A stretch of DNA of 56,421 nt, taken from the NCBI GenBank assembly GCA_003647275.1, contig QMMN01000012.1, forward strand, positions 1 through 56,421, in the 5' to 3' direction. Origin of the DNA: Deltaproteobacteria bacterium. GTDB taxonomy: Bacteria; Desulfobacterota; Desulfobacteria; Desulfobacterales; C00003060. Made by a program: the position numbers and the translations under genes. The notes beneath the pieces are model-generated. The model ran no database searches, had not been told where the DNA came from, and saw nothing but the letters and a program-made list of their open reading frames with translations. Positions 1 through 56,421 of the stretch are shown piece by piece; position 1 is the first letter of the stretch, and every line of letters starts with the position of its first letter.

Positions 1-1
1 A

Positions 2-136
2 CCCCAGCTTCCGCCCAGCATTGAAGAGGCAGCAAAGCAGCTGGGCGTTGAAGTCGATTATGCCAGCTTCCTGGGCAAGGCCGGTGACATGGTCGAAACA
101 GACAAACCCGGCGTTGTCCTGGCCCAGAATGTATGA
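2..136 (+). CDS. C-terminal end of an unidentified protein (partial)
   Basis: An open frame enters from the left edge and gives 44 codons before a TGA at 134-136. The visible tail is hydrophilic with alternating acidic and hydrophobic residues and has no cysteines, membrane segments or motif that I recognise. It ends 14 bases before the ATG of the next gene, on the same strand, so the two are probably cotranscribed. Because the next gene encodes a DsrK/HdrD-like electron carrier, a redox partner is a reasonable guess, but the sequence in the window does not prove it. Confidence 0.6.
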   Translation, partial: PQLPPSIEEAAKQLGVEVDYASFLGKAGDMVETDKPGVVLAQNV

Positions 137-150
137 AATAGGAGGATTTG

Positions 151-1491
151 ATGGAAGCTTTAGATCTAACCAAACGACCAAAGAGCAAGTTGGCACTTCA
201 GCCCGAATGGGCAGATGTGTGTTATACCTGCGGCACTTGTGCCAGTGGTTGCCCGGTGACTGGCGTGGACGGCTGGGACCCCAGAAAGGCGGTCCGCGCC
301 GCGCTCCTGGGCCTGGAACAGGAGTTGGTTGATTCCCGTTGGCCCTGGATCTGTACGGTGTGTGGGCGCTGTGAGTACATGTGTCCCCAGGGGGTTAAAT
401 TGAATTCCCTCATAAGGTATGCACGTACGCTCCGTGAGCGCGACAAGGTCCCCGGTGTTCTCCACAAAGGTGTGGCCATGTGCATGGAAAAGGGGAACAA
501 CCTTGGTATTCCCGAATTCGACTACCTCTTTCTCCTGGCTGATCTGAGCAAGGAAATGGAAGAAGGAACCGTTGAGGGACACCACGGTGAGGAATATCCT
601 GCCTACCCGGGATTTTATGTGCCGGTGGACAAAGAAGGGGCCAACATTATTGTCACCATCAACTCCAAAGAACCCATGGGCGAGCCAGAGGACATGATGT
701 TCTGGTGGCGGATCTTTTATGCGGCCAAGGAGAACTGGACCGTGCCCAAGCAGAACTGGGAAGGGGTTAACTGGGGGCTCTTCACCGGTGATGATGATGC
801 ATTGAAAGAACAGTGCCGCCGGATTATTGAGAATGCCAGAAAGGTAGGCGCCAAGACAATCCTATATCCGGAATGAGGCCACGCCTATTATGCGACCCGG
901 TTGGGTTTCACGAAATATTTTCCAGAGGTTTACGACGAGTTCAGGTGCGTGAGTGTTTTTGAACTATTAAAAGAATACATTGAAACGGGCAGGATCAAGC
1001 TTGATAAGTCCAGGTTTGAGGGAAAGAAAATAACCATCCACGATCCTTGCAACTATCACAGGAAATCATGGATGTCCTTCGGGCAGCACTTCCTGGATGA
1101 ATGCCGCTGGGTAACCGCTCAGTGCGGCCCAGAGATTGTGGAAATGGAGCCCCACGGACTGAATGCCATCTGCTGCGGGGCAGGCGGCGGGGCCTGGGCT
1201 GCTCCTTATGAGAGAGAACGGTTGGACTACGGCAAGTGGAAGGCAGACCAGATCAAGGCGACAGGTGCCGATCTGATATGCGCCCCCTGCCACAACTGCC
1301 GGGACCAGATCATGAAGGCCCTCACCAAGGAGTACGATCTTCCCCAAAGGACCTATTACATCTGGGAGTTGGTATCAGACTGTGTCATCTTCGAGCCGTG
1401 GAGTGAGGAAGAGGTCAAGAAGTCCCACGAAGAACGAGATAAGCAATACGAAAGGGACGGCGTCGAGTTAGAAGAAGAGGAGGAATACTAG
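151..1491 (+). CDS. DsrK/HdrD-like Fe-S oxidoreductase, probable selenoprotein (UGA = Sec242)
   Basis: Reading starts at ATG 151, five bases after AGGAGG (140-145). The frame runs to a TAG at 1489-1491 with one internal TGA at 874-876, giving 446 residues if it is read as selenocysteine. Residues 24-35 (CYTCGTCASGCP) and 68-79 (CTVCGRCEYMCP) are two 4Fe-4S ferredoxin-like motifs. The second half is a CCG domain: Cys300 in DPCNYH, Cys341-Cys342 in CCGAGGG, and Cys377 and Cys380. This arrangement is known from HdrD, DsrK and GlpC proteins, which bind a non-cubane Fe-S centre for disulfide chemistry. The TGA falls in YPE-U-GHAYYA, where relatives carry Cys in a PECGHA-type motif. Similarity continues without a break or frame change on both sides, and a small hairpin with a G-start loop follows at a suitable distance. 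A nonsense mutation is the alternative. The protein is probably cytoplasmic and linked to other Hdr-type carriers. Confidence 0.82.
895..906 (+). promoter_or_regulatory. Candidate bacterial SECIS hairpin
   Basis: Downstream of the in-frame UGA (874-876) the sequence ACCC-GGTT-GGGT can fold into a four-base-pair stem with the loop GGUU. The loop begins 22 nucleotides after the UGA and starts with G, which agrees with the known bacterial SECIS rule of a short hairpin with a guanine at the start of its apical loop, roughly 16-37 nucleotides from the UGA. The stem is short and I see no clear extension, so this is a candidate that fits and not proof. Confidence 0.5.
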
Positions 1492-1528
1492 ACCAGAGCT
1501 CCTGGCTATTTGCGAATAGAGAAAAAGT

Positions 1529-1562
1529 AAAAGGGATGCTGAATTTTTTCGGCATCCCTTTT
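1529..1562. terminator. Bidirectional intrinsic terminator between convergent genes
   Basis: An 11-base-pair stem (AAAAGGGATGC paired with GCATCCCTTTT) with a 12-base loop is followed by T residues on the plus strand, and the A run before it gives T residues on the minus strand. It lies 37 bases after the selenoprotein stop and 34 bases before the stop of the convergent flavoprotein gene, so it can serve both. Confidence 0.85.
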
Positions 1563-1595
1563 TTGTTTGTCTGAAAGAGCCCACAGTTCACAGTT

Positions 1596-2438
1596 TCAAT
1601 ATTCTTTTGGCAGGGTGTTGAGCTTGGCCAGGGTAAAGACGGGCCCATCCTTGCACACATACTCTGGACCTATATTGCACCGTCCGCACATGCCGATGCC
1701 ACATTTCATGCGGTTTTCCAAAGACATGATGATGGCTTCAGGAGGAAATCCGACCTTCTCCAGCACAGGCTGCGTAAACTTGATCATGATGGGTGGACCG
1801 CAAATAATCGCCACGCTGTTTTCGGCACTGGTAATTTTTTTCTCGGTGATACTTGGCACAAAACCGATGTGGTACTGGCAGAAGGGATCGTCGCTGCAGT
1901 CCACGGTGATATGCATGTGAATGTCGCTACGCCCCCGCCAGGCCGCGAGCTCATCTTTGTAAAGAAGCATCCCTTCATTTCTCGCGCCGTAGACCACGGA
2001 GATCTCTCCAAAACGCTTGCGGTTTTCTGGGGCTAGCAGGTAAACGATGGTCGAGCGAAGAGTGGTAAAGGCAAAACCGCCGCCGATAACAACCACGTTC
2101 TTTCCTTCCATCTCATCAAGGGGGTAACTGTTACCAAGGGGACCGCGCACGCCTAGAATCCCCCCCTCCTCCATGTTGTGCAAATGGGTGGTCACAACAC
2201 CCGCCTTATTCACTGTAAAAAGGAGAAAGCCAGACTCTGTTGGAGAAGAAGCAATCCCAATGGGGCATTCCCCTTTACCTGCCACTGAGAGTTCGGCAAA
2301 CTGACCGGGGCGGTATTGAAACCGCTTTTCATCTTCAGGGTCCAAGAAGGCTACCCTGAAGGTCTTTATATTGCGGTCTTCAGTTTCGATGGTAATCTTT
2401 TCGATACGGACAGGATAGGGAAGATACGGGTTTTCCAC
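1596..2438 (-). CDS. FAD/NAD(P)-binding oxidoreductase subunit (sulfhydrogenase gamma / AsrB / FlxA type)
   Basis: The start chosen is GTG at 2438, preceded by AAGGAGT; codons further upstream read into a palindromic repeat and are unlikely to be translated. The protein has 280 residues, typical of the family. An N-terminal ferredoxin-reductase-like FAD domain shows YRPGQFAEL and the SSP motif, the NAD(P) domain shows VVVIGGGFAF at about residues 130-140, and the C-terminus has four cysteines in CGIGMCGRC and VCKDG that bind a 2Fe-2S cluster. Such subunits pass electrons between NAD(P)H and an Fe-S partner. The natural partner is the Fe-S protein at 3888-4928. Here the two are separated by a DNA methyltransferase gene, which is unusual. 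Confidence 0.85.
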   Translation of the reverse strand: MENPYLPYPVRIEKITIETEDRNIKTFRVAFLDPEDEKRFQYRPGQFAELSVAGKGECPIGIASSPTESGFLLFTVNKAGVVTTHLHNMEEGGILGVRGPLGNSYPLDEMEGKNVVVIGGGFAFTTLRSTIVYLLAPENRKRFGEISVVYGARNEGMLLYKDELAAWRGRSDIHMHITVDCSDDPFCQYHIGFVPSITEKKITSAENSVAIICGPPIMIKFTQPVLEKVGFPPEAIIMSLENRMKCGIGMCGRCNIGPEYVCKDGPVFTLAKLNTLPKEY

Positions 2439-2460
2439 AAAGTGACTCCTTTTTTGAGAC

Positions 2461-2482
2461 TCCCTGCAGCAAGCTGCAGGGA
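2461..2482. repeat. 22-bp palindrome of the CTCCCTGCAGC repeat family
   Basis: TCCCTGCAGC and GCTGCAGGGA flank a two-base centre, a perfect inverted repeat. It lies 23 bases upstream of the GTG of the flavoprotein gene, in its leader. The same core recurs at 5003-5112 and, altered, at 18806-18880. Confidence 0.8.
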
Positions 2483-2511
2483 ATGTGCTTAGTACCGACG
2501 CGCAGCGCCAA

Positions 2512-3822
2512 TTACGGATCACTTTCATGCTTCATCTTTGATTTTGCGGATAAAGCAACAAACTTACTTTTCATCTTGTAATTCGATACTGTATCCACCT
2601 CAACCAATGCTTTTTTAACCAGGTGAGCATTAACAAAAGTTTTATTTTTTAAGTAGAGGTAACATAATAGATTGTCATTTTCTTCATGCTTCATCTCATC
2701 AAATTTTAGGAATACCTTCTGTCCCTTGGTTAGATTTTCTATAAACTGAACAGCTTCTGTATTGTTTTTGCCATTTGCTTTTACTCCAACAAGATTCACA
2801 TGGGCTCCTGTGTCTAACAATATCTCTGATGGAGAGATGACCTTTTTAACTGAATAGTATCTCTCTTTATGCTTCTCTTTTTCATCTATTCGGGAACCAA
2901 ACCTTAAGGTTTTTGGGTCAATTTTACGGTTAAAGGACACCGGATCCTTGAAAGTGTAAGGTAAATCCTGGATCTCTCGGTCAAAGTCTATGTGGTCTCT
3001 TTTCTGGTTAATGATCTCAATTTTCTCCTTTTTCTTAAAAAGTCCTATATTCTCCATTAATCTTTTCTTGATGGCAAATAAATACTCCGAATTGATCTCA
3101 TACCCTATGGAATTCCTGGACAGTTTAAGCGCCGCAACAGATGTTGTTCCGCTTCCAAGGAATGGATCTAGGACTGTATCTCCAACAAAGCTAAACATCT
3201 TAATTAATCTTTTAGGTAGCTCTTCTGGAAAGGGAGCTATATGTTTACCCTGTTTTTCCCCACTAAAACTCCAGTGCCCATAAAAGTATCGGTTCCATTC
3301 ATCTTTAGAAAGTCGTGATTGTTCTTTTATTTCTTTTCTTACCTTAGGGGATTTTCCTAATTTCTTGAAAATCAGGATGAATTCGTAGTCTAACTTAATA
3401 ATTCCATTTCTTGGATAAGGGAAGGAACCCATCACGGTTGCGCCCCCTGTTGTATTGCAAGTCGTCACCTTCTGCCAGATAATTGCACCCATATAATCAA
3501 AACCAATCGTTTCGCAGAACTTAATAATTTCTGTGCGAATAGGAATGATTTTGTATCTACCGTAGTAAACAGAACGAGCAAACTGATCGCCGATGTTGAT
3601 ACAGAGTCGACACCCCTTATGAAGAATACGATGGCACTCCTTCCAAACGACGTTTAGATTGTTGATATAATCCTCATAAGTATCATTATAACCGATTTGC
3701 TCTTTTGGACCGTAATCTTTCAGTTGCCAGTATGGAGGAGAAGTAATAATTAAGTGCACAGATTCGTCCTCCACCTCTTTCATCCTTCTTGAATCGCCAA
3801 TGATTATCTTATGCCAACCCAT
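2512..3822 (-). CDS. Orphan DNA methyltransferase with a degenerate SNase-like C-terminal domain
   Basis: ATG 3822 (MGWHKIII) is chosen because AAGGA lies seven bases upstream. The product has 436 residues. Motif IV TSPPYW is at residues 27-32 and motif I, DPFLGSGTT, near residue 218, the order expected for beta-class N4-cytosine or N6-adenine DNA methyltransferases (DNA methylase N-4/N-6 family). About residues 320-430 resemble the staphylococcal nuclease fold (matching stretches near AHVNLVGVKANG, EAVQFIENL and FVNAHLVKKAL). The acidic and arginine residues of the nuclease active site appear replaced: DGDT by SPSE, RL by NL, and the later YGR by DNL. The domain is therefore probably a binding module, not an enzyme. 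No restriction gene adjoins it. The gene is visibly richer in A and T than its neighbours and sits between two electron-transfer subunits, which suggests transfer into the locus. Confidence 0.82.
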   Translation of the reverse strand: MGWHKIIIGDSRRMKEVEDESVHLIITSPPYWQLKDYGPKEQIGYNDTYEDYINNLNVVWKECHRILHKGCRLCINIGDQFARSVYYGRYKIIPIRTEIIKFCETIGFDYMGAIIWQKVTTCNTTGGATVMGSFPYPRNGIIKLDYEFILIFKKLGKSPKVRKEIKEQSRLSKDEWNRYFYGHWSFSGEKQGKHIAPFPEELPKRLIKMFSFVGDTVLDPFLGSGTTSVAALKLSRNSIGYEINSEYLFAIKKRLMENIGLFKKKEKIEIINQKRDHIDFDREIQDLPYTFKDPVSFNRKIDPKTLRFGSRIDEKEKHKERYYSVKKVISPSEILLDTGAHVNLVGVKANGKNNTEAVQFIENLTKGQKVFLKFDEMKHEENDNLLCYLYLKNKTFVNAHLVKKALVEVDTVSNYKMKSKFVALSAKSKMKHESDP

Positions 3823-3887
3823 ATCTTGATCCTTCTCTTTGATGTGGTTACAGGCATCAACGTCCCCACATCCTAACAATCCGCAAC

Positions 3888-4928
3888 TCAACGCTTGCAC
3901 TCATTCATCATCCGGCAAACTTCACGGATATCAATATTGACCGGGCAGTGCTGCACACAGCGTCCACACCCCACACAGGCCACACCATTCTTATACTTGT
4001 CTACATAATATTTCAGCTTGTGCATGAAACGCTGGCGCACTCGATGGATCTTTTGCCCCCTGGGATTATGTCCTGATGCATGCAGGGTGAAGAGGGGGAA
4101 CATGCAGGAATCCCAGTTGCGAATCCGAATGCCAGCACGCCCATAGGTCTCATCTTGGATGTCAAAACACCAGCAGGTAGGACAAAGATAGGTGCAAACC
4201 CCGCAGTTGATGCAGGCAAAATGTACCTCTTCCCAGAAGTCGGCCTCATAAAGGGCAAGGGTGTCAAGGTCGGCGAGTCTGGAGGTATCGACCCTTGAAA
4301 TGGTCTTCGCTTCGGCTCTTTTCTGAATGGCCAAAGCCTTTTCAATGAAGTTTTCTTCAGTATCTTCGAAGGCTTCCGCAGTCTGAAAGAGGGACGTCCC
4401 TTTTTGTGTGAGGATCTTGGCTAAAAAGGCCTCGCCAGTGTCCGTCAAAAGCACGTCCAGTCCTGTCTCATCAAAGGGCCCCCCTCCCACGGAGGTGCAA
4501 AAACAGGTGGAACAGGGTGCGGTGCATCCCAGGCCCACCAGGGTGGTCGCCTCCCGAGCCCTCACCCACCATGGGTCGCGAAACCTTGGTGTATCAAAGT
4601 TTACATCCACCAGCTTAAAGGCCCTTGCATCACAAGGCCGGATCCCGATGACAGCGCGGGGCGAATCGTCTTTTGGCACCTCATTGAGGATATATGCGTC
4701 ATCTCTGGCAGGGTCCAGACTATACTCAAACATTCGATCGGATTGGGGAAGAAACAGAAACTTGGGAGAAAGACGGCTGTTTTGGAAAGAAAGATCTATC
4801 TGAGAGGCATCCTGGATCGGCATGAAATGGATGATATCTCCCTGCCGCACCGGACCATAGAGCCGATAGGAAGCCTTGAGGCTGTTCAAAAAAGCAGAAA
4901 AACGTCCTTTCGCAATCTTTCGTTTCAT
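3888..4928 (-). CDS. 4Fe-4S dicluster subunit (sulfhydrogenase beta / AsrA / FlxB type)
   Basis: The 346-residue protein starts at ATG 4928 after AAGGT. Its C-terminal half has two ferredoxin motifs, CINCGVCTYLCPTC at about residue 238 and CVGCGRCVQHCP near 325, so it can hold two 4Fe-4S clusters. A central CTAPCSTCFC gives further cysteines. GIRPCDARAF is typical of the family that includes the AsrA subunit of anaerobic sulfite reductase, archaeal sulfhydrogenase beta subunits and proteins of flavin oxidoreductase (Flx) complexes. Such proteins carry electrons between a flavoprotein and a catalytic or Hdr subunit. The flavoprotein at 1596-2438 is the likely partner and is on the same strand, with the methyltransferase gene between them. 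The exact complex cannot be named from sequence alone. Confidence 0.85.
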   Translation of the reverse strand: MKRKIAKGRFSAFLNSLKASYRLYGPVRQGDIIHFMPIQDASQIDLSFQNSRLSPKFLFLPQSDRMFEYSLDPARDDAYILNEVPKDDSPRAVIGIRPCDARAFKLVDVNFDTPRFRDPWWVRAREATTLVGLGCTAPCSTCFCTSVGGGPFDETGLDVLLTDTGEAFLAKILTQKGTSLFQTAEAFEDTEENFIEKALAIQKRAEAKTISRVDTSRLADLDTLALYEADFWEEVHFACINCGVCTYLCPTCWCFDIQDETYGRAGIRIRNWDSCMFPLFTLHASGHNPRGQKIHRVRQRFMHKLKYYVDKYKNGVACVGCGRCVQHCPVNIDIREVCRMMNECKR

Positions 4929-5002
4929 GGGGACCTTAAAGCTGTTGGTTTGCCTCGGCCGGTTTTGTTGTATTGGTTCGCTTCGTTTTATTCAGTTAAC
5001 CA

Positions 5003-5112
5003 ATTGAAGCTCCCTGCAGCAAGCCCTGTTGAACCGCAATAGCGAGCGAATCAAAATGGTAACCTTCCTTACGGTCGAAGATTCCCTGCAGCTTGCTGCA
5101 GGGAGCTTCAAT
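5003..5112. repeat. 21-bp inverted repeat pair of the CTCCCTGCAGC family
   Basis: The left arm at 5003-5023 and the right arm at 5092-5112 are perfect reverse complements over 21 bases (ATTGAAGCTCCC and on to GCAAG). The right arm also contains its own local palindrome at 5084-5103. The unit stands upstream of the Fe-S gene (start 4928) and just before the foldback element at 5133. Confidence 0.8.
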
Positions 5113-5132
5113 CATGTCTCTGGCTATAAGCT

Positions 5133-5374
5133 ATTAGAAGCTATTTCAAAACCCTTTGACGACTCATTTTGGCCATTTTTGCAAAAAGTTCTTAGTGAAG
5201 CGAAGTGTCAAAAAATTGTAACTGTTTGAGGACGTTAGCCCGAGTTAGCGCATGGGTTGCGGCTGACGCCTTGGACAGAGGCACGACGTGCTACAATTTT
5301 AGCAAAGCGAGCTTAGAACTTTTTGCAAAAAGGCTGAACAGACCAAGGAAAAGGGGGTTGAAATAGCTTCTAAT
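5133..5374. mobile_element. MITE-like foldback element, copy 1
   Basis: The ends are inverted repeats: ATTAGAAGCTATTTCAA at the left (from 5133) and its complement ending at 5374. Inside, a second pair (TTTTTGCAAAAAGTTCT and AGAACTTTTTGCAAAAA) makes nearly the whole 242 bp an imperfect palindrome. The centre shares ACTGTTTGAGG, the GACAGAGGCAC-like stretch and other words with the element at 35048-35303. It has no coding capacity. I see no clear target-site duplication here. Confidence 0.6.
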
Positions 5375-5695
5375 TTTAATTTCACTCGGGAAACCTTTTG
5401 ATTGTGATTGCTTGTTATGGTATGCGATACTATTGAACCGTAGAAACGGTTTTACTCTACAGAGGGTTAGAGTGTGCGACCCCTTTATACCCTTACTTGG
5501 GGACGGAATTCTATTTCATTTTTTGCCTCTGCAGGAAAAACGGACTCTTGGCCTTTAGCCTAAACCAAAGGCAGGGCATGTGTCGACAAAAACGATCAAC
5601 CCGTATTTTTTATATCAACTCGCTGCCACCCATGTCAAGCCATAGAAGTAATTAGCCGTTTTAGCAGCATGCCTGACAAAAGGAGTACGCGCTCT
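5375..5695 (+). other. Leader region of the binding-protein operon
   Basis: No gene is seen in these 321 bases. It must hold the promoter of the downstream three-gene operon, but I find no GG-N10-GC sigma-54 signature. A TACTAT element near 5428 could be a -10 box, with only poor -35 candidates. The ribosome-binding site AAAGGAGT lies just before the start at 5696, and a possible earlier in-frame ATG at 5669 is rejected because it comes before that site. Confidence 0.4.
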
Positions 5696-6898
5696 ATGAA
5701 GAAAAGTAAATTAATGAATCTTGGCATGATCTCCATTGCTATAATGAGCCTTATGATGTCCTGCCAGAGGCATCCTGATCAAAAAGACGATACCACATCT
5801 CTTGGCGTCACAGATACTGAGATCCTGATCGGATCATCCTGTGCCCTAACCGGGCACGCCAGCTTTTTGGGGACCAACTATATTCATGGGGCTCTATCCT
5901 ATATCAATCGCGTTAACGAAAAAGGCGGCGTTCACGGACGGAAGATCAGGGTTACTGTCTACGACGATGGTTATGATCCACCACGTTGTGTGTTCAATAC
6001 CCAAAGGCTTATCAACCAAGACAAGGTCTTTGCACTTTTTTGCTACGTGGGCACACCAACCTCAGTAGAGATCATACCCATTGTGGAGGAATCCAAGATC
6101 CCAGTGGTAGGGCTGTTCACAGGCGCCAATGCCTTGCGGAATCCATTCAGGAAGTATATTTTCAACATAAGGGCATCCTACTATCAGGAGATTGCAGCCA
6201 TGGTTAAACACCTGGTCGAGGATGAAGGATCAAGGAAGTTTGCTGTTTTTTACCAGTATGATGCCTATGGGTTTGATGGGCTTACTGGCGCAGAACTCGC
6301 TTTAAAGAAGTACAACCTCGAGCCTATTGCTCGGGCCAGCTACATGCGGGGCACCATGGATGTGGAGCAAGCCCTTGAAAAGATTGTGGCCTCAGGTGCC
6401 GAGGTCGTCATTATGATCGGCACCTATGATCCCTGCGCCAAGTTTATCAGGCTGGCACGGGCAAGGGATTTTTTCCCTGTCTTTTATAACGTCTCTTTTG
6501 TGGGAGGCAATGAGCTGGCCAGAAAACTGGGGTCAGATGGAGAAGGGGTTATCGTTACGCAAGTCGTCCCATCGCCTGATACAAGGGCCCTGTTACCAAG
6601 GGTCGATGAATACTGCCGGCTACTTGAAAAATACTATCCTAAAGATCAGCCCAGCTATGTCGGTGTTGAAGGCTTTATCAATGCCAGGGTCCTGGTAAGG
6701 GGTCTCGAACTTGCAGGAAGGAAGCTTGACAGGGAAAGCTTTATCTCAGCCATGGAATCGATGGAAGAATATTGTACGGGTATCGGACATGCTGTAACAT
6801 TCGGGCCAAAGGATCACCAAGGCCTTGATACGGTGTATTTTAGCCAAATAATAGGTGGCAAACTCGTTTTGGTAACAGCATGGCATTTCGCGCATTAG
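5696..6898 (+). CDS. Periplasmic branched-chain-amino-acid-type binding lipoprotein (Peripla_BP_6)
   Basis: ATG 5696 follows AAAGGAGT by nine bases and gives 400 residues. The N-terminus is a signal sequence ending in LMMSC, a plausible lipobox. The mature part has the LivJ-like fold: ILIGSSCALTGHASFLG at the start of the ligand domain, VNEKGGVHGRKI and the VYDDGYDP segment. Proteins of this family bind small ligands such as amino acids or amides. No transporter permease or ATPase lies nearby. The stop overlaps the start of the membrane histidine kinase by 19 bases, so the protein more likely serves as a sensory ligand receptor for that kinase than as a transport component. The ligand cannot be read from the sequence. 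Confidence 0.85.
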   Translation: MKKSKLMNLGMISIAIMSLMMSCQRHPDQKDDTTSLGVTDTEILIGSSCALTGHASFLGTNYIHGALSYINRVNEKGGVHGRKIRVTVYDDGYDPPRCVFNTQRLINQDKVFALFCYVGTPTSVEIIPIVEESKIPVVGLFTGANALRNPFRKYIFNIRASYYQEIAAMVKHLVEDEGSRKFAVFYQYDAYGFDGLTGAELALKKYNLEPIARASYMRGTMDVEQALEKIVASGAEVVIMIGTYDPCAKFIRLARARDFFPVFYNVSFVGGNELARKLGSDGEGVIVTQVVPSPDTRALLPRVDEYCRLLEKYYPKDQPSYVGVEGFINARVLVRGLELAGRKLDRESFISAMESMEEYCTGIGHAVTFGPKDHQGLDTVYFSQIIGGKLVLVTAWHFAH

Positions 6899-8940
6899 TT
6901 CAATCTTTCGAGAACCTGACCATTCGGCGAAAGGTGCTTTACAGCACGATCGTCATGTTTGTTTTCATTGGAATACTGAGCAGTATCGCCAACTGGCTTA
7001 TCTTCATCCCGTCAGTCATCGAACAGATCCAAATTCAGAGTATGCGCGTTGCCCACTCCTTGGTTACCAGATGTCGCCCTCGCATACTTTCAAACAACCT
7101 CCCCATGCTCACCGGCATTCTGTTTCAAACCAAGGGGATGGAAACAGGCCTTGCGTATGTCTTTGTCACGGACGCAAAGAATCAAATATTGGCCCACACC
7201 TTTTTCTATAGCATTCCCCATGGCATAGAAAAAGCCAACCAGCTGGAGCCATACGAAGATGAAAAGGTTCAACTCATTACCGTACGTGGTAAATCGGTCT
7301 ATGATACCGCCGTTTCCATAAAGGAGGGTCTCAAGAAGATTGGCACGGTGCATGTTGGCGTGGAAAAAAAGCCCGTTGATGCAATAACTTTACAAATCGG
7401 GATGACATTAACAGCGGTCATGCTCATCATTATCCTCCTCGCAGGTCTTCTTAGTAGCATGGTAGCAACTTATATCTCAAAACCTTTATTGAGACTTATT
7501 CAGGCCATGAATGACCTGTCCGCAGGCAAGACCCAGCAACTCCCTCGCTTTTTTCAAAAGCTGAGATGCTGGGAAGTCATGAACTGCACCGAAGACAAAT
7601 GCCCTGTATACCAAAAGGACGACCTGTTTTGCTGGCTCACAGGCGGAATCCTCCGCCACGGCAAGGAGCAAAAGAGCTTCCCGGAAAAAATGGAAGCATG
7701 TCATAAGTGCAGTGTGTACAAGATGCAGGGAGAAAATGAAATTGTGCAGATTTCCAATGCCTTCATCAATATCATCTCTACGGTTCAAAGTGCAGCTGAC
7801 AAAACAAAGGCGTCTGAAGAGAAATATCGACTTTTGTTCAATTACGACCCAAACCCCCTCTTTGTCGTTAATATGGATTCGGGCAAGATCCTGGATGTGA
7901 ACGATCTGGCCACCATTACGTATGGATATGAGCGCGAAGAAATGATAGAGATGTCTTTTGAGGACCTTTTCGATGCAGACGAAGCAGATCGCTTCTGGAA
8001 GGAACTCCACCATTTTCCCGGGAAAGAATATATCTTCTTGCCCAAGGTCTGGGCCAGGAAGAAGGATGGCCATCATTTCTTTATCGATCTCCATGCCAGG
8101 GTCGGAAAATTTCAAAAAATACAAAATGGAGGCCTTGCTCTCTCCTTAATTGTGAGGACTGTTGACATTACTCAACGTCTTGAACGGGAGGCTCAGCTCA
8201 CGCAAGCCAGTAAAATGGCCACCCTTGGTGAGATGGCAACCGGAATTGCCCACGAGCTCAATCAGCCCCTGAATGTGATGCGGGTGGGAGCCGATTTTCT
8301 TGCCAAGATGATCAAACGAGGGCAAAAGGTCTCCGAGAAACAGCTATTGGAGGTAAGCTGTAACATAAGCGAGCAGGTGGACCGGGCCAGCAACATCATC
8401 AGCCATCTGCGGGCGTTTGGCCGAAAGAGCGACCTGAAGGTTTATCCGGTGGACTTGAATGAACCGATTCGAGCTGTGTTTACCATTCTGGGCCAGCAGC
8501 TCAAATTGCGCGACATCAAGGTAAGGCTCAACCTGGACAAGGACTTGCCCAAGATCCTAGCCGACAAAAATCGGCTCGAGCAAATCTTTCTGAACCTGGT
8601 AACCAATGCCAGAGATGCTATGGAAGCAAAGGGGCCAAAAGCGAACAAGGAGATCACCATTACGACCTCCCAGGCAGGAAACAGGGTGATGGCCGTGGTC
8701 TCTGACACAGGCACGGGCATGCCAGACAGCATTCGGCAAAAAATCTTTGAGCCATTTTTTACCACCAAAGAGGTGGGAAAAGGAACCGGCGTGGGGTTAT
8801 CTATTACCTATACCCTTGTGAAAGATTTCAAAGGCGATATCGACGTGGAATCGACCCTGGGCGTGGGGACAACGTTCAAGCTTAGCTTTCCCGTCTATCA
8901 AGAAAAAGGAGGTCCCCATGAGGAAATTGTTAATCATTGA
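6880..8940 (+). CDS. Membrane sensor histidine kinase with HAMP, two-CW and PAS domains
   Basis: The 686-residue protein begins inside the end of the binding-protein gene. Membrane segments lie at about residues 20-45 and 168-192, with a periplasmic sensor between them. A HAMP linker follows, and then a cysteine-rich stretch at about 225-285 ([26 protein letters not shown]) of the two-CW type. After it come a PAS domain at about 310-430, a HisKA segment with the phosphoacceptor in GIAHELNQP near residue 460, and an HATPase domain with [17 protein letters not shown] and GTGVGLS. It probably detects the ligand of the adjacent lipoprotein or a redox state through the cysteines. The last 23 bases overlap the next gene, pointing to translational coupling with the receiver-kinase hybrid. 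Confidence 0.9.
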
Positions 8941-10120
8941 TGACGAACGACCCATCCTTCAAATGTTGGAGATCTCCCTGAGCAGCGAAGGCTATGAGGT
9001 AATAACTGCCGAAAACGGCAAGGAAGGTCTAAAAATTTTTGAGCAACAAGCCCCCAAGCTTGTTCTGACCGATATCAAGATGCCAGAGATCGACGGAATA
9101 GAGGTCCTCAAAAGGATCAAGAGCATAGACAACGAAGCCGAAGTCATCGTTATTACAGGGCACGGCGACATGGACTCGGCCATAGCGGCGCTTCAACACG
9201 GGGCTTCAGACTTCATTACTAAGCCAATACGGGACGAGGCACTGATTCTTGCCCTTGAAAGGGCCAGAAAAAAAATAGCCATGAGCCAACAGTTGAGGGA
9301 CTACACGGAAAAGCTGGAGCAAAAAGTGGAAGCGTATACCCTGGAGCTGAGGCAGGCACAGGAGGAATTGATAAGAACTGAGCGACTTGCCACCATCGGC
9401 GAGACTGTAGCCGGATTGGCCCACTATATTAAAAATATTCTGACCGGACTCCGCGGGGGCATGTATATGGTCAACACAGGCATGGCCAAGGATAAACCCG
9501 CCATGTTGAAAGAAGGCTGGGCCATGGTCCAGCGTAATATCCAAAGAGTGTCTGATCTCGCTCTCGACCTTTTGAGGTATTCAAAGGAAAGGTTACCTGA
9601 ACGAACCGTATGCAGACCCAACGAGATTGTCTCAGAGGCAGTCGAACTCTTCAAGGAAAGGGCTGCGGAGCACCGTGTTAAGCTTGATACAGTCCTGGAT
9701 CCGAATCTGGGAGAGGCCTACCTTGACCGAGATGGTATCCACAACGTGTTGTTGAACCTGATCTCAAACGCCATTGATGCCTGCATCTATGACACGGATA
9801 CGTCCAAGGGCTGGGAGGTCATCGTAAAAACCAAACTGGAACAAGATGCTGACATGGATGAAACCATCCTTTTTGAAGTCACTGACAACGGAACGGGAAT
9901 GACCGATGAGGTGAGGACAAAGCTCTTCACCAGGTTCTTCAGTACCAAGGCAGGACGGGGCACAGGGCTTGGTCTGCTTAACACGCAAAAGATCATTCGT
10001 GAGCATGGCGGTGAAATTTCGGTGAAATCGAAGGTTGGAAAGGGAACCACTTTTTCCGTTCGGCTCAAACGGGACATCCGCGCCAGCATGCCCCCCGGAC
10101 ATACCCAGGCCGGGACCTAA
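8918..10120 (+). CDS. Receiver-histidine kinase hybrid (REC-HisKA-HATPase)
   Basis: ATG 8918 follows AAAGGAGG and lies inside the upstream kinase gene. Residues 1-120 form a receiver domain (LLIIDDE, phosphoacceptor Asp in LVLTDIKMP, ITGHGD, Lys in ITKP). A coiled coil leads to a HisKA segment with ETVAGLAHYIKN, and an HATPase domain ends the 400-residue protein (NLISNAIDAC, DNGTGMTD, GTGLGLLN). There is no DNA-binding domain. A receiver in front of a kinase core is typical of phosphorelay intermediates: the upstream kinase could phosphorylate this receiver and control its kinase. The final output regulator is not encoded beside it, so it must act through a protein elsewhere. Confidence 0.9.
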   Translation: MRKLLIIDDERPILQMLEISLSSEGYEVITAENGKEGLKIFEQQAPKLVLTDIKMPEIDGIEVLKRIKSIDNEAEVIVITGHGDMDSAIAALQHGASDFITKPIRDEALILALERARKKIAMSQQLRDYTEKLEQKVEAYTLELRQAQEELIRTERLATIGETVAGLAHYIKNILTGLRGGMYMVNTGMAKDKPAMLKEGWAMVQRNIQRVSDLALDLLRYSKERLPERTVCRPNEIVSEAVELFKERAAEHRVKLDTVLDPNLGEAYLDRDGIHNVLLNLISNAIDACIYDTDTSKGWEVIVKTKLEQDADMDETILFEVTDNGTGMTDEVRTKLFTRFFSTKAGRGTGLGLLNTQKIIREHGGEISVKSKVGKGTTFSVRLKRDIRASMPPGHTQAGT

Positions 10121-10128
10121 GAGGGGTA

Positions 10129-10611
10129 TTATGGGCCCAAAAGTGTTCCTATTTCAGGATGCTTGGTTATAACTTTGAGAAATTGAGCCGTCCGACGTTC
10201 CAGACGGTTTTCAAGAATTCTGGCTGCCTTCTGCATAACCAGGTATCCCATGGCCGGATTACGGTCTAGGAGGGCCATAAACTTGTCTCCGGGGATCATG
10301 AATATTTCAGACGGTTCAGCAGACACGGCATAACAGGTATGGGATGCCGACGGAAGCAGAGCCGCCCAGCCAAAGGAATACCCCGGTTTTATCGCACCGA
10401 CAGAGATAATAAGGGTCGGGGCAAGTTCTGCCTCAAGCAACACCTTCCCTCTTTTCAGTGAAAAAAAATGGGCGGCTGCATTACCTGCCTCGTAAACGAT
10501 CTGCCTTTCTTCAAAGGACTCCGTTTGAACCATGGGAAGCAACTGTTCAAGCATTTCGTCTGTCAAATTCTCAAACAAGACGACCCTTTTTAAGTCTTCT
10601 ACTGAAACCAT
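10129..10611 (-). CDS. Cyclic-nucleotide-binding-domain protein without DNA-binding domain
   Basis: The 160-residue protein starts at ATG 10611 after GGAGG. It is one cNMP-binding beta-roll (Crp/cAMP-binding fold): DLKRVVLFENLTDEMLEQL is the typical N-terminal helix, followed by EERQIVYEAGN and the phosphate-binding-like PGYSFGWAALL. The family consensus for cAMP binding has a conserved Glu and Arg in that loop, and here the loop deviates, so ligand binding is uncertain. It lacks the helix-turn-helix of Crp/Fnr, so it is not a direct transcription factor. Its stop lies eight bases from the stop of the convergent kinase hybrid. Confidence 0.8.
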   Translation of the reverse strand: MVSVEDLKRVVLFENLTDEMLEQLLPMVQTESFEERQIVYEAGNAAAHFFSLKRGKVLLEAELAPTLIISVGAIKPGYSFGWAALLPSASHTCYAVSAEPSEIFMIPGDKFMALLDRNPAMGYLVMQKAARILENRLERRTAQFLKVITKHPEIGTLLGP

Positions 10612-10659
10612 ATATGCCTCCTCTCCACGTCCAAATATTTACGATCTTATAGGAGGGGC

Positions 10660-10757
10660 AAGAAAAACCGCTAAACATAGGGGAGGAGGAATCCAGCCAT
10701 TTGCATTGAGAATAACAGAGTACGGCATTGGATGTCCCGAGGGAAGCGGTTTTTCTT
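10660..10757. repeat. 13-bp inverted repeat flanking a 72-bp spacer
   Basis: AAGAAAAACCGCT at 10660-10672 is perfectly complementary to AGCGGTTTTTCTT at 10745-10757. On the plus strand the right arm has a T run, and on the minus strand the left arm does too. It lies between the cNMP protein start and the end of the antiporter operon. It could act as a long terminator-like fold or be a short element of its own. Confidence 0.5.
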
Positions 10758-10788
10758 ACCCCAAACAGGACGTTTTCAGGGCTTTACA

Positions 10789-12561
10789 TTACATCAACAG
10801 GAAAACGATTAGCAGAAAAACGGTCGCCATGGCCGCACTGATGCCCACGGGCGAGGCCCCTGTCCGCATGGCCGTACGAACAATAGCTTTCCTGCGGGCC
10901 AGTTTTTCTCCTGTTGTGCCGCTTATGACCCAAGCAGGCACCATACATAAGAGTGCAGCTATTGTTGGACCGTCCCTGGAGATGCGGCCAAGATATCCGG
11001 CCAAGCCACCCACAAAGACCCGATCTAAGAGCCTGCTTAAACCGTTAAAAACCTTATCCATGATATGATAGAAGAGCCTAGCCCCTTTGCGGTAAAACCA
11101 GTCAGCATCAAGGTTGACACACCTCTGCTCGCCCGGATAGATGCCGGAAAGCAACAAAAGTGTGAAGGCAAGAGCAGAGAAGAAAAGAAGCTGCGTTTGC
11201 CCCAGCACATGGGGTGCTGTGTACGGCACATAATCAACAGGATACGGAAGCAGACTATAAAGAGGACGCGGGAATGAGCCAATGAAGATACATAAGAAGG
11301 CCGTAATGCCCATGGCAAGGAGCATATTCAGAGGGGCCTCTTTTGGCCTCATTCCGGAGTCGTGGCCGAAAAATGCAAAAAAGGGAATCTTGATACCTGC
11401 ATGGTGGAAGACACCAGCTGAGGCAAACAGCAAAATGAACCAGATGATCTTCATATGACCTTGGGCAGCTGCATCCATGACCATCGACTTGCTGACAAAA
11501 CCGCTAAAAAGAGGAAATGCAGAGATGGAGGCGGCCCCCACCATGCAAAATATGCAGGTGAGTGGCATGGTCCTATACAATCCACCCAGAGCTGTGCCGT
11601 TGATCTTTCCTGTTCGATACATCACAGCGCCCATGGACATGAAAAGAAGGGCCTTAAACAGAATGTCGTTAAAGGCATGGGCCACGGCGCCATTCATGGC
11701 CAAAGCTGTTCCTATGCCGATGCCACATACCATGAATCCGACTTGGTTAATCAGACTGTACGCAAGGACTCTCCTGAGGTCATTCTCAATGACTGCATAG
11801 AAGATGGGGAATCCCGTCATGATCGCCCCAATCCAGATCAACGCCTCCGTGCCCGGGAAAGCCCGGGCCAGGGCGTAGACAGCTGTCTTTGTGGTAAAGG
11901 CACTCAGGAATATGACCCCGGTGATCGTTGCCTCAGGATAGGCGTCGGTGAGCCACGGATGGAGGATGGGCCACGCACAATTCAGGCCAAAACCAAAAAA
12001 TATAAGGTAACTGGCCAATCCGTTCAACCCTATGTACCCAAACTCAATAGAGCCCGTCTGATTCACATACAGGACAATTCCCGCCAAGAGGCATAGTCCT
12101 CCGGCGGCATGGACCAAGATATACCTGTATCCTGCAGCAACCGACGCCCGTGTCCTTCGACTCCAGATCAGCATGACAGAGCTGACGGTGAGCATCTCCC
12201 AGAAGACAAAGAAGGAAAAAAGGTCGCCTGCAAAGACAACCCCCAGGGAGCTGCCAGCATAAATGAGACCTGCCACATGCTGAAGGTCGTCTTTTACGTG
12301 AAGGGCATAAAGAAGGGATATGAAGGTTATGAGATGAAAGATATAACCAAAAAGAAGGCTCAGTCTGTCTATTTTGCCAAAAATGAGATCATAATCAAGA
12401 AAACGGACAACCCAGTGCGTTCCCTCAGGAATATGGATCAGGTTGATGAAGCCTACCACCGGGATGAGCAACAAAAAGGCACTTTTCCATTTTCCATGGA
12501 TGAGGGGTACCAATAGCCCCCCAACAATAAATATAGCCGCTGGCGGTACTGTATCAATCAT
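10789..12561 (-). CDS. Mrp/Complex I-type ion-translocating subunit (third MrpD-like protein)
   Basis: The 590-residue, highly hydrophobic protein has about fourteen membrane segments and the proton-channel fold shared by MrpD, NuoL, NuoM and NuoN. DLFSFFVFWEML contains the conserved membrane Glu. Where the family has a lysine before HPWLPDA (KAA.. type), this sequence reads LNCAWPILHPWLTDA, so that lysine is missing. A lysine is present in the following helix (TTKTAVYAL). It ends the operon, and its ATG overlaps the stop of the small 94-residue gene by eight bases. It probably forms one of three parallel ion channels of the antiporter complex in the inner membrane. The missing lysine may mean altered or lost ion transport in this subunit. 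Confidence 0.85.
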   Translation of the reverse strand: MIDTVPPAAIFIVGGLLVPLIHGKWKSAFLLLIPVVGFINLIHIPEGTHWVVRFLDYDLIFGKIDRLSLLFGYIFHLITFISLLYALHVKDDLQHVAGLIYAGSSLGVVFAGDLFSFFVFWEMLTVSSVMLIWSRRTRASVAAGYRYILVHAAGGLCLLAGIVLYVNQTGSIEFGYIGLNGLASYLIFFGFGLNCAWPILHPWLTDAYPEATITGVIFLSAFTTKTAVYALARAFPGTEALIWIGAIMTGFPIFYAVIENDLRRVLAYSLINQVGFMVCGIGIGTALAMNGAVAHAFNDILFKALLFMSMGAVMYRTGKINGTALGGLYRTMPLTCIFCMVGAASISAFPLFSGFVSKSMVMDAAAQGHMKIIWFILLFASAGVFHHAGIKIPFFAFFGHDSGMRPKEAPLNMLLAMGITAFLCIFIGSFPRPLYSLLPYPVDYVPYTAPHVLGQTQLLFFSALAFTLLLLSGIYPGEQRCVNLDADWFYRKGARLFYHIMDKVFNGLSRLLDRVFVGGLAGYLGRISRDGPTIAALLCMVPAWVISGTTGEKLARRKAIVRTAMRTGASPVGISAAMATVFLLIVFLLM

Positions 12562-12838
12562 AGTAATCCTCTCGTCTCTTCACTAGGGGCCGCAGGATGT
12601 ATTTTGCTGCAACAACGAGTGCCACGCAGGCGACAAACCCGTACACAGCATAGAATTCCAGCCACTCTTCCCAGGGAAAATGAGGATGCTTGTGGACAAA
12701 GAGCTCAAAGATAAGCAGAACCACAAGCGAAGAGAAAAAACACCCGAGGAGTATGTTTACGTTTTTGGGCTTGTCAAAAAGATATTCTTTTTCTCCCCTG
12801 GTTTTCTCTTTCATATCCATGTCTCCCCCTGTGACCAT
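12554..12838 (-). CDS. Small membrane protein of the antiporter operon
   Basis: This 94-residue protein has two predicted membrane helices, at about 28-48 and 66-85, with a charged N-terminus (MDMKEKTRGEKEYL) and a C-terminal KRREDYYD. I do not recognise a family. Its end overlaps the start of the third channel subunit by eight bases, and it follows the 46-residue gene by 23 bases, so it belongs to the operon. The start at 12838 (MVTGGDMDMKE) could instead be one of the ATGs six or eight codons later. The role is probably structural within the complex, which is an inference from context only. Confidence 0.7.
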   Translation of the reverse strand: MVTGGDMDMKEKTRGEKEYLFDKPKNVNILLGCFFSSLVVLLIFELFVHKHPHFPWEEWLEFYAVYGFVACVALVVAAKYILRPLVKRREDYYD

Positions 12839-12861
12839 GCCTGCAAACTAGGCTGTCTTCG

Positions 12862-13002
12862 TCAAAGCGTTTTAAAAAGAATAAGGCCGAGATACAAAAC
12901 GCCTATGGTAATCGTAATAAAAAAAACCGTCCTGTATGGCGGAACAGGCTCGTGAACAAGCTCCATTTTTCCTTCTATTTCGTCGCTTCTTTCCTCGGTC
13001 AT
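12862..13002 (-). CDS. 46-residue single-helix membrane protein of the antiporter operon
   Basis: ATG 13002 lies three bases after the stop of the second channel subunit (TAA at 13006-13008), which gives translational coupling. The 46-codon frame ends with TGA at 12862-12864. The N-terminus is hydrophilic and acidic (MTEERSDEIEGKMELV), followed by PPYRTV and one long hydrophobic helix (about residues 27-43). It fits exactly between two operon genes that otherwise would have a 167-base gap. The pattern of a short acidic cytoplasmic tail and one helix is typical of small accessory subunits. I do not recognise a family. Confidence 0.65.
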   Translation of the reverse strand: MTEERSDEIEGKMELVHEPVPPYRTVFFITITIGVLYLGLILFKTL

Positions 13003-13005
13003 GGC

Positions 13006-14484
13006 TTATGTCCCTGTAATGCTGTGTACCATCATACTGGCCAACCTGAAAAAAGGTTGAGGATAAAAAAGCAGAATTATGGAAATCAAAGCAGTAACCA
13101 CCAGGGGCACCACGCAAAAAAGCGGGGCCTCTTGCACCGTGTTTTTAAACATGGCCTCTTCGGGTCTACAGAAGAACGCCTTGTAAACAATGGGCATAAA
13201 GTAACAGGCATTCAGAAGTGAACTGAAGAGCAACACCACCAGAATGGCTATCTGGTGAGCCTCAAGCGAGCCAAGGACAAGATACCACTTGCTCAGGAAG
13301 CCGCCACAAGGCGGCACGCCGGTAATGCTCAAGGCGGCAATAAAAAAGGCCGCCATTGTTACCGGCATCCTTCTGCCGATCCCGATCATTTCGCTAATGT
13401 TCTTTTTCCCCGTAGCCACGAAGATGGCCCCCGCACAGAAAAAGAGGGTAATCTTGCCAAAGGCGTGCATGGCAATATGGACGATCCCGCCGATCATTCC
13501 CTTAGGGGACAGCAGCCCGACGCCCAGCACGATATACGACAGTTGAGCGATGGTCGAAAAAGCAAGAAGACGCTTGAGGTTGTCTTGAGTAAGGGCAATG
13601 AATGAGCCCACAAGAATCGTAACGGATGCGACAAAGATAATGAAAGGACTGAAATCAAGAGAAAGCAATAGATTCGTCCCAAAGACCCCGGTCAGCACGC
13701 GAACGACGCTAAAGACACCAACCTTCACAACGGCCACCGCATGCAGCAAGGCGCTGACCGGCGTGGGAGCCACCATGGCTGCAGGAAGCCACGCGTGAAG
13801 GGGCATAATCGCTGCCTTGGCAAACCCAAAGATTAACATGAACAACAGGAGCCCGAGCAACGGCTTGGATGCGGTTCCGGCCAAAAAGCCTTGTTTTGAA
13901 AATTCAAGGGTGCCGGCTAGATTGTAACATATAAGCATGGCCGGTAACGCAAGCCCGATGGAAGTACCCATGATGTAAAGGAGATATTTTCGCCCGGAAC
14001 TCCGTGCCTCCAGGTCCTGATGGTGTGTAACCAGAGGATAGGTGGCAAGAGAAAGCATCTCGTAAAAGAGATAAAGCGTTAGCAGGTTTGCGGAAAAAGC
14101 CACCCCGATAGTCGATGAAAGGGCAAAGGCGAAAAAGCAGAAATACCGGGTCTGGCTGTGTTCCTTGAGCCCCCGCATGTAGCCTATGGAATAAGCTGAT
14201 GTTACAATCCACAGCGATGACGACACAATGGCAAAGAGCATACCCAAGGCATCAACCCTGAACTTAATCGCGGCCCCTGGCAAAAATTCGACCACCGTGT
14301 ATACGATCTCGGTCCCTTTCAAAATGGTGGGAAGCATGGACAGAACAATCAAAAACTTTGCAGTGGCCGCCACAAAGGTCCAGCCCTCGCGCACATTGGA
14401 AGCTCTGCTTGAAACCAGAATGGGTGTAACCAACAAGGAAACCAGGACAGCCAGCAAGGGCTTTATTGACGTAATCGTTTCCAT
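13006..14484 (-). CDS. Mrp/NuoN-type ion-translocating subunit (second MrpD-like protein)
   Basis: The 492-residue protein has the antiporter fold with about fourteen helices. NLLTLYLFYEMLSLATYPLV carries the conserved Glu, GFAKAAIMPLHAWLPAAM carries the conserved Lys before the HAWLP motif, and HAVAVVKVGVF has the next conserved Lys. It matches MrpD, NuoM and NuoN proteins. It starts 21 bases after the end of the preceding operon gene. It should form an ion channel of the inner-membrane antiporter module. The presence of three such subunits and the absence of an MrpA-sized protein suggest an Mbh-like arrangement. Confidence 0.88.
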   Translation of the reverse strand: METITSIKPLLAVLVSLLVTPILVSSRASNVREGWTFVAATAKFLIVLSMLPTILKGTEIVYTVVEFLPGAAIKFRVDALGMLFAIVSSSLWIVTSAYSIGYMRGLKEHSQTRYFCFFAFALSSTIGVAFSANLLTLYLFYEMLSLATYPLVTHHQDLEARSSGRKYLLYIMGTSIGLALPAMLICYNLAGTLEFSKQGFLAGTASKPLLGLLLFMLIFGFAKAAIMPLHAWLPAAMVAPTPVSALLHAVAVVKVGVFSVVRVLTGVFGTNLLLSLDFSPFIIFVASVTILVGSFIALTQDNLKRLLAFSTIAQLSYIVLGVGLLSPKGMIGGIVHIAMHAFGKITLFFCAGAIFVATGKKNISEMIGIGRRMPVTMAAFFIAALSITGVPPCGGFLSKWYLVLGSLEAHQIAILVVLLFSSLLNACYFMPIVYKAFFCRPEEAMFKNTVQEAPLFCVVPLVVTALISIILLFYPQPFFRLASMMVHSITGT

Positions 14485-14505
14485 TTGATCCCTATTCCAT
14501 CTCCA

Positions 14506-15999
14506 TTATAGAAGGCCTTTTGGTATGACAAATTGGATAATGTGGTTGACAATATCGCCGGTGTAAAGACCAACCAGGACCAGGCCTGCTGCAACAATAA
14601 AAAGTGGAACCAGCATAGAGAGGGGGGCCTCGGCCATCGGTTCCGGATGATGGTCGTGCCCGTGATGGTCGCCAAAAGGCTCGTAGTAGCCAATCTCAAT
14701 GATCCTGAAAAAAAGGACCACATTCACCAGGCTGCTGAAAAGCAGGGCAACCACGAAGCCATAGTGGCTCGCCTGAATAGCCCCGGAAATCAGATACCAC
14801 TTGCTGAAAAAACCGCAGGTAGGAGGCACGCCAATGATGGACAGGGCGCCGATCACAAAGGCCCCCATGGTGAAGGGCATCTTAGAAAATAACCCCTTCA
14901 GGTCCTCAAAGGAATACCCCTTTACCTTGTAAACAATGTTACCCACAACGAGAAAGGCACACAGGGTCATGAGGGCATCGTTTACAATATGGAGAATGGC
15001 TCCGGTCATTCCAGCACGGTTTCCGAGCCATGCACCACCAACCATATAACCCACTTCTGCAACAATGATGTAGGTTAACATCTTCTTTAAATCACGCTGT
15101 GCCAGGGCAAAGATTGCGCCCATGACGATCGCAATGACAGCAAGCCAAACAACAGAATCACTTACTGCCAGAGTGGAAAAAGCAAACTTTGGTGTAAACA
15201 CAGTCAGTATGAAGCGGATCATCACATAGATCATCACCTTGGTCATCAAGGGGGCGATCAAACTGCTGGACGCAGAGGGAGCGAATGTATAAGCATTGGG
15301 AAGCCATCCATGCAACGGGAAGAAGGCCATCTTGATCCACATCCCGACCATGCAAATAATAAAGGCAGTCATGACCGCCTTGGACTGGTAAAGACCGGGC
15401 AATATGCTGGCAATATCGACCATATTCAATGAGCCCGTGACAATGTAAAGATATCCAACGCCCAACAGATAAAAGCAGGCCCCAATCGTACCCATATATA
15501 AATAATTCAGGCTCGCCAGCGGAGCACGGTCCTTGTCCCCCATGGCAATCAGGGCATAGCCCGTAAGGGACCCGATCTCCAGCAACACATATAGGTTAAA
15601 AGCATCCCCGGTCACCGTGATGCCCAACATCCCTGTCACAAAAAGGACATACAATGTATAGAATGGCCCTATTTTTTCCGGGAACTCTCTCTCAATACTC
15701 CTTTTGCTCGCTATCAAATTAATGAGGGCGGACACAGATATCACTGATAGAACCAGTCCGTTTAACTGATCCACGTAATAAGCGATGCCCCACGGCGGTG
15801 GCCATCCTCCCAATCGATAATGGACCACCCCCTCATGCAAGACCCTGAACAGCAGGCCTACGCACGAATAGGCGGCAACGGTCAGGGTCGCAACGGCAAA
15901 GGGAAAACACAGTCTTTTGTTTATCCACCCGGCTGCACTGATAATAAAGGCAGCAAGCAGCGGAACAGTGACAAGGAGTGTAGGATAATGTTGGCTCAT
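14506..15999 (-). CDS. mrpD: Na+/H+ antiporter subunit D (first MrpD-like protein)
   Basis: This 497-residue membrane protein matches MrpD/MnhD. DAFNLYVLLEIGSLTGYALI contains the conserved Glu, MWIKMAFFPLHGWLPNAY the conserved Lys before HGWLP, and APLMTKVMIYV the following Lys. A histidine-rich loop (DHHGHDHHPEP) near residue 435 is unusual and could bind metal. Its start overlaps the end of mrpC by four bases (ATGA), so translation is coupled. In Mrp complexes MrpD carries ions across the membrane. The order C then D is as in known mrp operons. Confidence 0.9.
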   Translation of the reverse strand: MSQHYPTLLVTVPLLAAFIISAAGWINKRLCFPFAVATLTVAAYSCVGLLFRVLHEGVVHYRLGGWPPPWGIAYYVDQLNGLVLSVISVSALINLIASKRSIEREFPEKIGPFYTLYVLFVTGMLGITVTGDAFNLYVLLEIGSLTGYALIAMGDKDRAPLASLNYLYMGTIGACFYLLGVGYLYIVTGSLNMVDIASILPGLYQSKAVMTAFIICMVGMWIKMAFFPLHGWLPNAYTFAPSASSSLIAPLMTKVMIYVMIRFILTVFTPKFAFSTLAVSDSVVWLAVIAIVMGAIFALAQRDLKKMLTYIIVAEVGYMVGGAWLGNRAGMTGAILHIVNDALMTLCAFLVVGNIVYKVKGYSFEDLKGLFSKMPFTMGAFVIGALSIIGVPPTCGFFSKWYLISGAIQASHYGFVVALLFSSLVNVVLFFRIIEIGYYEPFGDHHGHDHHPEPMAEAPLSMLVPLFIVAAGLVLVGLYTGDIVNHIIQFVIPKGLL

Positions 16000-16391
16000 T
16001 TTTCTCTTATCTGCGATAGGATTTCATCTTCTTCCAGGGTATGATACCGGTTATAGATTCTTATACCCAAGGCCAGGGCAACCCCGAGGGTGGCCACGGA
16101 CACCACGATGGCGGTCAGCATCAGCACATGGGGCAATGGGTTGATGTAGTCCACGGCATGGACGACGTGAGAGTGTGCTCCATGGCCGTGCTCTATAATC
16201 GGAAGGGTCCCCCCCTTCTTGACACCTATAGAGACATAAAACAGGATGATAGCCGTTTGAAAGATATTCATGCCCACGATCTTTTTGATCAGGTTGTTTT
16301 TAGCGATCATGGCATACAGGCCTATCATCATCAGGGTAATATAGATCCAGTAATTATACTTGGCGACAAGCGCTTGTATGAAATCACCCAT
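15996..16391 (-). CDS. mrpC: Na+/H+ antiporter subunit C (NuoK-like)
   Basis: The 131-residue protein has three membrane helices in the NuoK/MrpC arrangement. GLYAMIAKNNLIKKIVGMNI is the typical N-terminal helix-turn, and LTAIVVSVATLGVALAL is the conserved third helix. A histidine-containing loop (EHGHGAHSHVVHAV) lies between helices two and three. It begins three bases after the end of the MrpB-like gene and overlaps mrpD by four bases. It is a core subunit of the antiporter that packs between MrpA/B-like and MrpD-like parts. Confidence 0.9.
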   Translation of the reverse strand: MGDFIQALVAKYNYWIYITLMMIGLYAMIAKNNLIKKIVGMNIFQTAIILFYVSIGVKKGGTLPIIEHGHGAHSHVVHAVDYINPLPHVLMLTAIVVSVATLGVALALGIRIYNRYHTLEEDEILSQIREK

Positions 16392-16394
16392 TAC

Positions 16395-17222
16395 TTACAA
16401 TCCTTCATCATATTTGCCGCTTGATGAGACATTGCTATAAATCCAAATCATGGTGGCCATGACGGCAATGCCCACACCGATTTCTACAATGAAAATGCCA
16501 TGGGATCGCGCCATAATCGGATCAACGTTCAGCAACGGCGCAAGAGCCCTGTAATTCAGGAAATCAGCCCCCAAAAGCAGACACAAGGCACCGGTACCCG
16601 CATAGATAAAAACACCGGTAGCACACAGAAGCGCATCAACTTTTTCTCGAAGTCGTCTGACAGCCGTTCTCAGATCCTGGGACATAGCCAGCACGATGAC
16701 GCTGGCCCCGAGCATGACGCCACCCTGGAACCCGCCCCCGGGGCTGTGATGCCCATGGGCGATTACGTACAGGGCGAAAAGCTGTATAAAAGGGATCAGT
16801 AATCGACACATTGTCTTGATGATCAAATCGTGCGGGGTCCACTCAGTGTCAATCCTTTCAAAGTCGTCAGAGGGCGGTAACTTTCCACCTTTTTTTACAT
16901 GGATGGTTACCCCGGTAAGGACATGTCGATAAAGCCTTTCTTCAGGCTCTTCACGCCGAAAGATCCGCAGGAGAAGGAAACAGGCAACCCCGGCCGAAAA
17001 AATCACCGTGGTTTCAAACATGGTGTCATAACCACGATAGTCAGCAAGGACAGAGGTTACCATATTGGGAACGGCGGTTTCCTCTATGGTCTTTTCGATA
17101 TAGCGGGGAGAAACATGCGTGCTGGCAGGAGAGGCCGGGTCTCCCCACGCAGGAAAATCGGCGGTTGCGTAAATCAACAGGGCTCCCGTCAAAACCGCTA
17201 TGATCAGTCCTGTAATCTTCAA
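16395..17222 (-). CDS. Fused MbhE-like / MrpB-type antiporter subunit
   Basis: The 275-residue protein appears to join two units. The N-terminal part (about 1-90) has two helices separated by a loop (GALLIYATADFPAWGD, then TMFETTVIFSAGVACFLLL) and resembles MbhE/the C-terminal MrpA segment, with the characteristic VLADYRGYDTMFETTV. The C-terminal part (about 130-270) is an MrpB/MnhB domain with HGHHSPGGGFQGGVMLGAS. The fusion links functions that in many mrp operons are the end of MrpA and MrpB. It overlaps the DUF4040 gene by four bases. The protein is an integral inner-membrane subunit of the cation antiporter module. Confidence 0.85.
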   Translation of the reverse strand: MKITGLIIAVLTGALLIYATADFPAWGDPASPASTHVSPRYIEKTIEETAVPNMVTSVLADYRGYDTMFETTVIFSAGVACFLLLRIFRREEPEERLYRHVLTGVTIHVKKGGKLPPSDDFERIDTEWTPHDLIIKTMCRLLIPFIQLFALYVIAHGHHSPGGGFQGGVMLGASVIVLAMSQDLRTAVRRLREKVDALLCATGVFIYAGTGALCLLLGADFLNYRALAPLLNVDPIMARSHGIFIVEIGVGIAVMATMIWIYSNVSSSGKYDEGL

Positions 17223-17464
17223 TCTTTTGTCCTCCTTGTCGTTCGGAAAACGGCGGCCACGAAAAAGACCGTACTGACACCCGCCCCCACCGAAGCCTCG
17301 GTAAAGGCCACATCAACCGCCCCCATGATAGACCACAGCAGGCACATCATAAAGCTGTAAGCCCCAAACATGATAGCGGCTCCCAGGAGATCCTTCACCG
17401 TGATGGCGCCAATGCCTACGATGACCACCAGCGTGAGAATGGCCAAATCCAACTGCCAGATCAT
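17219..17464 (-). CDS. MbhD-like (DUF4040) antiporter subunit
   Basis: This 81-residue protein has two helices and the family signature AITVKDLLGAAIMFGAYSF followed by DVAFTEASVGAGVSTVFF. In classical Mrp systems this domain is part of the large MrpA subunit; here it is free, as in archaeal membrane-bound hydrogenases (MbhD). It overlaps the next gene by four bases and follows mrpG by three bases. It is thought to form part of the ion path between channel and core. Confidence 0.88.
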   Translation of the reverse strand: MIWQLDLAILTLVVIVGIGAITVKDLLGAAIMFGAYSFMMCLLWSIMGAVDVAFTEASVGAGVSTVFFVAAVFRTTRRTKD

Positions 17465-17467
17465 GGG

Positions 17468-17791
17468 CTATCTCCTTTCCTCCCCTTTGACCCAGGGAGC
17501 CAACCCGGCCCTCACACCCGCATCAACAATGGCGTGGGTGGCTGTGGGGCTGGCCAGAAACACAAAGACCAGTATCAAAATAATCTTGATACTGGTCAGC
17601 AAGGTGCCTATGGAAAAATGATGGAGGTTAAACAGGGCCAGGGCTGTTATCGCTAAAAGGGAGCCCAGGGTGTCGAGTTTGCCGGCCGGATGCAGGCGCG
17701 AATAGAAATCAGGAAAACGCAGGATCCCCACAGCACCGCCGGTAAAGAAAAACAGCCCCGCAAACAAGAGCAATGTGACAATGATATTCAT
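17468..17791 (-). CDS. mrpG: Na+/H+ antiporter subunit G
   Basis: The 107-residue protein has three membrane helices and the MrpG/MnhG signature GAVGILRFPDFYSRLHPAGKLDTLG. It lies 53 bases after mrpF and three bases before the DUF4040 gene. MrpG is a small structural subunit required for assembly of Mrp complexes. The length and order fit the family well. Confidence 0.92.
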   Translation of the reverse strand: MNIIVTLLLFAGLFFFTGGAVGILRFPDFYSRLHPAGKLDTLGSLLAITALALFNLHHFSIGTLLTSIKIILILVFVFLASPTATHAIVDAGVRAGLAPWVKGEERR

Positions 17792-17844
17792 TTATTGCAA
17801 CCTCCCCGGTTAATCCTCTATCTCCGTCAAAGCTTTCAAGCGGC

Positions 17845-18132
17845 TTACCGATAGGGGGATTCGTCGTACAACCCTTTGCGTTTTTGAAAGTACCTTGAAG
17901 CCGCCAGAACCGCGATAAAATTTAACATGGCATAGGCCAGGGCAATGTCCACGAACATATCCACCCTGTGGTAGAGAAGGCCGATCAGGATGAGCAGTAC
18001 CGCAGTCTTGCTCCCGATGGCATTGACGCCAATCATACGGTCCATGACCGTCGGCCCAAAGAGGGCGCGGTACAAAGAAAGGACCATCAAAAAAGCCAAG
18101 TAAAGACCCGAATATAAAAAGATGTTATCCAT
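17845..18132 (-). CDS. mrpF: Na+/H+ antiporter subunit F
   Basis: The 95-residue protein has three helices and typical MrpF motifs (RALFGPTVMDRMIGVNAIG and DIALAYAMLNFIAVLAASRY). Its ATG lies within the last bases of mrpE (eight-base overlap), so translation is coupled. MrpF is a small membrane subunit of the antiporter; the aspartate in the second helix is generally conserved. Confidence 0.93.
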   Translation of the reverse strand: MDNIFLYSGLYLAFLMVLSLYRALFGPTVMDRMIGVNAIGSKTAVLLILIGLLYHRVDMFVDIALAYAMLNFIAVLAASRYFQKRKGLYDESPYR

Positions 18133-18715
18133 TAGACCTCACCGAATGTCCTGGCATCCTTGCCTCCATCTCTCCCGGCAGGGGATCACCAGATGCCTTG
18201 TCAATGGCATGGACCTTAAAGTCGCCGTCAATCGATACATACACCGTAATGGTACCGGGGGTGAGCGTGATCGAATTGGCAAAGGTCACTAACGCCAAGT
18301 CGCTCTTCAGCTTGCTTCGAAATTTGATAATCCTGGGGTCGATCAGTTCCATCATCCTGGGATGAAAAACCAAATATGTGACGTGAAGATTCGCCTTAAT
18401 GATTTCTACCATCAGCCATGGAACATACCTGACGAAGCGGACCCACTGACTGAAGAGTCCCCTGATTCTTGGGGAAGGGAACAACAGGTCAGAAGAAAGG
18501 TATGAAACGATTGCACACGAAATGAGCCCGAGGCTCATATGAAAGGCGTCAAAGTGACCTGAGAGCACGAGCCAGAGGCCAAACATGATGATAAAGGTAA
18601 TAAGAAAGGGGTAAAAGAAGAGCCTTCTACCTTGGAGGGACTGAGTAGAGGATCGTTCCTCGTTGTTGGTCGGGGAACGGTTCGTGCCCAGATTTTCCTG
18701 GTTTTGCCTATCCAT
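18125..18715 (-). CDS. mrpE: Na+/H+ antiporter subunit E
   Basis: This is the first gene of the operon. ATG 18715 follows GAGGGG by seven bases. The 196-residue protein has a hydrophilic N-terminus of about 30 residues that is longer than usual, then membrane helices and the MrpE signature VTFANSITLTPGTITVYVS near residue 150. MrpE is a peripheral membrane subunit of the antiporter. No clear sigma-70 or sigma-54 promoter is seen in the 90 bases upstream. Confidence 0.9.
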   Translation of the reverse strand: MDRQNQENLGTNRSPTNNEERSSTQSLQGRRLFFYPFLITFIIMFGLWLVLSGHFDAFHMSLGLISCAIVSYLSSDLLFPSPRIRGLFSQWVRFVRYVPWLMVEIIKANLHVTYLVFHPRMMELIDPRIIKFRSKLKSDLALVTFANSITLTPGTITVYVSIDGDFKVHAIDKASGDPLPGEMEARMPGHSVRSNG

Positions 18716-18805
18716 TTGGAAGCCCCTCTCTGATAGGGTGATCGTCCAATGATTGGGTAACCTAGAACCTGGCCAAAGTTCTTAGAATGCCTGTTTCCCG
18801 ATAAA

Positions 18806-18880
18806 TTGAAGCTCCCTGCAGCCCGCGAAGCACTGCCGTCAGGCAGAACCTGCGGGGAATGCGCTCGCTTTTCGGTTCAA
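18806..18880. repeat. 75-bp hairpin repeat, composite of two repeat families
   Basis: The unit begins TTGAAGCTCCCTGCAGC and ends GGTTCAA, so its ends are inverted. The middle contains CACTGCCGTCAGGCAGAACC, which is the reverse complement of the centre of the triple-hairpin repeat at 56036-56111. It can fold into nested stems (CCCGC with GCGGG, CTGCC with GGCAG). It lies between mrpE and the downstream kinase gene. Confidence 0.7.
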
Positions 18881-18925
18881 TGACTCGCTATGAGTACTAT
18901 ATTGCCCAATGACTTTATCATGCAT

Positions 18926-20068
18926 TCATGAGATAGGGATTCTGACGGTAAAGGTGGTACCAATTCCTGCTTCGCTCTCGAAAGTGATATCGCCCCCAAG
19001 GTTTCGAACAATGCTCTGGCAGATGGGAAGCCCAAGTCCCGTCCCCTTGCGCGGGGGCTTCGTGGTATAAAAAAGGTCAAAGATCTTTGTCTGATCCTCG
19101 TCAGAGATTCCCACACCGTTATCCTTGAAGCTTATCTCAATCTCTGAGTTAGCCTTGAGCGTTTGTATCTCAATGCGTCCGTTGTCTCCCCCTTTTTCCA
19201 ATACCGCGTAAATTGCATTGGTCATCAAGTTCACAAAGACTTGCTCCAACAGTCTTGGGTCTGAGTTCACCAAAAGAGGCCCCTCTGCAAAATTCAAGTC
19301 GATTTTAATGGCGGTGTGTTTGATTTCAGGTTCGAGAAAAGTGATCGTTCTTTTGAGTAATTCGTGGACGTCGAAGGCGGTTTTTGTCGGAGCTGAATCG
19401 CGGGCGAAGTCCAGCAATTTATGGGTGATGTTCCGACAGCGCCTGGTCTGATCGCCAATTTTTTTTACTGTATCCTCCAGTTCATGGCGATCATCAGGGC
19501 TCAAGCCTTTGGCCTCGCGAATGAGGTCCCCCGCCCAGCCCGACGCCTCACCAATCACTGCCAGGGGATTATTGATCTCATGGGCCACGCCAGCAGCGAT
19601 CCGACCGATCTCTGCCAGCCTGTCTACCCGAATGAGTTCTTCCTGGAGTTTTTTCCACCGGGTAATATCCTGGCATATCCCCACCATGCCGACCCTTTGG
19701 CCTTTTCTGTTGGTCAGGTCCATCAAAGAGGTATTACAAAAAACCGTTCTTCCTTCCTTGTGTCGAAAGGGGACGTCCAAGGCCACAGCGGATCCTTTTT
19801 CCTGGCAGGCACCCATGATACGCTCAAACGATGCCGGGTCTTCGGCAAAATCCTTGATGGGCCTGCCCGCCACCTCTTCCCAGGAATAGCCAAGCACCTT
19901 TTCGCCCCCTTTGCTAAAAGAAACCAGAGATCCCTCCACGTCTGTGGCAAAGATCAAGTCGGCGGAATTCTGTAAAATACACTGAAGGTAACCCCTGGTT
20001 TGGTATAACTCTATTTTGTGGCTCGCCAGCTTCCGCGTGACCTTTTTTAGTTCTTTTAGTTCGGTCAT
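18926..20068 (-). CDS. Soluble PAS-domain histidine kinase
   Basis: The 380-residue protein has no membrane segment. An N-terminal coiled coil leads to a PAS domain at about residues 30-140, then a HisKA segment with the phosphoacceptor in AGVAHEINNP near 163, and an HATPase domain with NLMTNAIYAV, KDNGVGISD and GTGLGLP. It follows its receiver gene by seven bases, so the two are a pair transcribed from the sigma-54 promoter near 20685. The presence of PAS without cofactor-binding residues that I can identify leaves the signal unknown. Confidence 0.9.
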   Translation of the reverse strand: MTELKELKKVTRKLASHKIELYQTRGYLQCILQNSADLIFATDVEGSLVSFSKGGEKVLGYSWEEVAGRPIKDFAEDPASFERIMGACQEKGSAVALDVPFRHKEGRTVFCNTSLMDLTNRKGQRVGMVGICQDITRWKKLQEELIRVDRLAEIGRIAAGVAHEINNPLAVIGEASGWAGDLIREAKGLSPDDRHELEDTVKKIGDQTRRCRNITHKLLDFARDSAPTKTAFDVHELLKRTITFLEPEIKHTAIKIDLNFAEGPLLVNSDPRLLEQVFVNLMTNAIYAVLEKGGDNGRIEIQTLKANSEIEISFKDNGVGISDEDQTKIFDLFYTTKPPRKGTGLGLPICQSIVRNLGGDITFESEAGIGTTFTVRIPIS

Positions 20069-20075
20069 CAGCGAG

Positions 20076-20570
20076 TTATTCGATTCCGTAGATCTGGCGC
20101 AAATCCTTAATCGCCTTTTTCATGCCCTTTGGACCCAGCCCTGAGCTGTAAAGTTCCTCCAGTTGCTGTCGGAAACGACGGTCCTGTTTCTCAATCTTCT
20201 TCTTGTATGCATCTTTTATGGCCACCACAAGGTCGTCATAATCAACAGGCTTGAGGAAATACTGAAACGCATCCTGCTGGCCACTTTCCAATGCCGATTC
20301 TATGGAGCCATGGCCCGTCAATACGATACATTGAAGGAAAGGCTGGATTTCCCTGAGTCTCTTTTGGGTTTCCACCCCATCCATTCCGGGCATTTTTAGA
20401 TCGACCACCGCGATATCATAATATCCCTCGTTTGCTGCTTCGATGGCCTCTTCTCCAGAAAAAGTGGCCTTCACGGTAAACCCTTGCTTCAACAGTCGCT
20501 TGGAAAGGTACTCGAGCAAATCCTCCTCATCATCCACCAAAAGGACTCGAATGGTTGGCTGATCGTTCAT
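20076..20570 (-). CDS. Single-domain-type response regulator (receiver plus short tail)
   Basis: ATG 20570 follows GGAGGGACCT; an upstream in-frame ATG at 20624 lacks such a site. The 164-residue protein has the receiver motifs VLLVDDEEDLLEYL, the phosphoacceptor Asp in IAVVDLKMPGMDG, LTGHGS and Lys in FLKPVD, then a helical tail without a recognisable output domain. It is the first gene of a pair with the PAS kinase. It resembles the receiver at 21149-21589 in the N-terminal stretch, so the two are paralogues. It has a sigma-54 promoter with paired palindromes upstream. Confidence 0.9.
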   Translation of the reverse strand: MNDQPTIRVLLVDDEEDLLEYLSKRLLKQGFTVKATFSGEEAIEAANEGYYDIAVVDLKMPGMDGVETQKRLREIQPFLQCIVLTGHGSIESALESGQQDAFQYFLKPVDYDDLVVAIKDAYKKKIEKQDRRFRQQLEELYSSGLGPKGMKKAIKDLRQIYGIE

Positions 20571-20683
20571 AGGTCCCTCCTTGGGCTTGATATTAAGCCC
20601 GGATAGGTTTGTTGTTAAAAACATTCACAGCCGAAGACTCTTCTTGCCCTGGATGTACAACCGCGTTGTACGGCTTCAAATAT

Positions 20684-20700
20684 AGCAAGTCATGTGCCAG
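20684..20700 (-). promoter_or_regulatory. Sigma-54 promoter P1
   Basis: Reading on the minus strand, TGGCACATGACTTGCT matches the consensus TGGCAC-N5-TTGCW with GG at 20698-20697 and GC at 20686-20685, ten bases apart. The start should be near 20673, giving a leader of about 100 bases before the ATG at 20570. It drives the receiver-kinase pair. Confidence 0.85.
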
Positions 20701-20788
20701 CGCTCCGCCGTCTTCTACTATCCACTAACATATTGATTTAACATGACTTATGCTTTGACCTCCCCACAAGCCACATGCTTTGCGTTAT

Positions 20789-20804
20789 CGGCATGTTTTT
20801 GCCG
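20789..20804. promoter_or_regulatory. CGGCA-N6-TGCCG palindrome (upstream activator site), P1 proximal
   Basis: CGGCATGTTTTTGCCG, a 16-bp inverted repeat, is centred about 124 bases upstream of the predicted P1 start. It has a partner exactly 40 bp away. Related copies occur at 23888 and 27990. Confidence 0.75.
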
Positions 20805-20828
20805 CTAATACAACAGGCAAGAAATTTT

Positions 20829-20844
20829 CGGCATTCTCTTGCCG
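20829..20844. promoter_or_regulatory. CGGCA-N6-TGCCG palindrome (upstream activator site), P1 distal
   Basis: CGGCATTCTCTTGCCG is centred about 164 bases upstream of the predicted P1 start, 40 bp from the proximal copy. The spacing places both copies on the same face of the helix, as is usual for binding sites of sigma-54 activators. Confidence 0.75.
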
Positions 20845-20986
20845 ATTTGTTATGGCAATAACGATGCATGATCGCATCAGTGAATGACAACGACCCTTTC
20901 ACGCAAGTCAATCATGCAATTGTGGTCAAGCAGCCAAAAAAGGCAGGGATTGTAGGAGGGATAGGAGTGATATATCTTATCCGCCT

Positions 20987-21111
20987 GTTGCCCAAATCGC
21001 CGCCCCAATGCAGATGTTGCTGGTCTTTTACTGCTTTCAAGCCGTCAGAGGATATCTTTTTTCGCCCCCTGACGGTCCCTTAAAGGTTGAGTGGGCAGCT
21101 ATTTGGGCAAC
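20987..21111. repeat. Nested inverted repeat
   Basis: Outer arms GTTGCCCAAAT (20987-20997) and ATTTGGGCAAC (21101-21111) are complementary over 11 bases. Inner arms CCGTCAG (21042-21048) and CTGACGG (21069-21075) form a second stem. It stands between the P1 palindromes and the end of the next receiver gene. It may be a terminator-like fold or part of a small element. Confidence 0.5.
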
Positions 21112-21148
21112 AAGCCCATAAACACCTTAACTTCAAAACCAGGCATGG

Positions 21149-21589
21149 CTATTCTTTCAGCACAGACCTGGGTGACGATATGATGTCGGCCACCTTGGCC
21201 GCACGGATCCGCTCTTCCTGTTCGGCTTTTCTCTCATAGGCCTTGTTTACCTTGGACACCAGCTCTTCGGTTTCACAAGGTTTCATGAGATAATCATAGG
21301 CACCCAGCTTCATCCCTTCGATCCCCGATTCCACGGATGCATGTCCGGTTAACATAATGACTTCGGTAAGCGGCTTTATCTTTTTGATTTCGCGAAGGGC
21401 CTCGATGCCGTCAATACCGGGCATAAGCACATCCAGTATGACCACATCGAAGTTGTGACGCTTCACCTTCTCAAGAGCGTCCTCACCACTTAATGAAGTT
21501 GTTACATCATACTCTCGGTTGATCAACCGCTTGGAAAGATAGTCCACGAACTTTTCTTCGTCATCTACCAATAAGATCCTCGGTTTCAT
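21149..21589 (-). CDS. Response regulator (receiver domain), partner kinase decayed
   Basis: ATG 21589 follows GGAGG. The 146-residue protein shows ILLVDDEEKFVDYL, the phosphoacceptor in VVILDVLMPGIDG, MLTGHAS and Lys in LMKPCE. It has a short helical tail and no output domain. The end of the kinase upstream overlaps its start by 29 bases, as in a normal kinase-receiver pair, but that kinase is broken. The receiver therefore either uses another kinase or is itself on the way to loss. It is paralogous to the receiver at 20076-20570. Confidence 0.9.
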   Translation of the reverse strand: MKPRILLVDDEEKFVDYLSKRLINREYDVTTSLSGEDALEKVKRHNFDVVILDVLMPGIDGIEALREIKKIKPLTEVIMLTGHASVESGIEGMKLGAYDYLMKPCETEELVSKVNKAYERKAEQEERIRAAKVADIISSPRSVLKE

Positions 21590-22643
21590 TTTCAGTCCTC
21601 CTTTCAGGTGATGCAAAAGGTAACTGAATCGTAAAGGCAGTGCCTTTACCCTCCTCACTCTCTACATGGATTTCTCCCCCCAATTTCTTGACAATCCCAT
21701 AACATATGGCAAGCCCCAAGCCGGTTCCTTCTCCAACTGGCTTGGTCGTAAAGAAGGGATCAAATACCCTTTCCTTCACAGTTGCCTTCATACCCGGGCC
21801 ATTATCGCTTACCCTGATCCGAACACCTTGGCCCAAATTCTGGGCTGTCAAAACGATTTCACCTCCAGTTTTGCCAAGGAAATAGAGGGCATTGTCAATC
21901 ATGTTTATAACAACCTGCTGAATCTGTCCGGGGTCTGTTCTATACGTAACGCCTCCTTGCTAAAATGTTTTAAAATGGTCACATTTCTGACTCTTGCTGA
22001 ACGGTAGTAAAATTCAACCACATCGGCGAGAAGACCATTGTTGAAGATATAGGTATCTCTTACCGCGCCCATTCGACTGCTCTCCATCAGTCGTAGCCCG
22101 AAGAAACCAAGACGAATCCTTGCCTCCCCCTCTAACGGCAATGGCCAAATGGGGAACATTCCTGAACCCGAGGAATACATCGCTGATATAGACACCCTTT
22201 TCAAATACTTCTTGAAACCATACTGTGTCCTGGTAGTTTTTCCCCAGCAAGTCATAGGGGCCTACATAGACAAGCTGTATACCTCGTTCGTTGATCACGC
22301 CCATATCAACAAAGGAAGGGGATTCTGTTTTCACGATGGGGAAGAGATGTTCTAACTCCTGTTGATCTCCAGCGTCCCGAAGGCATCCGATCCGGGATAA
22401 GGTTTTCAGATATGAAAGCCGCTCAGCAAGAAAGACCTGGATGGCGGCGTTACGTTTTTCGACCACGCTCTTTAAATGATTCATTACAGTCGAGCGCACA
22501 TAGGTCTTATAGTACTTGTAGATGGTACCAGCTACGAGAGGCAGGGGGATGCAGACTACAATCAAGGTGAAAGCTACGATATTCCATTTCAGCTGCTGGT
22601 AATAATTAAACTTAAAGCTTTTCACCTTCTCTGCATGTTTCAT
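21561..22643 (-). pseudogene. Broken Cache-domain histidine kinase
   Basis: The first frame (from ATG 22643) encodes an N-terminal membrane helix and a dCache-like sensor (LVVCIP helix; WFQEVFEKGVYISDVFLGF; HLAIAVRGG). Near residue 180 it loses the family pattern, while another frame continues it (MESSRMGAVRDTYIFNN). After that, the expected HAMP and HisKA regions are missing, and the ATP-binding part resumes in a third frame: RTDPGQIQQVVINMIDNAL, DNGPGMK and GTGLGLA, to the stop at 21561. So there is at least one frameshift and a deletion of probably more than 100 codons. No functional kinase can be made from this sequence. Its position suggests that it was the partner of the receiver at 21149. 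Confidence 0.8.
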
Positions 22644-23089
22644 CCACCAACTTGAGCCTTGCTTTCACCATATCCCATGGAATCATCACCCTGCATGAAT
22701 AGCTCGCGACATACCGTTCCCCATAGCATCTCTGTGCATGGTAACACCAAGCTCTCTATTGCTCCCCATCAAGCAGCCCAGCACAACAGGCCCCTTCTTC
22801 ATGTGTCGGAAGCGGCCCTGAGGAGCATGACCTTTCCACACGCAACTTCCGGGCTTGCCACCAGAAGACCTGAAGTGAAGCCTTTCCGCCCTTCCGGACG
22901 AGGGTTTTACCCTGCGGCAGCGCTTCGCGTCCGGGGAGCAGGCCGGTCAATCGTAAAATAGTAAATAGGTGTTGGCTAAATCTTCGCTAGGACACATATG
23001 GCCCCAAGGCGCTGATATCGCAGTAATTTTTAAGGAGAGACCCTGCACCACATAGATGTACCTGATGAATCAACAGCCCATTTCACATC
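22644..23089. other. Intergenic region with one hairpin repeat
   Basis: No gene is recognised in this stretch between the two pseudogenes. It contains a triple-hairpin repeat at 22875-22950. Other open frames here lack ribosome-binding sites and familiar motifs. Some of it may be decayed remains of the pseudogene that ends at 23090. Confidence 0.5.
22875..22950. repeat. Triple-hairpin repeat, copy A
   Basis: This 76-bp copy runs from GTGAAGCC to GGCCGGTCAA and contains the GCGGCAGCGCTTCGCGTCCG word of the family. Compared with the 56036 copy its first stem is altered. The other copies are at 35491, 53983 and 56036. Confidence 0.75.
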
Positions 23090-23676
23090 CTAAAGGTGTC
23101 CAAAAAAGGGTTCCAGCTCAAGCCCCATATTGGCCAGCTTCAGGGTTAGTTCCTCCTTGTTAATTCTTTCCTGTAACCTGTTGTGCCGAAAGAATTTATG
23201 GTGGCAAAAAGCAGTAATGGCTTCCCCATTTGAGTACAGTCCACTTCAGTCTGCTTTTGATTTCACCCAAGTTGGCGTCCTTGGACCCTGCTTCTTAAGA
23301 CAATTGCCGATTCACCTGATCCAGGGGGATGATATAGGCCGTTAACCTGAGATTGATTGGAGCATTCAAGATTTCTTTTATTTTTTCTTCCAGCCGCAAA
23401 AAGATCTCGGTGAGAATAATAAGGGTAGCTGCCATCCGTGATGTGGTTCAAGCTTTCTATGAACTTATCCACATTCACTGCAGTACATGTTTTGGGACAA
23501 ATACCGGCCATGCTGATCCATTTTTGCTGTTCCTTGATGTCGGTCAGTTCGCTTATGGTCTCCAACACCTTATTGTTCCGGTCCAAGCGTTCTCGGAAGT
23601 GAAGGGACTTCTCTTTAAAGACCAAGTTTTCCTGTTCTGTTTTTTTAGATGACCGCATCCTGAGAAATCCCAACAT
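23090..23676 (-). pseudogene. Frameshifted PEP/pyruvate-binding (PpsA N-terminal-like) gene
   Basis: ATG 23676 follows GGAGG. The first frame (FRERLDRNNKVLETISEL and on through VDKFIESLNHITDG) matches the N-terminal helical region of PEP/pyruvate-binding proteins as I remember them. It then changes frame: TEIFLRLEEKIKEILN and IIPLDQVNRQLS, a TAA, and EAGSKDANLGEI, which recalls the GGKNANLGEI motif of the pyruvate, phosphate dikinase nucleotide-binding domain. A third frame gives GEAITAFCHHKFFRHNRL and ends with TAG at 23090. Two frameshifts and one nonsense codon make it nonfunctional. The rest of the enzyme is gone. A sigma-54 promoter stands immediately upstream, so the locus may still be transcribed. 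Confidence 0.65.
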
Positions 23677-23705
23677 GGTTCCGGTCCTCCTCTTCATTAT
23701 ACTTG

Positions 23706-23721
23706 AGCAAGACTCATACCA
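23706..23721 (-). promoter_or_regulatory. Sigma-54 promoter P3
   Basis: On the minus strand TGGTATGAGTCTTGCT has GG and GC exactly ten bases apart, with TTGCT at the -12 element. The predicted start near 23695 is 19 bases before the ATG of the pseudogene at 23676. Confidence 0.65.
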
Positions 23722-23766
23722 CCCGAGATTTTTTCAAACTGCCCCCCACAATGTAAGGCCCATCAT

Positions 23767-23782
23767 CGGCTCCAATGGGCCG
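23767..23782. promoter_or_regulatory. Degenerate copy of the CGGCA-N6-TGCCG site
   Basis: CGGCTCCAATGGGCCG keeps the outer CGGC and GCCG and the 16-bp length but differs inside. It lies 121 bp from the full site at 23888, close to three times the 40-bp interval seen elsewhere, and is centred about 80 bases upstream of the P3 start. Confidence 0.35.
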
Positions 23783-23887
23783 CAAATGCAAAAGGGACAG
23801 CACCTTACACATAGAAGGCCAGAACCTAATGGAACACAGGACACGAAATCAGCAAGCCTTGGAGTTATTAGAGCATCAGTGTTTAAG

Positions 23888-23903
23888 CGGCATAATTATG
23901 CCG
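23888..23903. promoter_or_regulatory. CGGCA-N6-TGCCG palindrome near P3
   Basis: CGGCATAATTATGCCG is a perfect 16-bp palindrome throughout, the most symmetrical copy in the window. It is centred about 200 bases upstream of the predicted P3 start and 15 bases after the stop of the NtrC-like gene. Confidence 0.7.
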
Positions 23904-23917
23904 ATAATCTCACAGGA

Positions 23918-25321
23918 TCAGAGGATGCCTCTTTGAAAGGCCTCTTCAGAAAGGTTCACGCGGGTCATTTTTTGTCTAAATGCCTCTGGGGTAACGCCCA
24001 TATGAGAAGCGGCCTTTTCGATATTTCCTTTATAGCGGGCCAAACAATGGCCTAGGTAGTGAAGCTCAAAAACGTTCCGAAAGTGCTCCACACTCTTCTT
24101 GAAGGCTTCTGTGTGAGGAAGGTCAAATACGCTGGGATCAGCGGTAAAGATGAAAGAGTTAAGGTAGTCGGAAGGATAAACATCTTTCAACTCTAGGGTG
24201 CTGCCATGGGCTAAAACAACGCTCCTTTCAACGGCATTCTCGAGCTCACGAATGTTGCCGGGCCAATCCCTCGACAAAAACCACTTTATAGATTCGTCAC
24301 TGATGTGTTCGATCTTCTTCCCATATTTAATGCAATAAAGATTCACGAATTTGGCAACCAATAGAGGAATGTCTTCGCGTCTGGCTCTCAGGGGGGGGAG
24401 AAAGATGCGAAATCTTTCTAGCATAAGATAGAGGCGTTGGTCAAAGAGTCCTTGCCTCAAAAACTCATTCAGGTTTCTGTCACTGGATATCAAAAGGCGT
24501 GTGTTAGCGGTCTGGCTGTCCATAGAACCTTGTGGCTCGTACTCGCGGCTCTCCATGAATCGGACCAGTCTTTTTTGCAACGGAAGCGGTAAGCTATGGA
24601 TATCTGACAGATAGAGGGTCCCACCGTTTGCCTTGCTTATAACCCCACCCTTCAGGCTGCGGCCATCCCCTTTTTGGCCAAAAAGCACGGTTTCCAATTC
24701 TGATTGAGAGACGGCCCCGCAGGCCACTTCTATGAATGGGGCACCTTTGCGGGGACTGTGATAATGGATGGCCTTGGCAAGAAAAGACTTGCCGGTTCCC
24801 ATTTCACCCTCCAGATAGATCAACGTGTCGGTCCCTGCCAACCTCTTCACATGATCATAGGTCTGTCGTATCTTTTCCGAAGCCCCCACCAGTTGATCTA
24901 AATCAAATTTTTCAGTCAATGCCTCCCTTAAGGCGAGGTTCTCCCTGTGTAGCGCCTGCCACTGGAACACCTTTTCCACAGTAAGAAGCATTTCATCCTT
25001 GCTAAAGGGTTTGGTGATGTAATCGAAGGCCCCTTTCCGCACGGCCTCAACGGCCGAGGGGATGGTGCCATAGGCTGTAACGATGACCACATCGGTGTGG
25101 GAATGGTGTGTTTTGATCTCTTCCAGGAGTTCCATGCCATTCATGCCCGGCATGCGCAGATCAAGCAAGACTAGGTCAAAGCGCTCCTGGTTAAGCCATG
25201 GAATCACGGCAAGGGGGTCTGATACGGTCTTGGATATATAGGAAGTGTTCTCGCTGATAATCGTTTGAATCAATTCCAGCATGTGGGGTTCATCATCGAC
25301 AACTAAAATCTTGGGTTTCAT
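23918..25321 (-). CDS. NtrC-like response regulator lacking GAFTGA and Walker B acidic pair
   Basis: The 467-residue protein has a receiver domain (ILVVDDE, Asp in LVLLDLRMPGMNG, TAYGT, Lys in ITKPFS), an AAA+ domain and a Fis-type helix-turn-helix (NIEKAASHMGVTPEAFRQKM). In the AAA+ domain Walker A is GEMGTGKS. The segment after LFGQ reads KGDGRSLKGG where active family members have the GAFTGA loop that contacts sigma-54, and the Walker B stretch reads GGTLYLSDI instead of GGTLFLDEI. It therefore probably cannot drive sigma-54 opening by itself. It follows a kinase gene by 26 bases and is the last gene of an operon that begins with a receiver-less sigma-54 activator carrying an intact GAFTGA. 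It may act as a phosphorylation-controlled partner or DNA-binding modulator. Confidence 0.88.
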   Translation of the reverse strand: MKPKILVVDDEPHMLELIQTIISENTSYISKTVSDPLAVIPWLNQERFDLVLLDLRMPGMNGMELLEEIKTHHSHTDVVIVTAYGTIPSAVEAVRKGAFDYITKPFSKDEMLLTVEKVFQWQALHRENLALREALTEKFDLDQLVGASEKIRQTYDHVKRLAGTDTLIYLEGEMGTGKSFLAKAIHYHSPRKGAPFIEVACGAVSQSELETVLFGQKGDGRSLKGGVISKANGGTLYLSDIHSLPLPLQKRLVRFMESREYEPQGSMDSQTANTRLLISSDRNLNEFLRQGLFDQRLYLMLERFRIFLPPLRARREDIPLLVAKFVNLYCIKYGKKIEHISDESIKWFLSRDWPGNIRELENAVERSVVLAHGSTLELKDVYPSDYLNSFIFTADPSVFDLPHTEAFKKSVEHFRNVFELHYLGHCLARYKGNIEKAASHMGVTPEAFRQKMTRVNLSEEAFQRGIL

Positions 25322-25347
25322 GTTTTCTCCTAATGATAAATATCACA

Positions 25348-26745
25348 TTATTCCTCGGCTACAGGGAGGCGGATCGTCATACACGTCCCCCTGCTTTCCC
25401 CCTGATCCCCATTCATGATAGGGCTTTGGCAGGTGATGGTTCCATTGTATTCTGTCACAAGGCCATAGGTTACCGAGAGCCCCAGCCCTGTGCCTTTGCC
25501 TACCGGCTTTGTGGTAAAGAAAGGGTCAAAGATTTTATTCATATTTTCAGCAGGGATTCCAACCCCGTTATCGGCAATATTGATTTCAATGTATTGCCGG
25601 GTTCCTGGCAAAGTTCCGTGAGCATCCCCTTGACGGGGGGCCTTTGTTCTCAAAGCCGCTGAAATACGAAGCGTACCACCCGATGGCATGGCATCCATGG
25701 CGTTGCTAATGACATTTAGGAATACCTGTTGCATTGCCGTAGCATTGGCCTTGGTTTGTGGCAGGGTCTCAGGAAGATCCAGCACAAGTTCAATCCCTTT
25801 CTTAGAAAGGAAGCCCCGCAACATGCCAATCACAGTATGCAGCGGGACTAATACGTTGGAGTGGCCATTTTCAACGCCTGACAACCGTGTAAAGTTGAGA
25901 AGCCCCTCTATGATCTTCTTGCATTGCTGGCTTTGTTTGTAAATGATAGAAAGAACACGGTGCTGCTCCGAGGCTTTTGGGGTTTTTTCCAAAAGAAGCT
26001 CGCAGAATCCCATGATAATGCCCAATGGATTATTGATTTCATGGGCCACACCTCCTGATAAAACCCCCAGTGAAACCAGTTTCTCGGCTTGCAACAATTT
26101 CTCCTCAAAGAGTTTTTTTTGGGTAACGTCCCTAATGATGACCAATATTGAGGGGTCTTCATTCTCCCCTGTTTTCAAGACCTTCATGTAGAGATCCACG
26201 TAACATTCTTTCCCTTTAATGACCAAATATTCCATTGATTTTGTCAACTCCCCACATTCCAGGGCTTGTCGAAAATCGTCCCGAAATCTTGGGGCGCTTT
26301 TCTCTCCCAGGTGTTCTTCCACATACTTATGTTGAATCTCCTTAATGGACGTATTCAAATAGTTGAGCCCATATTGGTTCATGGTCACGTACTGACCTTC
26401 GGTGTTTAGGACAAAGACAAGGGCATCGGTATTATCAAAGAGGGTTTGACACTTTTCTTTAGATTCAAGCAGCTTCTTTGTCTGGTTTGATATCTGGGCA
26501 CTAATGGCTTTTGTCCTGCGGCGGTCCGTTGCAATAAGGTGACATGCCCCTAAAACAATGATAAAAAGGACCGTTGTCTGTAAACCCACCACCTTTCTGA
26601 TCAAGGAGTCAATGGCAACGGCAACATCCAGGGCAGGCCCGGCAGAAGATGCTATCGTGTGTCTGAGCTCCTGGACCAGGAAAAAAGTAACCAACATAAC
26701 AGCAATCATTATGCCAACGAAAACAAACGCCAGTTTTCGGGACAA
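25348..26745 (-). CDS. Membrane-anchored PAS histidine kinase
   Basis: The 465-residue protein begins with membrane helices at about 5-28 and 52-70 with a short loop between them. A PAS domain at about 95-205 is followed by a HisKA segment with the phosphoacceptor in GGVAHEINNP near 235, and an HATPase domain with NVISNAMDAM, IADNGVGIP and GTGLGLS. The short loop makes a large periplasmic sensor unlikely, so the signal is probably sensed in the membrane or by PAS. The gene starts two bases after the stop of the sigma-54 activator gene and ends 26 bases before the NtrC-like gene, so the three make one operon and the receiver downstream is the likely phosphorylation target. Confidence 0.9.
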   Translation of the reverse strand: MSRKLAFVFVGIMIAVMLVTFFLVQELRHTIASSAGPALDVAVAIDSLIRKVVGLQTTVLFIIVLGACHLIATDRRRTKAISAQISNQTKKLLESKEKCQTLFDNTDALVFVLNTEGQYVTMNQYGLNYLNTSIKEIQHKYVEEHLGEKSAPRFRDDFRQALECGELTKSMEYLVIKGKECYVDLYMKVLKTGENEDPSILVIIRDVTQKKLFEEKLLQAEKLVSLGVLSGGVAHEINNPLGIIMGFCELLLEKTPKASEQHRVLSIIYKQSQQCKKIIEGLLNFTRLSGVENGHSNVLVPLHTVIGMLRGFLSKKGIELVLDLPETLPQTKANATAMQQVFLNVISNAMDAMPSGGTLRISAALRTKAPRQGDAHGTLPGTRQYIEINIADNGVGIPAENMNKIFDPFFTTKPVGKGTGLGLSVTYGLVTEYNGTITCQSPIMNGDQGESRGTCMTIRLPVAEE

Positions 26746-26747
26746 GT

Positions 26748-27827
26748 TTAATTCTCCTTGACCGTTTTTTTTCGCTTCCTGGTAAACTGAATACGGTAGT
26801 GATTCATCTTTTGTCGAAGGGTTCGAGGCTTGATTTGAAGGAGTTCAGCCGCCTTGGCCCTCTGTCCACCCGATATTTCGAGGGCCCGCAAGATGAGATC
26901 CTTTTCCAGCCTTTCACGGGCCTCCCGAAGCGGCAGGATGGCACAATCCAATGGGGGGGGCAAAGTTTCTGAGCAGTTATGACGGGATTTCTGATGCTGG
27001 TTCTCTATCAAAACTGGGGCACCTTCCACAAAATCGTCTGGGAAATCGTCGACGTCGATAATCGGGCGTGAGGTCATCAAAAACATCCGCTCCAACAAAT
27101 TCTTCAGCTGCCTGATGTTGCCGGGCCAATCATGGGACATCAAGTACCGCATGGCCCTCGGGGATACAGTGACCCGATCTCTATGATATAAATTAGCAAA
27201 GCGGTCCAAAAAATAGCGCACAAGATGGGGTATGGCCTCCTGCCCCTCCCTCAGAGGGAGAAGGTTTATCGGAATGACCTGGAGACGGTAATACAAGTCC
27301 TTTCTAAAGTGCCCCCGTTTCACTTCCACGGCAAGGTCCTTGTTAGTAGCGGCTACGATGCGAACATCTACTCTGATGGGAGTTTCACCTCCAATTCGAC
27401 GGAAGCTCCTATCCTCCAGCACCCGCAGAAAGCTCACCTGATTGGCTGGCGAAATTTCAGAGACTTCATCCAGAAAGAGTGTTCCCTGGTGTGCCTGTTC
27501 AAACCTACCCTTAGTGCGTCTGACGGCGCCCGTGAAGGCCCCCACCTCATGACCGAACAGTTTGCTTTCAAAGAGCTCGCCAGACAGAGTACCGCAGTTT
27601 ATGGGGACAAAGGGCTTATCCCGCCGATTGCTTTTCTGGTGGATGAGGCGGGCCAAGAGTTCTTTACCGGTTCCGGATTCGCCAAAAATGAGAACATTCA
27701 CATCAGCCTTAGCAATCTGCTCGACAATCCTAATGACGGAGCGCATGTGCTCTGTGGCAACGACAAGTTCAGGAAAAAGGTCTGCTTCGATTTGGCCATG
27801 CAATGTAATCGATTTGTAAGGACTCAT
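26748..27827 (-). CDS. Sigma-54 activator without receiver domain (AAA+ plus Fis-type HTH)
   Basis: The 359-residue protein starts directly with the AAA+ domain. Walker A is GESGTGKE, the sigma-54 contact loop is GAFTGA, Walker B is GTLFLDEV, and the arginine-finger region FRKDLYYRL is present. A Fis-type helix-turn-helix is at the C-terminus (QRAKAAELLQIKPRTLRQKM). The lack of a sensory domain suggests activity is set by expression level or by a partner. The candidates are the PAS kinase and GAFTGA-less regulator in the same operon. The paired palindromes at 27950 and 27990 lie upstream, between it and the divergent CBS gene. A strong 13-bp hairpin lies in its leader. Confidence 0.92.
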   Translation of the reverse strand: MSPYKSITLHGQIEADLFPELVVATEHMRSVIRIVEQIAKADVNVLIFGESGTGKELLARLIHQKSNRRDKPFVPINCGTLSGELFESKLFGHEVGAFTGAVRRTKGRFEQAHQGTLFLDEVSEISPANQVSFLRVLEDRSFRRIGGETPIRVDVRIVAATNKDLAVEVKRGHFRKDLYYRLQVIPINLLPLREGQEAIPHLVRYFLDRFANLYHRDRVTVSPRAMRYLMSHDWPGNIRQLKNLLERMFLMTSRPIIDVDDFPDDFVEGAPVLIENQHQKSRHNCSETLPPPLDCAILPLREARERLEKDLILRALEISGGQRAKAAELLQIKPRTLRQKMNHYRIQFTRKRKKTVKEN

Positions 27828-27842
27828 ATAAACCCATATTTT

Positions 27843-27875
27843 CTTTGGCCCCTCTTCACTTTAGAGGGGCCAAAG
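27843..27875. promoter_or_regulatory. 13-bp hairpin in the leader of the sigma-54 activator
   Basis: CTTTGGCCCCTCT and AGAGGGGCCAAAG are perfect complements around a seven-base loop. The hairpin ends 16 bases before the ATG at 27827. There is no T run on the minus strand after it, so it is not an ordinary terminator. It could influence translation or mRNA stability. Confidence 0.6.
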
Positions 27876-27949
27876 TGTCTCGGAAGAAGAGCAGGCCACC
27901 CGTCTGTCACCATACAATCTTATGTAAATAAAGCTTATATATAATAAAG

Positions 27950-27965
27950 CGGCATAAATACGTCA
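27950..27965. promoter_or_regulatory. Half copy of the CGGCA-N6-TGCCG site, P2 distal
   Basis: CGGCATAAATACGTCA keeps the left arm but only part of the right. It is exactly 40 bp from the full copy at 27990 and about 161 bases upstream of the P2 start. Confidence 0.55.
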
Positions 27966-27989
27966 ATGATTATTTTTAGCTTGCAAAAG

Positions 27990-28005
27990 CGGCATAAATC
28001 TGCCG
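27990..28005. promoter_or_regulatory. CGGCA-N6-TGCCG palindrome, P2 proximal
   Basis: CGGCATAAATCTGCCG is centred about 121 bases upstream of the predicted P2 start, nearly the same place as the proximal site at P1. It also lies upstream of the divergent sigma-54 activator gene and may serve both. Confidence 0.75.
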
Positions 28006-28092
28006 AAATCTAAAAACCAGGCGGCCTCTATATCTAAACATAAAATCCGTAAAATCAAAGTGTTAGCTAACATCAAAAGGGAACTTGCCCCC

Positions 28093-28108
28093 TGGCATAT
28101 CTGTTGCT
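28093..28108 (+). promoter_or_regulatory. Sigma-54 promoter P2
   Basis: TGGCATATCTGTTGCT has GG at 28094-28095 and GC at 28106-28107, ten bases apart, and close to full consensus. The start should be near 28119. The downstream gene begins at 28283, giving a leader of about 160 bases. Confidence 0.85.
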
Positions 28109-28282
28109 ATCAAAGGTTTAAGGATAATCAGACGAAATCATTCCTTTCAAAGAGAATGGGGGATGGCATGTTTAATATCTTTTGCCTGTGGCAGATGGGC
28201 AACTTGAAAATGGAACATTAATAAACAAAGGCATGATAAGAGGTGGCTCTTGGTGTATCGAGTCATTTCCCACAATACATAA

Positions 28283-28780
28283 ATGTATGAAAGACGAATA
28301 AAGGACTTGATGCTAAACATAGAGGCATTTCGACGTATATCGCCCCAAACCAAGGTTGCGGAAGCGGTGATGGCGCTTGCAGAAAAGCGCTCAGGCACAG
28401 ACCCGTCTTTCTTACTGGTCATTGAAGAAAGCGAAAACAAGGAAGAAATCCTGGGTATGCTTTCCATTGATAATATCCTTGAACGTATCGAGCCTCCTGC
28501 TAACCCAATGGAGGACATGGAGGACATTCCTATCTTCTGGCAAGGTCAGTTTTTGGCGGAATGTGAAGCAATATTGGACAGGCTGGTCTCCGAAATCATG
28601 TCACCAGTCATTTACGTCACGCATAAGAACGGCACCCTTATGGAGGCCCTGCATCTTATGAACTCTAAAAAGGTGGATAGCTTGGCAGTGGTGCAAGGTG
28701 AAGATGTCGTGGGAATTCTTTTAAAAGAAGACCTGTTCAAGGAAATCCTTCGAGTAATAAAACCCCGCCCGTCAGCATAG
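28283..28780 (+). CDS. CBS-domain-pair protein
   Basis: The 165-residue protein contains two CBS domains: about 1-70 (KDLMLNIEAFRRISPQTKV) and about 95-160 (SEIMSPVIYVTHKNGTLMEA, then KVDSLAVVQGEDVVGILLKE). CBS pairs bind adenosine compounds and sense energy state. ATG 28283 is preferred because the CBS fold starts there, although the ribosome-binding site is poor; ATG 28310 with AAGGA is the alternative. It is transcribed from sigma-54 promoter P2. The receiver at 28975 follows, so it probably gives an energy signal to the same regulatory circuit. No catalytic domain is attached. Confidence 0.88.
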   Translation: MYERRIKDLMLNIEAFRRISPQTKVAEAVMALAEKRSGTDPSFLLVIEESENKEEILGMLSIDNILERIEPPANPMEDMEDIPIFWQGQFLAECEAILDRLVSEIMSPVIYVTHKNGTLMEALHLMNSKKVDSLAVVQGEDVVGILLKEDLFKEILRVIKPRPSA

Positions 28781-28816
28781 TTGCACGGGCCGAGGCTCTG
28801 TTCGCCCCTTTGCTTA

Positions 28817-28838
28817 CAAGCTGTTTCAAAACAGCTTG
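28817..28838. repeat. 22-bp palindrome between CBS and receiver genes
   Basis: CAAGCTGTTT and AAACAGCTTG surround a two-base centre and form a perfect inverted repeat. It is 37 bases after the CBS stop. There is no T run to make it a simple terminator, so an operator or processing site is as likely. Confidence 0.5.
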
Positions 28839-28974
28839 CTTGTAACGGTTTTGACTGCACCCGGGTTTGCCCTGTTTTAATTTGGTGTTTCAAAGGGTGG
28901 TATCCCGTGCTATGAATCTGAGCGGGTGGCAAGTAACTCATAGGTTCGTTGCTTATTATGGAAAGGAGGGGAAA

Positions 28975-29406
28975 ATGCCGAGGAAAATATTGATCGTGGA
29001 TGATGAGCCGGATATTATTACCTTTCTCAGTTCGGTTCTCGAGGAAAACGGTTATACAAGCGTGAGTGCTAAAGACGGGGTTGAGGGGCTAGAAATCCTG
29101 CGCAAGGAGAAGCCAGACCTGGTACTCCTCGACCTGATGATGCCAAAGAAAAGTGGCATTACCATGTTCCAGGAGTTGAGAAAGGACCCGGACATGAGCC
29201 ATATTCCCGTTGTCGTGGTGACAGGTGTCTCTGACGTAACAGGCGTCGATTTCAGAAATTTTATGTACAAACAGCCGCTACGGGATGAAAAAAAATTTGC
29301 TGAAACGACAGGATTGACCAAATATACGATACCGGACGGTTATCTTGAAAAACCGATCGATCCAGACGAGTTGGTTAAATTGGTCAAGGAAGCCTTGAAA
29401 GAATAG
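28975..29406 (+). CDS. Receiver-domain response regulator with an inserted loop
   Basis: ATG 28975 follows AAGGAGGGG; an upstream in-frame start is not supported. The 143-residue protein has ILIVDDEPDIITFL, the phosphoacceptor in LVLLDLMMPKKSG and VVVVTGVSD. About 25 extra residues come between that segment and the conserved Lys (YLEKPID), including FMYKQPLRDEKKF. This insertion distinguishes it from the other receivers. It has no output domain. It follows the CBS gene by 194 bases and may be part of that transcript or have its own promoter: a TTGACT at 28851 with a TTTTAA about 18 bases on is a weak sigma-70 candidate. Confidence 0.9.
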   Translation: MPRKILIVDDEPDIITFLSSVLEENGYTSVSAKDGVEGLEILRKEKPDLVLLDLMMPKKSGITMFQELRKDPDMSHIPVVVVTGVSDVTGVDFRNFMYKQPLRDEKKFAETTGLTKYTIPDGYLEKPIDPDELVKLVKEALKE

Positions 29407-29722
29407 AGCCTCTATCTTGCCCGGTCAACGGTCAGGCGGCTTGGACTGAATACGGCTTAAGACCTCAATCTCAGTTTTATGCTTGTTGCTATGGACCGAA
29501 TCACGTGCAGGACTGACGCGCGGCGCCTTTTTCAAAGTCCCCTTCCCTATCTGTGACCGAGGGAAGCTACAAAAGCTATGCTGTAATATTTGGGAAAAAG
29601 CTCTTTTTGTAATGATGTCGGCAGTGCTGTTTCCGTAGCCGTAATAAACAAAGCATTCTCCAGGGAGCTAGCATCTTGCCCTGGGCACCCCTCCACAATC
29701 GCTCCTGTATACCCGTCTCCCT
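29407..29722. other. Intergenic region between convergent genes
   Basis: These 316 bases separate the receiver gene from the end of the FrhB-like gene. I see no gene, no clear terminator and no sigma-54 signature. Codons here do not match any family. Confidence 0.5.
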
Positions 29723-30673
29723 TCATGCAATGAAATCTCCAGGATCGTCTGGCCGGTACACATCCAGAGGGGGCCTGGTCTCCAGGCTCATGCCTGCCTC
29801 ATAGTTGTAAAGCTCGAGCACATCCTTTTCCAGTTTCTTGGTAAACCGCCGCACCTTAATCCCCATGGGGCAGGCACGCTCACACGCCCCGCAATCCGTG
29901 CAGCGACCCGCGCAGTGAAAGGCTCTGAGCAAATGAAATGTCAGGGTATCTGTCGGATCAATACTTTTCCCTAACCACTGCGGTCGCGATTCATCCACAA
30001 AGCAAGTAGGACAATAGCAAAGGGGGCACGCGTCGCGGCAGGCATAGCAGCGGATGCATGAGGCGACCAAATCTTGAAAGTGCTTTGAGCGCTCATCAGC
30101 GCCCATGCTCTCCACCGCTCGCACATCTGCATACCGGTCGACGCCCTCCTGTTCAGGCACAGGGTCTCCCATCAGTTCGTCATAGATCACCGGATTGCGG
30201 TGGATGCAAATGGCGCAGTTGTCCTGGAGTACATCGGCCTTGTTGAAGGGCATGTCAAAGCTGTTACCCTTTGCCACAATCGTGTCTGCGCCTTCCGTCA
30301 CTTCCAGGATGTCCTGGTCCTTCAATGCTCTGGTGATCTTCCGGCGGTCTACCATGCCTTTGCAGGGGATCCCCATGACAAAGACTTGATCCCGCTTGAT
30401 TTGATTCTCCAGGATATGCACCACAATATTTCGGGCATCGCACCCCTTGGCCACGACTGCAATGCGCCCTTGGCGTTTGGGCAGATAATTGGCCAGATTC
30501 ACCCCGCAGAAACTATCCCAATGAAGCATGTCAACATCTTCTGGTCTAGTGATGAGCACAGGCTGACACATCATAGGCACGGTGCCCTTCTTAAATCCGA
30601 TCACAGCATCTACTTGGTGATCTGTGAGCAACCGTCTTGCAGTTTCACGAATCTTTGATCTGTACGCCAGCAT
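29723..30673 (-). CDS. FrhB/FdhB-like Fe-S protein of the Hdr operon
   Basis: The 316-residue protein has a central region like the beta subunit of F420-reducing hydrogenase and formate dehydrogenase (KGCDARNIVVHILENQ; GIPCKGMVDRRKI; CAICIHRNPVIYDELM), followed by two ferredoxin motifs: CIRCYACRDACPLCYCPTC at about 205-225 and CTDCGACERACP at about 260-270. FrhB-like proteins move electrons between a flavin and Fe-S clusters. It is the last gene of the operon zinc-ribbon protein, double HdrA, MvhD, FrhB-like. An electron-input role for HdrA is likely, from a donor that the sequence does not show. The 128-base gap from mvhD is longer than the others in the operon. Confidence 0.85.
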   Translation of the reverse strand: MLAYRSKIRETARRLLTDHQVDAVIGFKKGTVPMMCQPVLITRPEDVDMLHWDSFCGVNLANYLPKRQGRIAVVAKGCDARNIVVHILENQIKRDQVFVMGIPCKGMVDRRKITRALKDQDILEVTEGADTIVAKGNSFDMPFNKADVLQDNCAICIHRNPVIYDELMGDPVPEQEGVDRYADVRAVESMGADERSKHFQDLVASCIRCYACRDACPLCYCPTCFVDESRPQWLGKSIDPTDTLTFHLLRAFHCAGRCTDCGACERACPMGIKVRRFTKKLEKDVLELYNYEAGMSLETRPPLDVYRPDDPGDFIA

Positions 30674-30801
30674 TTAAGCCACCCGTAACAACTGTGAGGT
30701 ATAAAGCAAATGGAAGTTTTTCTTTAGCCTTGAGCCGTTGGCCATCAGCCAGCCGCTTCCAATCGATCACGCCAGTACGCCAAATGGGGCGACCCCAACG
30801 T

Positions 30802-31230
30802 TCATACTCTAGCCCTCGTTTTGATCAGATGTTTGGCCGGACCCAGGGCCTTCACCTTGTCGTTTACCATGTTGGCCATATCCACAAACTTGGTCGCCTC
30901 TGAAGAAGAAATCCAGGAAAACCAAAGTCGCCCTGGTTCGATCCCGATATGTTCCAGAAAGTTTTTCAGCAGAGCAAATTTTCTCCGAGCATAATAATTA
31001 CCCTCCAGGTAATGACACTCCCCGGGGTGGCATCCAGAGACCCACACCCCGTCAGCCCCGTGACGAAAGGCATTCAGGATAAACTTGGGGCTCATGCGGC
31101 CCGTACAGGGGATGCGGATGACCCGGATATTGGATGGATAGGCCAGCCTGCTCACACCCGCCAGATCAGCAGCGCTGTAACTGCACCAGTTGCAGAGAAA
31201 GGCAATAATCTTGGGCTCCCATCCCTTCAT
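30802..31230 (-). CDS. mvhD: MvhD/FlpD-type Fe-S protein
   Basis: This 142-residue protein matches the delta subunit of methyl viologen-reducing hydrogenase. It has FLCNWCSYSAADLAG at the N-terminus, IPCTGRMSP near residue 40 and GCHPGECHYLEGN near 67, giving five cysteines for a 2Fe-2S cluster. In methanogens and sulfate reducers this protein joins HdrA to an electron donor. It begins 14 bases after the HdrA stop, as in many hdrA-mvhD operons. In some relatives one of these cysteines is selenocysteine; here all are normal codons. Confidence 0.92.
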   Translation of the reverse strand: MKGWEPKIIAFLCNWCSYSAADLAGVSRLAYPSNIRVIRIPCTGRMSPKFILNAFRHGADGVWVSGCHPGECHYLEGNYYARRKFALLKNFLEHIGIEPGRLWFSWISSSEATKFVDMANMVNDKVKALGPAKHLIKTRARV

Positions 31231-31244
31231 GCCTTTTGTACCCC

Positions 31245-34200
31245 CTACGATGCCAGGGCCTCATTGATCATAGCAAAGGTCTGGCTCTGGTCAAATCCCT
31301 TCAGGTTCAATGCCCCTGAGCGGCACGATGCCACACACAGTCCACACCCCTTGCACTGGGCTGGATTGATCTGCGCCTTGCCTGTCTTGGCATCAAGACT
31401 TGCAGCCCCAAACGGGCAGATGTCCACACACGTTCTGCAGCCCGAGCAATAGGCCGGATGACTATACGCCACTACGGTGCTCATACAAATGGTCTTTGAT
31501 GCAAGCAAGGCTGCGGCCCTGGCAGCGGCAGCCTGTGCCTGGGCAATGCTTTCCTCTACAGGCTTAGGACCGTGGGCAAGGCCGGCCATATAGACGCCAT
31601 CTGTAGCAAAATCGACAGGCCGTAGTTTTGCGTGGGCCTCCTGAAAAAAACCCTCCTCGTTCATGGCAAGCTTGTATAGCCTTGAAAGGGGCTTGCCATC
31701 TGCCGGAGGCACAATGGCCGACGCAAGGGTGATGATGTCTGCATCAATTTGGACCGGCACCTCAAGCATCTGGTCCATCACCGTGACCCTAAGCTTATCG
31801 CCTAAAATGTCCATCTGTGGTTTCTCTTCCAGGCTATAACGGACAAAGGCAATTCCCTTTGAGCGGGCTTCTCTGTAAATCTCTTCTCTTTGGCCGTAAG
31901 TGCGAATATCACGAAACAGGATATAAATGTCCATGTCTGGGTTGAGATCTTTCAGCCTTAAGGCACTCTGAATAGAGTGGGTGCAGCAAACCTTGCTGCA
32001 GTAAGGCCTTTGCGGTTCTCTTGAGCCCACACACTGGATAAAGACGGCCCCTTTGACATTCTTGAACCTTTCAGGATCAGTTTCAATGGCCCGGTCAAGG
32101 TCCAGGGAGGCAAAGATGTTGGGGTGTCTGCCAAAATGATATTCATTGGGCTTGAGCTGGTGTGCCCCTATGGCGATAATGACTGCACCGTGCTCAACGA
32201 CCTCGGTCTCCTTCCCGATTTTTATGGTAGACCTGAAATTCCCCACAAACCCTTCAGCCTCCACCACTGTGGATTCCAGGTGCACGGAAATAAGCGGATG
32301 GCTTTTCACCCTTTGAACCATCTCCGCGACAAAGGCCCCTATGTCTTCACCTTTCCAGGTTTTCGCCAGTTTATTGCCGTGGCCCCCCAGTGCCTTTTCC
32401 TTTTCAACCAGATGGACCGGGAAGCCTTGATCTGCAAGCCCCAGGGCCGCGGCCATGCCTGCCAGTCCACCCCCGATGACCAGGCCTGCCTGGGTCACAT
32501 CCAGCTTCACTTCTTCCAGAGGTTCCAGGCGCACTGCCTTAGCCACTGCCATGCGCACAAGGTCCTTGGCCTTTTCAGTCGCCGCATCCGGATCATTTCT
32601 ATGGACCCAGGAACACTGGTTCCGAATGTTAGCCATCTCAAAGAGGTATTTGTTAAGGCCTGCCTGAGTCAGGGTCTCCCGGAAAAGGGGTTCATGAGTT
32701 CGGGGACTGCAAGCAGCCACCACAATGCGGTTAAGGCCGTGGTCTCTGATCACCTCTCCAATCTTGTCCTGGGTATCCTGGGAACAGGTAAAGAGATTCT
32801 CCTCCACATAGGCCACGTAGGGTAAGGTCTTTGCATAAGCTGCCACTTCCGGTACCCGGACAATCCCGCCGATGTTCACACCGCAGTTGCACACAAATAC
32901 CCCCACGCGTGGGGGTTCCCCGGCTACAATGCGCTCAGACACACTGGGTTTTTCTCGCGCCAGGGTGCCCCGTGCAGTGGCGAGTCTGCTGCCTGCTACA
33001 CAGGCCGCAGCGCTCGCCTGCATCACCGAGTCAGGTATATCTTTTGGCCCCTGGAAGACGCCACAAACATAGATTCCAGGCCGGGATGTCTCAACCGGTC
33101 TAAAGTTGCTTGTGGCTGCGAAATAATATGGGTCAAGCGCTATGTCCAGTTTTTCGGCCAGCAAAACCGTATCTTTCCGTACGCTCAGCCCTACAGACAG
33201 GACCACCATGTCAAATTCTTCCTCAACCCTCCTCCCCATTGCATCGGTATATCGAATCATGAGGTTTGCTGTGTCATCCCCAGGCATGAGGCTGGTGATC
33301 TTTGATTTTACAAACCGAATCCCCTCCTCTCTGGCTCGCACATAGCACTTCTCAAAGTCCTTACCCTGGGTGCGAATGTCTATATAAAATATAGCTGCAT
33401 CCAGGGCCCCTGTGCTGTGCTCCTTTGCAATCAGGGTCTGTTTAATGGCGTAGGTACAGCACACGGTTGAACAATACCCGTTGGCACCGTGGTGGCTATC
33501 TCGGGAGCCCACACACTGAAGCCACGCAATTCTTTCTGGTTCCTTTTGATCAGAGGGCCTCACCAAGTGTCCCTGGTAAGGGCCACTGGCACTCAGTATC
33601 CGTTCGAACTCCAGGCTGGTCACCACATTGGGATGTCGGCCGTAGAAAAACGTGTCGCACTTGAGGGGACTATAGGGAACAAATCCCGGACACAGGATCA
33701 TAGCCCCCACCCGGATCTTGCGGACCCTGGCCTTGTCCTCAAAGTTCACCGCACCGGTTGGGCAGAATTTCTGGCACGCCTTGCACCGCCCCCCTTTTTG
33801 AAAATAGATACAGCGCTTCGAATCAATCACATACTTTAAGGGAACAGCCTGGGGATAAGGAAGATAGGCGGCCTTTCGCTTGCTCAGGCCGGCATTGTAA
33901 AAATCAACAATACGCTTGGGGCATTTTTCTGCACAGGTGCCGCACCCCATGCACCGATCCATGTCGATGTAACGGGGAGACTGAAAAACCGTTACCTCAA
34001 AGTTGCCCGCCTCCCCGGATACACTTTGTACTTCAGAAAGAGTCAGCAGCTCGATGTTGGTATGCCGACCAACCTCGACCAGCTTGGGGGAAAGGATACA
34101 CATGGAACAGTCATTCGTGGGAAAGGTCTTGTCCAGTTGAGCCATGGTCCCGCCGATGGCAGGGGAGGCTTCAACCAGGTAAACATAGAATCCAGCGGAG

Positions 34201-34289
34201 GCGAGGTCCAAGGCGGATTGCATTCCGGCAATACCGCCCCCAACGACCATAACCGCACCAACCGTTTTCTGGGCTTGTCCAGAGTTCAT
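31245..34289 (-). CDS. hdrA: Double-length HdrA (two tandem FAD/Fe-S modules)
   Basis: The start ATG 34289 follows AAGGAACT. The protein has 1014 residues, far longer than a simple HdrA of about 650, and shows two FAD-binding units: VVGGGIAGMQSALDLASAG at about residue 15 and VIGGGLAGMAAALGLADQG near 605. Fe-S motifs include DCSMC near 60, CMGCGTCAEKCP near 113, CCTYAIKQ and CCTHSIQSAL, and C-terminal ferredoxin motifs CSGCRTCVDICPFG and CKGCGLCVASC. HdrA is the flavin core of electron-bifurcating heterodisulfide reductase complexes. The tandem form is known from bacteria and may let two FAD centres act in one chain. No HdrB or HdrC is next to it. It is followed by mvhD and an FrhB-like gene. 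Unlike HdrA selenoproteins, its cysteine codons are normal. Confidence 0.93.
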   Translation of the reverse strand: MNSGQAQKTVGAVMVVGGGIAGMQSALDLASAGFYVYLVEASPAIGGTMAQLDKTFPTNDCSMCILSPKLVEVGRHTNIELLTLSEVQSVSGEAGNFEVTVFQSPRYIDMDRCMGCGTCAEKCPKRIVDFYNAGLSKRKAAYLPYPQAVPLKYVIDSKRCIYFQKGGRCKACQKFCPTGAVNFEDKARVRKIRVGAMILCPGFVPYSPLKCDTFFYGRHPNVVTSLEFERILSASGPYQGHLVRPSDQKEPERIAWLQCVGSRDSHHGANGYCSTVCCTYAIKQTLIAKEHSTGALDAAIFYIDIRTQGKDFEKCYVRAREEGIRFVKSKITSLMPGDDTANLMIRYTDAMGRRVEEEFDMVVLSVGLSVRKDTVLLAEKLDIALDPYYFAATSNFRPVETSRPGIYVCGVFQGPKDIPDSVMQASAAACVAGSRLATARGTLAREKPSVSERIVAGEPPRVGVFVCNCGVNIGGIVRVPEVAAYAKTLPYVAYVEENLFTCSQDTQDKIGEVIRDHGLNRIVVAACSPRTHEPLFRETLTQAGLNKYLFEMANIRNQCSWVHRNDPDAATEKAKDLVRMAVAKAVRLEPLEEVKLDVTQAGLVIGGGLAGMAAALGLADQGFPVHLVEKEKALGGHGNKLAKTWKGEDIGAFVAEMVQRVKSHPLISVHLESTVVEAEGFVGNFRSTIKIGKETEVVEHGAVIIAIGAHQLKPNEYHFGRHPNIFASLDLDRAIETDPERFKNVKGAVFIQCVGSREPQRPYCSKVCCTHSIQSALRLKDLNPDMDIYILFRDIRTYGQREEIYREARSKGIAFVRYSLEEKPQMDILGDKLRVTVMDQMLEVPVQIDADIITLASAIVPPADGKPLSRLYKLAMNEEGFFQEAHAKLRPVDFATDGVYMAGLAHGPKPVEESIAQAQAAAARAAALLASKTICMSTVVAYSHPAYCSGCRTCVDICPFGAASLDAKTGKAQINPAQCKGCGLCVASCRSGALNLKGFDQSQTFAMINEALAS

Positions 34290-34347
34290 CTCAGTTCCTT
34301 GGGTAGAAAAATGGCTTTTAACAAAGAAGACCCAACAAAATCAAGAC

Positions 34348-35022
34348 TTAAGTTGAAGATAAATCTCTGCCACAGTGACGGCATGTGGTGGCTCCAGTCT
34401 CGACAATCTCCGTACAAAAGGGGCATTCCTGCGTACGGTTAATTTTGTGTATCCTTTTGATTGCATCTGGTACCCTGGTTGCTATGCGCTGATCTTTAAA
34501 TTCGTGGTTGCGCAGAGGCTCAATGGTTTCGATCAGACCCAGCTCTCCTATCAACTCGGCTGCCTTCAAGCGCACCTTGTAATAGACTTTCTCGTCAAAA
34601 ACGCTGGTCAAAAGAGATTTCACATCTCTGCACTCAAAGCACCGGACCAGCTCTTGCACAGCGGGGTCTTCAGCGGTCCCACTGGCCCTATCTGCGGCTA
34701 TGACCTTCTCATCCACGATGCTTGCCTTGCCGTCATGTTGGGAAAAGACCATCATCATCTCAGTTTTTAGCGAATCAGGGAAACAGATGCACCGATATGA
34801 GCACCTCCGGCCATAGTTACTTTTCATCGCTTTCCAGCCTTTGACAAAAGCAGGGCATTCGTCGTTGAAACAGACAAAAAGATATGGAGTTCCCCATCCC
34901 GAGCCGCATGAAAGGCCGCTCTCATGACATTCCCATACCTTCATCTCCTTGGCGCAATGAGGGCACACCGGCCTTTCGGCAAATATGACCTTCTCATAGA
35001 TGTCAGCCTTTGTAACAACCAC
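34348..35022 (-). CDS. Zinc-ribbon and helical-repeat protein upstream of hdrA
   Basis: The GTG at 35022, after GAGGGG, is chosen as start because the frame further upstream runs through an inserted foldback element. The 224-residue protein has an N-terminal cysteine-rich part (CPHCAKEMKVWEC, then CGSGW and CFNDEC), a middle helical part with HEAT-like character (VRLKAAELIGELGLIETIEPL), and a C-terminal zinc ribbon (CPFC and CRHCGRDL). Its function is unknown. It lies 58 bases before hdrA, in the same direction, so it probably belongs to the operon. It may bind metal or help assembly or regulation. The upstream boundary may have been altered by the element. Confidence 0.7.
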   Translation of the reverse strand: MVVTKADIYEKVIFAERPVCPHCAKEMKVWECHESGLSCGSGWGTPYLFVCFNDECPAFVKGWKAMKSNYGRRCSYRCICFPDSLKTEMMMVFSQHDGKASIVDEKVIAADRASGTAEDPAVQELVRCFECRDVKSLLTSVFDEKVYYKVRLKAAELIGELGLIETIEPLRNHEFKDQRIATRVPDAIKRIHKINRTQECPFCTEIVETGATTCRHCGRDLSST

Positions 35023-35047
35023 TTTCCCCTCTTTTTCTTCTTGAGTT

Positions 35048-35303
35048 GAGACCTTTGCACAACCCCTTTGAGCGGTCATTATGAATTTTTTGGGGTACCC
35101 ATCCGGGCGAAGTGAACGGCCCACGCCAGTGGGCAAATCCTAAACTGTTTGAGGCCCTTGGGCCGAGTTTGAGCGCAAAGGTTGCGCCTGACGGCTTGAA
35201 CAGAGGCACTCCGCTTCACTCCGTGTTAGGATTTAGTGAGCAAGCCCGTAGATGGGTCAAAAAGTTCATGTAAATAAGTGAAAAGGGGTTGTGCAAGGTC
35301 TCG
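35048..35303. mobile_element. MITE-like foldback element, copy 2, with GAGTT target duplication
   Basis: The ends are inverted: GAGACCTTTGCACAACCCCTTT at the left and AAAGGGGTTGTGCAAGGTCTC at the right (one base shorter). GAGTT lies directly before the element (35043-35047) and directly after it (35304-35308), a five-base target duplication. Inside are further paired words (AAATCCTAA and TTAGGATTT). The centre resembles the 5133 element. It is 256 bp, has no gene and stops 25 bases before the GTG of the zinc-ribbon gene, so it separates that operon from its old promoter. Confidence 0.75.
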
Positions 35304-35709
35304 AGTTTTTTCAAAACCCTTTCCAATATAAATGGGAGCAGTCTTTTCCATATCTTGATTTTTGCAAAATGTAAATCATAGCACCCAAAAACTTAAGGAT
35401 GTTTCATTCAAAACTTCTGAAACCCCACATCAAAGGCCACTGTGTGAAGGGGATTGATCGGACTCCAGAACAGATTGGTGAAACATCAACAGTGAAGCCT
35501 CCCTGCCCTCCCGGGCGGGGGTTCTGTCTCACGGCAGTGTTTTTTTTTCGTACTGGTTAGGCTATAAAAAATGCATGAATGCTGCGCAGCAAACTTGGAA
35601 GTATTCCATGAGGCGTTTTATATGAGGGATAGAAAAGAAAAGGCTTCGGGATGACAAGACCAGAAAGGGGTCGTAAAACGCCTTGGAAAGATCCCTGGAT
35701 CCATGTCGA
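35304..35709. other. Intergenic region with a truncated repeat and an inverted repeat
   Basis: No gene is seen. It contains the truncated repeat at 35491-35549. It also has an inverted pair AGGCGTTTTA (35611-35620) and TAAAACGCCT (35674-35683), close to the end of the kinase gene at 35710, which could help end its transcript. The promoter for the hdrA operon may lie here or in the element. Confidence 0.5.
35491..35549. repeat. Triple-hairpin repeat, copy B (truncated)
   Basis: It begins GTGAAGCCTCCC, has the first stem and the words GGTTCTGTCTCACGGCAG, then ends in a run of nine T and loses the rest of the family sequence. The T run after the stem makes it resemble a terminator on the plus strand. 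Confidence 0.6.
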
Positions 35710-38649
35710 TTAATCGTCCAAAACCTTCCTCACCATTTGAGACAGCTGTTTAATGTCAAAAGGTTTCTGTATAAAACCGTCACAACCACTTTCCAATATC
35801 TCGCTTGCCTCACCATTTATGCTGTAACCACTCGAAAGGAGAGCTTTGATTTCAGGTTTAATCTCCTTCATGCGGTCATATACTTCTCCTCCACCCATGC
35901 CAGGCATAATCATGTCCAAAATAACCATGTCAATCCTATCCTTGTTTGCTTTATAAATATCAAGAGCTTCTTCACCCCCTGACGCCACCAGCACCTTGTA
36001 CCCGAGTTCTCTTAGCAGCTCTTTGCCTACATCCAGGATGTTTTGCTCATCGTCGACCAAAAGGATTGTTTCGCTGCCCCGCTTGATCTCTTCCTCCCTA
36101 GCCATGGATCTCTCACTGTTGACCGTGGTTTCTGCAGCAGGCAGATAAATATTGAAAGTGGAGCCATGCTCCTTTTTGCTGTAAACATTGATGATACCAC
36201 CATGATTCTTGATAATGCCATAGGCCGAAGCCAATCCCAATCCTGTCCCCCGACCCATCTCTTTTGTTGAAAAAAAGGGATCAAATATCCTTCGTCGGGT
36301 GGCTTCATCCATACCAATGCCGGTATCGGTAATGGATATTTTAACATATCTTCCATGTCGCACATTATATGGTTTTGTATAGTTCTCATCCAGGGTGACG
36401 TTGCTCGTCTCCAGGTAAAGATCTCCACCACCCGGCATGGCGTGCCAGGCATTTACGTAAAGGTTCAAAAGGACCTGTTCGATCTGGCCTTGATCAACTT
36501 CTACGGTCCAGACATCTTGTTCATATTTCTCTCTGATGGTGATTTCCTTCTTGGTGCGGCCAAACATGCTTGAACTTTTTTTAACAATTTCATTAATGTC
36601 TGTCGGCTTAACTTCACATTTTCCGCCTCTGGCAAACCCCAAAAGCTGTCTCGTTAACCCTGCTCCACTCTTAACGTGATTTTCAATGCGTCTTAGCCAC
36701 TGATAATGAGGGTGGGTCGAATCAAGATCTTTTAATATCAAGGAGGCGTATCCCTGAATCCCCATGAGGAGATTATTAAAGTCATGGGCCACACCTCCGG
36801 CAAGGGTGCCGATGGACTCCATCTTCTGAGCCTGTAGGAGTTGGGCCTCAAGACGCTTCGATTGCGTAATGTCCTTGAGGGTATGGGTATAACCTGATAG
36901 CGTTCCCTCATGATCCAGTATGGGAGAAGTTGAGCATATGTAAGTCCCACCTATGTTGGGCTCGGTTATCTCTTTGGTATGGGGCTCTAATGTTTTCATG
37001 GTAAGAAGCAATGGGCATTGCTCGATTGGGTGGTTTTCCCTGTGCACCACCTCATAACATTTTTTGCCCATCAGGCTTTCCTTGGTGGTATTGAAAGCTT
37101 CGGCCGTAGCCTTGTTCACACGAAATATTCGGTGTTCACTGTCCAGCAGCATAACCATGTCGGTTATGGCATCAAATGTATTTTCCCAGCCCTCCTTGGC
37201 TTGAACCAGTGCCTGTTCGGCTTTTATTTTTTCCGTAACATTTCGTGCAATCTCAATAACACCGACGATCTGACCAGATTCATCCCTGAGCGGCACGCCA
37301 TAGTCTTCCCAATAAGATTCGCCCACAGTATCCATGGCAGGTTGATACATCGTTGCATGTTCAGTGTTGCCCGTTTCCAAGGCCTTTTTACAGGGGCAAC
37401 CCGGGCAAGGAGCCTCGGCGTTCTGAAAAAATTTATGACACGTATGGCCTATCAGATCCTCAGGGGTTTTATTAACAATGCTGGCTGCCATCTTGTTTGC
37501 CCAGACGATCCTCATCTCCCTATCAACTTGCATGATCATATCAACCGAAGCATCCAGAATGGCCTGTTTCTGTGCTTCACTCTCCCGTAGCGCTTTTTCC
37601 GCCCGCTTGCGGTTGGTTATTTCCTGCCTTAATTCTTGGTTTTTCTTCTCAAGTTGTGCAGCCCTCCTCTTTTCGATTCTGTAAAGAGCAAACCCTCCAG
37701 CCGAAAACAGCAACATGAAAAGCGATGTAATCTCTAGATAATTCATTGCATGCCTTCGAATGGGTGCTGCAATTTCAGAATAATTCATAGAAACACCAAT
37801 TGACCATAACTGGTTTCCCATATGAATCGGGGCATAAGCTATAAGCCTCGTACCGCATGGCGCACAATCATAGATGCCGACACCTTCTTCCCCCTGTGTG
37901 GCTTTTACTACAATATCTTCTAATGCCGACCAATCATGATCGGGAAACACCTCTTTTCTTGAGGCTATTATATGTTGACCAACCTGTTTTGGATCAGGAT
38001 GGCTTAATATTGTTTTTCTCTGATCCAATATCCATACAAAGCCTTCCCTGCCCACCTTGGTTGACTGAACAAAATGTTTAGACAAAGTATCCAAGCTTAT
38101 CATCCATCGCACAAGCCCAGCAAATTGATCTTTATAAAATACAGGTTCTGAGATAGAAATAACGGGTTCACCTGAGTGGTTATAAAACCATTCACTGACA
38201 TACGGTTTATGTTCTCGTATGACATATGCTACACCTGGCTTATCAGAGTGATCCGTTCCCGGCCTGCCTTTTATAAATGGATGCCTGTGCAACATAATCC
38301 CATCGGCATCCAATGCAGTAAAGGCATCAACATCACCTTTATGAGATTCATAAAATATTTTGATGGGACAGACATCTATTCCGGTTTGCATAACCCTATT
38401 TTGGATCTCTTCTTGGAGTGCCGGTTCCATTGCAATAATCTTCAACTCTCTTGAAAGGGCGTCAGCAAATTCTTCTAATCTGTCCGCAGTCGCCTTTGCA
38501 ATTGTCAGTAACTGCTGTTGAGTTTGTGAAATCACTGTCTCCTCAAAGTTCCTGTGGCAGAGGTACGACACATATACAAAAATGGCAATAACAGCCAAAC
38601 CAGCTGCGCCAGCCATCAGCACTTTCCTGGATAATCTCTGTTTTTTCAT
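35710..38649 (-). CDS. Hybrid sensor kinase: Cache, two PAS, kinase core and receiver
   Basis: ATG 38649 (MKKQRLSRK) is preferred over 38691 because it fits the related kinase at 40847. The 979-residue protein has a membrane helix at about 10-30, a periplasmic dCache domain to about 290, a second helix near 300, two PAS domains (about 360-470 and 480-590), a HisKA segment with GGVAHDFNN, an HATPase domain and a C-terminal receiver (LVDDEQNIL; Asp in VILDMIMPGM; Lys in IQKPFD). The sensor resembles the other kinase throughout, including cysteines in CPIK and DCAPCG. The first PAS has its own cysteines (CHKFF, CPGCPC). It follows a receiver gene in the same direction. The ligand is unknown. Confidence 0.92.
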   Translation of the reverse strand: MKKQRLSRKVLMAGAAGLAVIAIFVYVSYLCHRNFEETVISQTQQQLLTIAKATADRLEEFADALSRELKIIAMEPALQEEIQNRVMQTGIDVCPIKIFYESHKGDVDAFTALDADGIMLHRHPFIKGRPGTDHSDKPGVAYVIREHKPYVSEWFYNHSGEPVISISEPVFYKDQFAGLVRWMISLDTLSKHFVQSTKVGREGFVWILDQRKTILSHPDPKQVGQHIIASRKEVFPDHDWSALEDIVVKATQGEEGVGIYDCAPCGTRLIAYAPIHMGNQLWSIGVSMNYSEIAAPIRRHAMNYLEITSLFMLLFSAGGFALYRIEKRRAAQLEKKNQELRQEITNRKRAEKALRESEAQKQAILDASVDMIMQVDREMRIVWANKMAASIVNKTPEDLIGHTCHKFFQNAEAPCPGCPCKKALETGNTEHATMYQPAMDTVGESYWEDYGVPLRDESGQIVGVIEIARNVTEKIKAEQALVQAKEGWENTFDAITDMVMLLDSEHRIFRVNKATAEAFNTTKESLMGKKCYEVVHRENHPIEQCPLLLTMKTLEPHTKEITEPNIGGTYICSTSPILDHEGTLSGYTHTLKDITQSKRLEAQLLQAQKMESIGTLAGGVAHDFNNLLMGIQGYASLILKDLDSTHPHYQWLRRIENHVKSGAGLTRQLLGFARGGKCEVKPTDINEIVKKSSSMFGRTKKEITIREKYEQDVWTVEVDQGQIEQVLLNLYVNAWHAMPGGGDLYLETSNVTLDENYTKPYNVRHGRYVKISITDTGIGMDEATRRRIFDPFFSTKEMGRGTGLGLASAYGIIKNHGGIINVYSKKEHGSTFNIYLPAAETTVNSERSMAREEEIKRGSETILLVDDEQNILDVGKELLRELGYKVLVASGGEEALDIYKANKDRIDMVILDMIMPGMGGGEVYDRMKEIKPEIKALLSSGYSINGEASEILESGCDGFIQKPFDIKQLSQMVRKVLDD

Positions 38650-38735
38650 AAGATTCGATCTATCCTGATATCTCCAGGTGCAAAGAGCCATGGAGACGAC
38701 TGTTGTTAATGCAATGCACAGAACTCTGAATCAGA

Positions 38736-39191
38736 TTAACATAGCTTAACTTCGTCGATTTCTGTTGGCTTTATCCCTTTGGTACCGAGATGGCCACTTT
38801 CCTTTTTACGCTTTTCGATCAACCACCATAGAGATTTTTCAATAGTCTCGGCCGTGAATGGCTTTTGAATAAGATCATGGATTCCTATCCTGATTGCCTC
38901 AGATGCAATGTCAATATTGCCGTACGCTGTGACGAGTATCATTATGGCATCCGGATGAGACTCTTCTACCAGCTTGAAAAACGCCAGCCCGTCCATGCCT
39001 GGCAGCCTGTAATCGCTGATAATAATGTCATAGCTTTGCTTCTTTAGTGCTTCCATACCCTCTTCGGCAGTCTCAACGGCCAGCAAATGGCGCCCTTCGG
39101 CTTCAAAGAATAGGCTCAAAGAATCTCTTATCCACTCATCATCATCTACAAGTAGTATTTTTATATCTTTTAGCTTGCTGTACAGGCCCAT
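38736..39191 (-). CDS. Receiver-domain response regulator upstream of the hybrid kinase
   Basis: The 151-residue protein starts at ATG 39191; an upstream GTG at 39233 is also in frame but only 16 bases from the predicted transcript start. It shows ILLVDDDEWIRDSL, the phosphoacceptor in IIISDYRLPGMDG, LVTAYGN and Lys in IQKPFT. It has no output domain. It precedes the hybrid kinase by 86 bases, and the two are probably one transcript from the sigma-54 promoter near 39261. Residues 120-151 are basic and may be a flexible tail. Confidence 0.9.
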   Translation of the reverse strand: MGLYSKLKDIKILLVDDDEWIRDSLSLFFEAEGRHLLAVETAEEGMEALKKQSYDIIISDYRLPGMDGLAFFKLVEESHPDAIMILVTAYGNIDIASEAIRIGIHDLIQKPFTAETIEKSLWWLIEKRKKESGHLGTKGIKPTEIDEVKLC

Positions 39192-39259
39192 CTGCTTAAC
39201 TTTCGTTGCAAAAAGGATTTGAAATATCAACACTGGTTTGCTCTGTGGTGACCTACTAA

Positions 39260-39275
39260 AGCAGGAGGTATGCCA
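39260..39275 (-). promoter_or_regulatory. Sigma-54 promoter P4
   Basis: On the minus strand TTGGCATACCTCCTGCTT has GG and GC ten bases apart and TGGCAT at the -24 element. The predicted start is near 39249, about 58 bases before the receiver ATG. None of the CGGCA-N6-TGCCG sites is nearby, so another activator, perhaps the adjacent NtrC-type protein, would be needed. A palindrome ACACAGTTGTGT lies about 93 bases upstream (39336-39347). Confidence 0.75.
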
Positions 39276-39356
39276 AGAAAACGCGACCCTGATAAAGATT
39301 ATAAATTTCGGCAGGTTAGGCTTATTTGCCCTTGTACACAGTTGTGTGTTCAGCAG

Positions 39357-39402
39357 TCGAATTTAGAAAAATTGCAAAATCGAATTTAGAAAAATTGCAA
39401 AA
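39357..39402. repeat. Perfect 23-bp tandem duplication
   Basis: The 23-bp unit TCGAATTTAGAAAAATTGC plus AAAA is repeated twice without change at 39357-39379 and 39380-39402. It is AT-rich and lies 110-155 bases upstream of the P4 start and just beyond the end of the NtrC-type gene. It may be a bend or a binding site for an activator of P4. Confidence 0.85.
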
Positions 39403-39434
39403 TGGGCAGATGGGATAGTGTTGGTCGGATGGAA

Positions 39435-40850
39435 CTATTTTATTTGCAATTTTTTCCTGCGGTAGCGGAAGGTGTGGTGATTTATGTTAAGAAGCTGCGC
39501 GGCCTTGCTTTCATTGCCTCCGGCCAATCTCAGAGCTTCCGCAATATAGTATCTTTCCAAAGATTCTTGTACAGAGGAAAAATCGATACCTGTCGGGGGA
39601 ATAGGAGGAAAGGCGATTTCGGCCCCCGGCTTGGAGGGGCCTACGCCCTGGAGGGATTGCTCGCTGTGGGTTTCACCCTTGAGATATTCTATGCCAAGGT
39701 CTTGGAGCGTCAGCTCTGGCCCCTTGCCGACCAGGACCCCCCTTTCAATGACGTTTCTTAACTCACGAACATTGCCCTCCCAGTGGAACTTCTTCAAAGC
39801 ATCTTCGGCCTGGGGAGAAAGTCCGCTAAAGGTCTTACCGTGCTTTCGACCAAACTCTACCAGAAAGTGTCTGGCAATGGGGACAATATCATCACGGCGA
39901 TTATTTAAGGATGGCACCTCTACCTTGATAACCGCAAGGCGGTAGTAAAGATCTCGTCTGAAATCGCCTTTTTCTATCATGCTCTCCAGGTCTTTATTGG
40001 TGGCAGAGACGACCCTGGTTTGGATCCGGAGCTTTTTACCCCCCCCCAGTCTGTAATACTCGCCGTCTTCAAGAAAACGCAAAAGCTTTGCCTGGGCTGC
40101 CATGCTCAAGTCACCCACCTCGTCCAAGAACAGGGTTCCATTTGCGGCCTGTTCTACCAACCCCTTTTTACCGGAGGCGCTTGCGCCGCTAAAAGCCCCT
40201 CTCTCATATCCAAAAAGTTCACTTTCGATAAGATCATTTGGGATGGCGCCACAGTTTACAGTGACCAGGGGGCCCTTAAAATTGGGGCTTCTGTAGTGGA
40301 TAGCACTGGCAATTAATTCCTTGCCTGTTCCTGTCTCCCCAAGAATGAGAATCGGGGTGTCCGGACTCTTGGCCACCATTCCTACAAACGCCATTACATC
40401 CTGGATAGCATTGCTTTCTCCTATGAAGCAAGGAAGGTTCTCCTTAAGATATTTTTCCTGAAGGAGCTGAACCTCTTTTCTCAGCCTGACCGTTTCAAGA
40501 GCATTCCGGATAGTCACCTCCAAGGCATCCATATGGATGGGTTTTACCACATAATCGTGGGCCCCAAGCTTCATGGCAGAGATCACAGTATTGATATCCT
40601 CATAAGCGGTTATCATGATAGTCAAAATATCAGGGTAAAGCTCTATGATTCTGCCAAGCGCTTCGATTCCATCCATACCCGGCAGCCCGATGTCAAGCAG
40701 AACCAGGTCGGGGGGATTGTTATTCATGGCCTCGATTGCAGCTTCGGCTGAAGAAAATGCTTTTACCTGGTAGTCTGTCTCAAGGGCCATGGTGACCCCT
40801 TCCCTTATGGTTTCTTCGTCATCAACGACATATATGGCGTATGAAATCAT
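39435..40850 (-). CDS. NtrC-type sigma-54 response regulator
   Basis: The 471-residue protein has a complete set of domains: receiver (VVDDEETIREG; Asp in LVLLDIGLPGMDG; Lys in VVKPIH), AAA+ (Walker A GETGTGKE, sigma-54 loop GAFSGA, Walker B GTLFLDEV, RRDLYYRL) and a Fis-type helix-turn-helix (NESKAAQLLNINHHTFRYRR). It is thus competent to activate sigma-54 promoters and is a good comparison for the defective homologue at 23918-25321. Its start overlaps the end of the upstream kinase gene by four bases (ATGA), so this kinase-regulator pair is coupled. The target could be P4. Confidence 0.95.
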   Translation of the reverse strand: MISYAIYVVDDEETIREGVTMALETDYQVKAFSSAEAAIEAMNNNPPDLVLLDIGLPGMDGIEALGRIIELYPDILTIMITAYEDINTVISAMKLGAHDYVVKPIHMDALEVTIRNALETVRLRKEVQLLQEKYLKENLPCFIGESNAIQDVMAFVGMVAKSPDTPILILGETGTGKELIASAIHYRSPNFKGPLVTVNCGAIPNDLIESELFGYERGAFSGASASGKKGLVEQAANGTLFLDEVGDLSMAAQAKLLRFLEDGEYYRLGGGKKLRIQTRVVSATNKDLESMIEKGDFRRDLYYRLAVIKVEVPSLNNRRDDIVPIARHFLVEFGRKHGKTFSGLSPQAEDALKKFHWEGNVRELRNVIERGVLVGKGPELTLQDLGIEYLKGETHSEQSLQGVGPSKPGAEIAFPPIPPTGIDFSSVQESLERYYIAEALRLAGGNESKAAQLLNINHHTFRYRRKKLQIK

Positions 40851-43027
40851 TTACGGCTCATCCTTTTTTCCACTGGAATTTTAATCCTGAACTCAGCCCC
40901 GCCCCATTTACTCCTAAATACGTCCAAAGATCCACCGTGGTCTGTGATAATCCTGTGACTGAGGCTCAGCCCTATCCCTGAACTATCGCTCTTAGTGGTA
41001 AAGAAGGGATCAAAGATCTTGTCTCTAATGTTTGAGGGCATACCCGGGCCCGAATCGGAAACGCGTATAATAATATAGTTATTCTCTTGAGAGGAGGTTA
41101 TCTCTATTCTCTGGGGGCCGTCGATCATTTTCATGGCCTGGGCAGCATTTGTAATCAGGTTCAAAAGCACCTGTTCAATTAAATGAGAATCCGCATAGCA
41201 CCGCGGCAAATTTCGAGCCAGTGATTTTTCAAGTTTAATTCCGCTTTTTCTCAAGGTAACCGAGGAAAGGTTCACCGCTTCTTCGATAGATTCATTAATG
41301 TCTGTCAAAGCCAAGTTAGGTGTGCTCGGCCTTGAAAAATCCATGACCTTTCTGATAACCAGCTCTATCTTGTTTGAAGCAGATTGGAGCTGTCCGACAA
41401 TTCTCTTGACTTTCTCAAGGGTCTCCGGTTCGAAGCTATCCGAACTATCGTAAATCTTTTTCAGGGTCGCCAAATAAACATTAATGCCGGAAAGTGGGTT
41501 TCTTATTTCATGGGCGATGCCAGCAGCCACATGACCGAGGGAGGCCATTTTTTGCCTAATCGATACAAGATGCTCCAGCTCTTTGGCCCTGGTAATGTCC
41601 ATCATATTGACCAATATCGCTTCCCCCTGGTATTCAATCAAACTTGCCCGGCAATGGACCCATCTCATGTTAACCCCGCCATCCAACTTACCAGCAGAAT
41701 AAAACCTAAATTCCGTATCCAGCGTTCGAGCATCTCCTGAAAGCACCCTCTGATAGAACTGCTTGAACTTTTCAACATCATCCGGGTGGATGTTTTCAAA
41801 ATCTGTGAATTTAAATGACTCAGGCAAAGGACCAAAGAGTCTTTCCTGTTCCGGATTTTTATAAACGATTTGATCATCCTGGATAATAAAAATGCCAGTA
41901 AGGCAGTTCTCCACCAAATCACGAAAGCGCTGCTCGCTCTTACGTAGCGCCTCCGCTGATTCAGCAATATGTTTCAAATACTTTGTCTCTGCTTCAAGAT
42001 CCGCCTTTCTCTTCTGGATTCTAAGAAGAGCAATGCAGCCAGCTCCAAATAACAATATGACAAGTCCCGAAAGCCCAAATGTATTTCTCGCATGGGCATA
42101 AATGGGTGCTGCAATTTCAGAATAATCCATAGCAATACCAATCGACCATAAGTGGGTCCCCATACGAATAGGGGCATAAGCGATAAGTCTCTTACCGCAC
42201 GTCGGGCAATCATAGATGCCGACACCTTCTTCTCCCCGTGTTGCTTTTTCTACAATATCCTCTAATTCTGACCAATCATAATCAGGGAACGCCTCCTTTC
42301 TCGAGGCCATAATATCATCACCCACTTGCTTCAAATCAGGATGTCTCAATGGTGTGCTTAAAATTGTTTTTTTCTGATCCAATATCCATACAAAGCTTTC
42401 CCTGCCCACCTTGATTGGCTGGATAAAGCGCTTATACAGATTATCCAGGGTAATCGTCCATTGAATAATCCCTGCAAATTCACCCTCATAAAATACGGGT
42501 TCCGAGATAGATATGACGCCACCTAAATCATGATGAAACACTTCACCCACATAAGGCTTGTGTTCCCTTAGCACATGAGCGATATCCGGTTTTTCAGCGC
42601 AATCCGCTCCGATCCTGCCCTGTACATAAGGATGAGTACACAAGACAACACCATTGGCGTCAAAAAAGGTCAGTGCATCCACCCCTGATTCGTCAATTTT
42701 GTAAAGCGTTTTGATCGGACAATATTTACGACAAGGTCTGAAATGTTCAGTCTCTTTGAGGGGTTTTTCTTTGCATATTTTTGCTCTTACTTGCACTAAA
42801 GGGTTCATTGATATCGTTTTTAGAGATCCTAAATGCTCAACCATGTAATCTTCCAATCTACTCGCGGCCGTCTTTGCAATTGTCAACAATTGGTGTTGTT
42901 CCTGGGAGACAATTGTCCTTTCAAAAGCCTTTTGGTTCAGATAAGACAGGTATATAATAGTGATGATAATCGCTAAACCAGCTATGATACCCAGTAACAC
43001 TTTCCTGGATGATCCATGTTCTTTCAT
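40847..43027 (-). CDS. Membrane Cache-domain histidine kinase with PAS
   Basis: The 726-residue protein has a membrane helix at about 8-30, a dCache domain to about 300, a second helix near 320, a PAS domain at about 360-480, a HisKA segment with AAGIAHEIRNP near 505 and an HATPase domain with NLITNAAQAM, DSGPGMP and GIGLSLS. It has no receiver. It is related to the kinase at 35710 over the sensor region. Shared features include CPIK, GEEGVGIYDC, the CxxCG that follows, and LWSIG. The downstream NtrC-type regulator overlaps it by four bases and is its partner. The promoter may be the weak sigma-54-like element at 43082. Confidence 0.92.
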   Translation of the reverse strand: MKEHGSSRKVLLGIIAGLAIIITIIYLSYLNQKAFERTIVSQEQHQLLTIAKTAASRLEDYMVEHLGSLKTISMNPLVQVRAKICKEKPLKETEHFRPCRKYCPIKTLYKIDESGVDALTFFDANGVVLCTHPYVQGRIGADCAEKPDIAHVLREHKPYVGEVFHHDLGGVISISEPVFYEGEFAGIIQWTITLDNLYKRFIQPIKVGRESFVWILDQKKTILSTPLRHPDLKQVGDDIMASRKEAFPDYDWSELEDIVEKATRGEEGVGIYDCPTCGKRLIAYAPIRMGTHLWSIGIAMDYSEIAAPIYAHARNTFGLSGLVILLFGAGCIALLRIQKRKADLEAETKYLKHIAESAEALRKSEQRFRDLVENCLTGIFIIQDDQIVYKNPEQERLFGPLPESFKFTDFENIHPDDVEKFKQFYQRVLSGDARTLDTEFRFYSAGKLDGGVNMRWVHCRASLIEYQGEAILVNMMDITRAKELEHLVSIRQKMASLGHVAAGIAHEIRNPLSGINVYLATLKKIYDSSDSFEPETLEKVKRIVGQLQSASNKIELVIRKVMDFSRPSTPNLALTDINESIEEAVNLSSVTLRKSGIKLEKSLARNLPRCYADSHLIEQVLLNLITNAAQAMKMIDGPQRIEITSSQENNYIIIRVSDSGPGMPSNIRDKIFDPFFTTKSDSSGIGLSLSHRIITDHGGSLDVFRSKWGGAEFRIKIPVEKRMSRK

Positions 43028-43081
43028 AGGCTCTGCTCCGCTGTGGTATCTCGAAGGATAAAATCAGGATTCTTATGGCCA

Positions 43082-43096
43082 GCATATCACTATCCC
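43082..43096 (-). promoter_or_regulatory. Weak sigma-54-like element upstream of the Cache kinase
   Basis: On the minus strand GGGATAGTGATATGCT has GG and GC ten bases apart, but the -24 half does not match TGGCAC. The start would be near 43070, about 43 bases before the ATG at 43027. It is only a candidate. Confidence 0.25.
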
Positions 43097-43325
43097 GACT
43101 CATGCTTTTGGGGTAAAGATCGAGATAATTGCCTCAGATTTTCAAACAGTATAAGAAAAAGTGTTATAAGCGTCAAGGATCAATGCCCAGCCTTTTACTA
43201 TCAATTTACTAATGGGAGCATCAAATCGTTTACATCGAAACATCTTTACATTATTTATTGCAAACAATAATATTATGCTCTCCTTAGTAAGTTGAAAGGT
43301 GGAGCCCTCTCTTTCATCAGTGTTT

Positions 43326-44303
43326 ATGAAAATCGGCAACTTAGTCTTAGAGAATCCCCTTATTCTGGCCCCCATGGCTGGCATCACCCAACTCCCTTTT
43401 CGACGCTTAGCCAGAGAAGCGGGATGTGCCTTAGTCGTTACAGAGATGGTAAGCGCAAACGGCCTTGTGCACGGTTCGAAAAAGACCACAGAGCTTCTAA
43501 TAAGCCATCCCAATGAGCGCCCCCTTTCGGCCCAAATATTCGGGGCAGACCCAGAGATCATGAAGGAGGCTGCCCTGATCGTACAGACCGCGGGTGCCGA
43601 TTTGCTTGACGTGAATCTGGGGTGTTCGGTCCGAAGGGTGATCAGACAAGGAGCCGGTGCGGCCCTGATGCGTGAACCAGAAAGGCTGGAAGCGGTTTTA
43701 AAGGGGATCCGGAGTGCAGTCAGCCTTCCCTTGACCGTTAAGATGCGAACGGGTTGGGAGCCTTCAGGGAAGCAGGCGATCAGAGCAGCGCGTATCGCTG
43801 AATACTGCGGCGTTGATGCGGTAGCTATCCACCCCAGGACGGCCATTCAAGGGTTTAGCGGCAGGGCAGATTGGTCTTTAATCGCCCGGCTCAAGGAATC
43901 AGTTTCTATGTCGGTCATAGGCAACGGCGATATTCGCGGGCCAGATGATGTGCTCAGGATGCAACGGGAAACCGGGTGCGACGGTGTTATGATAGGGCGG
44001 GCCGCTATCGGAAATCCCTGGATCTTCACCCAGGCACTTGATCTTATGCACGCCAGACCCCCCAGATGGCCAGATCGCCCCAAACGCCTTAACACAGTGC
44101 TTCGTTACATTGACTATGCCGTCAATCATTTTGGGGAAGGTCGGGCCGTGCGTATCCTTCGAAGCCGTCTTGGCTGGTTTACCAAGGGGCTTCCCCACAG
44201 CAGCTGTTTCCGGGCCAGTATCGCCCGTTTAAAGACCACACAGGAAATGGTGGATGCAGTGCGGACCTATTTTGAGTCCTTGGAGACCGCAGATCTGAGT
44301 TAG
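43326..44303 (+). CDS. dusB: tRNA-dihydrouridine synthase (DusB type)
   Basis: The 325-residue protein starts at ATG 43326 (MKIGNLVLENP); the GTG nine codons upstream is less likely because the family starts with this stretch. It has LAPMAGITQLPFR (FMN site), the catalytic Cys in VNLGCSVRRV (usually GCPAKK, here with Ser after Cys), GAALMREP and KMRTGWEP. Its C-terminal helical domain is present. It reduces a uridine of tRNA to dihydrouridine with NADPH and FMN. It stands alone between two opposite-strand or unrelated genes. Confidence 0.93.
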   Translation: MKIGNLVLENPLILAPMAGITQLPFRRLAREAGCALVVTEMVSANGLVHGSKKTTELLISHPNERPLSAQIFGADPEIMKEAALIVQTAGADLLDVNLGCSVRRVIRQGAGAALMREPERLEAVLKGIRSAVSLPLTVKMRTGWEPSGKQAIRAARIAEYCGVDAVAIHPRTAIQGFSGRADWSLIARLKESVSMSVIGNGDIRGPDDVLRMQRETGCDGVMIGRAAIGNPWIFTQALDLMHARPPRWPDRPKRLNTVLRYIDYAVNHFGEGRAVRILRSRLGWFTKGLPHSSCFRASIARLKTTQEMVDAVRTYFESLETADLS

Positions 44304-44622
44304 CCGATGCGATCGATACTCCATAGATTGCAAGCTTAAACAATATAATAACATGACACCCATCTGTTTCTGATCTAAGGCGTTGTAATCATTTTGACTT
44401 TTCCTCTTCCTTGATTCTATCCCCCCAAGGCCTGTTACCCCCTAGAATTCTTGACAAAATCGCAGTATTGTGGCAAGCTGCCCTTAAATTTTGGTACAAA
44501 TCATTTTAACCCTAACACGAAGGGGGCCATAAATTGAATACCAAGACCCTGTTTCTCATCAAGAGAGGCAGGGTTTTGTGCTTTTGGAGAAATTGCAAAA
44601 AGGCGGGGAAAGGAGAGTGGTA
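44304..44622 (+). other. Intergenic region with a hairpin
   Basis: No gene is seen between dusB and the next gene. A hairpin ACCCTG...CAGGGT at 44546-44574 with inner TCTC and GAGA arms is followed by TTT; it may be a terminator or a leader fold. A TTGACA at 44453 has no good -10 partner. Confidence 0.45.
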
Positions 44623-45114
44623 ATGGAAATAGCAAATACGATTATCCTCGTTATAGGGCTCATCATTTTGGGATGGTACCAAAAAAGCCGAATCAAGATT
44701 TTGGAAAAACACCTCGCTTCACAAAAAAGTATACTCGATATTTTAAAAATTTACCTTGATATTTTTGACCCACAACAACTTCAAGCCTGGGTGAAAATCA
44801 GGCAAAAAACCATTGAAAAACAAAATGACCTGGAGATCGATAAAATGCGGGCATGGATGGCAGGGCTCATGCAAGAACGATTTGAAACAGGAAAGTGGGT
44901 TGAAAGAGAAACGAACGCTGCAATGGATCTCATCATTAGGTTGCTTTTTTATGCGCCACCCAACGTTCGAAAAAAGTCCATAGCAAAAATGCCTAATAGT
45001 ATGTTTAAGGATGTCGTCAAAAAGATTTTAGATCGAATGCCGGAATATGGCGAAATTTTGGCAGCAGGAGGTATAGCTACAGCATCACCTAATAGCGGAA
45101 ATGAAAAGGCGTAA
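44623..45114 (+). CDS. Membrane-anchored protein of unknown function
   Basis: ATG 44623 follows AAGGAGAG by five or six bases, a better start than the upstream codon at 44578. The 163-residue protein has one N-terminal membrane helix (about 4-21, TIILVIGLIILGWY) and then a mostly helical, charged cytoplasmic part with possible coiled coil (KSRIKILEKHLASQKSILDI). I recognise no family. A glycine/alanine stretch (ILAAGGIATASP) lies near the C-terminus. The gene is AT-rich compared with its neighbours. It stands between dusB and a convergent lipoprotein gene. Confidence 0.75.
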   Translation: MEIANTIILVIGLIILGWYQKSRIKILEKHLASQKSILDILKIYLDIFDPQQLQAWVKIRQKTIEKQNDLEIDKMRAWMAGLMQERFETGKWVERETNAAMDLIIRLLFYAPPNVRKKSIAKMPNSMFKDVVKKILDRMPEYGEILAAGGIATASPNSGNEKA

Positions 45115-45282
45115 GCTATAAACTATGGTGACCTCCCCCTCCCCCTTGAATGCCATTTGGGCAACCCATGAAGGGCTTGACAGATGCATCACAAAGTCTT
45201 TTGCCAACGAAGCGCCCGCTGTCGCCATAAAAGGTTTGGGGGATTGCGTAGCGATCTATCAAATCTTGGGAAGGGCTTGTTC

Positions 45283-46194
45283 CTAGGGCTTCAACTTAAC
45301 GTGACTGCTCTTTTGAAGATCACTTCCAAGGATTCTAATAGCCTCGGCCCGGTCTCTATGAACCTTTGTAATCCTGATCTCGCCGATCTTGGGACCAGGA
45401 ACCAAATAGATCTGACCTGCCGAGCCCTTGATGGGTTCACTCGTTCCGAACACCTCCAACACATCTCCGATGGCAAGCCCTACGTCTTTGCCTGCTGACA
45501 GCGTAAATGTATTCTCCGAACATGAGGTGATATATCCCTCCCAGGGCTCATCGCCTAACAGCTCACAGATCCTTTTACATATCCCATCTGTGGTTTTGGC
45601 CAGAAGCCGATCTGCAATCTCCTTGCGGTATCCACTCCTTTTTTTGAGATTGTGCCAGTCATCTTCTGAGACCTCGACCTCGCCCTGAACGACCTCATCG
45701 AAAAGGATCGCTCCGGTTTCAATATCATAAGCCCTCACGCACACACAGAGTTGCGCGAGCATACAGGTGTCTCTGAATCCCCAAATGCCGCGCTTTTCCG
45801 CCAAACATTTAATCCCAGAAAGGCTCTCCTCCAGTACCACATTGAGGCCGAGGGACCTGCCAAGTTTGGCCAGAGCCAGGTTGTCGAGCTGCCCGGATGG
45901 AAGGCGGGGTACCTCTTTCAGGAGATTGCGGGTTTTTTGCGAATCCACGATATATAGGCCATCGCAAAAGCGCTTCAAAAAAGTGTTAAGGTGAATTCTG
46001 GCTGACGCTTGAAAATCTTTCCCTCCGTAACCCGCTTCGTTCACAATGGGTAAGAATGCGATCTTCTTCTTTAAGGCCTTCCCCTCGCCAAGGATGTCTT
46101 GGGTTATTTTCTTGGTGGCAGCACAGCCAATAGCCAAAAAGATGGCCATTAAGACGGCAATCATCATGCTACCCTTTATGCGTATGCTTCTCAT
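45283..46194 (-). CDS. Lipoprotein, possibly CsgG/FlgT-like
   Basis: ATG 46194 follows GGAGG; an ATG five codons earlier overlaps that site. The 303-residue protein has a signal peptide ending in FLAIGC, a lipobox, so it is attached to the outer or inner membrane. The rest resembles CsgG/LpoB-type proteins that share an N-terminal fold (KIAFLPIVNEAG, FCDGLYIVDSQKTRNLL, LALAKLGRSLGLNVVLE) and a C-terminal FlgT-like domain (GKDVGLAIGDVLEVFG, RITKVHRDRAEA). The function may be assembly of a surface structure. It stands alone. Assignment is tentative. Confidence 0.7.
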   Translation of the reverse strand: MRSIRIKGSMMIAVLMAIFLAIGCAATKKITQDILGEGKALKKKIAFLPIVNEAGYGGKDFQASARIHLNTFLKRFCDGLYIVDSQKTRNLLKEVPRLPSGQLDNLALAKLGRSLGLNVVLEESLSGIKCLAEKRGIWGFRDTCMLAQLCVCVRAYDIETGAILFDEVVQGEVEVSEDDWHNLKKRSGYRKEIADRLLAKTTDGICKRICELLGDEPWEGYITSCSENTFTLSAGKDVGLAIGDVLEVFGTSEPIKGSAGQIYLVPGPKIGEIRITKVHRDRAEAIRILGSDLQKSSHVKLKP

Positions 46195-46220
46195 CCCATT
46201 TTCCTCCAATAAGTGTTGAG

Positions 46221-46301
46221 TGCCTAAAGTTCATAGATTAAGGTGAAACCAATTGTTACAAAAAGTTTCTTTGAGGCCTTAACGTTAGTTCACTTTAGGC
46301 A
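46221..46301. repeat. 10-bp inverted repeat upstream of the lipoprotein
   Basis: TGCCTAAAGT at 46221-46230 pairs with ACTTTAGGCA at 46292-46301. The 61 bases between them are AT-rich. It lies upstream of the lipoprotein start at 46194 and may be a small element or an operator pair. Confidence 0.4.
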
Positions 46302-46401
46302 TTTTAAGCATTTTAGCTCGCTTGACTTTGTGTAAAAGAGACTTTACGGGCGCCACAAAAGGTTTTCCACCAGTAAAAGCACAAAATTCACAACCAAGAA
46401 A

Positions 46402-46809
46402 CTAAGTGTCCAGAGAGCAGATGTAAGGCTTCAAGTCCACAATAGGTGTTCCATCCACAGCATCCAGTCCACGAACTTTGAGGACTGGCCCTTCCACGGC
46501 AAGCACATCTACCAGACAAAGGCCAATGGGGTTGGGACGGTCCGGACTTCGGGTTGCAAAGACCCCCCGCTTGGGAATAGCCGGGTTTCCCTTAGGATGA
46601 ACCCTGAGGGTCTTGCGGTCTGCCATGTGGAGCCAACACAGAACGAAAAGTTTATCTCCGGTCTGAATGCCCTCCAAGCCCTGCAAGACCACTTCCTCTA
46701 TAATGAGCTCAGCCTCCACACCGGCGCGTCGGCCCTGATGTGGAGCCTCGTGTCGCTCTTTTAAGGGAGATCGGACCCAGCCGATCGGCCTGATCTTATA
46801 ATCACTCAC
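46402..46809 (-). CDS. trmO: tRNA (t6A37) N6-methyltransferase, TrmO/TsaA family
   Basis: The 135-residue protein starts at GTG 46809. It has IRPIGWVRSPLKERHEAPHQG at the N-terminus, FATRSPDRPNPIGLCLVDVL near residue 87 and LDAVDGTPIVDLKPY near 115, all typical of TrmO (formerly TsaA). TrmO methylates the N6-threonylcarbamoyladenosine of tRNA for threonine using S-adenosylmethionine. It is shorter than E. coli TrmO, which has an extra C-terminal domain. It lies six bases after queF, in the same direction. Confidence 0.9.
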   Translation of the reverse strand: MSDYKIRPIGWVRSPLKERHEAPHQGRRAGVEAELIIEEVVLQGLEGIQTGDKLFVLCWLHMADRKTLRVHPKGNPAIPKRGVFATRSPDRPNPIGLCLVDVLAVEGPVLKVRGLDAVDGTPIVDLKPYICSLDT

Positions 46810-46815
46810 AGGGTT

Positions 46816-47226
46816 TTATCCTTCCCCCCTGTATTCTACCCGCACTGTCGTGGTTATGCCGCCCCGGGGGGTAAAGGTCCCCACCACCTCCATAAATTTT
46901 GGGCGCACGACCGAAACCAGATCTTCCAGAATTCGATTAACCACGTGTTCGTAAAAGATCCCAACCCTCCGATACTGCAACAGGTAATACTTCAGGGATT
47001 TCAATTCGACAATCTTATCATTTGGGTGGTAATGAATCGTAATACACCCAAAGTCCGGAAGACCTGATATGGGACACACAGAGGTAAATTCAGGCTGCTC
47101 AATCTTGATCTCAATATCCCTCTGTGTCCTGTAGCCATAGTCGAGTACCTGAAGCACCCTCGGCTCTATAGTGTCAGGGCTTTCAATTTTATTGAGCAGG
47201 GCTTTTTTCATGCCTGATATGTCCAT
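46816..47226 (-). CDS. queF: 7-cyano-7-deazaguanine reductase QueF
   Basis: ATG 47226 follows AAAGGAGT and gives 136 residues, the size of the short (unimodular) QueF. The nucleophilic Cys is in FTSVCPISGLPDFG near residue 50, and the family motif ELKSLKYYL follows near 79. QueF reduces preQ0 to preQ1 with NADPH in queuosine biosynthesis. It is transcribed with trmO, another tRNA modification gene. Confidence 0.95.
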   Translation of the reverse strand: MDISGMKKALLNKIESPDTIEPRVLQVLDYGYRTQRDIEIKIEQPEFTSVCPISGLPDFGCITIHYHPNDKIVELKSLKYYLLQYRRVGIFYEHVVNRILEDLVSVVRPKFMEVVGTFTPRGGITTTVRVEYRGEG

Positions 47227-47550
47227 GCCTGACTCCTTTCTATGGTAAAGGCACAAAAGAGGGGGGTGCCCAGCAGGACGATCATGAGTTTTAAAACAAT
47301 TGCCCCAGGATCATTTCTCCCAAACGCGAAACGACCCCCCAAAAGCCAAGGTCGATAACCTTCGGCGGACCGGCCTGTAGGCAGAGTGCTTTAATTTTTT
47401 CGTGCCCTATAACACAATTGGCCCAGTAGTAAAAGACCAACCCGAATAAACCAGTATCTGGGCCGAGCCCTTGACAACAGAGCCACTGGAGGACCAAACC
47501 CTTGACACTCTGAACCCTCTTTGTTAGGTAAGATGAGGGGCGGATTTCTT
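47227..47550 (+). other. Divergent intergenic region between queF and the MBL gene
   Basis: About 320 bases hold no recognisable gene. Two TTGACA hexamers occur at 47471 and 47502, 31 bases apart, but neither has a good -10 box at the right distance. A 68-codon minus-strand frame here has no ribosome-binding site. Confidence 0.45.
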
Positions 47551-48369
47551 GTGAAACTCAAATATTACGGCGTCAGGGGTTCCATTCCCACGCCAGGACT
47601 GCATACCGTAAAATACGGCGGTAATACGCCGTGTGTTGCCATTTGGAACGCCGATAACCTGATGATATTAGACGGTGGCACGGGCCTCCGGGTGCTTGGC
47701 GATGACCTCATGAATACCTCTTTTGGTCGTGGACAGGGAGAGGGGACCTTCCTGTTCAGTCACCTCCACTGGGATCATATCCAGGGCTTTCCCTTCTTTA
47801 AGCCAGCGTATATAGCCGGAAATCTTTTCAAACTGTATGGCCCTTCTCATGTAGACGTGACCCTGGAAGATGCCATGAGACAGCAACAGCAGTACCAGAA
47901 TTTTCCGGTCTTGATGGAAGATATGCCCGCCGCCTTCACATTTACGGAATTAAAAGAGGGACAAACCTTGGAAGTCAATGGCATGGAGATCACAAATCGC
48001 AGGTTAAACCATCCGGGAGGCGTATTTGCTTACAGAATCTCCAGTCAAGGCAAATCAATCGTATATGCCACGGATACGGAGCATGACTCGGTATTGGATC
48101 CGAAGCTCTTGGAATTGGCTGATAATGCTGACATCTTGATTTATGATACGACTTATACGCCTGAACAATATAAGGACCATGTGGCCTGGGGCCATAGTAC
48201 ATACAAAGAAGGCATCAAGATTGCCAAGGCTGCTAATGTCAAGGCGCTACATCTCTTTCACTACGACCCCTCCCTCTCAGACGAAACGATCGACGCTGTT
48301 TTAAAAAAGGCCCGAAAGGATTTCCCGAATACCTTTGGAGCCCAAGAAGGATGGGAAATTACCCTGTAA
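47551..48369 (+). CDS. Metallo-beta-lactamase-fold hydrolase
   Basis: GTG 47551 is chosen because related proteins begin KLKYYGVRGSIP; GAGGGG lies ten bases before. The 272-residue protein has the metal-binding motif SHLHWDHIQGFP (HxHxDH) near residue 80, NHPGGVFAYRI, YATDTEH and AWGHSTYKEG further on. This group is close to RNase Z and PhnP-like phosphodiesterases. The substrate is not known. Its last 11 bases overlap the end of rlmN, which runs the opposite way. Confidence 0.85.
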   Translation: MKLKYYGVRGSIPTPGLHTVKYGGNTPCVAIWNADNLMILDGGTGLRVLGDDLMNTSFGRGQGEGTFLFSHLHWDHIQGFPFFKPAYIAGNLFKLYGPSHVDVTLEDAMRQQQQYQNFPVLMEDMPAAFTFTELKEGQTLEVNGMEITNRRLNHPGGVFAYRISSQGKSIVYATDTEHDSVLDPKLLELADNADILIYDTTYTPEQYKDHVAWGHSTYKEGIKIAKAANVKALHLFHYDPSLSDETIDAVLKKARKDFPNTFGAQEGWEITL

Positions 48370-49426
48370 TCTGTTTAGCTTCCCCTGGTTCACCATTAGA
48401 CATCCTGGCGCGGAGCTGTCCACAGGCCGCACAAATGTCACCCCCCTTGCTGTGACGGATAATGGTCGTGTAGTGATGATCCAAAAGAACCTTTTGAAAA
48501 GTCAGGATGGCACCTTCCTCAGGTCTCTTAAACTCAGCCCCCTCATACGGATTAAAGGGAATCAAGTTGATCTTGGCTCGCAAAGGTCTCAACAGCCTCG
48601 CCAAACGCATTGCATCCCCAGGCGCATCATTCATCCCGGCAATTAAGACATATTCAAACGTGATCATCCGGCGAGAGGGAAGAGGAAACCTGCGGCACGC
48701 AGACAGGAGCATCTCGATCGGATAGGTACGGTTGATGGGCATCAATTTGTTTCGGGTATCGTCGTCTGCAGCATTCAAGGAAACGGCCAGATTAACCGTA
48801 ACATCCCTTCCCAGATCATCTATTCTCGGAACCAACCCCGCTGTAGAAAGGGTGACCCGGCGATTGGAAAACTGAAGGCCGTTATTGCCCGTAATGATTT
48901 GGATAGCCTGCACAACACTGTTGTAGTTAGCAAGCGGTTCCCCCATCCCCATGAAGACGATGTTGGTCAGAGACCTGGGGTCTTCAAGATCGTCTCGTAC
49001 GGCACAGATCTGGTTAATGATTTCCGAAGGTTCGAGGTTGCGAACCAATCCCCCGCGACCAGTGAGGCAGAACTTACACCCCATGCCACAGCCTACCTGA
49101 CTCGATACACACAGTGTCCAGTGACCCCGCTCCGGAATCAACACGCTCTCGACATTTTGGCCGTCCTCTAGACGGAAAAGGTATTTTTTCGAGCCATCCA
49201 TCGAACTCTGGACCTGTTCTGGTTCAAGACGGCTTATGGCCAGTCGGTCTGACAGAAAGCGCCTGAGGTCCTTGGAAAGATCGGTCATCTCTGAAAAGGA
49301 ATAGACGCCTCGGTGGTAGATCCATTTAAGAATCTGGTCAGCCCGATAAGAGACAACGCCATACTGCCCGAGCCAATGCACGAGGGACTCATGGGTCAAG
49401 TTTTTTACGTCCTGCTGAACGAACAT
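48359..49426 (-). CDS. rlmN: 23S rRNA/tRNA adenine-C2 methyltransferase RlmN
   Basis: The 355-residue radical SAM enzyme has the cluster motif CGMGCKFC near residue 115, GMGEPLANY near 163, RRVTLSTAGLVP and the C-terminal catalytic cysteine in CAACGQLR near 335, used in the methylation mechanism. It methylates C2 of adenosine in 23S rRNA and some tRNAs. It is divergent from the ffh operon and convergent with the MBL gene, with which it overlaps by 11 bases. Confidence 0.95.
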   Translation of the reverse strand: MFVQQDVKNLTHESLVHWLGQYGVVSYRADQILKWIYHRGVYSFSEMTDLSKDLRRFLSDRLAISRLEPEQVQSSMDGSKKYLFRLEDGQNVESVLIPERGHWTLCVSSQVGCGMGCKFCLTGRGGLVRNLEPSEIINQICAVRDDLEDPRSLTNIVFMGMGEPLANYNSVVQAIQIITGNNGLQFSNRRVTLSTAGLVPRIDDLGRDVTVNLAVSLNAADDDTRNKLMPINRTYPIEMLLSACRRFPLPSRRMITFEYVLIAGMNDAPGDAMRLARLLRPLRAKINLIPFNPYEGAEFKRPEEGAILTFQKVLLDHHYTTIIRHSKGGDICAACGQLRARMSNGEPGEAKQITG

Positions 49427-49499
49427 AGCGGGTCACACATGCAATCTACAATCCAATCGTGTCTCAATTTTTTGCCAAATCCAAGTTCGAAATATTTTC

Positions 49500-49529
49500 T
49501 TGACATACGCTTGGAACAATAATTATTAT
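49500..49529 (+). promoter_or_regulatory. Sigma-70 promoter of the ffh operon
   Basis: TTGACA (49500-49505) matches the -35 consensus fully, and TATTAT (49524-49529) matches five of six -10 bases, with an 18-base spacer. The start would be near 49536, about 22 bases before the ffh ATG. Confidence 0.65.
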
Positions 49530-49557
49530 AATCGTTTTTGTAGGAAAATCTACCATC

Positions 49558-50889
49558 ATGTTTGAGAATCTGACCGACAAACTGAACCTTGCCTTTAAGA
49601 AGCTTAAGGGCCACGGCAAATTAACAGAGAAAAACATCGATGCCGGGCTAAAAGAGATACGCATGGCCCTTCTTGAAGCCGATGTCCACTACAAGGTCGT
49701 CAAGGACCTTGTTGCCGCTATCAGGGAACGTGCCATCGGCCAGGAGGTCCTGGCTAGCCTGACACCAGGGCAGCAGGTTGTCAAGATTGTTAATGAAGAA
49801 CTTACCCAGCTCATGGGTAGCACGCACGAAGGGCTGCGCCTGACTGGTAGCCGACCCGCTGTGGTCATGCTCGTTGGCCTGCAGGGTTCCGGAAAAACCA
49901 CGACGGCCGGCAAGCTGGCCAAATTCATGATGGGCCAACACCGCAGACCCTATCTGGTGCCTGCTGATCCTTATCGCCCGGCAGCCATTGATCAACTGAA
50001 GAAGATCGGAAACCAAGTGGGTGCAGAGGTCTTTCCGGCCACCCAGGATATGGACCCGGTGGATATTTGCCGAGATGCCCTTCAAATGGCACGTCAAGCC
50101 GGGTTTGATACCCTTGTGATTGATACAGCGGGCCGCCTCCATGTTGACGAGGCCCTGATGGCCGAGCTGGGGCGGATCAAGGAGACTGTGCATCCGTCTG
50201 ACATCTTGCTGGTGGCCGATGCCATGACCGGCCAGGATGCGGTCAATATCGCCAAGGCCTTTCATGACGCCCTTGATATTGGTGGGGTCATTCTCACCAA
50301 GATGGAAGGGGATGCGCGTGGTGGGGCGGCCATTTCTATAAAGGCGATCACCTCCGCGCCTATCAAGTTTGTAGGTGTGGGCGAGAAACTGGACGCCTTG
50401 GAGCCGTTTCATCCAGACCGTATGGCATCCAGGATCCTGGGCATGGGTGATATTCTATCTCTCATTGAGAAGGCACAGGAAAGCATTGACGAGAAAAGGG
50501 CTCTGGAACTGGAAAAAAAGCTGCGCAAAAGCCAGTTTACCTTAGAGGATTTTCGTGATCAAATGGTGCAAATCAGAAAGATGGGTTCCTTGGAGGATTT
50601 GTTGGCGATGATCCCTGGGATGGGAAAGCTCAAACAACTCAAACAGCTCAAGGTGGACGAGAGGGAGCTAGTGCGTATTACTGCCATTATCGATTCCATG
50701 ACGGCCCAGGAACGTCGCAATCACAATATTATAAACGCGAGCCGACGCAAGCGGATTGCCAAGGGGAGTGGAACAACCGTTCAGGAAGTCAATCAACTCT
50801 TGAAAAATTATGTCCAGGTCCATAAGATGATCAAGAAATTGAATAAAGGCGGCTTCGGTTCCCTCGGCCGGGGAATGCTGCCGTTTTAA
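49558..50889 (+). CDS. ffh: Signal recognition particle protein Ffh
   Basis: The 443-residue protein has an N domain, a GTPase G domain with GLQGSGKTTTAGKLA near residue 107, DPYRPAAIDQL, DTAGRLHVDEA and TKMEGDARGGAA, and an M domain rich in methionine (from about 330, MVQIRKMGSLEDLLAMIPGM). It ends GMLPF. It binds 4.5S RNA and signal peptides and targets ribosomes to the membrane. It is the first gene of an operon with rpsP, khpA, rimM and trmD, a common bacterial order. Confidence 0.97.
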   Translation: MFENLTDKLNLAFKKLKGHGKLTEKNIDAGLKEIRMALLEADVHYKVVKDLVAAIRERAIGQEVLASLTPGQQVVKIVNEELTQLMGSTHEGLRLTGSRPAVVMLVGLQGSGKTTTAGKLAKFMMGQHRRPYLVPADPYRPAAIDQLKKIGNQVGAEVFPATQDMDPVDICRDALQMARQAGFDTLVIDTAGRLHVDEALMAELGRIKETVHPSDILLVADAMTGQDAVNIAKAFHDALDIGGVILTKMEGDARGGAAISIKAITSAPIKFVGVGEKLDALEPFHPDRMASRILGMGDILSLIEKAQESIDEKRALELEKKLRKSQFTLEDFRDQMVQIRKMGSLEDLLAMIPGMGKLKQLKQLKVDERELVRITAIIDSMTAQERRNHNIINASRRKRIAKGSGTTVQEVNQLLKNYVQVHKMIKKLNKGGFGSLGRGMLPF

Positions 50890-50906
50890 GGAGGAATAGG
50901 AATCAG

Positions 50907-51167
50907 ATGTCTGTTAAGATTAGATTGGCTAGATACGGCGCCAAGAAAAAACCGTATTATCGAATTATTGTGGCTTCGAGTGACGCATCTCGGGATGGCA
51001 GATTTCTCGAACTCGTCGGGACGTATGACCCGCTAAAGGAACAGGCTGCTATTACCTTAAAGCACGATCGTGTCAAGGCGTGGATTGAAAAAGGGGCCAT
51101 ACCAACGGCAACTGTCAAGAGTATTTTAAAGAAAGAGGGCTTCTTTTCAAAAACAGCGAATGTTTAA
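50907..51167 (+). CDS. rpsP: 30S ribosomal protein S16
   Basis: The 86-residue protein starts MSVKIRLARYGAKKKPYYRI, typical of S16, and contains DGRFLELVGTYDPL. ATG 50907 follows ffh by 17 bases with AAGGAGG ahead of it. It is a structural protein of the small subunit. Confidence 0.98.
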   Translation: MSVKIRLARYGAKKKPYYRIIVASSDASRDGRFLELVGTYDPLKEQAAITLKHDRVKAWIEKGAIPTATVKSILKKEGFFSKTANV

Positions 51168-51243
51168 AATGGACTTTGCGGAGTAGCTTACCTTTTTTCG
51201 AAACGTGGGTTTTCTCTTGTAACGTTGCTAGGAGGTCGGGGGA

Positions 51244-51474
51244 ATGAAGGACTTGATCAAGTACATAGCCCAAGCACTGGTGGATTATCCTGAGCAGGTA
51301 GAGGTTTCGGAAGTGGAAGGCGAACAAACCTCGGTCCTTGAACTAAAAGTGGCCAAGGAGGACCTGGGAAAGATCATTGGCAAGCAAGGCCGCACAGCAC
51401 GTGCTATACGGACCATTTTGAGCGCTGCTTCTGCCAAGATCAAAAAACGATCCGTGTTAGAGATCATAGAGTAA
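51244..51474 (+). CDS. khpA: KH-domain RNA-binding protein KhpA
   Basis: The 76-residue protein has one KH domain with [19 protein letters not shown], the GXXG-type loop (GKQG) at about residue 44. It begins [19 protein letters not shown]. KhpA binds RNA and is linked to cell division in some bacteria. The order rpsP-khpA-rimM is conserved. A ribosome-binding site AGGAGG lies before ATG 51244. Confidence 0.95.
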
Positions 51475-51480
51475 CGTACC

Positions 51481-52005
51481 ATGCGTGAGGATGCCCTCAC
51501 CCCCATAGGTAAAGTTGTGGGCACCCACGGGATTAAAGGCTACCTTAAGGTACTTTCCTTCGCCGAATCCACAGCTTCATTTGCACCTGGCAAGCAGGTG
51601 GCCTTAAGGCAAAAAGGTAAGCCGCTTGTTGCATTTAGGATAGAATCGGCCCGGCCCCATAAGCGCGGCTTGCTTCTAGCCTTAGAAGGCATAGCCTCGG
51701 TTGACATGGCAAAAAAGTGGGTCGGCTATGAGCTATGCATTGATAAAACCACCCTTCCTGAACTTGAGAAAGGCACCTACTACTGGCACCAAATCATCGG
51801 CCTGGAGGTCTTGACGGTGGATGACCGCCGCCTCGGCCGGGTGGCGGCCATTGTTCCCACTGGGAGCAATGATGTATATGTGGTCCGGGACGAAAAAGAC
51901 GAAAGAAAGGAGGTCTTAGTCCCTGCGATCGATTCAGTGGTGGTGGATATCGATCTGAAACAGGAGGTTTTGCGGGTGGACCTTCCCGAAGGTTTAGAAG
52001 ATTGA
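51481..52005 (+). CDS. rimM: Ribosome maturation factor RimM
   Basis: The 174-residue protein begins six bases after khpA. It has an N-terminal RimM domain ([20 protein letters not shown]) and a PRC-barrel domain ([11 protein letters not shown] and GSNDVYVV). RimM helps assemble the head of the 30S subunit and binds S19. The position between khpA and trmD agrees. Confidence 0.96.
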
Positions 52006-52069
52006 TGGTTTTGCAATAAGTCCATTAAAAGGCTGGCGCGGTTATGTGCTGGCCTGGGGTCAGGGTCGA

Positions 52070-52834
52070 ATGAATTTCACGATTCTTACGCTATTCCCTG
52101 AAATGTTTTCTGCCCTGCTGGTAGGAGGCATTGTAAAGAGGGCGGTTGAGCGTCAATATATATCGATCGAGCCCATAAACATCAGGAGCTTTGCCAAAGA
52201 CCGTCACCGCACCGTGGACGACCGTCCCTATGGCGGCGGGTGCGGCATGGTGATGAAACCAGAGCCTCTGGCAGAGGCGATTCGACATGCCAGGGAAAAA
52301 CATCCTGAGGCTTACACGCTTGTACTTACGCCTCAGGGTCGACTGTTTAACCAACAGGTGGCCCAAGAACTTGCAGGATGTGCCGGGCTCATCTTAGTCT
52401 GTGGCCGTTACGAGGGTATCGACGAGCGAGTCCGGGAAGACCTTGTAGATGACGAACTGTCTGTCGGAGATTATGTTCTGACCGGTGGTGAACTTGCCGC
52501 CATGGTGGTCATCGATGCGGTGAGCCGATTGATTCCTGGCACACTTGGAAGTGAGCGCTCGGCGCAAGAGGATTCGTTTTCAACTGGACTGTTGGAGTAT
52601 CCACAATATACGCGGCCAAAGTCTTTTGAGGGATCCAACGTGCCGGAAGTGTTGCTTTCTGGTGACCACAATGCCATTAGGCGGTGGCGGCGACAGACCT
52701 CTCTGGTTCGCACAGTATTGAAAAGGCCTGATCTGCTGATGGACCAGCCTCTTACAAGAGACGATATAGAGTTTATGAAAAAGCTCCAGCAAGATATCAA
52801 TACCATTATAGGTAAGCAGTCCATAGCATCTTGA
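52070..52834 (+). CDS. trmD: tRNA (guanine-37-N1)-methyltransferase TrmD
   Basis: ATG 52070 ([13 protein letters not shown]) is chosen over the in-frame codon at 52046 because it matches the family start. The 254-residue SPOUT enzyme has [40 protein letters not shown] (knot) and [10 protein letters not shown]. It methylates G37 of tRNAs. The following gene overlaps by four bases at TTGA. Confidence 0.96.
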
Positions 52835-53424
52835 CAGCCTCTGGGAACCTTTACTTGGCCCTGATACACCATCCGGTGTATAACAAAAATGGCGAGGTGA
52901 TTGCCTCGGCCGTCAGCAACCTCGATTTGCACGACATATCAAGGGCTGCGAAAACTTATGGCGTGCGGGCCTTTTATATCGTCACCCCGCTCTCTGACCA
53001 ACGGGAGCTTGTTGAGCGGATTATATCTCACTGGACCGAGGGTCTGGGCGCTAGGTACAATCCCGACCGTCGCGAGGCGTTAAGACTGATTAAGATCGCA
53101 ATATCTCTGGATACTGTACGAGACGAAATCGCCCGTAACGGTGATGGTTTGCCGGTAACCGTTGTAACCCATGCCAGACCCCACCAGCGCAATATCACTT
53201 ATGGGGCACTGGCAAAGATGATAAAATCCAATCGACCTTACTTGCTCCTTTTTGGGACAGCGTGGGGGCTGACACAAGAGTTCATTGACAAAGCCGATTA
53301 TGTTCTGGCTCCTATTATGGGCCACACAGGATATAATCACCTGTCAGTTCGCTCGGCTGCGGCCATTGTGCTGGACAGGCTCTTAGGAAGAGAGGAGAAA
53401 ATTTTTTCAAATCCTGAACTTTAG
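52831..53424 (+). CDS. TrmD-associated SPOUT-family RNA methyltransferase
   Basis: The start is TTG 52831, overlapping the trmD stop, and gives 197 residues. It begins [20 protein letters not shown], a pattern seen in the small SPOUT family (PF09936 type) often next to trmD. Further motifs are [31 protein letters not shown] and [20 protein letters not shown]. It probably methylates an RNA; the substrate is not known. It sits between trmD and rplS, a common arrangement. Confidence 0.88.
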
Positions 53425-53541
53425 TTTGTGTCCATCTATAAATAACCTGTAAAACGCCGCTCATCAGCGCGAAGCGTCGCCCGGCGACAAAAAGAGCCAT
53501 TTATGGATGGAAACGAGTTCACTTTATGTGGAGGAAAAGAG

Positions 53542-53889
53542 ATGGAAGCCATCAAGGCCATTGAAAAGGAACATATGCGATTTGACCTGCCGTATTTCAA
53601 GCCTGGTGATACCGTAAAGGTGCATGTTAAAATTAAAGAGGGGGACAAGGAACGGATTCAGGTCTTTAAAGGGATCGTCATCAGGAAGCGCAAAGGCACC
53701 ACGAATGCCACATTCACGGTGCGGAAGATCTCATATGGGGTCGGAGTGGAACGCATTTTCCCCCTGCATTCTCCCAACATCGAGAAAATTGAGGTGGTTT
53801 CTCGTGGCCGGGTTCGTCGCTCGCGTCTCTATTACCTGAGAAAACGGCGGGGCAAAGCAGCCCGGATCAAGGAACTGCGTCCCCATTAG
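53542..53889 (+). CDS. rplS: 50S ribosomal protein L19
   Basis: ATG 53542 follows GGAGG; the ATG 13 codons upstream is not used by the family. The 115-residue protein starts [20 protein letters not shown] and includes [30 protein letters not shown] and [18 protein letters not shown]. It is located between the subunits on the 50S particle. Confidence 0.97.
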
Positions 53890-53982
53890 CTCTCAACAGG
53901 CTGTTGTCCAAATGACCACAATTCAGGTGTCCCGGTTTTTTCTGTTGGAAATCTGGGTATACGGCTGTTTGGGCAATGGTCT

Positions 53983-54060
53983 GTGAAGCTCCCCACCCAC
54001 AGGGCCGGGGGGTGTCTGCCTGATGGCAGCGCTTCGCGTGGCAGGAAGCAGGCCGGTCAA
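53983..54060. repeat. Triple-hairpin repeat, copy C
   Basis: This 78-bp copy runs GTGAAGCTCCCC to GGCCGGTCAA and has the words GTCTGCCTGATGGCAGCGC and CGCTTCGCGTGGCAGG. It lies between rplS and rnhB. The first stem and the CTGCC/GGCAG stem can fold. Confidence 0.75.
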
Positions 54061-54094
54061 GATCGGCAATACCAGGTTTTCTGGATCATGAACT

Positions 54095-54715
54095 GTGGAC
54101 ATTGATCGAGAGCTGTTTGAGAAAAAGGCCCGGCAACACGGATATTCAAAGATTGCTGGCATCGACGAGGCCGGAAGGGGCCCTCTGGCCGGCCCAGTGG
54201 TGGCCGCAGCAGCCATCCTCCCTCAAGAGTTTGATCTGCCCTACCTTGATGACTCCAAGAGATTGAGTCCCAAAAGACGAGAAGAGCTTTTCAGCGCGAT
54301 CTATAAACAGGCCATTTCTATAGGGATAGGGATTGTTGATCCAGTAGAAATCGACCGGATCAATATCCTTCAGGCTTCCCTCTTGTCCATGCGTATGGCA
54401 GTGGATAATCTTAGACCAGCCCCGGATTACTTGCTGGTTGACGGTACCTTTACAATTAGATCTCCGGTTCCCCAGCAGGCCATCAAACATGGTGACAGGC
54501 GGTGTCTGTCTATCGCGGCAGCATCCATTATTGCCAAAGTAACCCGGGATCGACTCATGGGACTTTATGACGAAGAGTTCCCTGAATTTGGCTTTGGCAA
54601 AAATAAAGGGTACGGCACAGAAGAACACCGTGCTGCAATTCGCACTTTTGGGTATTGCTGGATTCACCGGAAAACCTTCCGCGGGGTTAGAGAATACGTC
54701 AAGGGTCTGTTGTGA
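54095..54715 (+). CDS. rnhB: Ribonuclease HII
   Basis: The 206-residue protein starts at GTG 54095. It has AGIDEAGRGPLAGPVVAAA (catalytic DE), DDSKRLSPKRREEL, LVDG (catalytic Asp) and SIAAASIIAKVTRDRLM. RNase HII cuts RNA in RNA-DNA hybrids and removes single ribonucleotides. The hairpin repeat separates it from rplS by about 200 bases, but the order is common. Confidence 0.96.
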   Translation: MDIDRELFEKKARQHGYSKIAGIDEAGRGPLAGPVVAAAAILPQEFDLPYLDDSKRLSPKRREELFSAIYKQAISIGIGIVDPVEIDRINILQASLLSMRMAVDNLRPAPDYLLVDGTFTIRSPVPQQAIKHGDRRCLSIAAASIIAKVTRDRLMGLYDEEFPEFGFGKNKGYGTEEHRAAIRTFGYCWIHRKTFRGVREYVKGLL

Positions 54716-54735
54716 TTTGAAGCTGGGCTGTGCAT

Positions 54736-55140
54736 ATGGTTAGCAAGAGGATTCGAAGACCAGAAAGCCGATCCAATGACGTGCGACGCCACATTGGAGA
54801 AAGCGGCGAATCCCTTGCTGTGAAGTTTTTGAAAAAAAACGGATATAAGATTATCCAACAAAACTATCGTTGTAAATTGGGCGAGATCGATATTATCGCC
54901 CGAGACGGGCGTGTGCTGGCCTTTATCGAGGTCAAGGCCCGACGAACTGACCATTTTGGAGGGCCCAAGTGGGCTGTGACACCGCGCAAACAGCGGAAGA
55001 TATCGATGGTGGCCCTCGAATACCTGAAAGAAACTGAGCAGATGGGCAGCAAGGCCCGCTTTGACGTAGTAGCCATCCGCCTGCTGCCAGGCGACCCGGA
55101 TGTTGAAATCATCAAGAATGCCTTTGACCTTGCCTACTGA
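54736..55140 (+). CDS. YraN-family endonuclease-like protein (UPF0102)
   Basis: The 134-residue protein starts at ATG 54736 (a GTG six bases earlier is also in frame). It contains GESGESLAVKFLKKNGYKII, YRCKLGEIDIIARDG and FIEVKARR, the Glu/Asp and ExK pattern of the restriction-endonuclease-like YraN family. It is usually found next to rnhB. The role is uncertain. It overlaps rsmI by about 20 bases. Confidence 0.92.
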   Translation: MVSKRIRRPESRSNDVRRHIGESGESLAVKFLKKNGYKIIQQNYRCKLGEIDIIARDGRVLAFIEVKARRTDHFGGPKWAVTPRKQRKISMVALEYLKETEQMGSKARFDVVAIRLLPGDPDVEIIKNAFDLAY

Positions 55141-56005
55141 CCGAGTCACGCCAACCAATCCCACCGCACCTGGGACACTTTTTGTGGTAGCCACACCTAT
55201 CGGCCACATGGAAGACATCACCCTGCGGGCGATCCGCACCCTAAAAGAAGCAGAGCTGATCGCGGCCGAGGATACCCGACAGACCCGGAAGCTGCTAACA
55301 CGCTACGAGATTTCCACACCACTTGTCTCATACCATGACCACAATAAAGAGAAACGGACCCCGGCGCTTCTGGAAAAACTCCAGGCTGGCAAATCCATCG
55401 CCCTTGTAACGGATGCAGGCACCCCGTCCATCTCAGACCCGGGATATTATCTTGTCCGGGCAGCCATCCGGGCGGCTATTCCGGTTGTCCCAATCCCGGG
55501 GGCCTCGGCCGTGGTTGCCGCATTGAGTGTATCAGGGCTTCCTACAGACAGCTTTGTCTTTGTAGGGTTTGTTCCCCGGAAAGCCGCCAAGCGCAAAGAC
55601 TTTCTAAAAAAACTAAAAGAAGAACCCCGAACCCTCATTTTCTACGAATCTCCAAAACGACTCCCGGCCCTGATGCAGGAGATGATCGAGCTGATGGGAG
55701 ACCGAAGCGCCGTGGTGGCACGGGAGCTGACCAAGATTCATGAGGAAATCATCAGAGGATCATTGTGCTACATCCTGAAAGTGTTGAAAGCTCGCCCTCC
55801 CCTGAAAGGTGAATATACGCTCCTTGTGGGCGGCTGCGAAGAGGCCGAGGGGTTCGACAGAAACCTGCTCGTGAATGAGCTGAGGCGATTGCGCCTTGAG
55901 ACGAATCGCCCTTTGTCAGATCTGGTAAAAGAGGTTGCTAAGAAATACGGCCTTTCAAGAAAAGTCGTCTATGAGGAGGCCCTAAAGCTCAAAAAAGAAA
56001 GTTAA
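55118..56005 (+). CDS. rsmI: 16S rRNA (cytidine-1402-2'-O)-methyltransferase RsmI
   Basis: ATG 55118 is the most plausible start, inside the end of the YraN gene; an alternative TTG lies six codons upstream. The 295-residue protein has LFVVATPIGHMEDITLRAI, EDTRQTRKLLTRYEI, TDAGTPSISDPGYYL and FYESPKRLPALM. It modifies the ribosomal decoding centre together with RsmH. It is the last gene of the operon. Confidence 0.94.
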   Translation: MPLTLPTDRVTPTNPTAPGTLFVVATPIGHMEDITLRAIRTLKEAELIAAEDTRQTRKLLTRYEISTPLVSYHDHNKEKRTPALLEKLQAGKSIALVTDAGTPSISDPGYYLVRAAIRAAIPVVPIPGASAVVAALSVSGLPTDSFVFVGFVPRKAAKRKDFLKKLKEEPRTLIFYESPKRLPALMQEMIELMGDRSAVVARELTKIHEEIIRGSLCYILKVLKARPPLKGEYTLLVGGCEEAEGFDRNLLVNELRRLRLETNRPLSDLVKEVAKKYGLSRKVVYEEALKLKKES

Positions 56006-56035
56006 TCCGGTTGCATTTTTGCTCGGTCAAGTCTA

Positions 56036-56111
56036 GTGAAGCCTCCCCGTGCTTCCGCACGGGGGTTCTGCCTGACGGCAGCGCTTTGCGTCCGGAGAGC
56101 AAGCCGGTCAA
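56036..56111. repeat. Triple-hairpin repeat, copy D
   Basis: This is the clearest copy: GTGAAGCCT, then CCCCGTGC-TTCC-GCACGGGG, then CTGCC-TGAC-GGCAG, then GCTTTGC-GTCCGGAGA-GCAAGC, and a CCGGTCAA end. Three stems follow one another. It lies 30 bases after rsmI. Confidence 0.8.
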
Positions 56112-56300
56112 AATTCCATCAATGGGCTGGTATTTTACCTTTACACAACCTGACAATGCAATTACTGTAAAACCCGATGACCCAGAATATAGAAAAGACT
56201 GCTTGGCCTAACAAGTCATTGTGGATTGGACGGAAAAAGGCGGATGCCTTTTTAAAAAAAAGCGCCTGGACCCACCGCTCGATTCTGACGTTATCTTTTT
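56112..56300. other. Intergenic region after rsmI
   Basis: No clear gene is seen. A short frame ends at 56211 but has no ribosome-binding site. An A/T-rich segment with GGCGGATGCC and GGCGCTTTT-like words stands just before the predicted end of the group II intron. Confidence 0.4.
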
Positions 56301-56421
56301 AGTAGAGTAGAGAACAGGTTCAGCTACCTCCCAATGCAGGTACATCCAGAGGGCCTATCCTGCTCCCCCTCATCAAACTGTGCATGAAGTTCTCCCTCAC
56401 ACAGCTTTCCGATGCTCTTCA
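56301..56421 (-). mobile_element. 3' end of a group II intron (domains V and VI), incomplete
   Basis: Read on the minus strand, 56406-56374 gives AGCTGTGTGAGGGAGAAC and continues TTCATGCACAGTTTG. This folds as a domain V hairpin: an AGC triad at its foot, a two-base bulge on the 3' side and a GAGA-type loop. Next comes a second hairpin with arms GAGCAGG and CCTGTTC, like domain VI, and then TCTACTCTACT near 56301, like the 3' end of bacterial introns. The reverse transcriptase gene would lie beyond the right edge. The exact 3' splice site is not certain. Confidence 0.6.

Follow-up and report, generated by a model that had tools for sequence, protein, structure and literature searches.

Organization of the locus

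The window analyzed here, a stretch of 56,421 nucleotides that forms contig C12 of a 3.0-Mb assembly (172 contigs, 96% complete), opens with the 3′ end of an HdrA-like gene fragment (hdrX), followed by the gene of interest (Table 1). The frame of this gene runs from the ATG at 151 to a TAG at 1489 to 1491, and its sole in-frame stop is a TGA at 874 to 876 (codon 242), located in the motif YPE-U-GHAYYA. The open frame with a lone TGA described in the first-pass annotation was thus confirmed from the sequence and its open reading frames (ORFs). The truncated hdrX gene ends in the same residues as its counterparts in two related loci, L052 (4486 to 5370) and L054 (5063 to 5950).

Table 1. Features at the start of the window
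Feature	Position	Strand	Basis or remark
3′ end of hdrX (HdrA-like fragment)	2..136	+	Truncated by contig start; ends ...VLAQNV-stop
Shine-Dalgarno-like AGGAGG	140..145	+	Sequence; ahead of ATG 151
Predicted selenoprotein gene, HdrD-like/GlpC-type Fe-S oxidoreductase, 446 aa, Sec242	151..1491	+	
HdrC-like part, two [4Fe-4S] motifs (C24 C27 C30 C34 and C68 C71 C74 C78)	220..384	+	Pfam Fer4_8
UGA codon, predicted selenocysteine, residue 242	874..876	+	Alignment with relatives
His244 codon of the U-G-H motif	880..882	+	Counterpart of EtfD His583 in the alignment; kept in all Sec-type proteins
SECIS-like hairpin, apical loop GGUU at 899-902	891..910	+	Fold; two-sided changes; synonymous recoding test
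Arg250 codon CGG, carries the GG of the loop	898..900	+	XGG in 115/116 Sec-type genes with Arg here
CCG domain, five noncubane-cluster cysteines (C300, C341, C342, C380, C383)	1030..1311	+	Pfam CCG; conservation; EtfD-ligand alignment
Terminator-like inverted repeat GGGATGC...GCATCCC, then T run	1531..1567	+	Read directly from the sequence

Pfam domains lie on both sides of the TGA, a 4Fe-4S dicluster domain at residues 21 to 82 and a CCG domain at residues 294 to 387, and they belong to a single frame, as the first-pass annotation had claimed for the family motifs. The curated models of HmcF, TmcB, and DsrK likewise span both halves in frame. Standard ORF calling would split this gene in two, i.e., a 242-residue protein starting at TTG 148 and a 196-residue CCG protein starting at TTG 901. 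Compared with L052, which encodes a 91% identical protein, the window differs at the first, second, and third codon positions by 12, 8, and 63 nucleotides before the TGA and by 15, 11, and 49 behind it. Third-position differences also predominate on either side of the TGA when L053 and L054 are compared along with L052. Given this concentration at third codon positions, the region 3′ of the TGA is under selection at the protein level.

Membership in the GlpC selenoprotein family

The product, hereafter called the UGH protein, is a soluble fusion of HdrC-like and HdrB-like parts. It had been annotated as DsrK/HdrD-like, and while the distant kinship stands, the DsrK identity does not, since the protein scores 125 bits against a cut-off of 400 (NCBIfam NF045796) and the true DsrK of this genome is found on contig C51 with 751 bits. 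That DsrK carries ECGH at the Sec position, hence a cysteine where the UGH protein has selenocysteine (Sec). Scores also fell far below the cut-offs for HmcF (181.7 bits versus 750, NF045711) and TmcB (146.5 bits versus 735, NF045724), and both identities were rejected. DsrK, HmcF, and TmcB share the domain order of the UGH protein, but in sulfate reducers they are membrane-complex subunits. Assignment to HdrD or HdrB with two noncubane clusters was rejected as well, the protein having one CCG domain, with the first set of ligands reduced to position 242 (Sec).

The Fe-S oxidoreductase (GlpC) has been known as a selenoprotein family since 2006, with a glpC-hdrA-frhD-frhG-frhA operon in Syntrophobacter (PMC1794560), and a 2026 review lists it with the motif UGH (PMC13188914). 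Our protein has in common with the GlpC family (COG0247, PTHR43551) the UGH motif, an Fe-S/CCG architecture with Sec, and an association with hdrA and frhD/mvhD in Deltaproteobacteria (PMC1794560, PMC13188914). U-G-H was present in all Sec-type relatives of this COG0247-type protein, and the expected operon genes were found in the related loci (hdrA and mvhD in L052 and L054, mvhD in L053) and on another contig of the same genome, C52. The operons differ in that hdrA-mvhD-gltD-like-hdrX precede the UGH gene here, compared to glpC-hdrA-frhD-frhG-frhA in the known case. This family assignment relies on the UGH motif, the CCG and 4Fe-4S domains, and the operon genes; the reference protein of the family is WP_174406253.1. 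In addition, the HdrD4 of Desulfobacterium autotrophicum HRM2 contains Sec (PMC2702500) and, going by its description, is a similar HdrC and HdrB fusion devoid of a membrane part, in a host with Sec-type HdrA and MvhD. The gene is therefore not of a new kind, as its family dates from 2006, its motif is listed, and HdrD4 has been reported. What is new here is a codon-level test of the SECIS, a history of the Sec/Cys exchange, and the mapping of Sec onto a vacated cluster site.

Codons found at the UGA position in relatives

The TGA had been noted to sit at the place of a conserved cysteine, and Cys-type relatives indeed carry TGC or TGT at that column. The aligned codon was TGA in 110/110 loci of a first set of relatives (46 to 100% identity). 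A wider set comprised 142 UGA and 28 Cys codons (26 TGC and 2 TGT) and no other codon, although these counts are unusable as frequencies because Cys-type loci were fetched on purpose. Without duplicates, 126 Sec-type and 26 Cys-type distinct sequences remained, the former originating from many independent assemblies as well as closed chromosomes and extending to about 35% identity.

The relatives conserve the cysteines of both cubane clusters and of one CCG site, all eight cysteines of the HdrC-like part being kept in every relative that covers them, and the PE-U-GH flanks of the UGA are nearly invariant. Residue 244 is His in 142/142 Sec-type rows, compared to 12 His and 16 Gly in the Cys-type rows. 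Among DCGG-type sequences, in which residue 244 is Gly, no case of Sec was seen. The Sec/Cys label has to change seven times over a 153-row tree, with at least five changes forced by well-supported branches, and the residue has therefore probably switched several times. Since SelA was present in 35/35 genomes tested, Sec-type and Cys-type alike, this switching does not follow the loss of the machinery. Some relatives contain two or three TGAs, and the extra ones were considered as second Sec sites but rejected, as none of those in the loci examined lies before position 413, which places them close to the end of the gene or outside it. A search of viral contigs for relatives returned none.

A conserved hairpin downstream of the UGA

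The hairpin reported behind the UGA is present, with a predicted stem pairing 894 to 898 with 903 to 907 around the GGUU loop and an extension pairing 891 to 892 with 909 to 910. When a single sequence was folded, it was not stronger than in shuffled controls (z between −0.6 and +1.3), and an Rfam scan of positions 1 to 3000 with E values up to 10 found no SECIS family, the weak matches being far below gathering scores. The hairpin thus stands out only across relatives. Changes on one side of its stem are matched on the other, as in GACCA-GGCU-UGGUC and GACUA-GGCU-UAGUC, and the Sec-type genes show C-G in 103 cases and U-A in 23 at one stem pair and G-C in 76 and A-U in 31 at the outer pair. 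Codon choice at Arg250 is restricted in the same genes to AGG (71), CGG (44), and CGT (1), whereas eleven other conserved Arg positions are spread over all six codons.

We then resampled codons 247 to 255 synonymously from the usage of each gene. The natural hairpin ranked within the best 5% of resamples for 107/125 Sec-type genes versus 1/26 Cys-type genes, with an energy of −8.8 kcal/mol versus −3.8 kcal/mol under synonymous recoding. Folding across relatives thus points to a conserved downstream hairpin under constraint at the RNA level. Judged from these comparisons, a 3′ hairpin with G in its apical loop is under selection, which is what a SECIS function predicts.

Selenocysteine machinery in the genome

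The window contains no selA to selD genes, but these were found elsewhere in the genome, so that an absence of machinery does not speak against Sec. SelA is encoded on contig C16 (543 bits), SelD on C27 (397 bits), with its own in-frame UGA at the usual place in VRASG-U-AAKL, and tRNA-Sec on C46 (75 bits), for which ARAGORN gives the anticodon TCA. A second tRNA-Sec match, on C57, was rejected as a tRNA-Trp. Two SelB genes scored above the cut-off, one on C30 and one on C82. Both are full length and clearly different from each other (C30:23107-24999, L002, 391 bits; C82:184-2079, L003, 287 bits); each may be dedicated to a SECIS type of its own, or one of them may be a contaminant, contamination being estimated at 3.5%.

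Operon context in close relatives

In near relatives, the UGH gene is the last of an operon with the order hdrA-mvhD(Sec)-gltD-like-hdrX-UGH gene. L052 comprises hdrA, an mvhD carrying CCTW-U-GY, a GltD/NfnB-like NAD(P)H-binding flavoprotein gene, hdrX, and the UGH gene; in L054, the arrangement is identical, and the UGH gene is followed by an HdrB gene in convergent orientation and by a membrane Hdr gene. The mvhD-gltD-like-hdrX-UGH gene order is shared by L052, L053, and L054; L052 and L054 additionally have hdrA at the front. No hydrogenase genes were seen among the ORFs read in L052 and L054. The window starts at a point corresponding to L052 position 5242. At the end of contig C52 lie hdrA and mvhD(Sec), with 87% identity to the corresponding part of L052. 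C52 is therefore probably the upstream neighbor of the window contig, and we infer that about 2.7 kb are missing between the two.

A Cys-type cluster is found on contig C38 of the same genome, with a paralogue carrying PDCGGGS, hdrA, and an mvhD with CCNWC. Within the same genus, a PDCGGGS Cys-type gene lies beside hdrX, in the position of the UGH gene, in genomes G041 (L146 and L203) and G130 (L145). In G041, gltD is also beside the PDCGGGS gene, and the operon mvhD keeps its Sec. Sec at the UGH position is thus not essential to a complex of this type, and the genus provides a natural pair of Sec-type and Cys-type genes at one operon position for comparison. Within the window, a separate ORF at 30841 to 31209 (minus strand) encodes an FlpD/MvhD domain without a TGA and has an hdrA match beside it.

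Predicted fold and placement of Sec242

A cluster-free AlphaFold model built from 48 relatives had a mean pLDDT of 90. Its best PDB match was EtfD (Z score of 25.2, root mean square deviation of 4.3, 392 residues), and residues 164 to 415 of the model matched HdrB (Z score of 18 to 20). A profile alignment to EtfD places Sec242 at Cys581, His244 at His583, and Ala245 at Cys584, and it matches C300, C341, C342, C380, and C383 with Cys637, Cys672, Cys673, Cys709, and Cys712. In EtfD, the latter five cysteines and His583 are the ligands of a noncubane [4Fe-4S] cluster, whereas Cys503, Cys538, Cys581, and Cys584 are the ligands of a linear [3Fe-4S] cluster (PMC13083937). HdrB carries two noncubane clusters, with Cys81 and Cys234 as bridging residues (PMC13083937).

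The UGH protein thus shares the five noncubane cysteines and the His with EtfD of Mycobacterium smegmatis (9OJN), which additionally has a membrane part and the linear cluster, of whose ligands the UGH protein keeps only position 242, as Sec. With the HdrB of methanogens (5ODC, 8RVU), it shares the fold of residues 164 to 415 and the C-terminal CCG site, but it has the residues for one noncubane cluster instead of two. According to this ligand mapping, the second HdrB/EtfD cluster appears to be lost here except for a single ligand position, now occupied by Sec. A word search of the open-access literature found no papers dealing with a Sec that faces a noncubane cluster, or is bound to one, in the UGH family. 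For this uncharacterized selenoprotein family, the mapping provides an active-site hypothesis that can be tested.

Interpretation and alternative readings

Sec at UGA 874 to 876 is supported by the machinery, by the Cys homologues at its column, and by the conserved hairpin. The explanation that we favor, with a probability of roughly 0.85, is that the UGA would be decoded as Sec242 through the SECIS-like hairpin directly behind it by SelA, SelB, tRNA-Sec, and SelD of the same genome, in a member of the known GlpC UGH family that presumably acts as a disulfide-facing subunit. The UGH protein would then be the catalytic subunit of a soluble complex whose partners may be HdrA, the Sec-type MvhD, and the NAD(P)H-binding GltD-like flavoprotein. 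The two cubane clusters of the HdrC-like part would relay electrons to the CCG domain and its single noncubane [4Fe-4S] cluster, which Sec242 would face from the otherwise lost second cluster site of HdrB. In a disulfide/thiol reaction, the selenium could provide the selenenyl-sulfide half, the other sulfur being held by the cluster, and His244 may be a cluster ligand or an acid-base group. That the active site consists of Sec and one noncubane cluster splitting a disulfide, or alternatively has the selenium as a ligand of that cluster, is a tentative proposal with the odds somewhat against it. If the former is true, evolution would have stripped HdrB of one noncubane cluster out of two and installed a selenol at a former ligand position, and a disulfide would be cleaved by one cluster and a selenium atom rather than by a pair of clusters. 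Such a selenoprotein would place the stop-codon recoding in a subunit close to energy metabolism in bacteria of the sulfate-reducer type.

The alternative that survives best accepts Sec but denies it a catalytic selenol, the UGH protein being an EtfD-like electron-transfer selenoprotein in which His244 caps the noncubane cluster and Sec242 is structural or a cluster ligand. EtfD is the closest solved fold, and its His583, with which the invariant His244 of Sec-type proteins aligns, renders the noncubane cluster noncatalytic (PMC13083937), so that an electron-transfer subunit with a noncatalytic Sec is conceivable. However, EtfD keeps four cysteines for its second cluster, whereas non-Cys residues occupy three of these positions here, which leaves Sec242 without an evident second cluster to ligate. 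Sec in other proteins also mostly replaces a redox-active Cys (PMC1794560), and we regard this alternative as rather unlikely.

The UGA could otherwise be a regulated stop. The main product would then be an N-terminal electron carrier of 241 residues, full-length protein being scarce or absent, or a second protein would be initiated at TTG 901. Bacterial Sec insertion is usually incomplete, which would suit such a role, and the TTG start would provide the 196-residue CCG protein. Nevertheless, the UGA is exchanged only for Cys, the near invariance of PE-U-GH across the gap would be needless in a split gene, and the predicted fold forms one HdrB unit over residues 164 to 415, making a regulated stop very improbable.

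We give hardly any credence to a general recoding of UGA, as Trp (code 4) or another residue: a frame left open under TGA as Trp would look identical, but the column holds UGA or Cys and never Trp, the genome has a complete Sec machinery, and the upstream gene of the window stops at TGA 134 to 136, as do its relatives. An equally negligible chance is left for a nonsense mutation or a sequencing or assembly error in a Cys gene, which the single base separating TGA from TGC or TGT and the metagenome-type assembly might suggest but which is refuted by the conservation of the TGA in all 126 distinct sequences from independent genomes and contradicted by the selection acting on the codons behind it.

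Other genes in the window

On the minus strand, an ORF at 2512 to 3900 encodes a 462-residue DNA methyltransferase-like protein with a TSPPYW motif recognized by eye. It is flanked by AsrB/HydG-like (1596 to 2528, minus strand) and AsrA/HydB-like (3888 to 4928, minus strand) ORFs and looks inserted between these partner genes, as their counterparts in L053 are only about 200 bp apart. Further along the same strand, at about 10.8 to 16 kb, the translations of several ORFs resemble membrane proteins of the multisubunit antiporter/complex I type.

Follow-up and report, generated by a model that had tools for sequence, protein, structure and literature searches.

The sequence of this locus points to two sigma-54 promoters, P1 and P2, of one small local regulon with the protein EBP1 as the probable activator (estimated probability of the whole explanation about 0.88). 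The window, which is the whole analysed stretch of 56,421 nucleotides, contains a 7.4-kb signalling island, and P1 and P2 lie at its two ends, each with a pair of upstream sites and a match to the IHF consensus. The same arrangement recurs together with EBP1 in relatives. For an Mrp antiporter operon, the locus would offer a full promoter layout, with two sites, a bend site, and a promoter, together with a named activator.

Promoters P1 and P2

The preliminary description listed four full copies of the palindrome CGGCA-N6-TGCCG in the island, and all four are exact (20789, 20829, 23888 and 27990). This is about 300-fold above the number in 500 dinucleotide shuffles of the island (mean 0.014, maximum 1). 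The genome of 2,998,128 bases contains nine exact palindromes versus four for the reversed control pattern. Four of the nine are in the island (probability of at least four, 5e-9), one is at position 13363 of the window, and four are on other contigs. The joint pattern of a sigma-54 promoter, a gap of 80–105 bp, and a palindrome occurs exactly twice in this genome, at P1 and P2; a looser pattern finds the same two places, and the reversed control none. Among 291 genomes, paired palindromes alone match only the genome of the window, because the sites of relatives deviate (TGGCA, TGTCA or TGCCA halves). The palindrome at 13363 was rejected as a control site. It lies within an antiporter gene and is found again, exact or near-exact, in the relatives' copies of that gene, and was therefore taken as protein-coding sequence.

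The sigma-54 promoters beside the site pairs are as close to the consensus as had been proposed (Table 1), and the 40-bp spacing within both pairs was confirmed. The distances previously given from the palindrome centers to the predicted starts (about 124 and 164 bp at P1, 121 and 161 bp at P2) agree arithmetically with the coordinates. The distal site of P2, described earlier as a half site, has three mismatches to the full palindrome, yet it fits the distal site type of relatives at the equal spacing of 40 bp. In contrast, the degenerate copy reported at 23767 was discarded, since it has two mismatches, and matches with up to two mismatches are at chance frequency in the window (26 versus 22.8 expected). 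Between the palindromes and the promoter, P1 and P2 each contain a match to the IHF consensus WATCAANNNNTTR; the preliminary description did not include this element. The genome encodes sigma-54 (rpoN) and ten IHF/HU-family genes.

The palindrome at 23888 had been assigned to a third promoter under the same activator. A sigma-54 element of the quality and distance seen at P1 and P2 was looked for at this site and was not found. The best downstream GG-N10-GC candidate is 166 bp off with three mismatches, and a candidate chosen by eye 85 bp below the palindrome has an intact TTGCA, no GG, and five mismatches, and was not counted. The gene behind the palindrome is a fragment, and the site precedes gene fragments. 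The proposal of one activator for all three promoters is thus retained for P1 and P2, based on the layout in relatives and the EBP1 clade, and dropped for 23888, which has no matching sigma-54 element.

Table 1 Features of the predicted EBP1 regulon in the window
Feature	Position	Strand	Details
Third MnhD-type subunit, possible P1-transcript member	10789..12561	-	NF009310 above cut-off
Second MnhD-type subunit	13006..14484	-	PF00361; NF006236 658.7 vs cut-off 663
MnhD subunit	14506..15999	-	PF00361; best NCBIfam PRK12662 below its cut-off
MnhC subunit	15996..16391	-	PF00420
MbhE-MnhB subunit	16395..17222	-	PF04039 and PF20501
MnhG subunit	17468..17791	-	PF03334
MnhE/MrpE subunit	18125..18715	-	PF01899
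PAS histidine kinase, second gene after P1	18926..20068	-	PF00512, PF02518, PAS
Receiver-only response regulator, first gene after P1	20076..20579	-	PF00072; orthologs 71-78% in relatives
P1 sigma-54 promoter (predicted)	20683..20699	-	TGGCACATGACTTGCTA; 0 mismatches to TGGCAC-N5-TTGCWA
P1 IHF-consensus site	20726..20738	-	AATCAATATGTTA; exact WATCAANNNNTTR; 26 bp before -24 element
P1 proximal palindrome	20789..20804	-	89 bp before -24 element
P1 distal palindrome, upstream activator site (predicted)	20829..20844	-	exact; CGGCAAGAGAATGCCG on promoter strand; 40 bp above proximal palindrome
Receiver-only response regulator, candidate acting on EBP1 in trans	21149..21589	-	next gene after EBP1 in 7/8 readable relatives
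Orphan palindrome "P3"	23888..23903	-	exact; without fitting sigma-54 promoter
EBP1, sigma-54 activator, proposed palindrome binder	26748..27827	-	PF00158, PF02954
P2 distal site	27950..27965	+	CGGCATAAATACGTCA; fits relatives' distal pattern CGGCAN6YGNCR; 40 bp above proximal site
P2 proximal palindrome	27990..28005	+	exact; 87 bp before -24 element
P2 IHF-consensus site	28053..28065	+	AATCAAAGTGTTA; exact; 27 bp before -24 element
P2 sigma-54 promoter (predicted)	28093..28109	+	TGGCATATCTGTTGCTA; 1 mismatch to TGGCAC-N5-TTGCWA
CBS-domain protein, first gene after P2	28310..28780	+	PF00571; orthologs 56-62%, same promoter type
Receiver-only protein after CBS gene	28975..29406	+	PF00072

Conservation of the promoters within the genus

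Orthologs of EBP1 are present in nine other genomes of the genus, so that 10 of 22 genus genomes carry it. The comparison comprised 18 readable promoters from nine of these ten genomes, which belong to one genus, are not independent, and were chosen as sigma-54 elements near a palindrome. The tenth genome (G228) was left out; on one of its contigs the mrp promoter is preceded by 101 bp, and the CBS promoter is missing from the other contig. The proximal palindrome lies 87–91 bp before the -24 element in 15 promoters and 98–101 bp before it in three. A second site, of a pattern defined after inspection of the same promoters, is located 40–41 bp further upstream in 16 of the 18 (0.02 expected). 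The IHF consensus is matched with at most one mismatch in 16 (0.08 expected) and exactly in 13, at 26–29 bp before the promoter. The CBS promoters of two genomes (G149 and G194) have neither a good distal site nor a good IHF site. The six core bases of the palindrome vary among the 18 promoters, and the spacing to the sigma-54 promoter is kept. The orthologous loci thus have the arrangement seen in the window, and the earlier argument that the spacing is not due to chance is strengthened by its preservation in nine genomes.

The predicted targets of the genus promoters are CBS, receiver, and kinase genes, together with those of the Mrp Na+/H+ antiporter, in a partly shuffled gene order. The CBS, receiver, and kinase genes follow one such promoter in seven of eight readable relatives, and the antiporter follows another. 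The orthologs of the receiver at 28975..29406 (82–87%, four loci) are located beyond the antiporter genes in relatives. The regulon appears to have largely outlasted the gene shuffling, with the exception of G292 (L124). There, receiver and kinase genes are behind EBP1, preceded by palindromes with two mismatches only, and no sigma-54 element was found upstream of them even with up to three mismatches.

Genes behind P1

The subunit families MnhB, C, D, E, and G are encoded side by side on one strand, which identifies an Mrp/Mnh antiporter; its genes downstream of P1 were absent from the preliminary description. Classical Mrp antiporters have MrpA. The locus shares the subunit families E, G, B, C, and D with the Mrp/Mnh Na+/H+ antiporters (CPA3); where the classical type has MrpA, it encodes several D-type subunits and an MbhE-MnhB protein. 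The third MnhD-type gene is preceded by a 445-bp gap with a terminator-like site.

The predicted main cargo of P1 is the Mrp antiporter genes. The region 12800–20900 contains 21 terminator-like sites versus 9.5 in shuffles, on both strands and mostly within genes, and because of this excess the read-through from P1 into the antiporter genes is something that we infer. The regulon could be real and the P1 transcript nevertheless end after the receiver and kinase, with the antiporter served by another promoter. We consider this unlikely, although it is the most serious of the alternatives: 210 bp separate the kinase from mrpE, and terminator-like sites are present in the region. However, these 210 bp contain no sigma-54 element, and one palindrome with two mismatches is all that was found there, while the genes on the P1 side are all on one strand. 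Furthermore, a palindrome and a sigma-54 element are located directly before mrpE in all eight testable EBP1-bearing relatives and in none of three without EBP1. For the count of antiporter carriers, the form with a minimum of 76% identity was used, and two genomes with a divergent form (G238 and G257) were scored as lacking it.

EBP1 as the probable activator

EBP1 is composed of an AAA+ domain with GAFTGA (PF00158, 229.8 bits; motifs GESGTGKE, GAFTGA, and LFLDE) and a Fis-type helix-turn-helix (HTH_8), and its N-terminal regulatory domain is absent. In a scan of named genomes, the activators among the best 80 of 208 hits had at most 52% identity. The preliminary description placed the activator in the cluster at 23918–27827 and offered its two Fis-type regulators as candidates. 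The location is supported by the arrangement around EBP1 in relatives and by the palindromes of the EBP1 clade, and EBP1 qualifies as a candidate, whereas the second regulator, EBP2 (23918–25321), does not.

Binding of the palindromes by EBP2 or by an unrelated regulator, such as a repressor, with EBP1 acting elsewhere, is improbable. EBP2 is a Fis-type regulator of the same cluster, and the 23888 palindrome is located 14 bp past its stop codon. However, EBP2 has no GAFTGA and an abnormal Walker B motif; GAFTGA is present in 10 of the 11 genus relatives checked, and the eleventh has GAFTSA. The sites are conserved, whereas the other 21 genomes of the genus give EBP2 a best match of 40% identity. 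The distribution of the palindrome tracks the EBP1 clade instead. In a tree of 46 activators, the palindrome was found within 450 bp upstream of 32 of the 36 EBP1-clade genes and of none of the ten others. The remaining four clade genes include one with an exact site about 490 bp away, beyond the search stretch (L015), one with a site containing one mismatch (L016), one with only 48 bp of upstream DNA (L033), and one with no palindrome found near the gene (L201).

The joint pattern occurs at 27 places in 19 of the 389 genomes of the order, and the controls gave zero in every row. One of the 17 places within the genus (G295:C28) was unplaced. Six of the ten places outside the genus are directly beside an EBP1-type gene, and one is about 2.4 kb from such a gene. 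Of the other three, the first is beside CBS genes on an 11-kb stretch without an EBP1 gene, the second adjoins a more distantly related activator (40%), and the third has no recognized neighbor. A search of plasmids with 20600–28800 gave no match. The reading of the palindromes as intrinsic terminators or chance hairpins with accidental spacing can be dismissed almost entirely, even though the site at 20828–20845 appears among the terminator-like sites of both strands, because the exact sites far exceed the shuffles, the reversed pattern is absent from all 389 genomes, and the spacing to the promoter is kept while core bases vary.

Proposed mechanism and relation to known systems

Based on the promoter layout and its conservation, a mechanism of activation by EBP1 can be proposed. 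EBP1 would bind the two palindromic sites, with centers at about -120 and -160, and a protein of the IHF/HU family may bend the DNA between the sites and the promoter. EBP1 with ATP would then open the sigma-54 polymerase complex. P1 would lead to expression of the receiver, the PAS kinase, and the antiporter, and P2 to that of the CBS-domain protein and another receiver. The P2 signaling genes adjoin the EBP1 gene, and therefore the system may also control its own signaling parts. EBP1 has no input domain, and control through partner proteins is therefore most likely; the receiver at 21149–21589, the kinase, or the CBS protein are candidates, and this step is the least certain of the scheme.

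Promoters of the NtrC/NifA type have remote activator sites, an IHF bend site, and a -24/-12 promoter. EBP1 differs from NtrC and NifA in having neither a receiver nor a GAF domain at its N terminus, and it falls short of both curated cut-offs (315.4 versus 558.6 and 360.4 versus 528.85). PspF consists of AAA+ and Fis-type domains only, and EBP1 has the same two-domain build, but it is below the PspF cut-off (264.4 versus 443.55) and has different neighbors. According to PMC4641369, PspF is controlled by its partner protein PspA, and DVU2956 of Desulfovibrio vulgaris, with DVU2957-DVU2964, forms a single-component sigma-54 regulon with binding shown by gel shift. By its description there, DVU2956 is like EBP1 in having no N-terminal domain, a GAFTGA motif, a divergent orientation to a sigma-54 promoter, and a motif upstream. 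It is unlike EBP1 in that its target is annotated only as transmembrane transport and its motif has three half-sites. The main text of PMC4641369 contains none of the words "antiporter", "Mrp", "CBS", and "sodium". IHF dependence was shown for sigma-54 promoters of the D. vulgaris orp operons (PMC3897727).

The mechanism is thus a known one, and no earlier report of the regulon was found. A search of the open-access literature, partly judged by title and the start of the abstract, found no report of sigma-54 control of Mrp among the papers listed. The terms "sigma", "RpoN", and "two-component" are absent from the main text of PMC5703873, a review of Mrp, and PMC2700814 mentions an mrp complex and rpoN in separate, unlinked passages.

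The activator clade is without a sensor domain, and the question of how EBP1 activity is controlled therefore becomes concrete, with the receiver and the CBS protein as candidates. We tentatively speculate, with less than even confidence, that EBP1 is a "split NtrC". Its phosphorylation switch would be the separate receiver, which is the next gene in most relatives, and the CBS-domain protein would be a second, adenylate input, so that a sodium/proton antiporter would be placed under sigma-54. The same proposal includes a widespread sister clade beside CBS genes across the order, often with site pairs that may be 20–21 bp apart rather than 40 bp.

A predicted regulon of two sigma-54 promoters

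The preliminary description placed four exact copies of the palindrome CGGCA-N6-TGCCG, a half site and two sigma-54 promoters, P1 and P2, in the signalling island (20684-28108), and all of them were confirmed at the positions listed in the table. Chance does not explain the island palindromes, because four exact sites were found against 0.014 expected. The whole 3.0-Mb genome contains nine palindrome places, of which four are in the island; a fifth place in the window is inside an antiporter gene. The proposed genome scan for palindromes near sigma-54 promoters found the whole arrangement (a sigma-54 element, 80-105 bp and the palindrome) exactly at P1 and P2, with zero matches for the reversed control. 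A looser form of the pattern returned the same two. Therefore, the regulon, as this pattern defines it, consists of two promoters.

Features of the signalling island and its surroundings
Feature	Position	Strand	Description
Exact palindromes	20789, 20829, 23888, 27990		candidate activator sites
Half site	27950
P1	20683-20699	-	followed by a receiver protein, a PAS kinase, then Mrp/Mnh antiporter subunits of the E, G, B, C and D families, all on the - strand
Receiver	21149-21589
Gene fragments	21561-23697		PEP-synthase-like gene and Cache-type kinase, behind the 23888 palindrome
EBP2	23918-25321		second Fis-type regulator, layout receiver-AAA+-Fis; adjoins the kinase
Kinase	25348-26745
EBP1	26748-27827	-	sigma-54 activator; divergent relative to P2
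P2	28093-28109	+	followed by a CBS-domain protein, then another receiver
Receiver	28975-29406
Electron-transfer genes	29723-34289		HdrA-like, MvhD-like and related, named by eye from the sequence; adjoin the island
Group II intron RNA match (Rfam RF00029)	56302-56409	-	end of the window

Promoter layout and gene order in the genus

Eighteen promoters from nine genomes of the genus could be read. The proximal palindrome is located 87-91 bp upstream of the -24 element in 15 of them and 98-101 bp in three, two spacing classes that differ by about one helix turn. Two further elements recur: a distal site 40 or 41 bp above the proximal palindrome (16/18, 0.02 expected) and, 26-29 bp upstream of the promoter, a WATCAANNNNTTR site (16/18 when one mismatch is allowed, 0.08 expected; exact in 13). 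The promoters are not independent trials, since they come from related genomes and the distal pattern was chosen once they had been inspected. In their predicted anatomy, P1 and P2 correspond to a classical sigma-54 promoter that is activated remotely across an IHF-type bend. For D. vulgaris, sigma-54 promoters that depend on IHF have been published (excerpt of PMC3897727).

Alignment of orthologous loci, as had been suggested, revealed a shared promoter layout with partly reordered genes. CBS, receiver and kinase genes stand behind one such promoter in seven of eight readable relatives, in which a second drives the antiporter wherever the contig reaches. The window differs in having the receiver and kinase ahead of the antiporter and the CBS gene under its own promoter. 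The exception is G292 (locus L124), where the receiver and kinase follow EBP1; no sigma-54 element precedes them, and palindromes occur there only with two mismatches, while the CBS gene and antiporter retain their promoters. The Pfam match of the receiver at 28975-29406 spans only 82 of 111 positions, and its orthologs (82-87% in L123, L187, L188 and L190) lie beyond the antiporter operon.

EBP1 and its proposed targets

EBP1 is carried by 10 of the 22 genus genomes, the other nine copies being 66-74% identical. The antiporter, counted as present at mrpB identity of at least 76%, occurs in 10/10 genomes with EBP1 versus 3/12 without (Fisher p = 0.0005; several of the 22 genomes are incomplete, and divergent mrpB in two of the 12 was left out). 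The 400 bp upstream of mrpE contain neither sigma-54 element nor palindrome in the three genomes with antiporter but no EBP1 (G164, G224, G206). Both are present in 8/8 testable relatives with EBP1; G228 fell outside this comparison, its promoter being present on a contig too short for the palindrome.

A scan of 389 genomes of the order for the joint pattern gave 27 places, spread over 19 genomes, and the controls gave none. Of the 17 places that belong to the genus, 15 are at EBP1 loci, one adjoins an EBP1-like gene (58%, G294) and one is unplaced. Outside it, six of ten directly adjoin an EBP1-type gene and one is about 2.4 kb from one; of the other three, one has only CBS genes beside it, one has a more distant activator and one is unplaced. 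In a tree of 46 activators, taken as best matches, the palindrome lies upstream of 32/36 EBP1-clade genes versus 0/10 others, and open frames have 318-408 versus 456-575 residues. Several members of the EBP1 sister clade have paired sites 20-21 bp apart. This sister clade (L133, L225-L244) adjoins divergent CBS-domain genes, and several of its loci carry TGGCAA...TTGCCA-like sites.

EBP1 contains GAFTGA and HTH and lacks an N-terminal domain. Without an input domain, its control must come by another route, which would be either a partner or the quantity of EBP1 itself. An ortholog of the receiver at 21149-21589 directly follows EBP1 in seven of eight relatives readable on that side, with L125 as the exception (L126 ends within EBP1; the L128 receiver match is in two pieces). 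This adjacency points to a possible split activator, in which the neighbouring receiver would be the regulatory partner of EBP1. Sigma-54 regulons of similar build are known, including activators without an N-terminal domain (excerpt of PMC4641369), and the input mode is possibly new. For the target, no report of sigma-54 control of an Mrp antiporter was found in titles and abstract openings of part of the matches, and the Mrp review PMC5703873 contained none of the regulatory terms sought.

EBP2 has a receiver, but neither GAFTGA nor the acidic pair usual in Walker B is present; GAFTGA is kept in 10 of 11 checked relatives. Among the 21 remaining genomes of the genus, the best match to EBP2 reaches 40% identity. 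EBP2 may work without sigma-54.

The palindrome at 23888

One enhancer-binding protein had been proposed for three promoters. This is supported for P1 and P2, as palindromes follow the EBP1 clade, but not for 23888, where an active promoter is not borne out: no good sigma-54 element lies at the right distance. Behind this palindrome, the PEP-synthase-like fragments cover residues 16-97 and 127-159 of 869, and parts of the Cache-type kinase match separately. In L237, L242 and L244, an EBP1-type gene is followed by a relative of the PEP-synthase-like fragment, a Cache kinase and a receiver. The region is interpreted as the degraded remains of an older and larger cluster. In L237 (3735-8117), both genes are full-length behind the EBP1-type gene.
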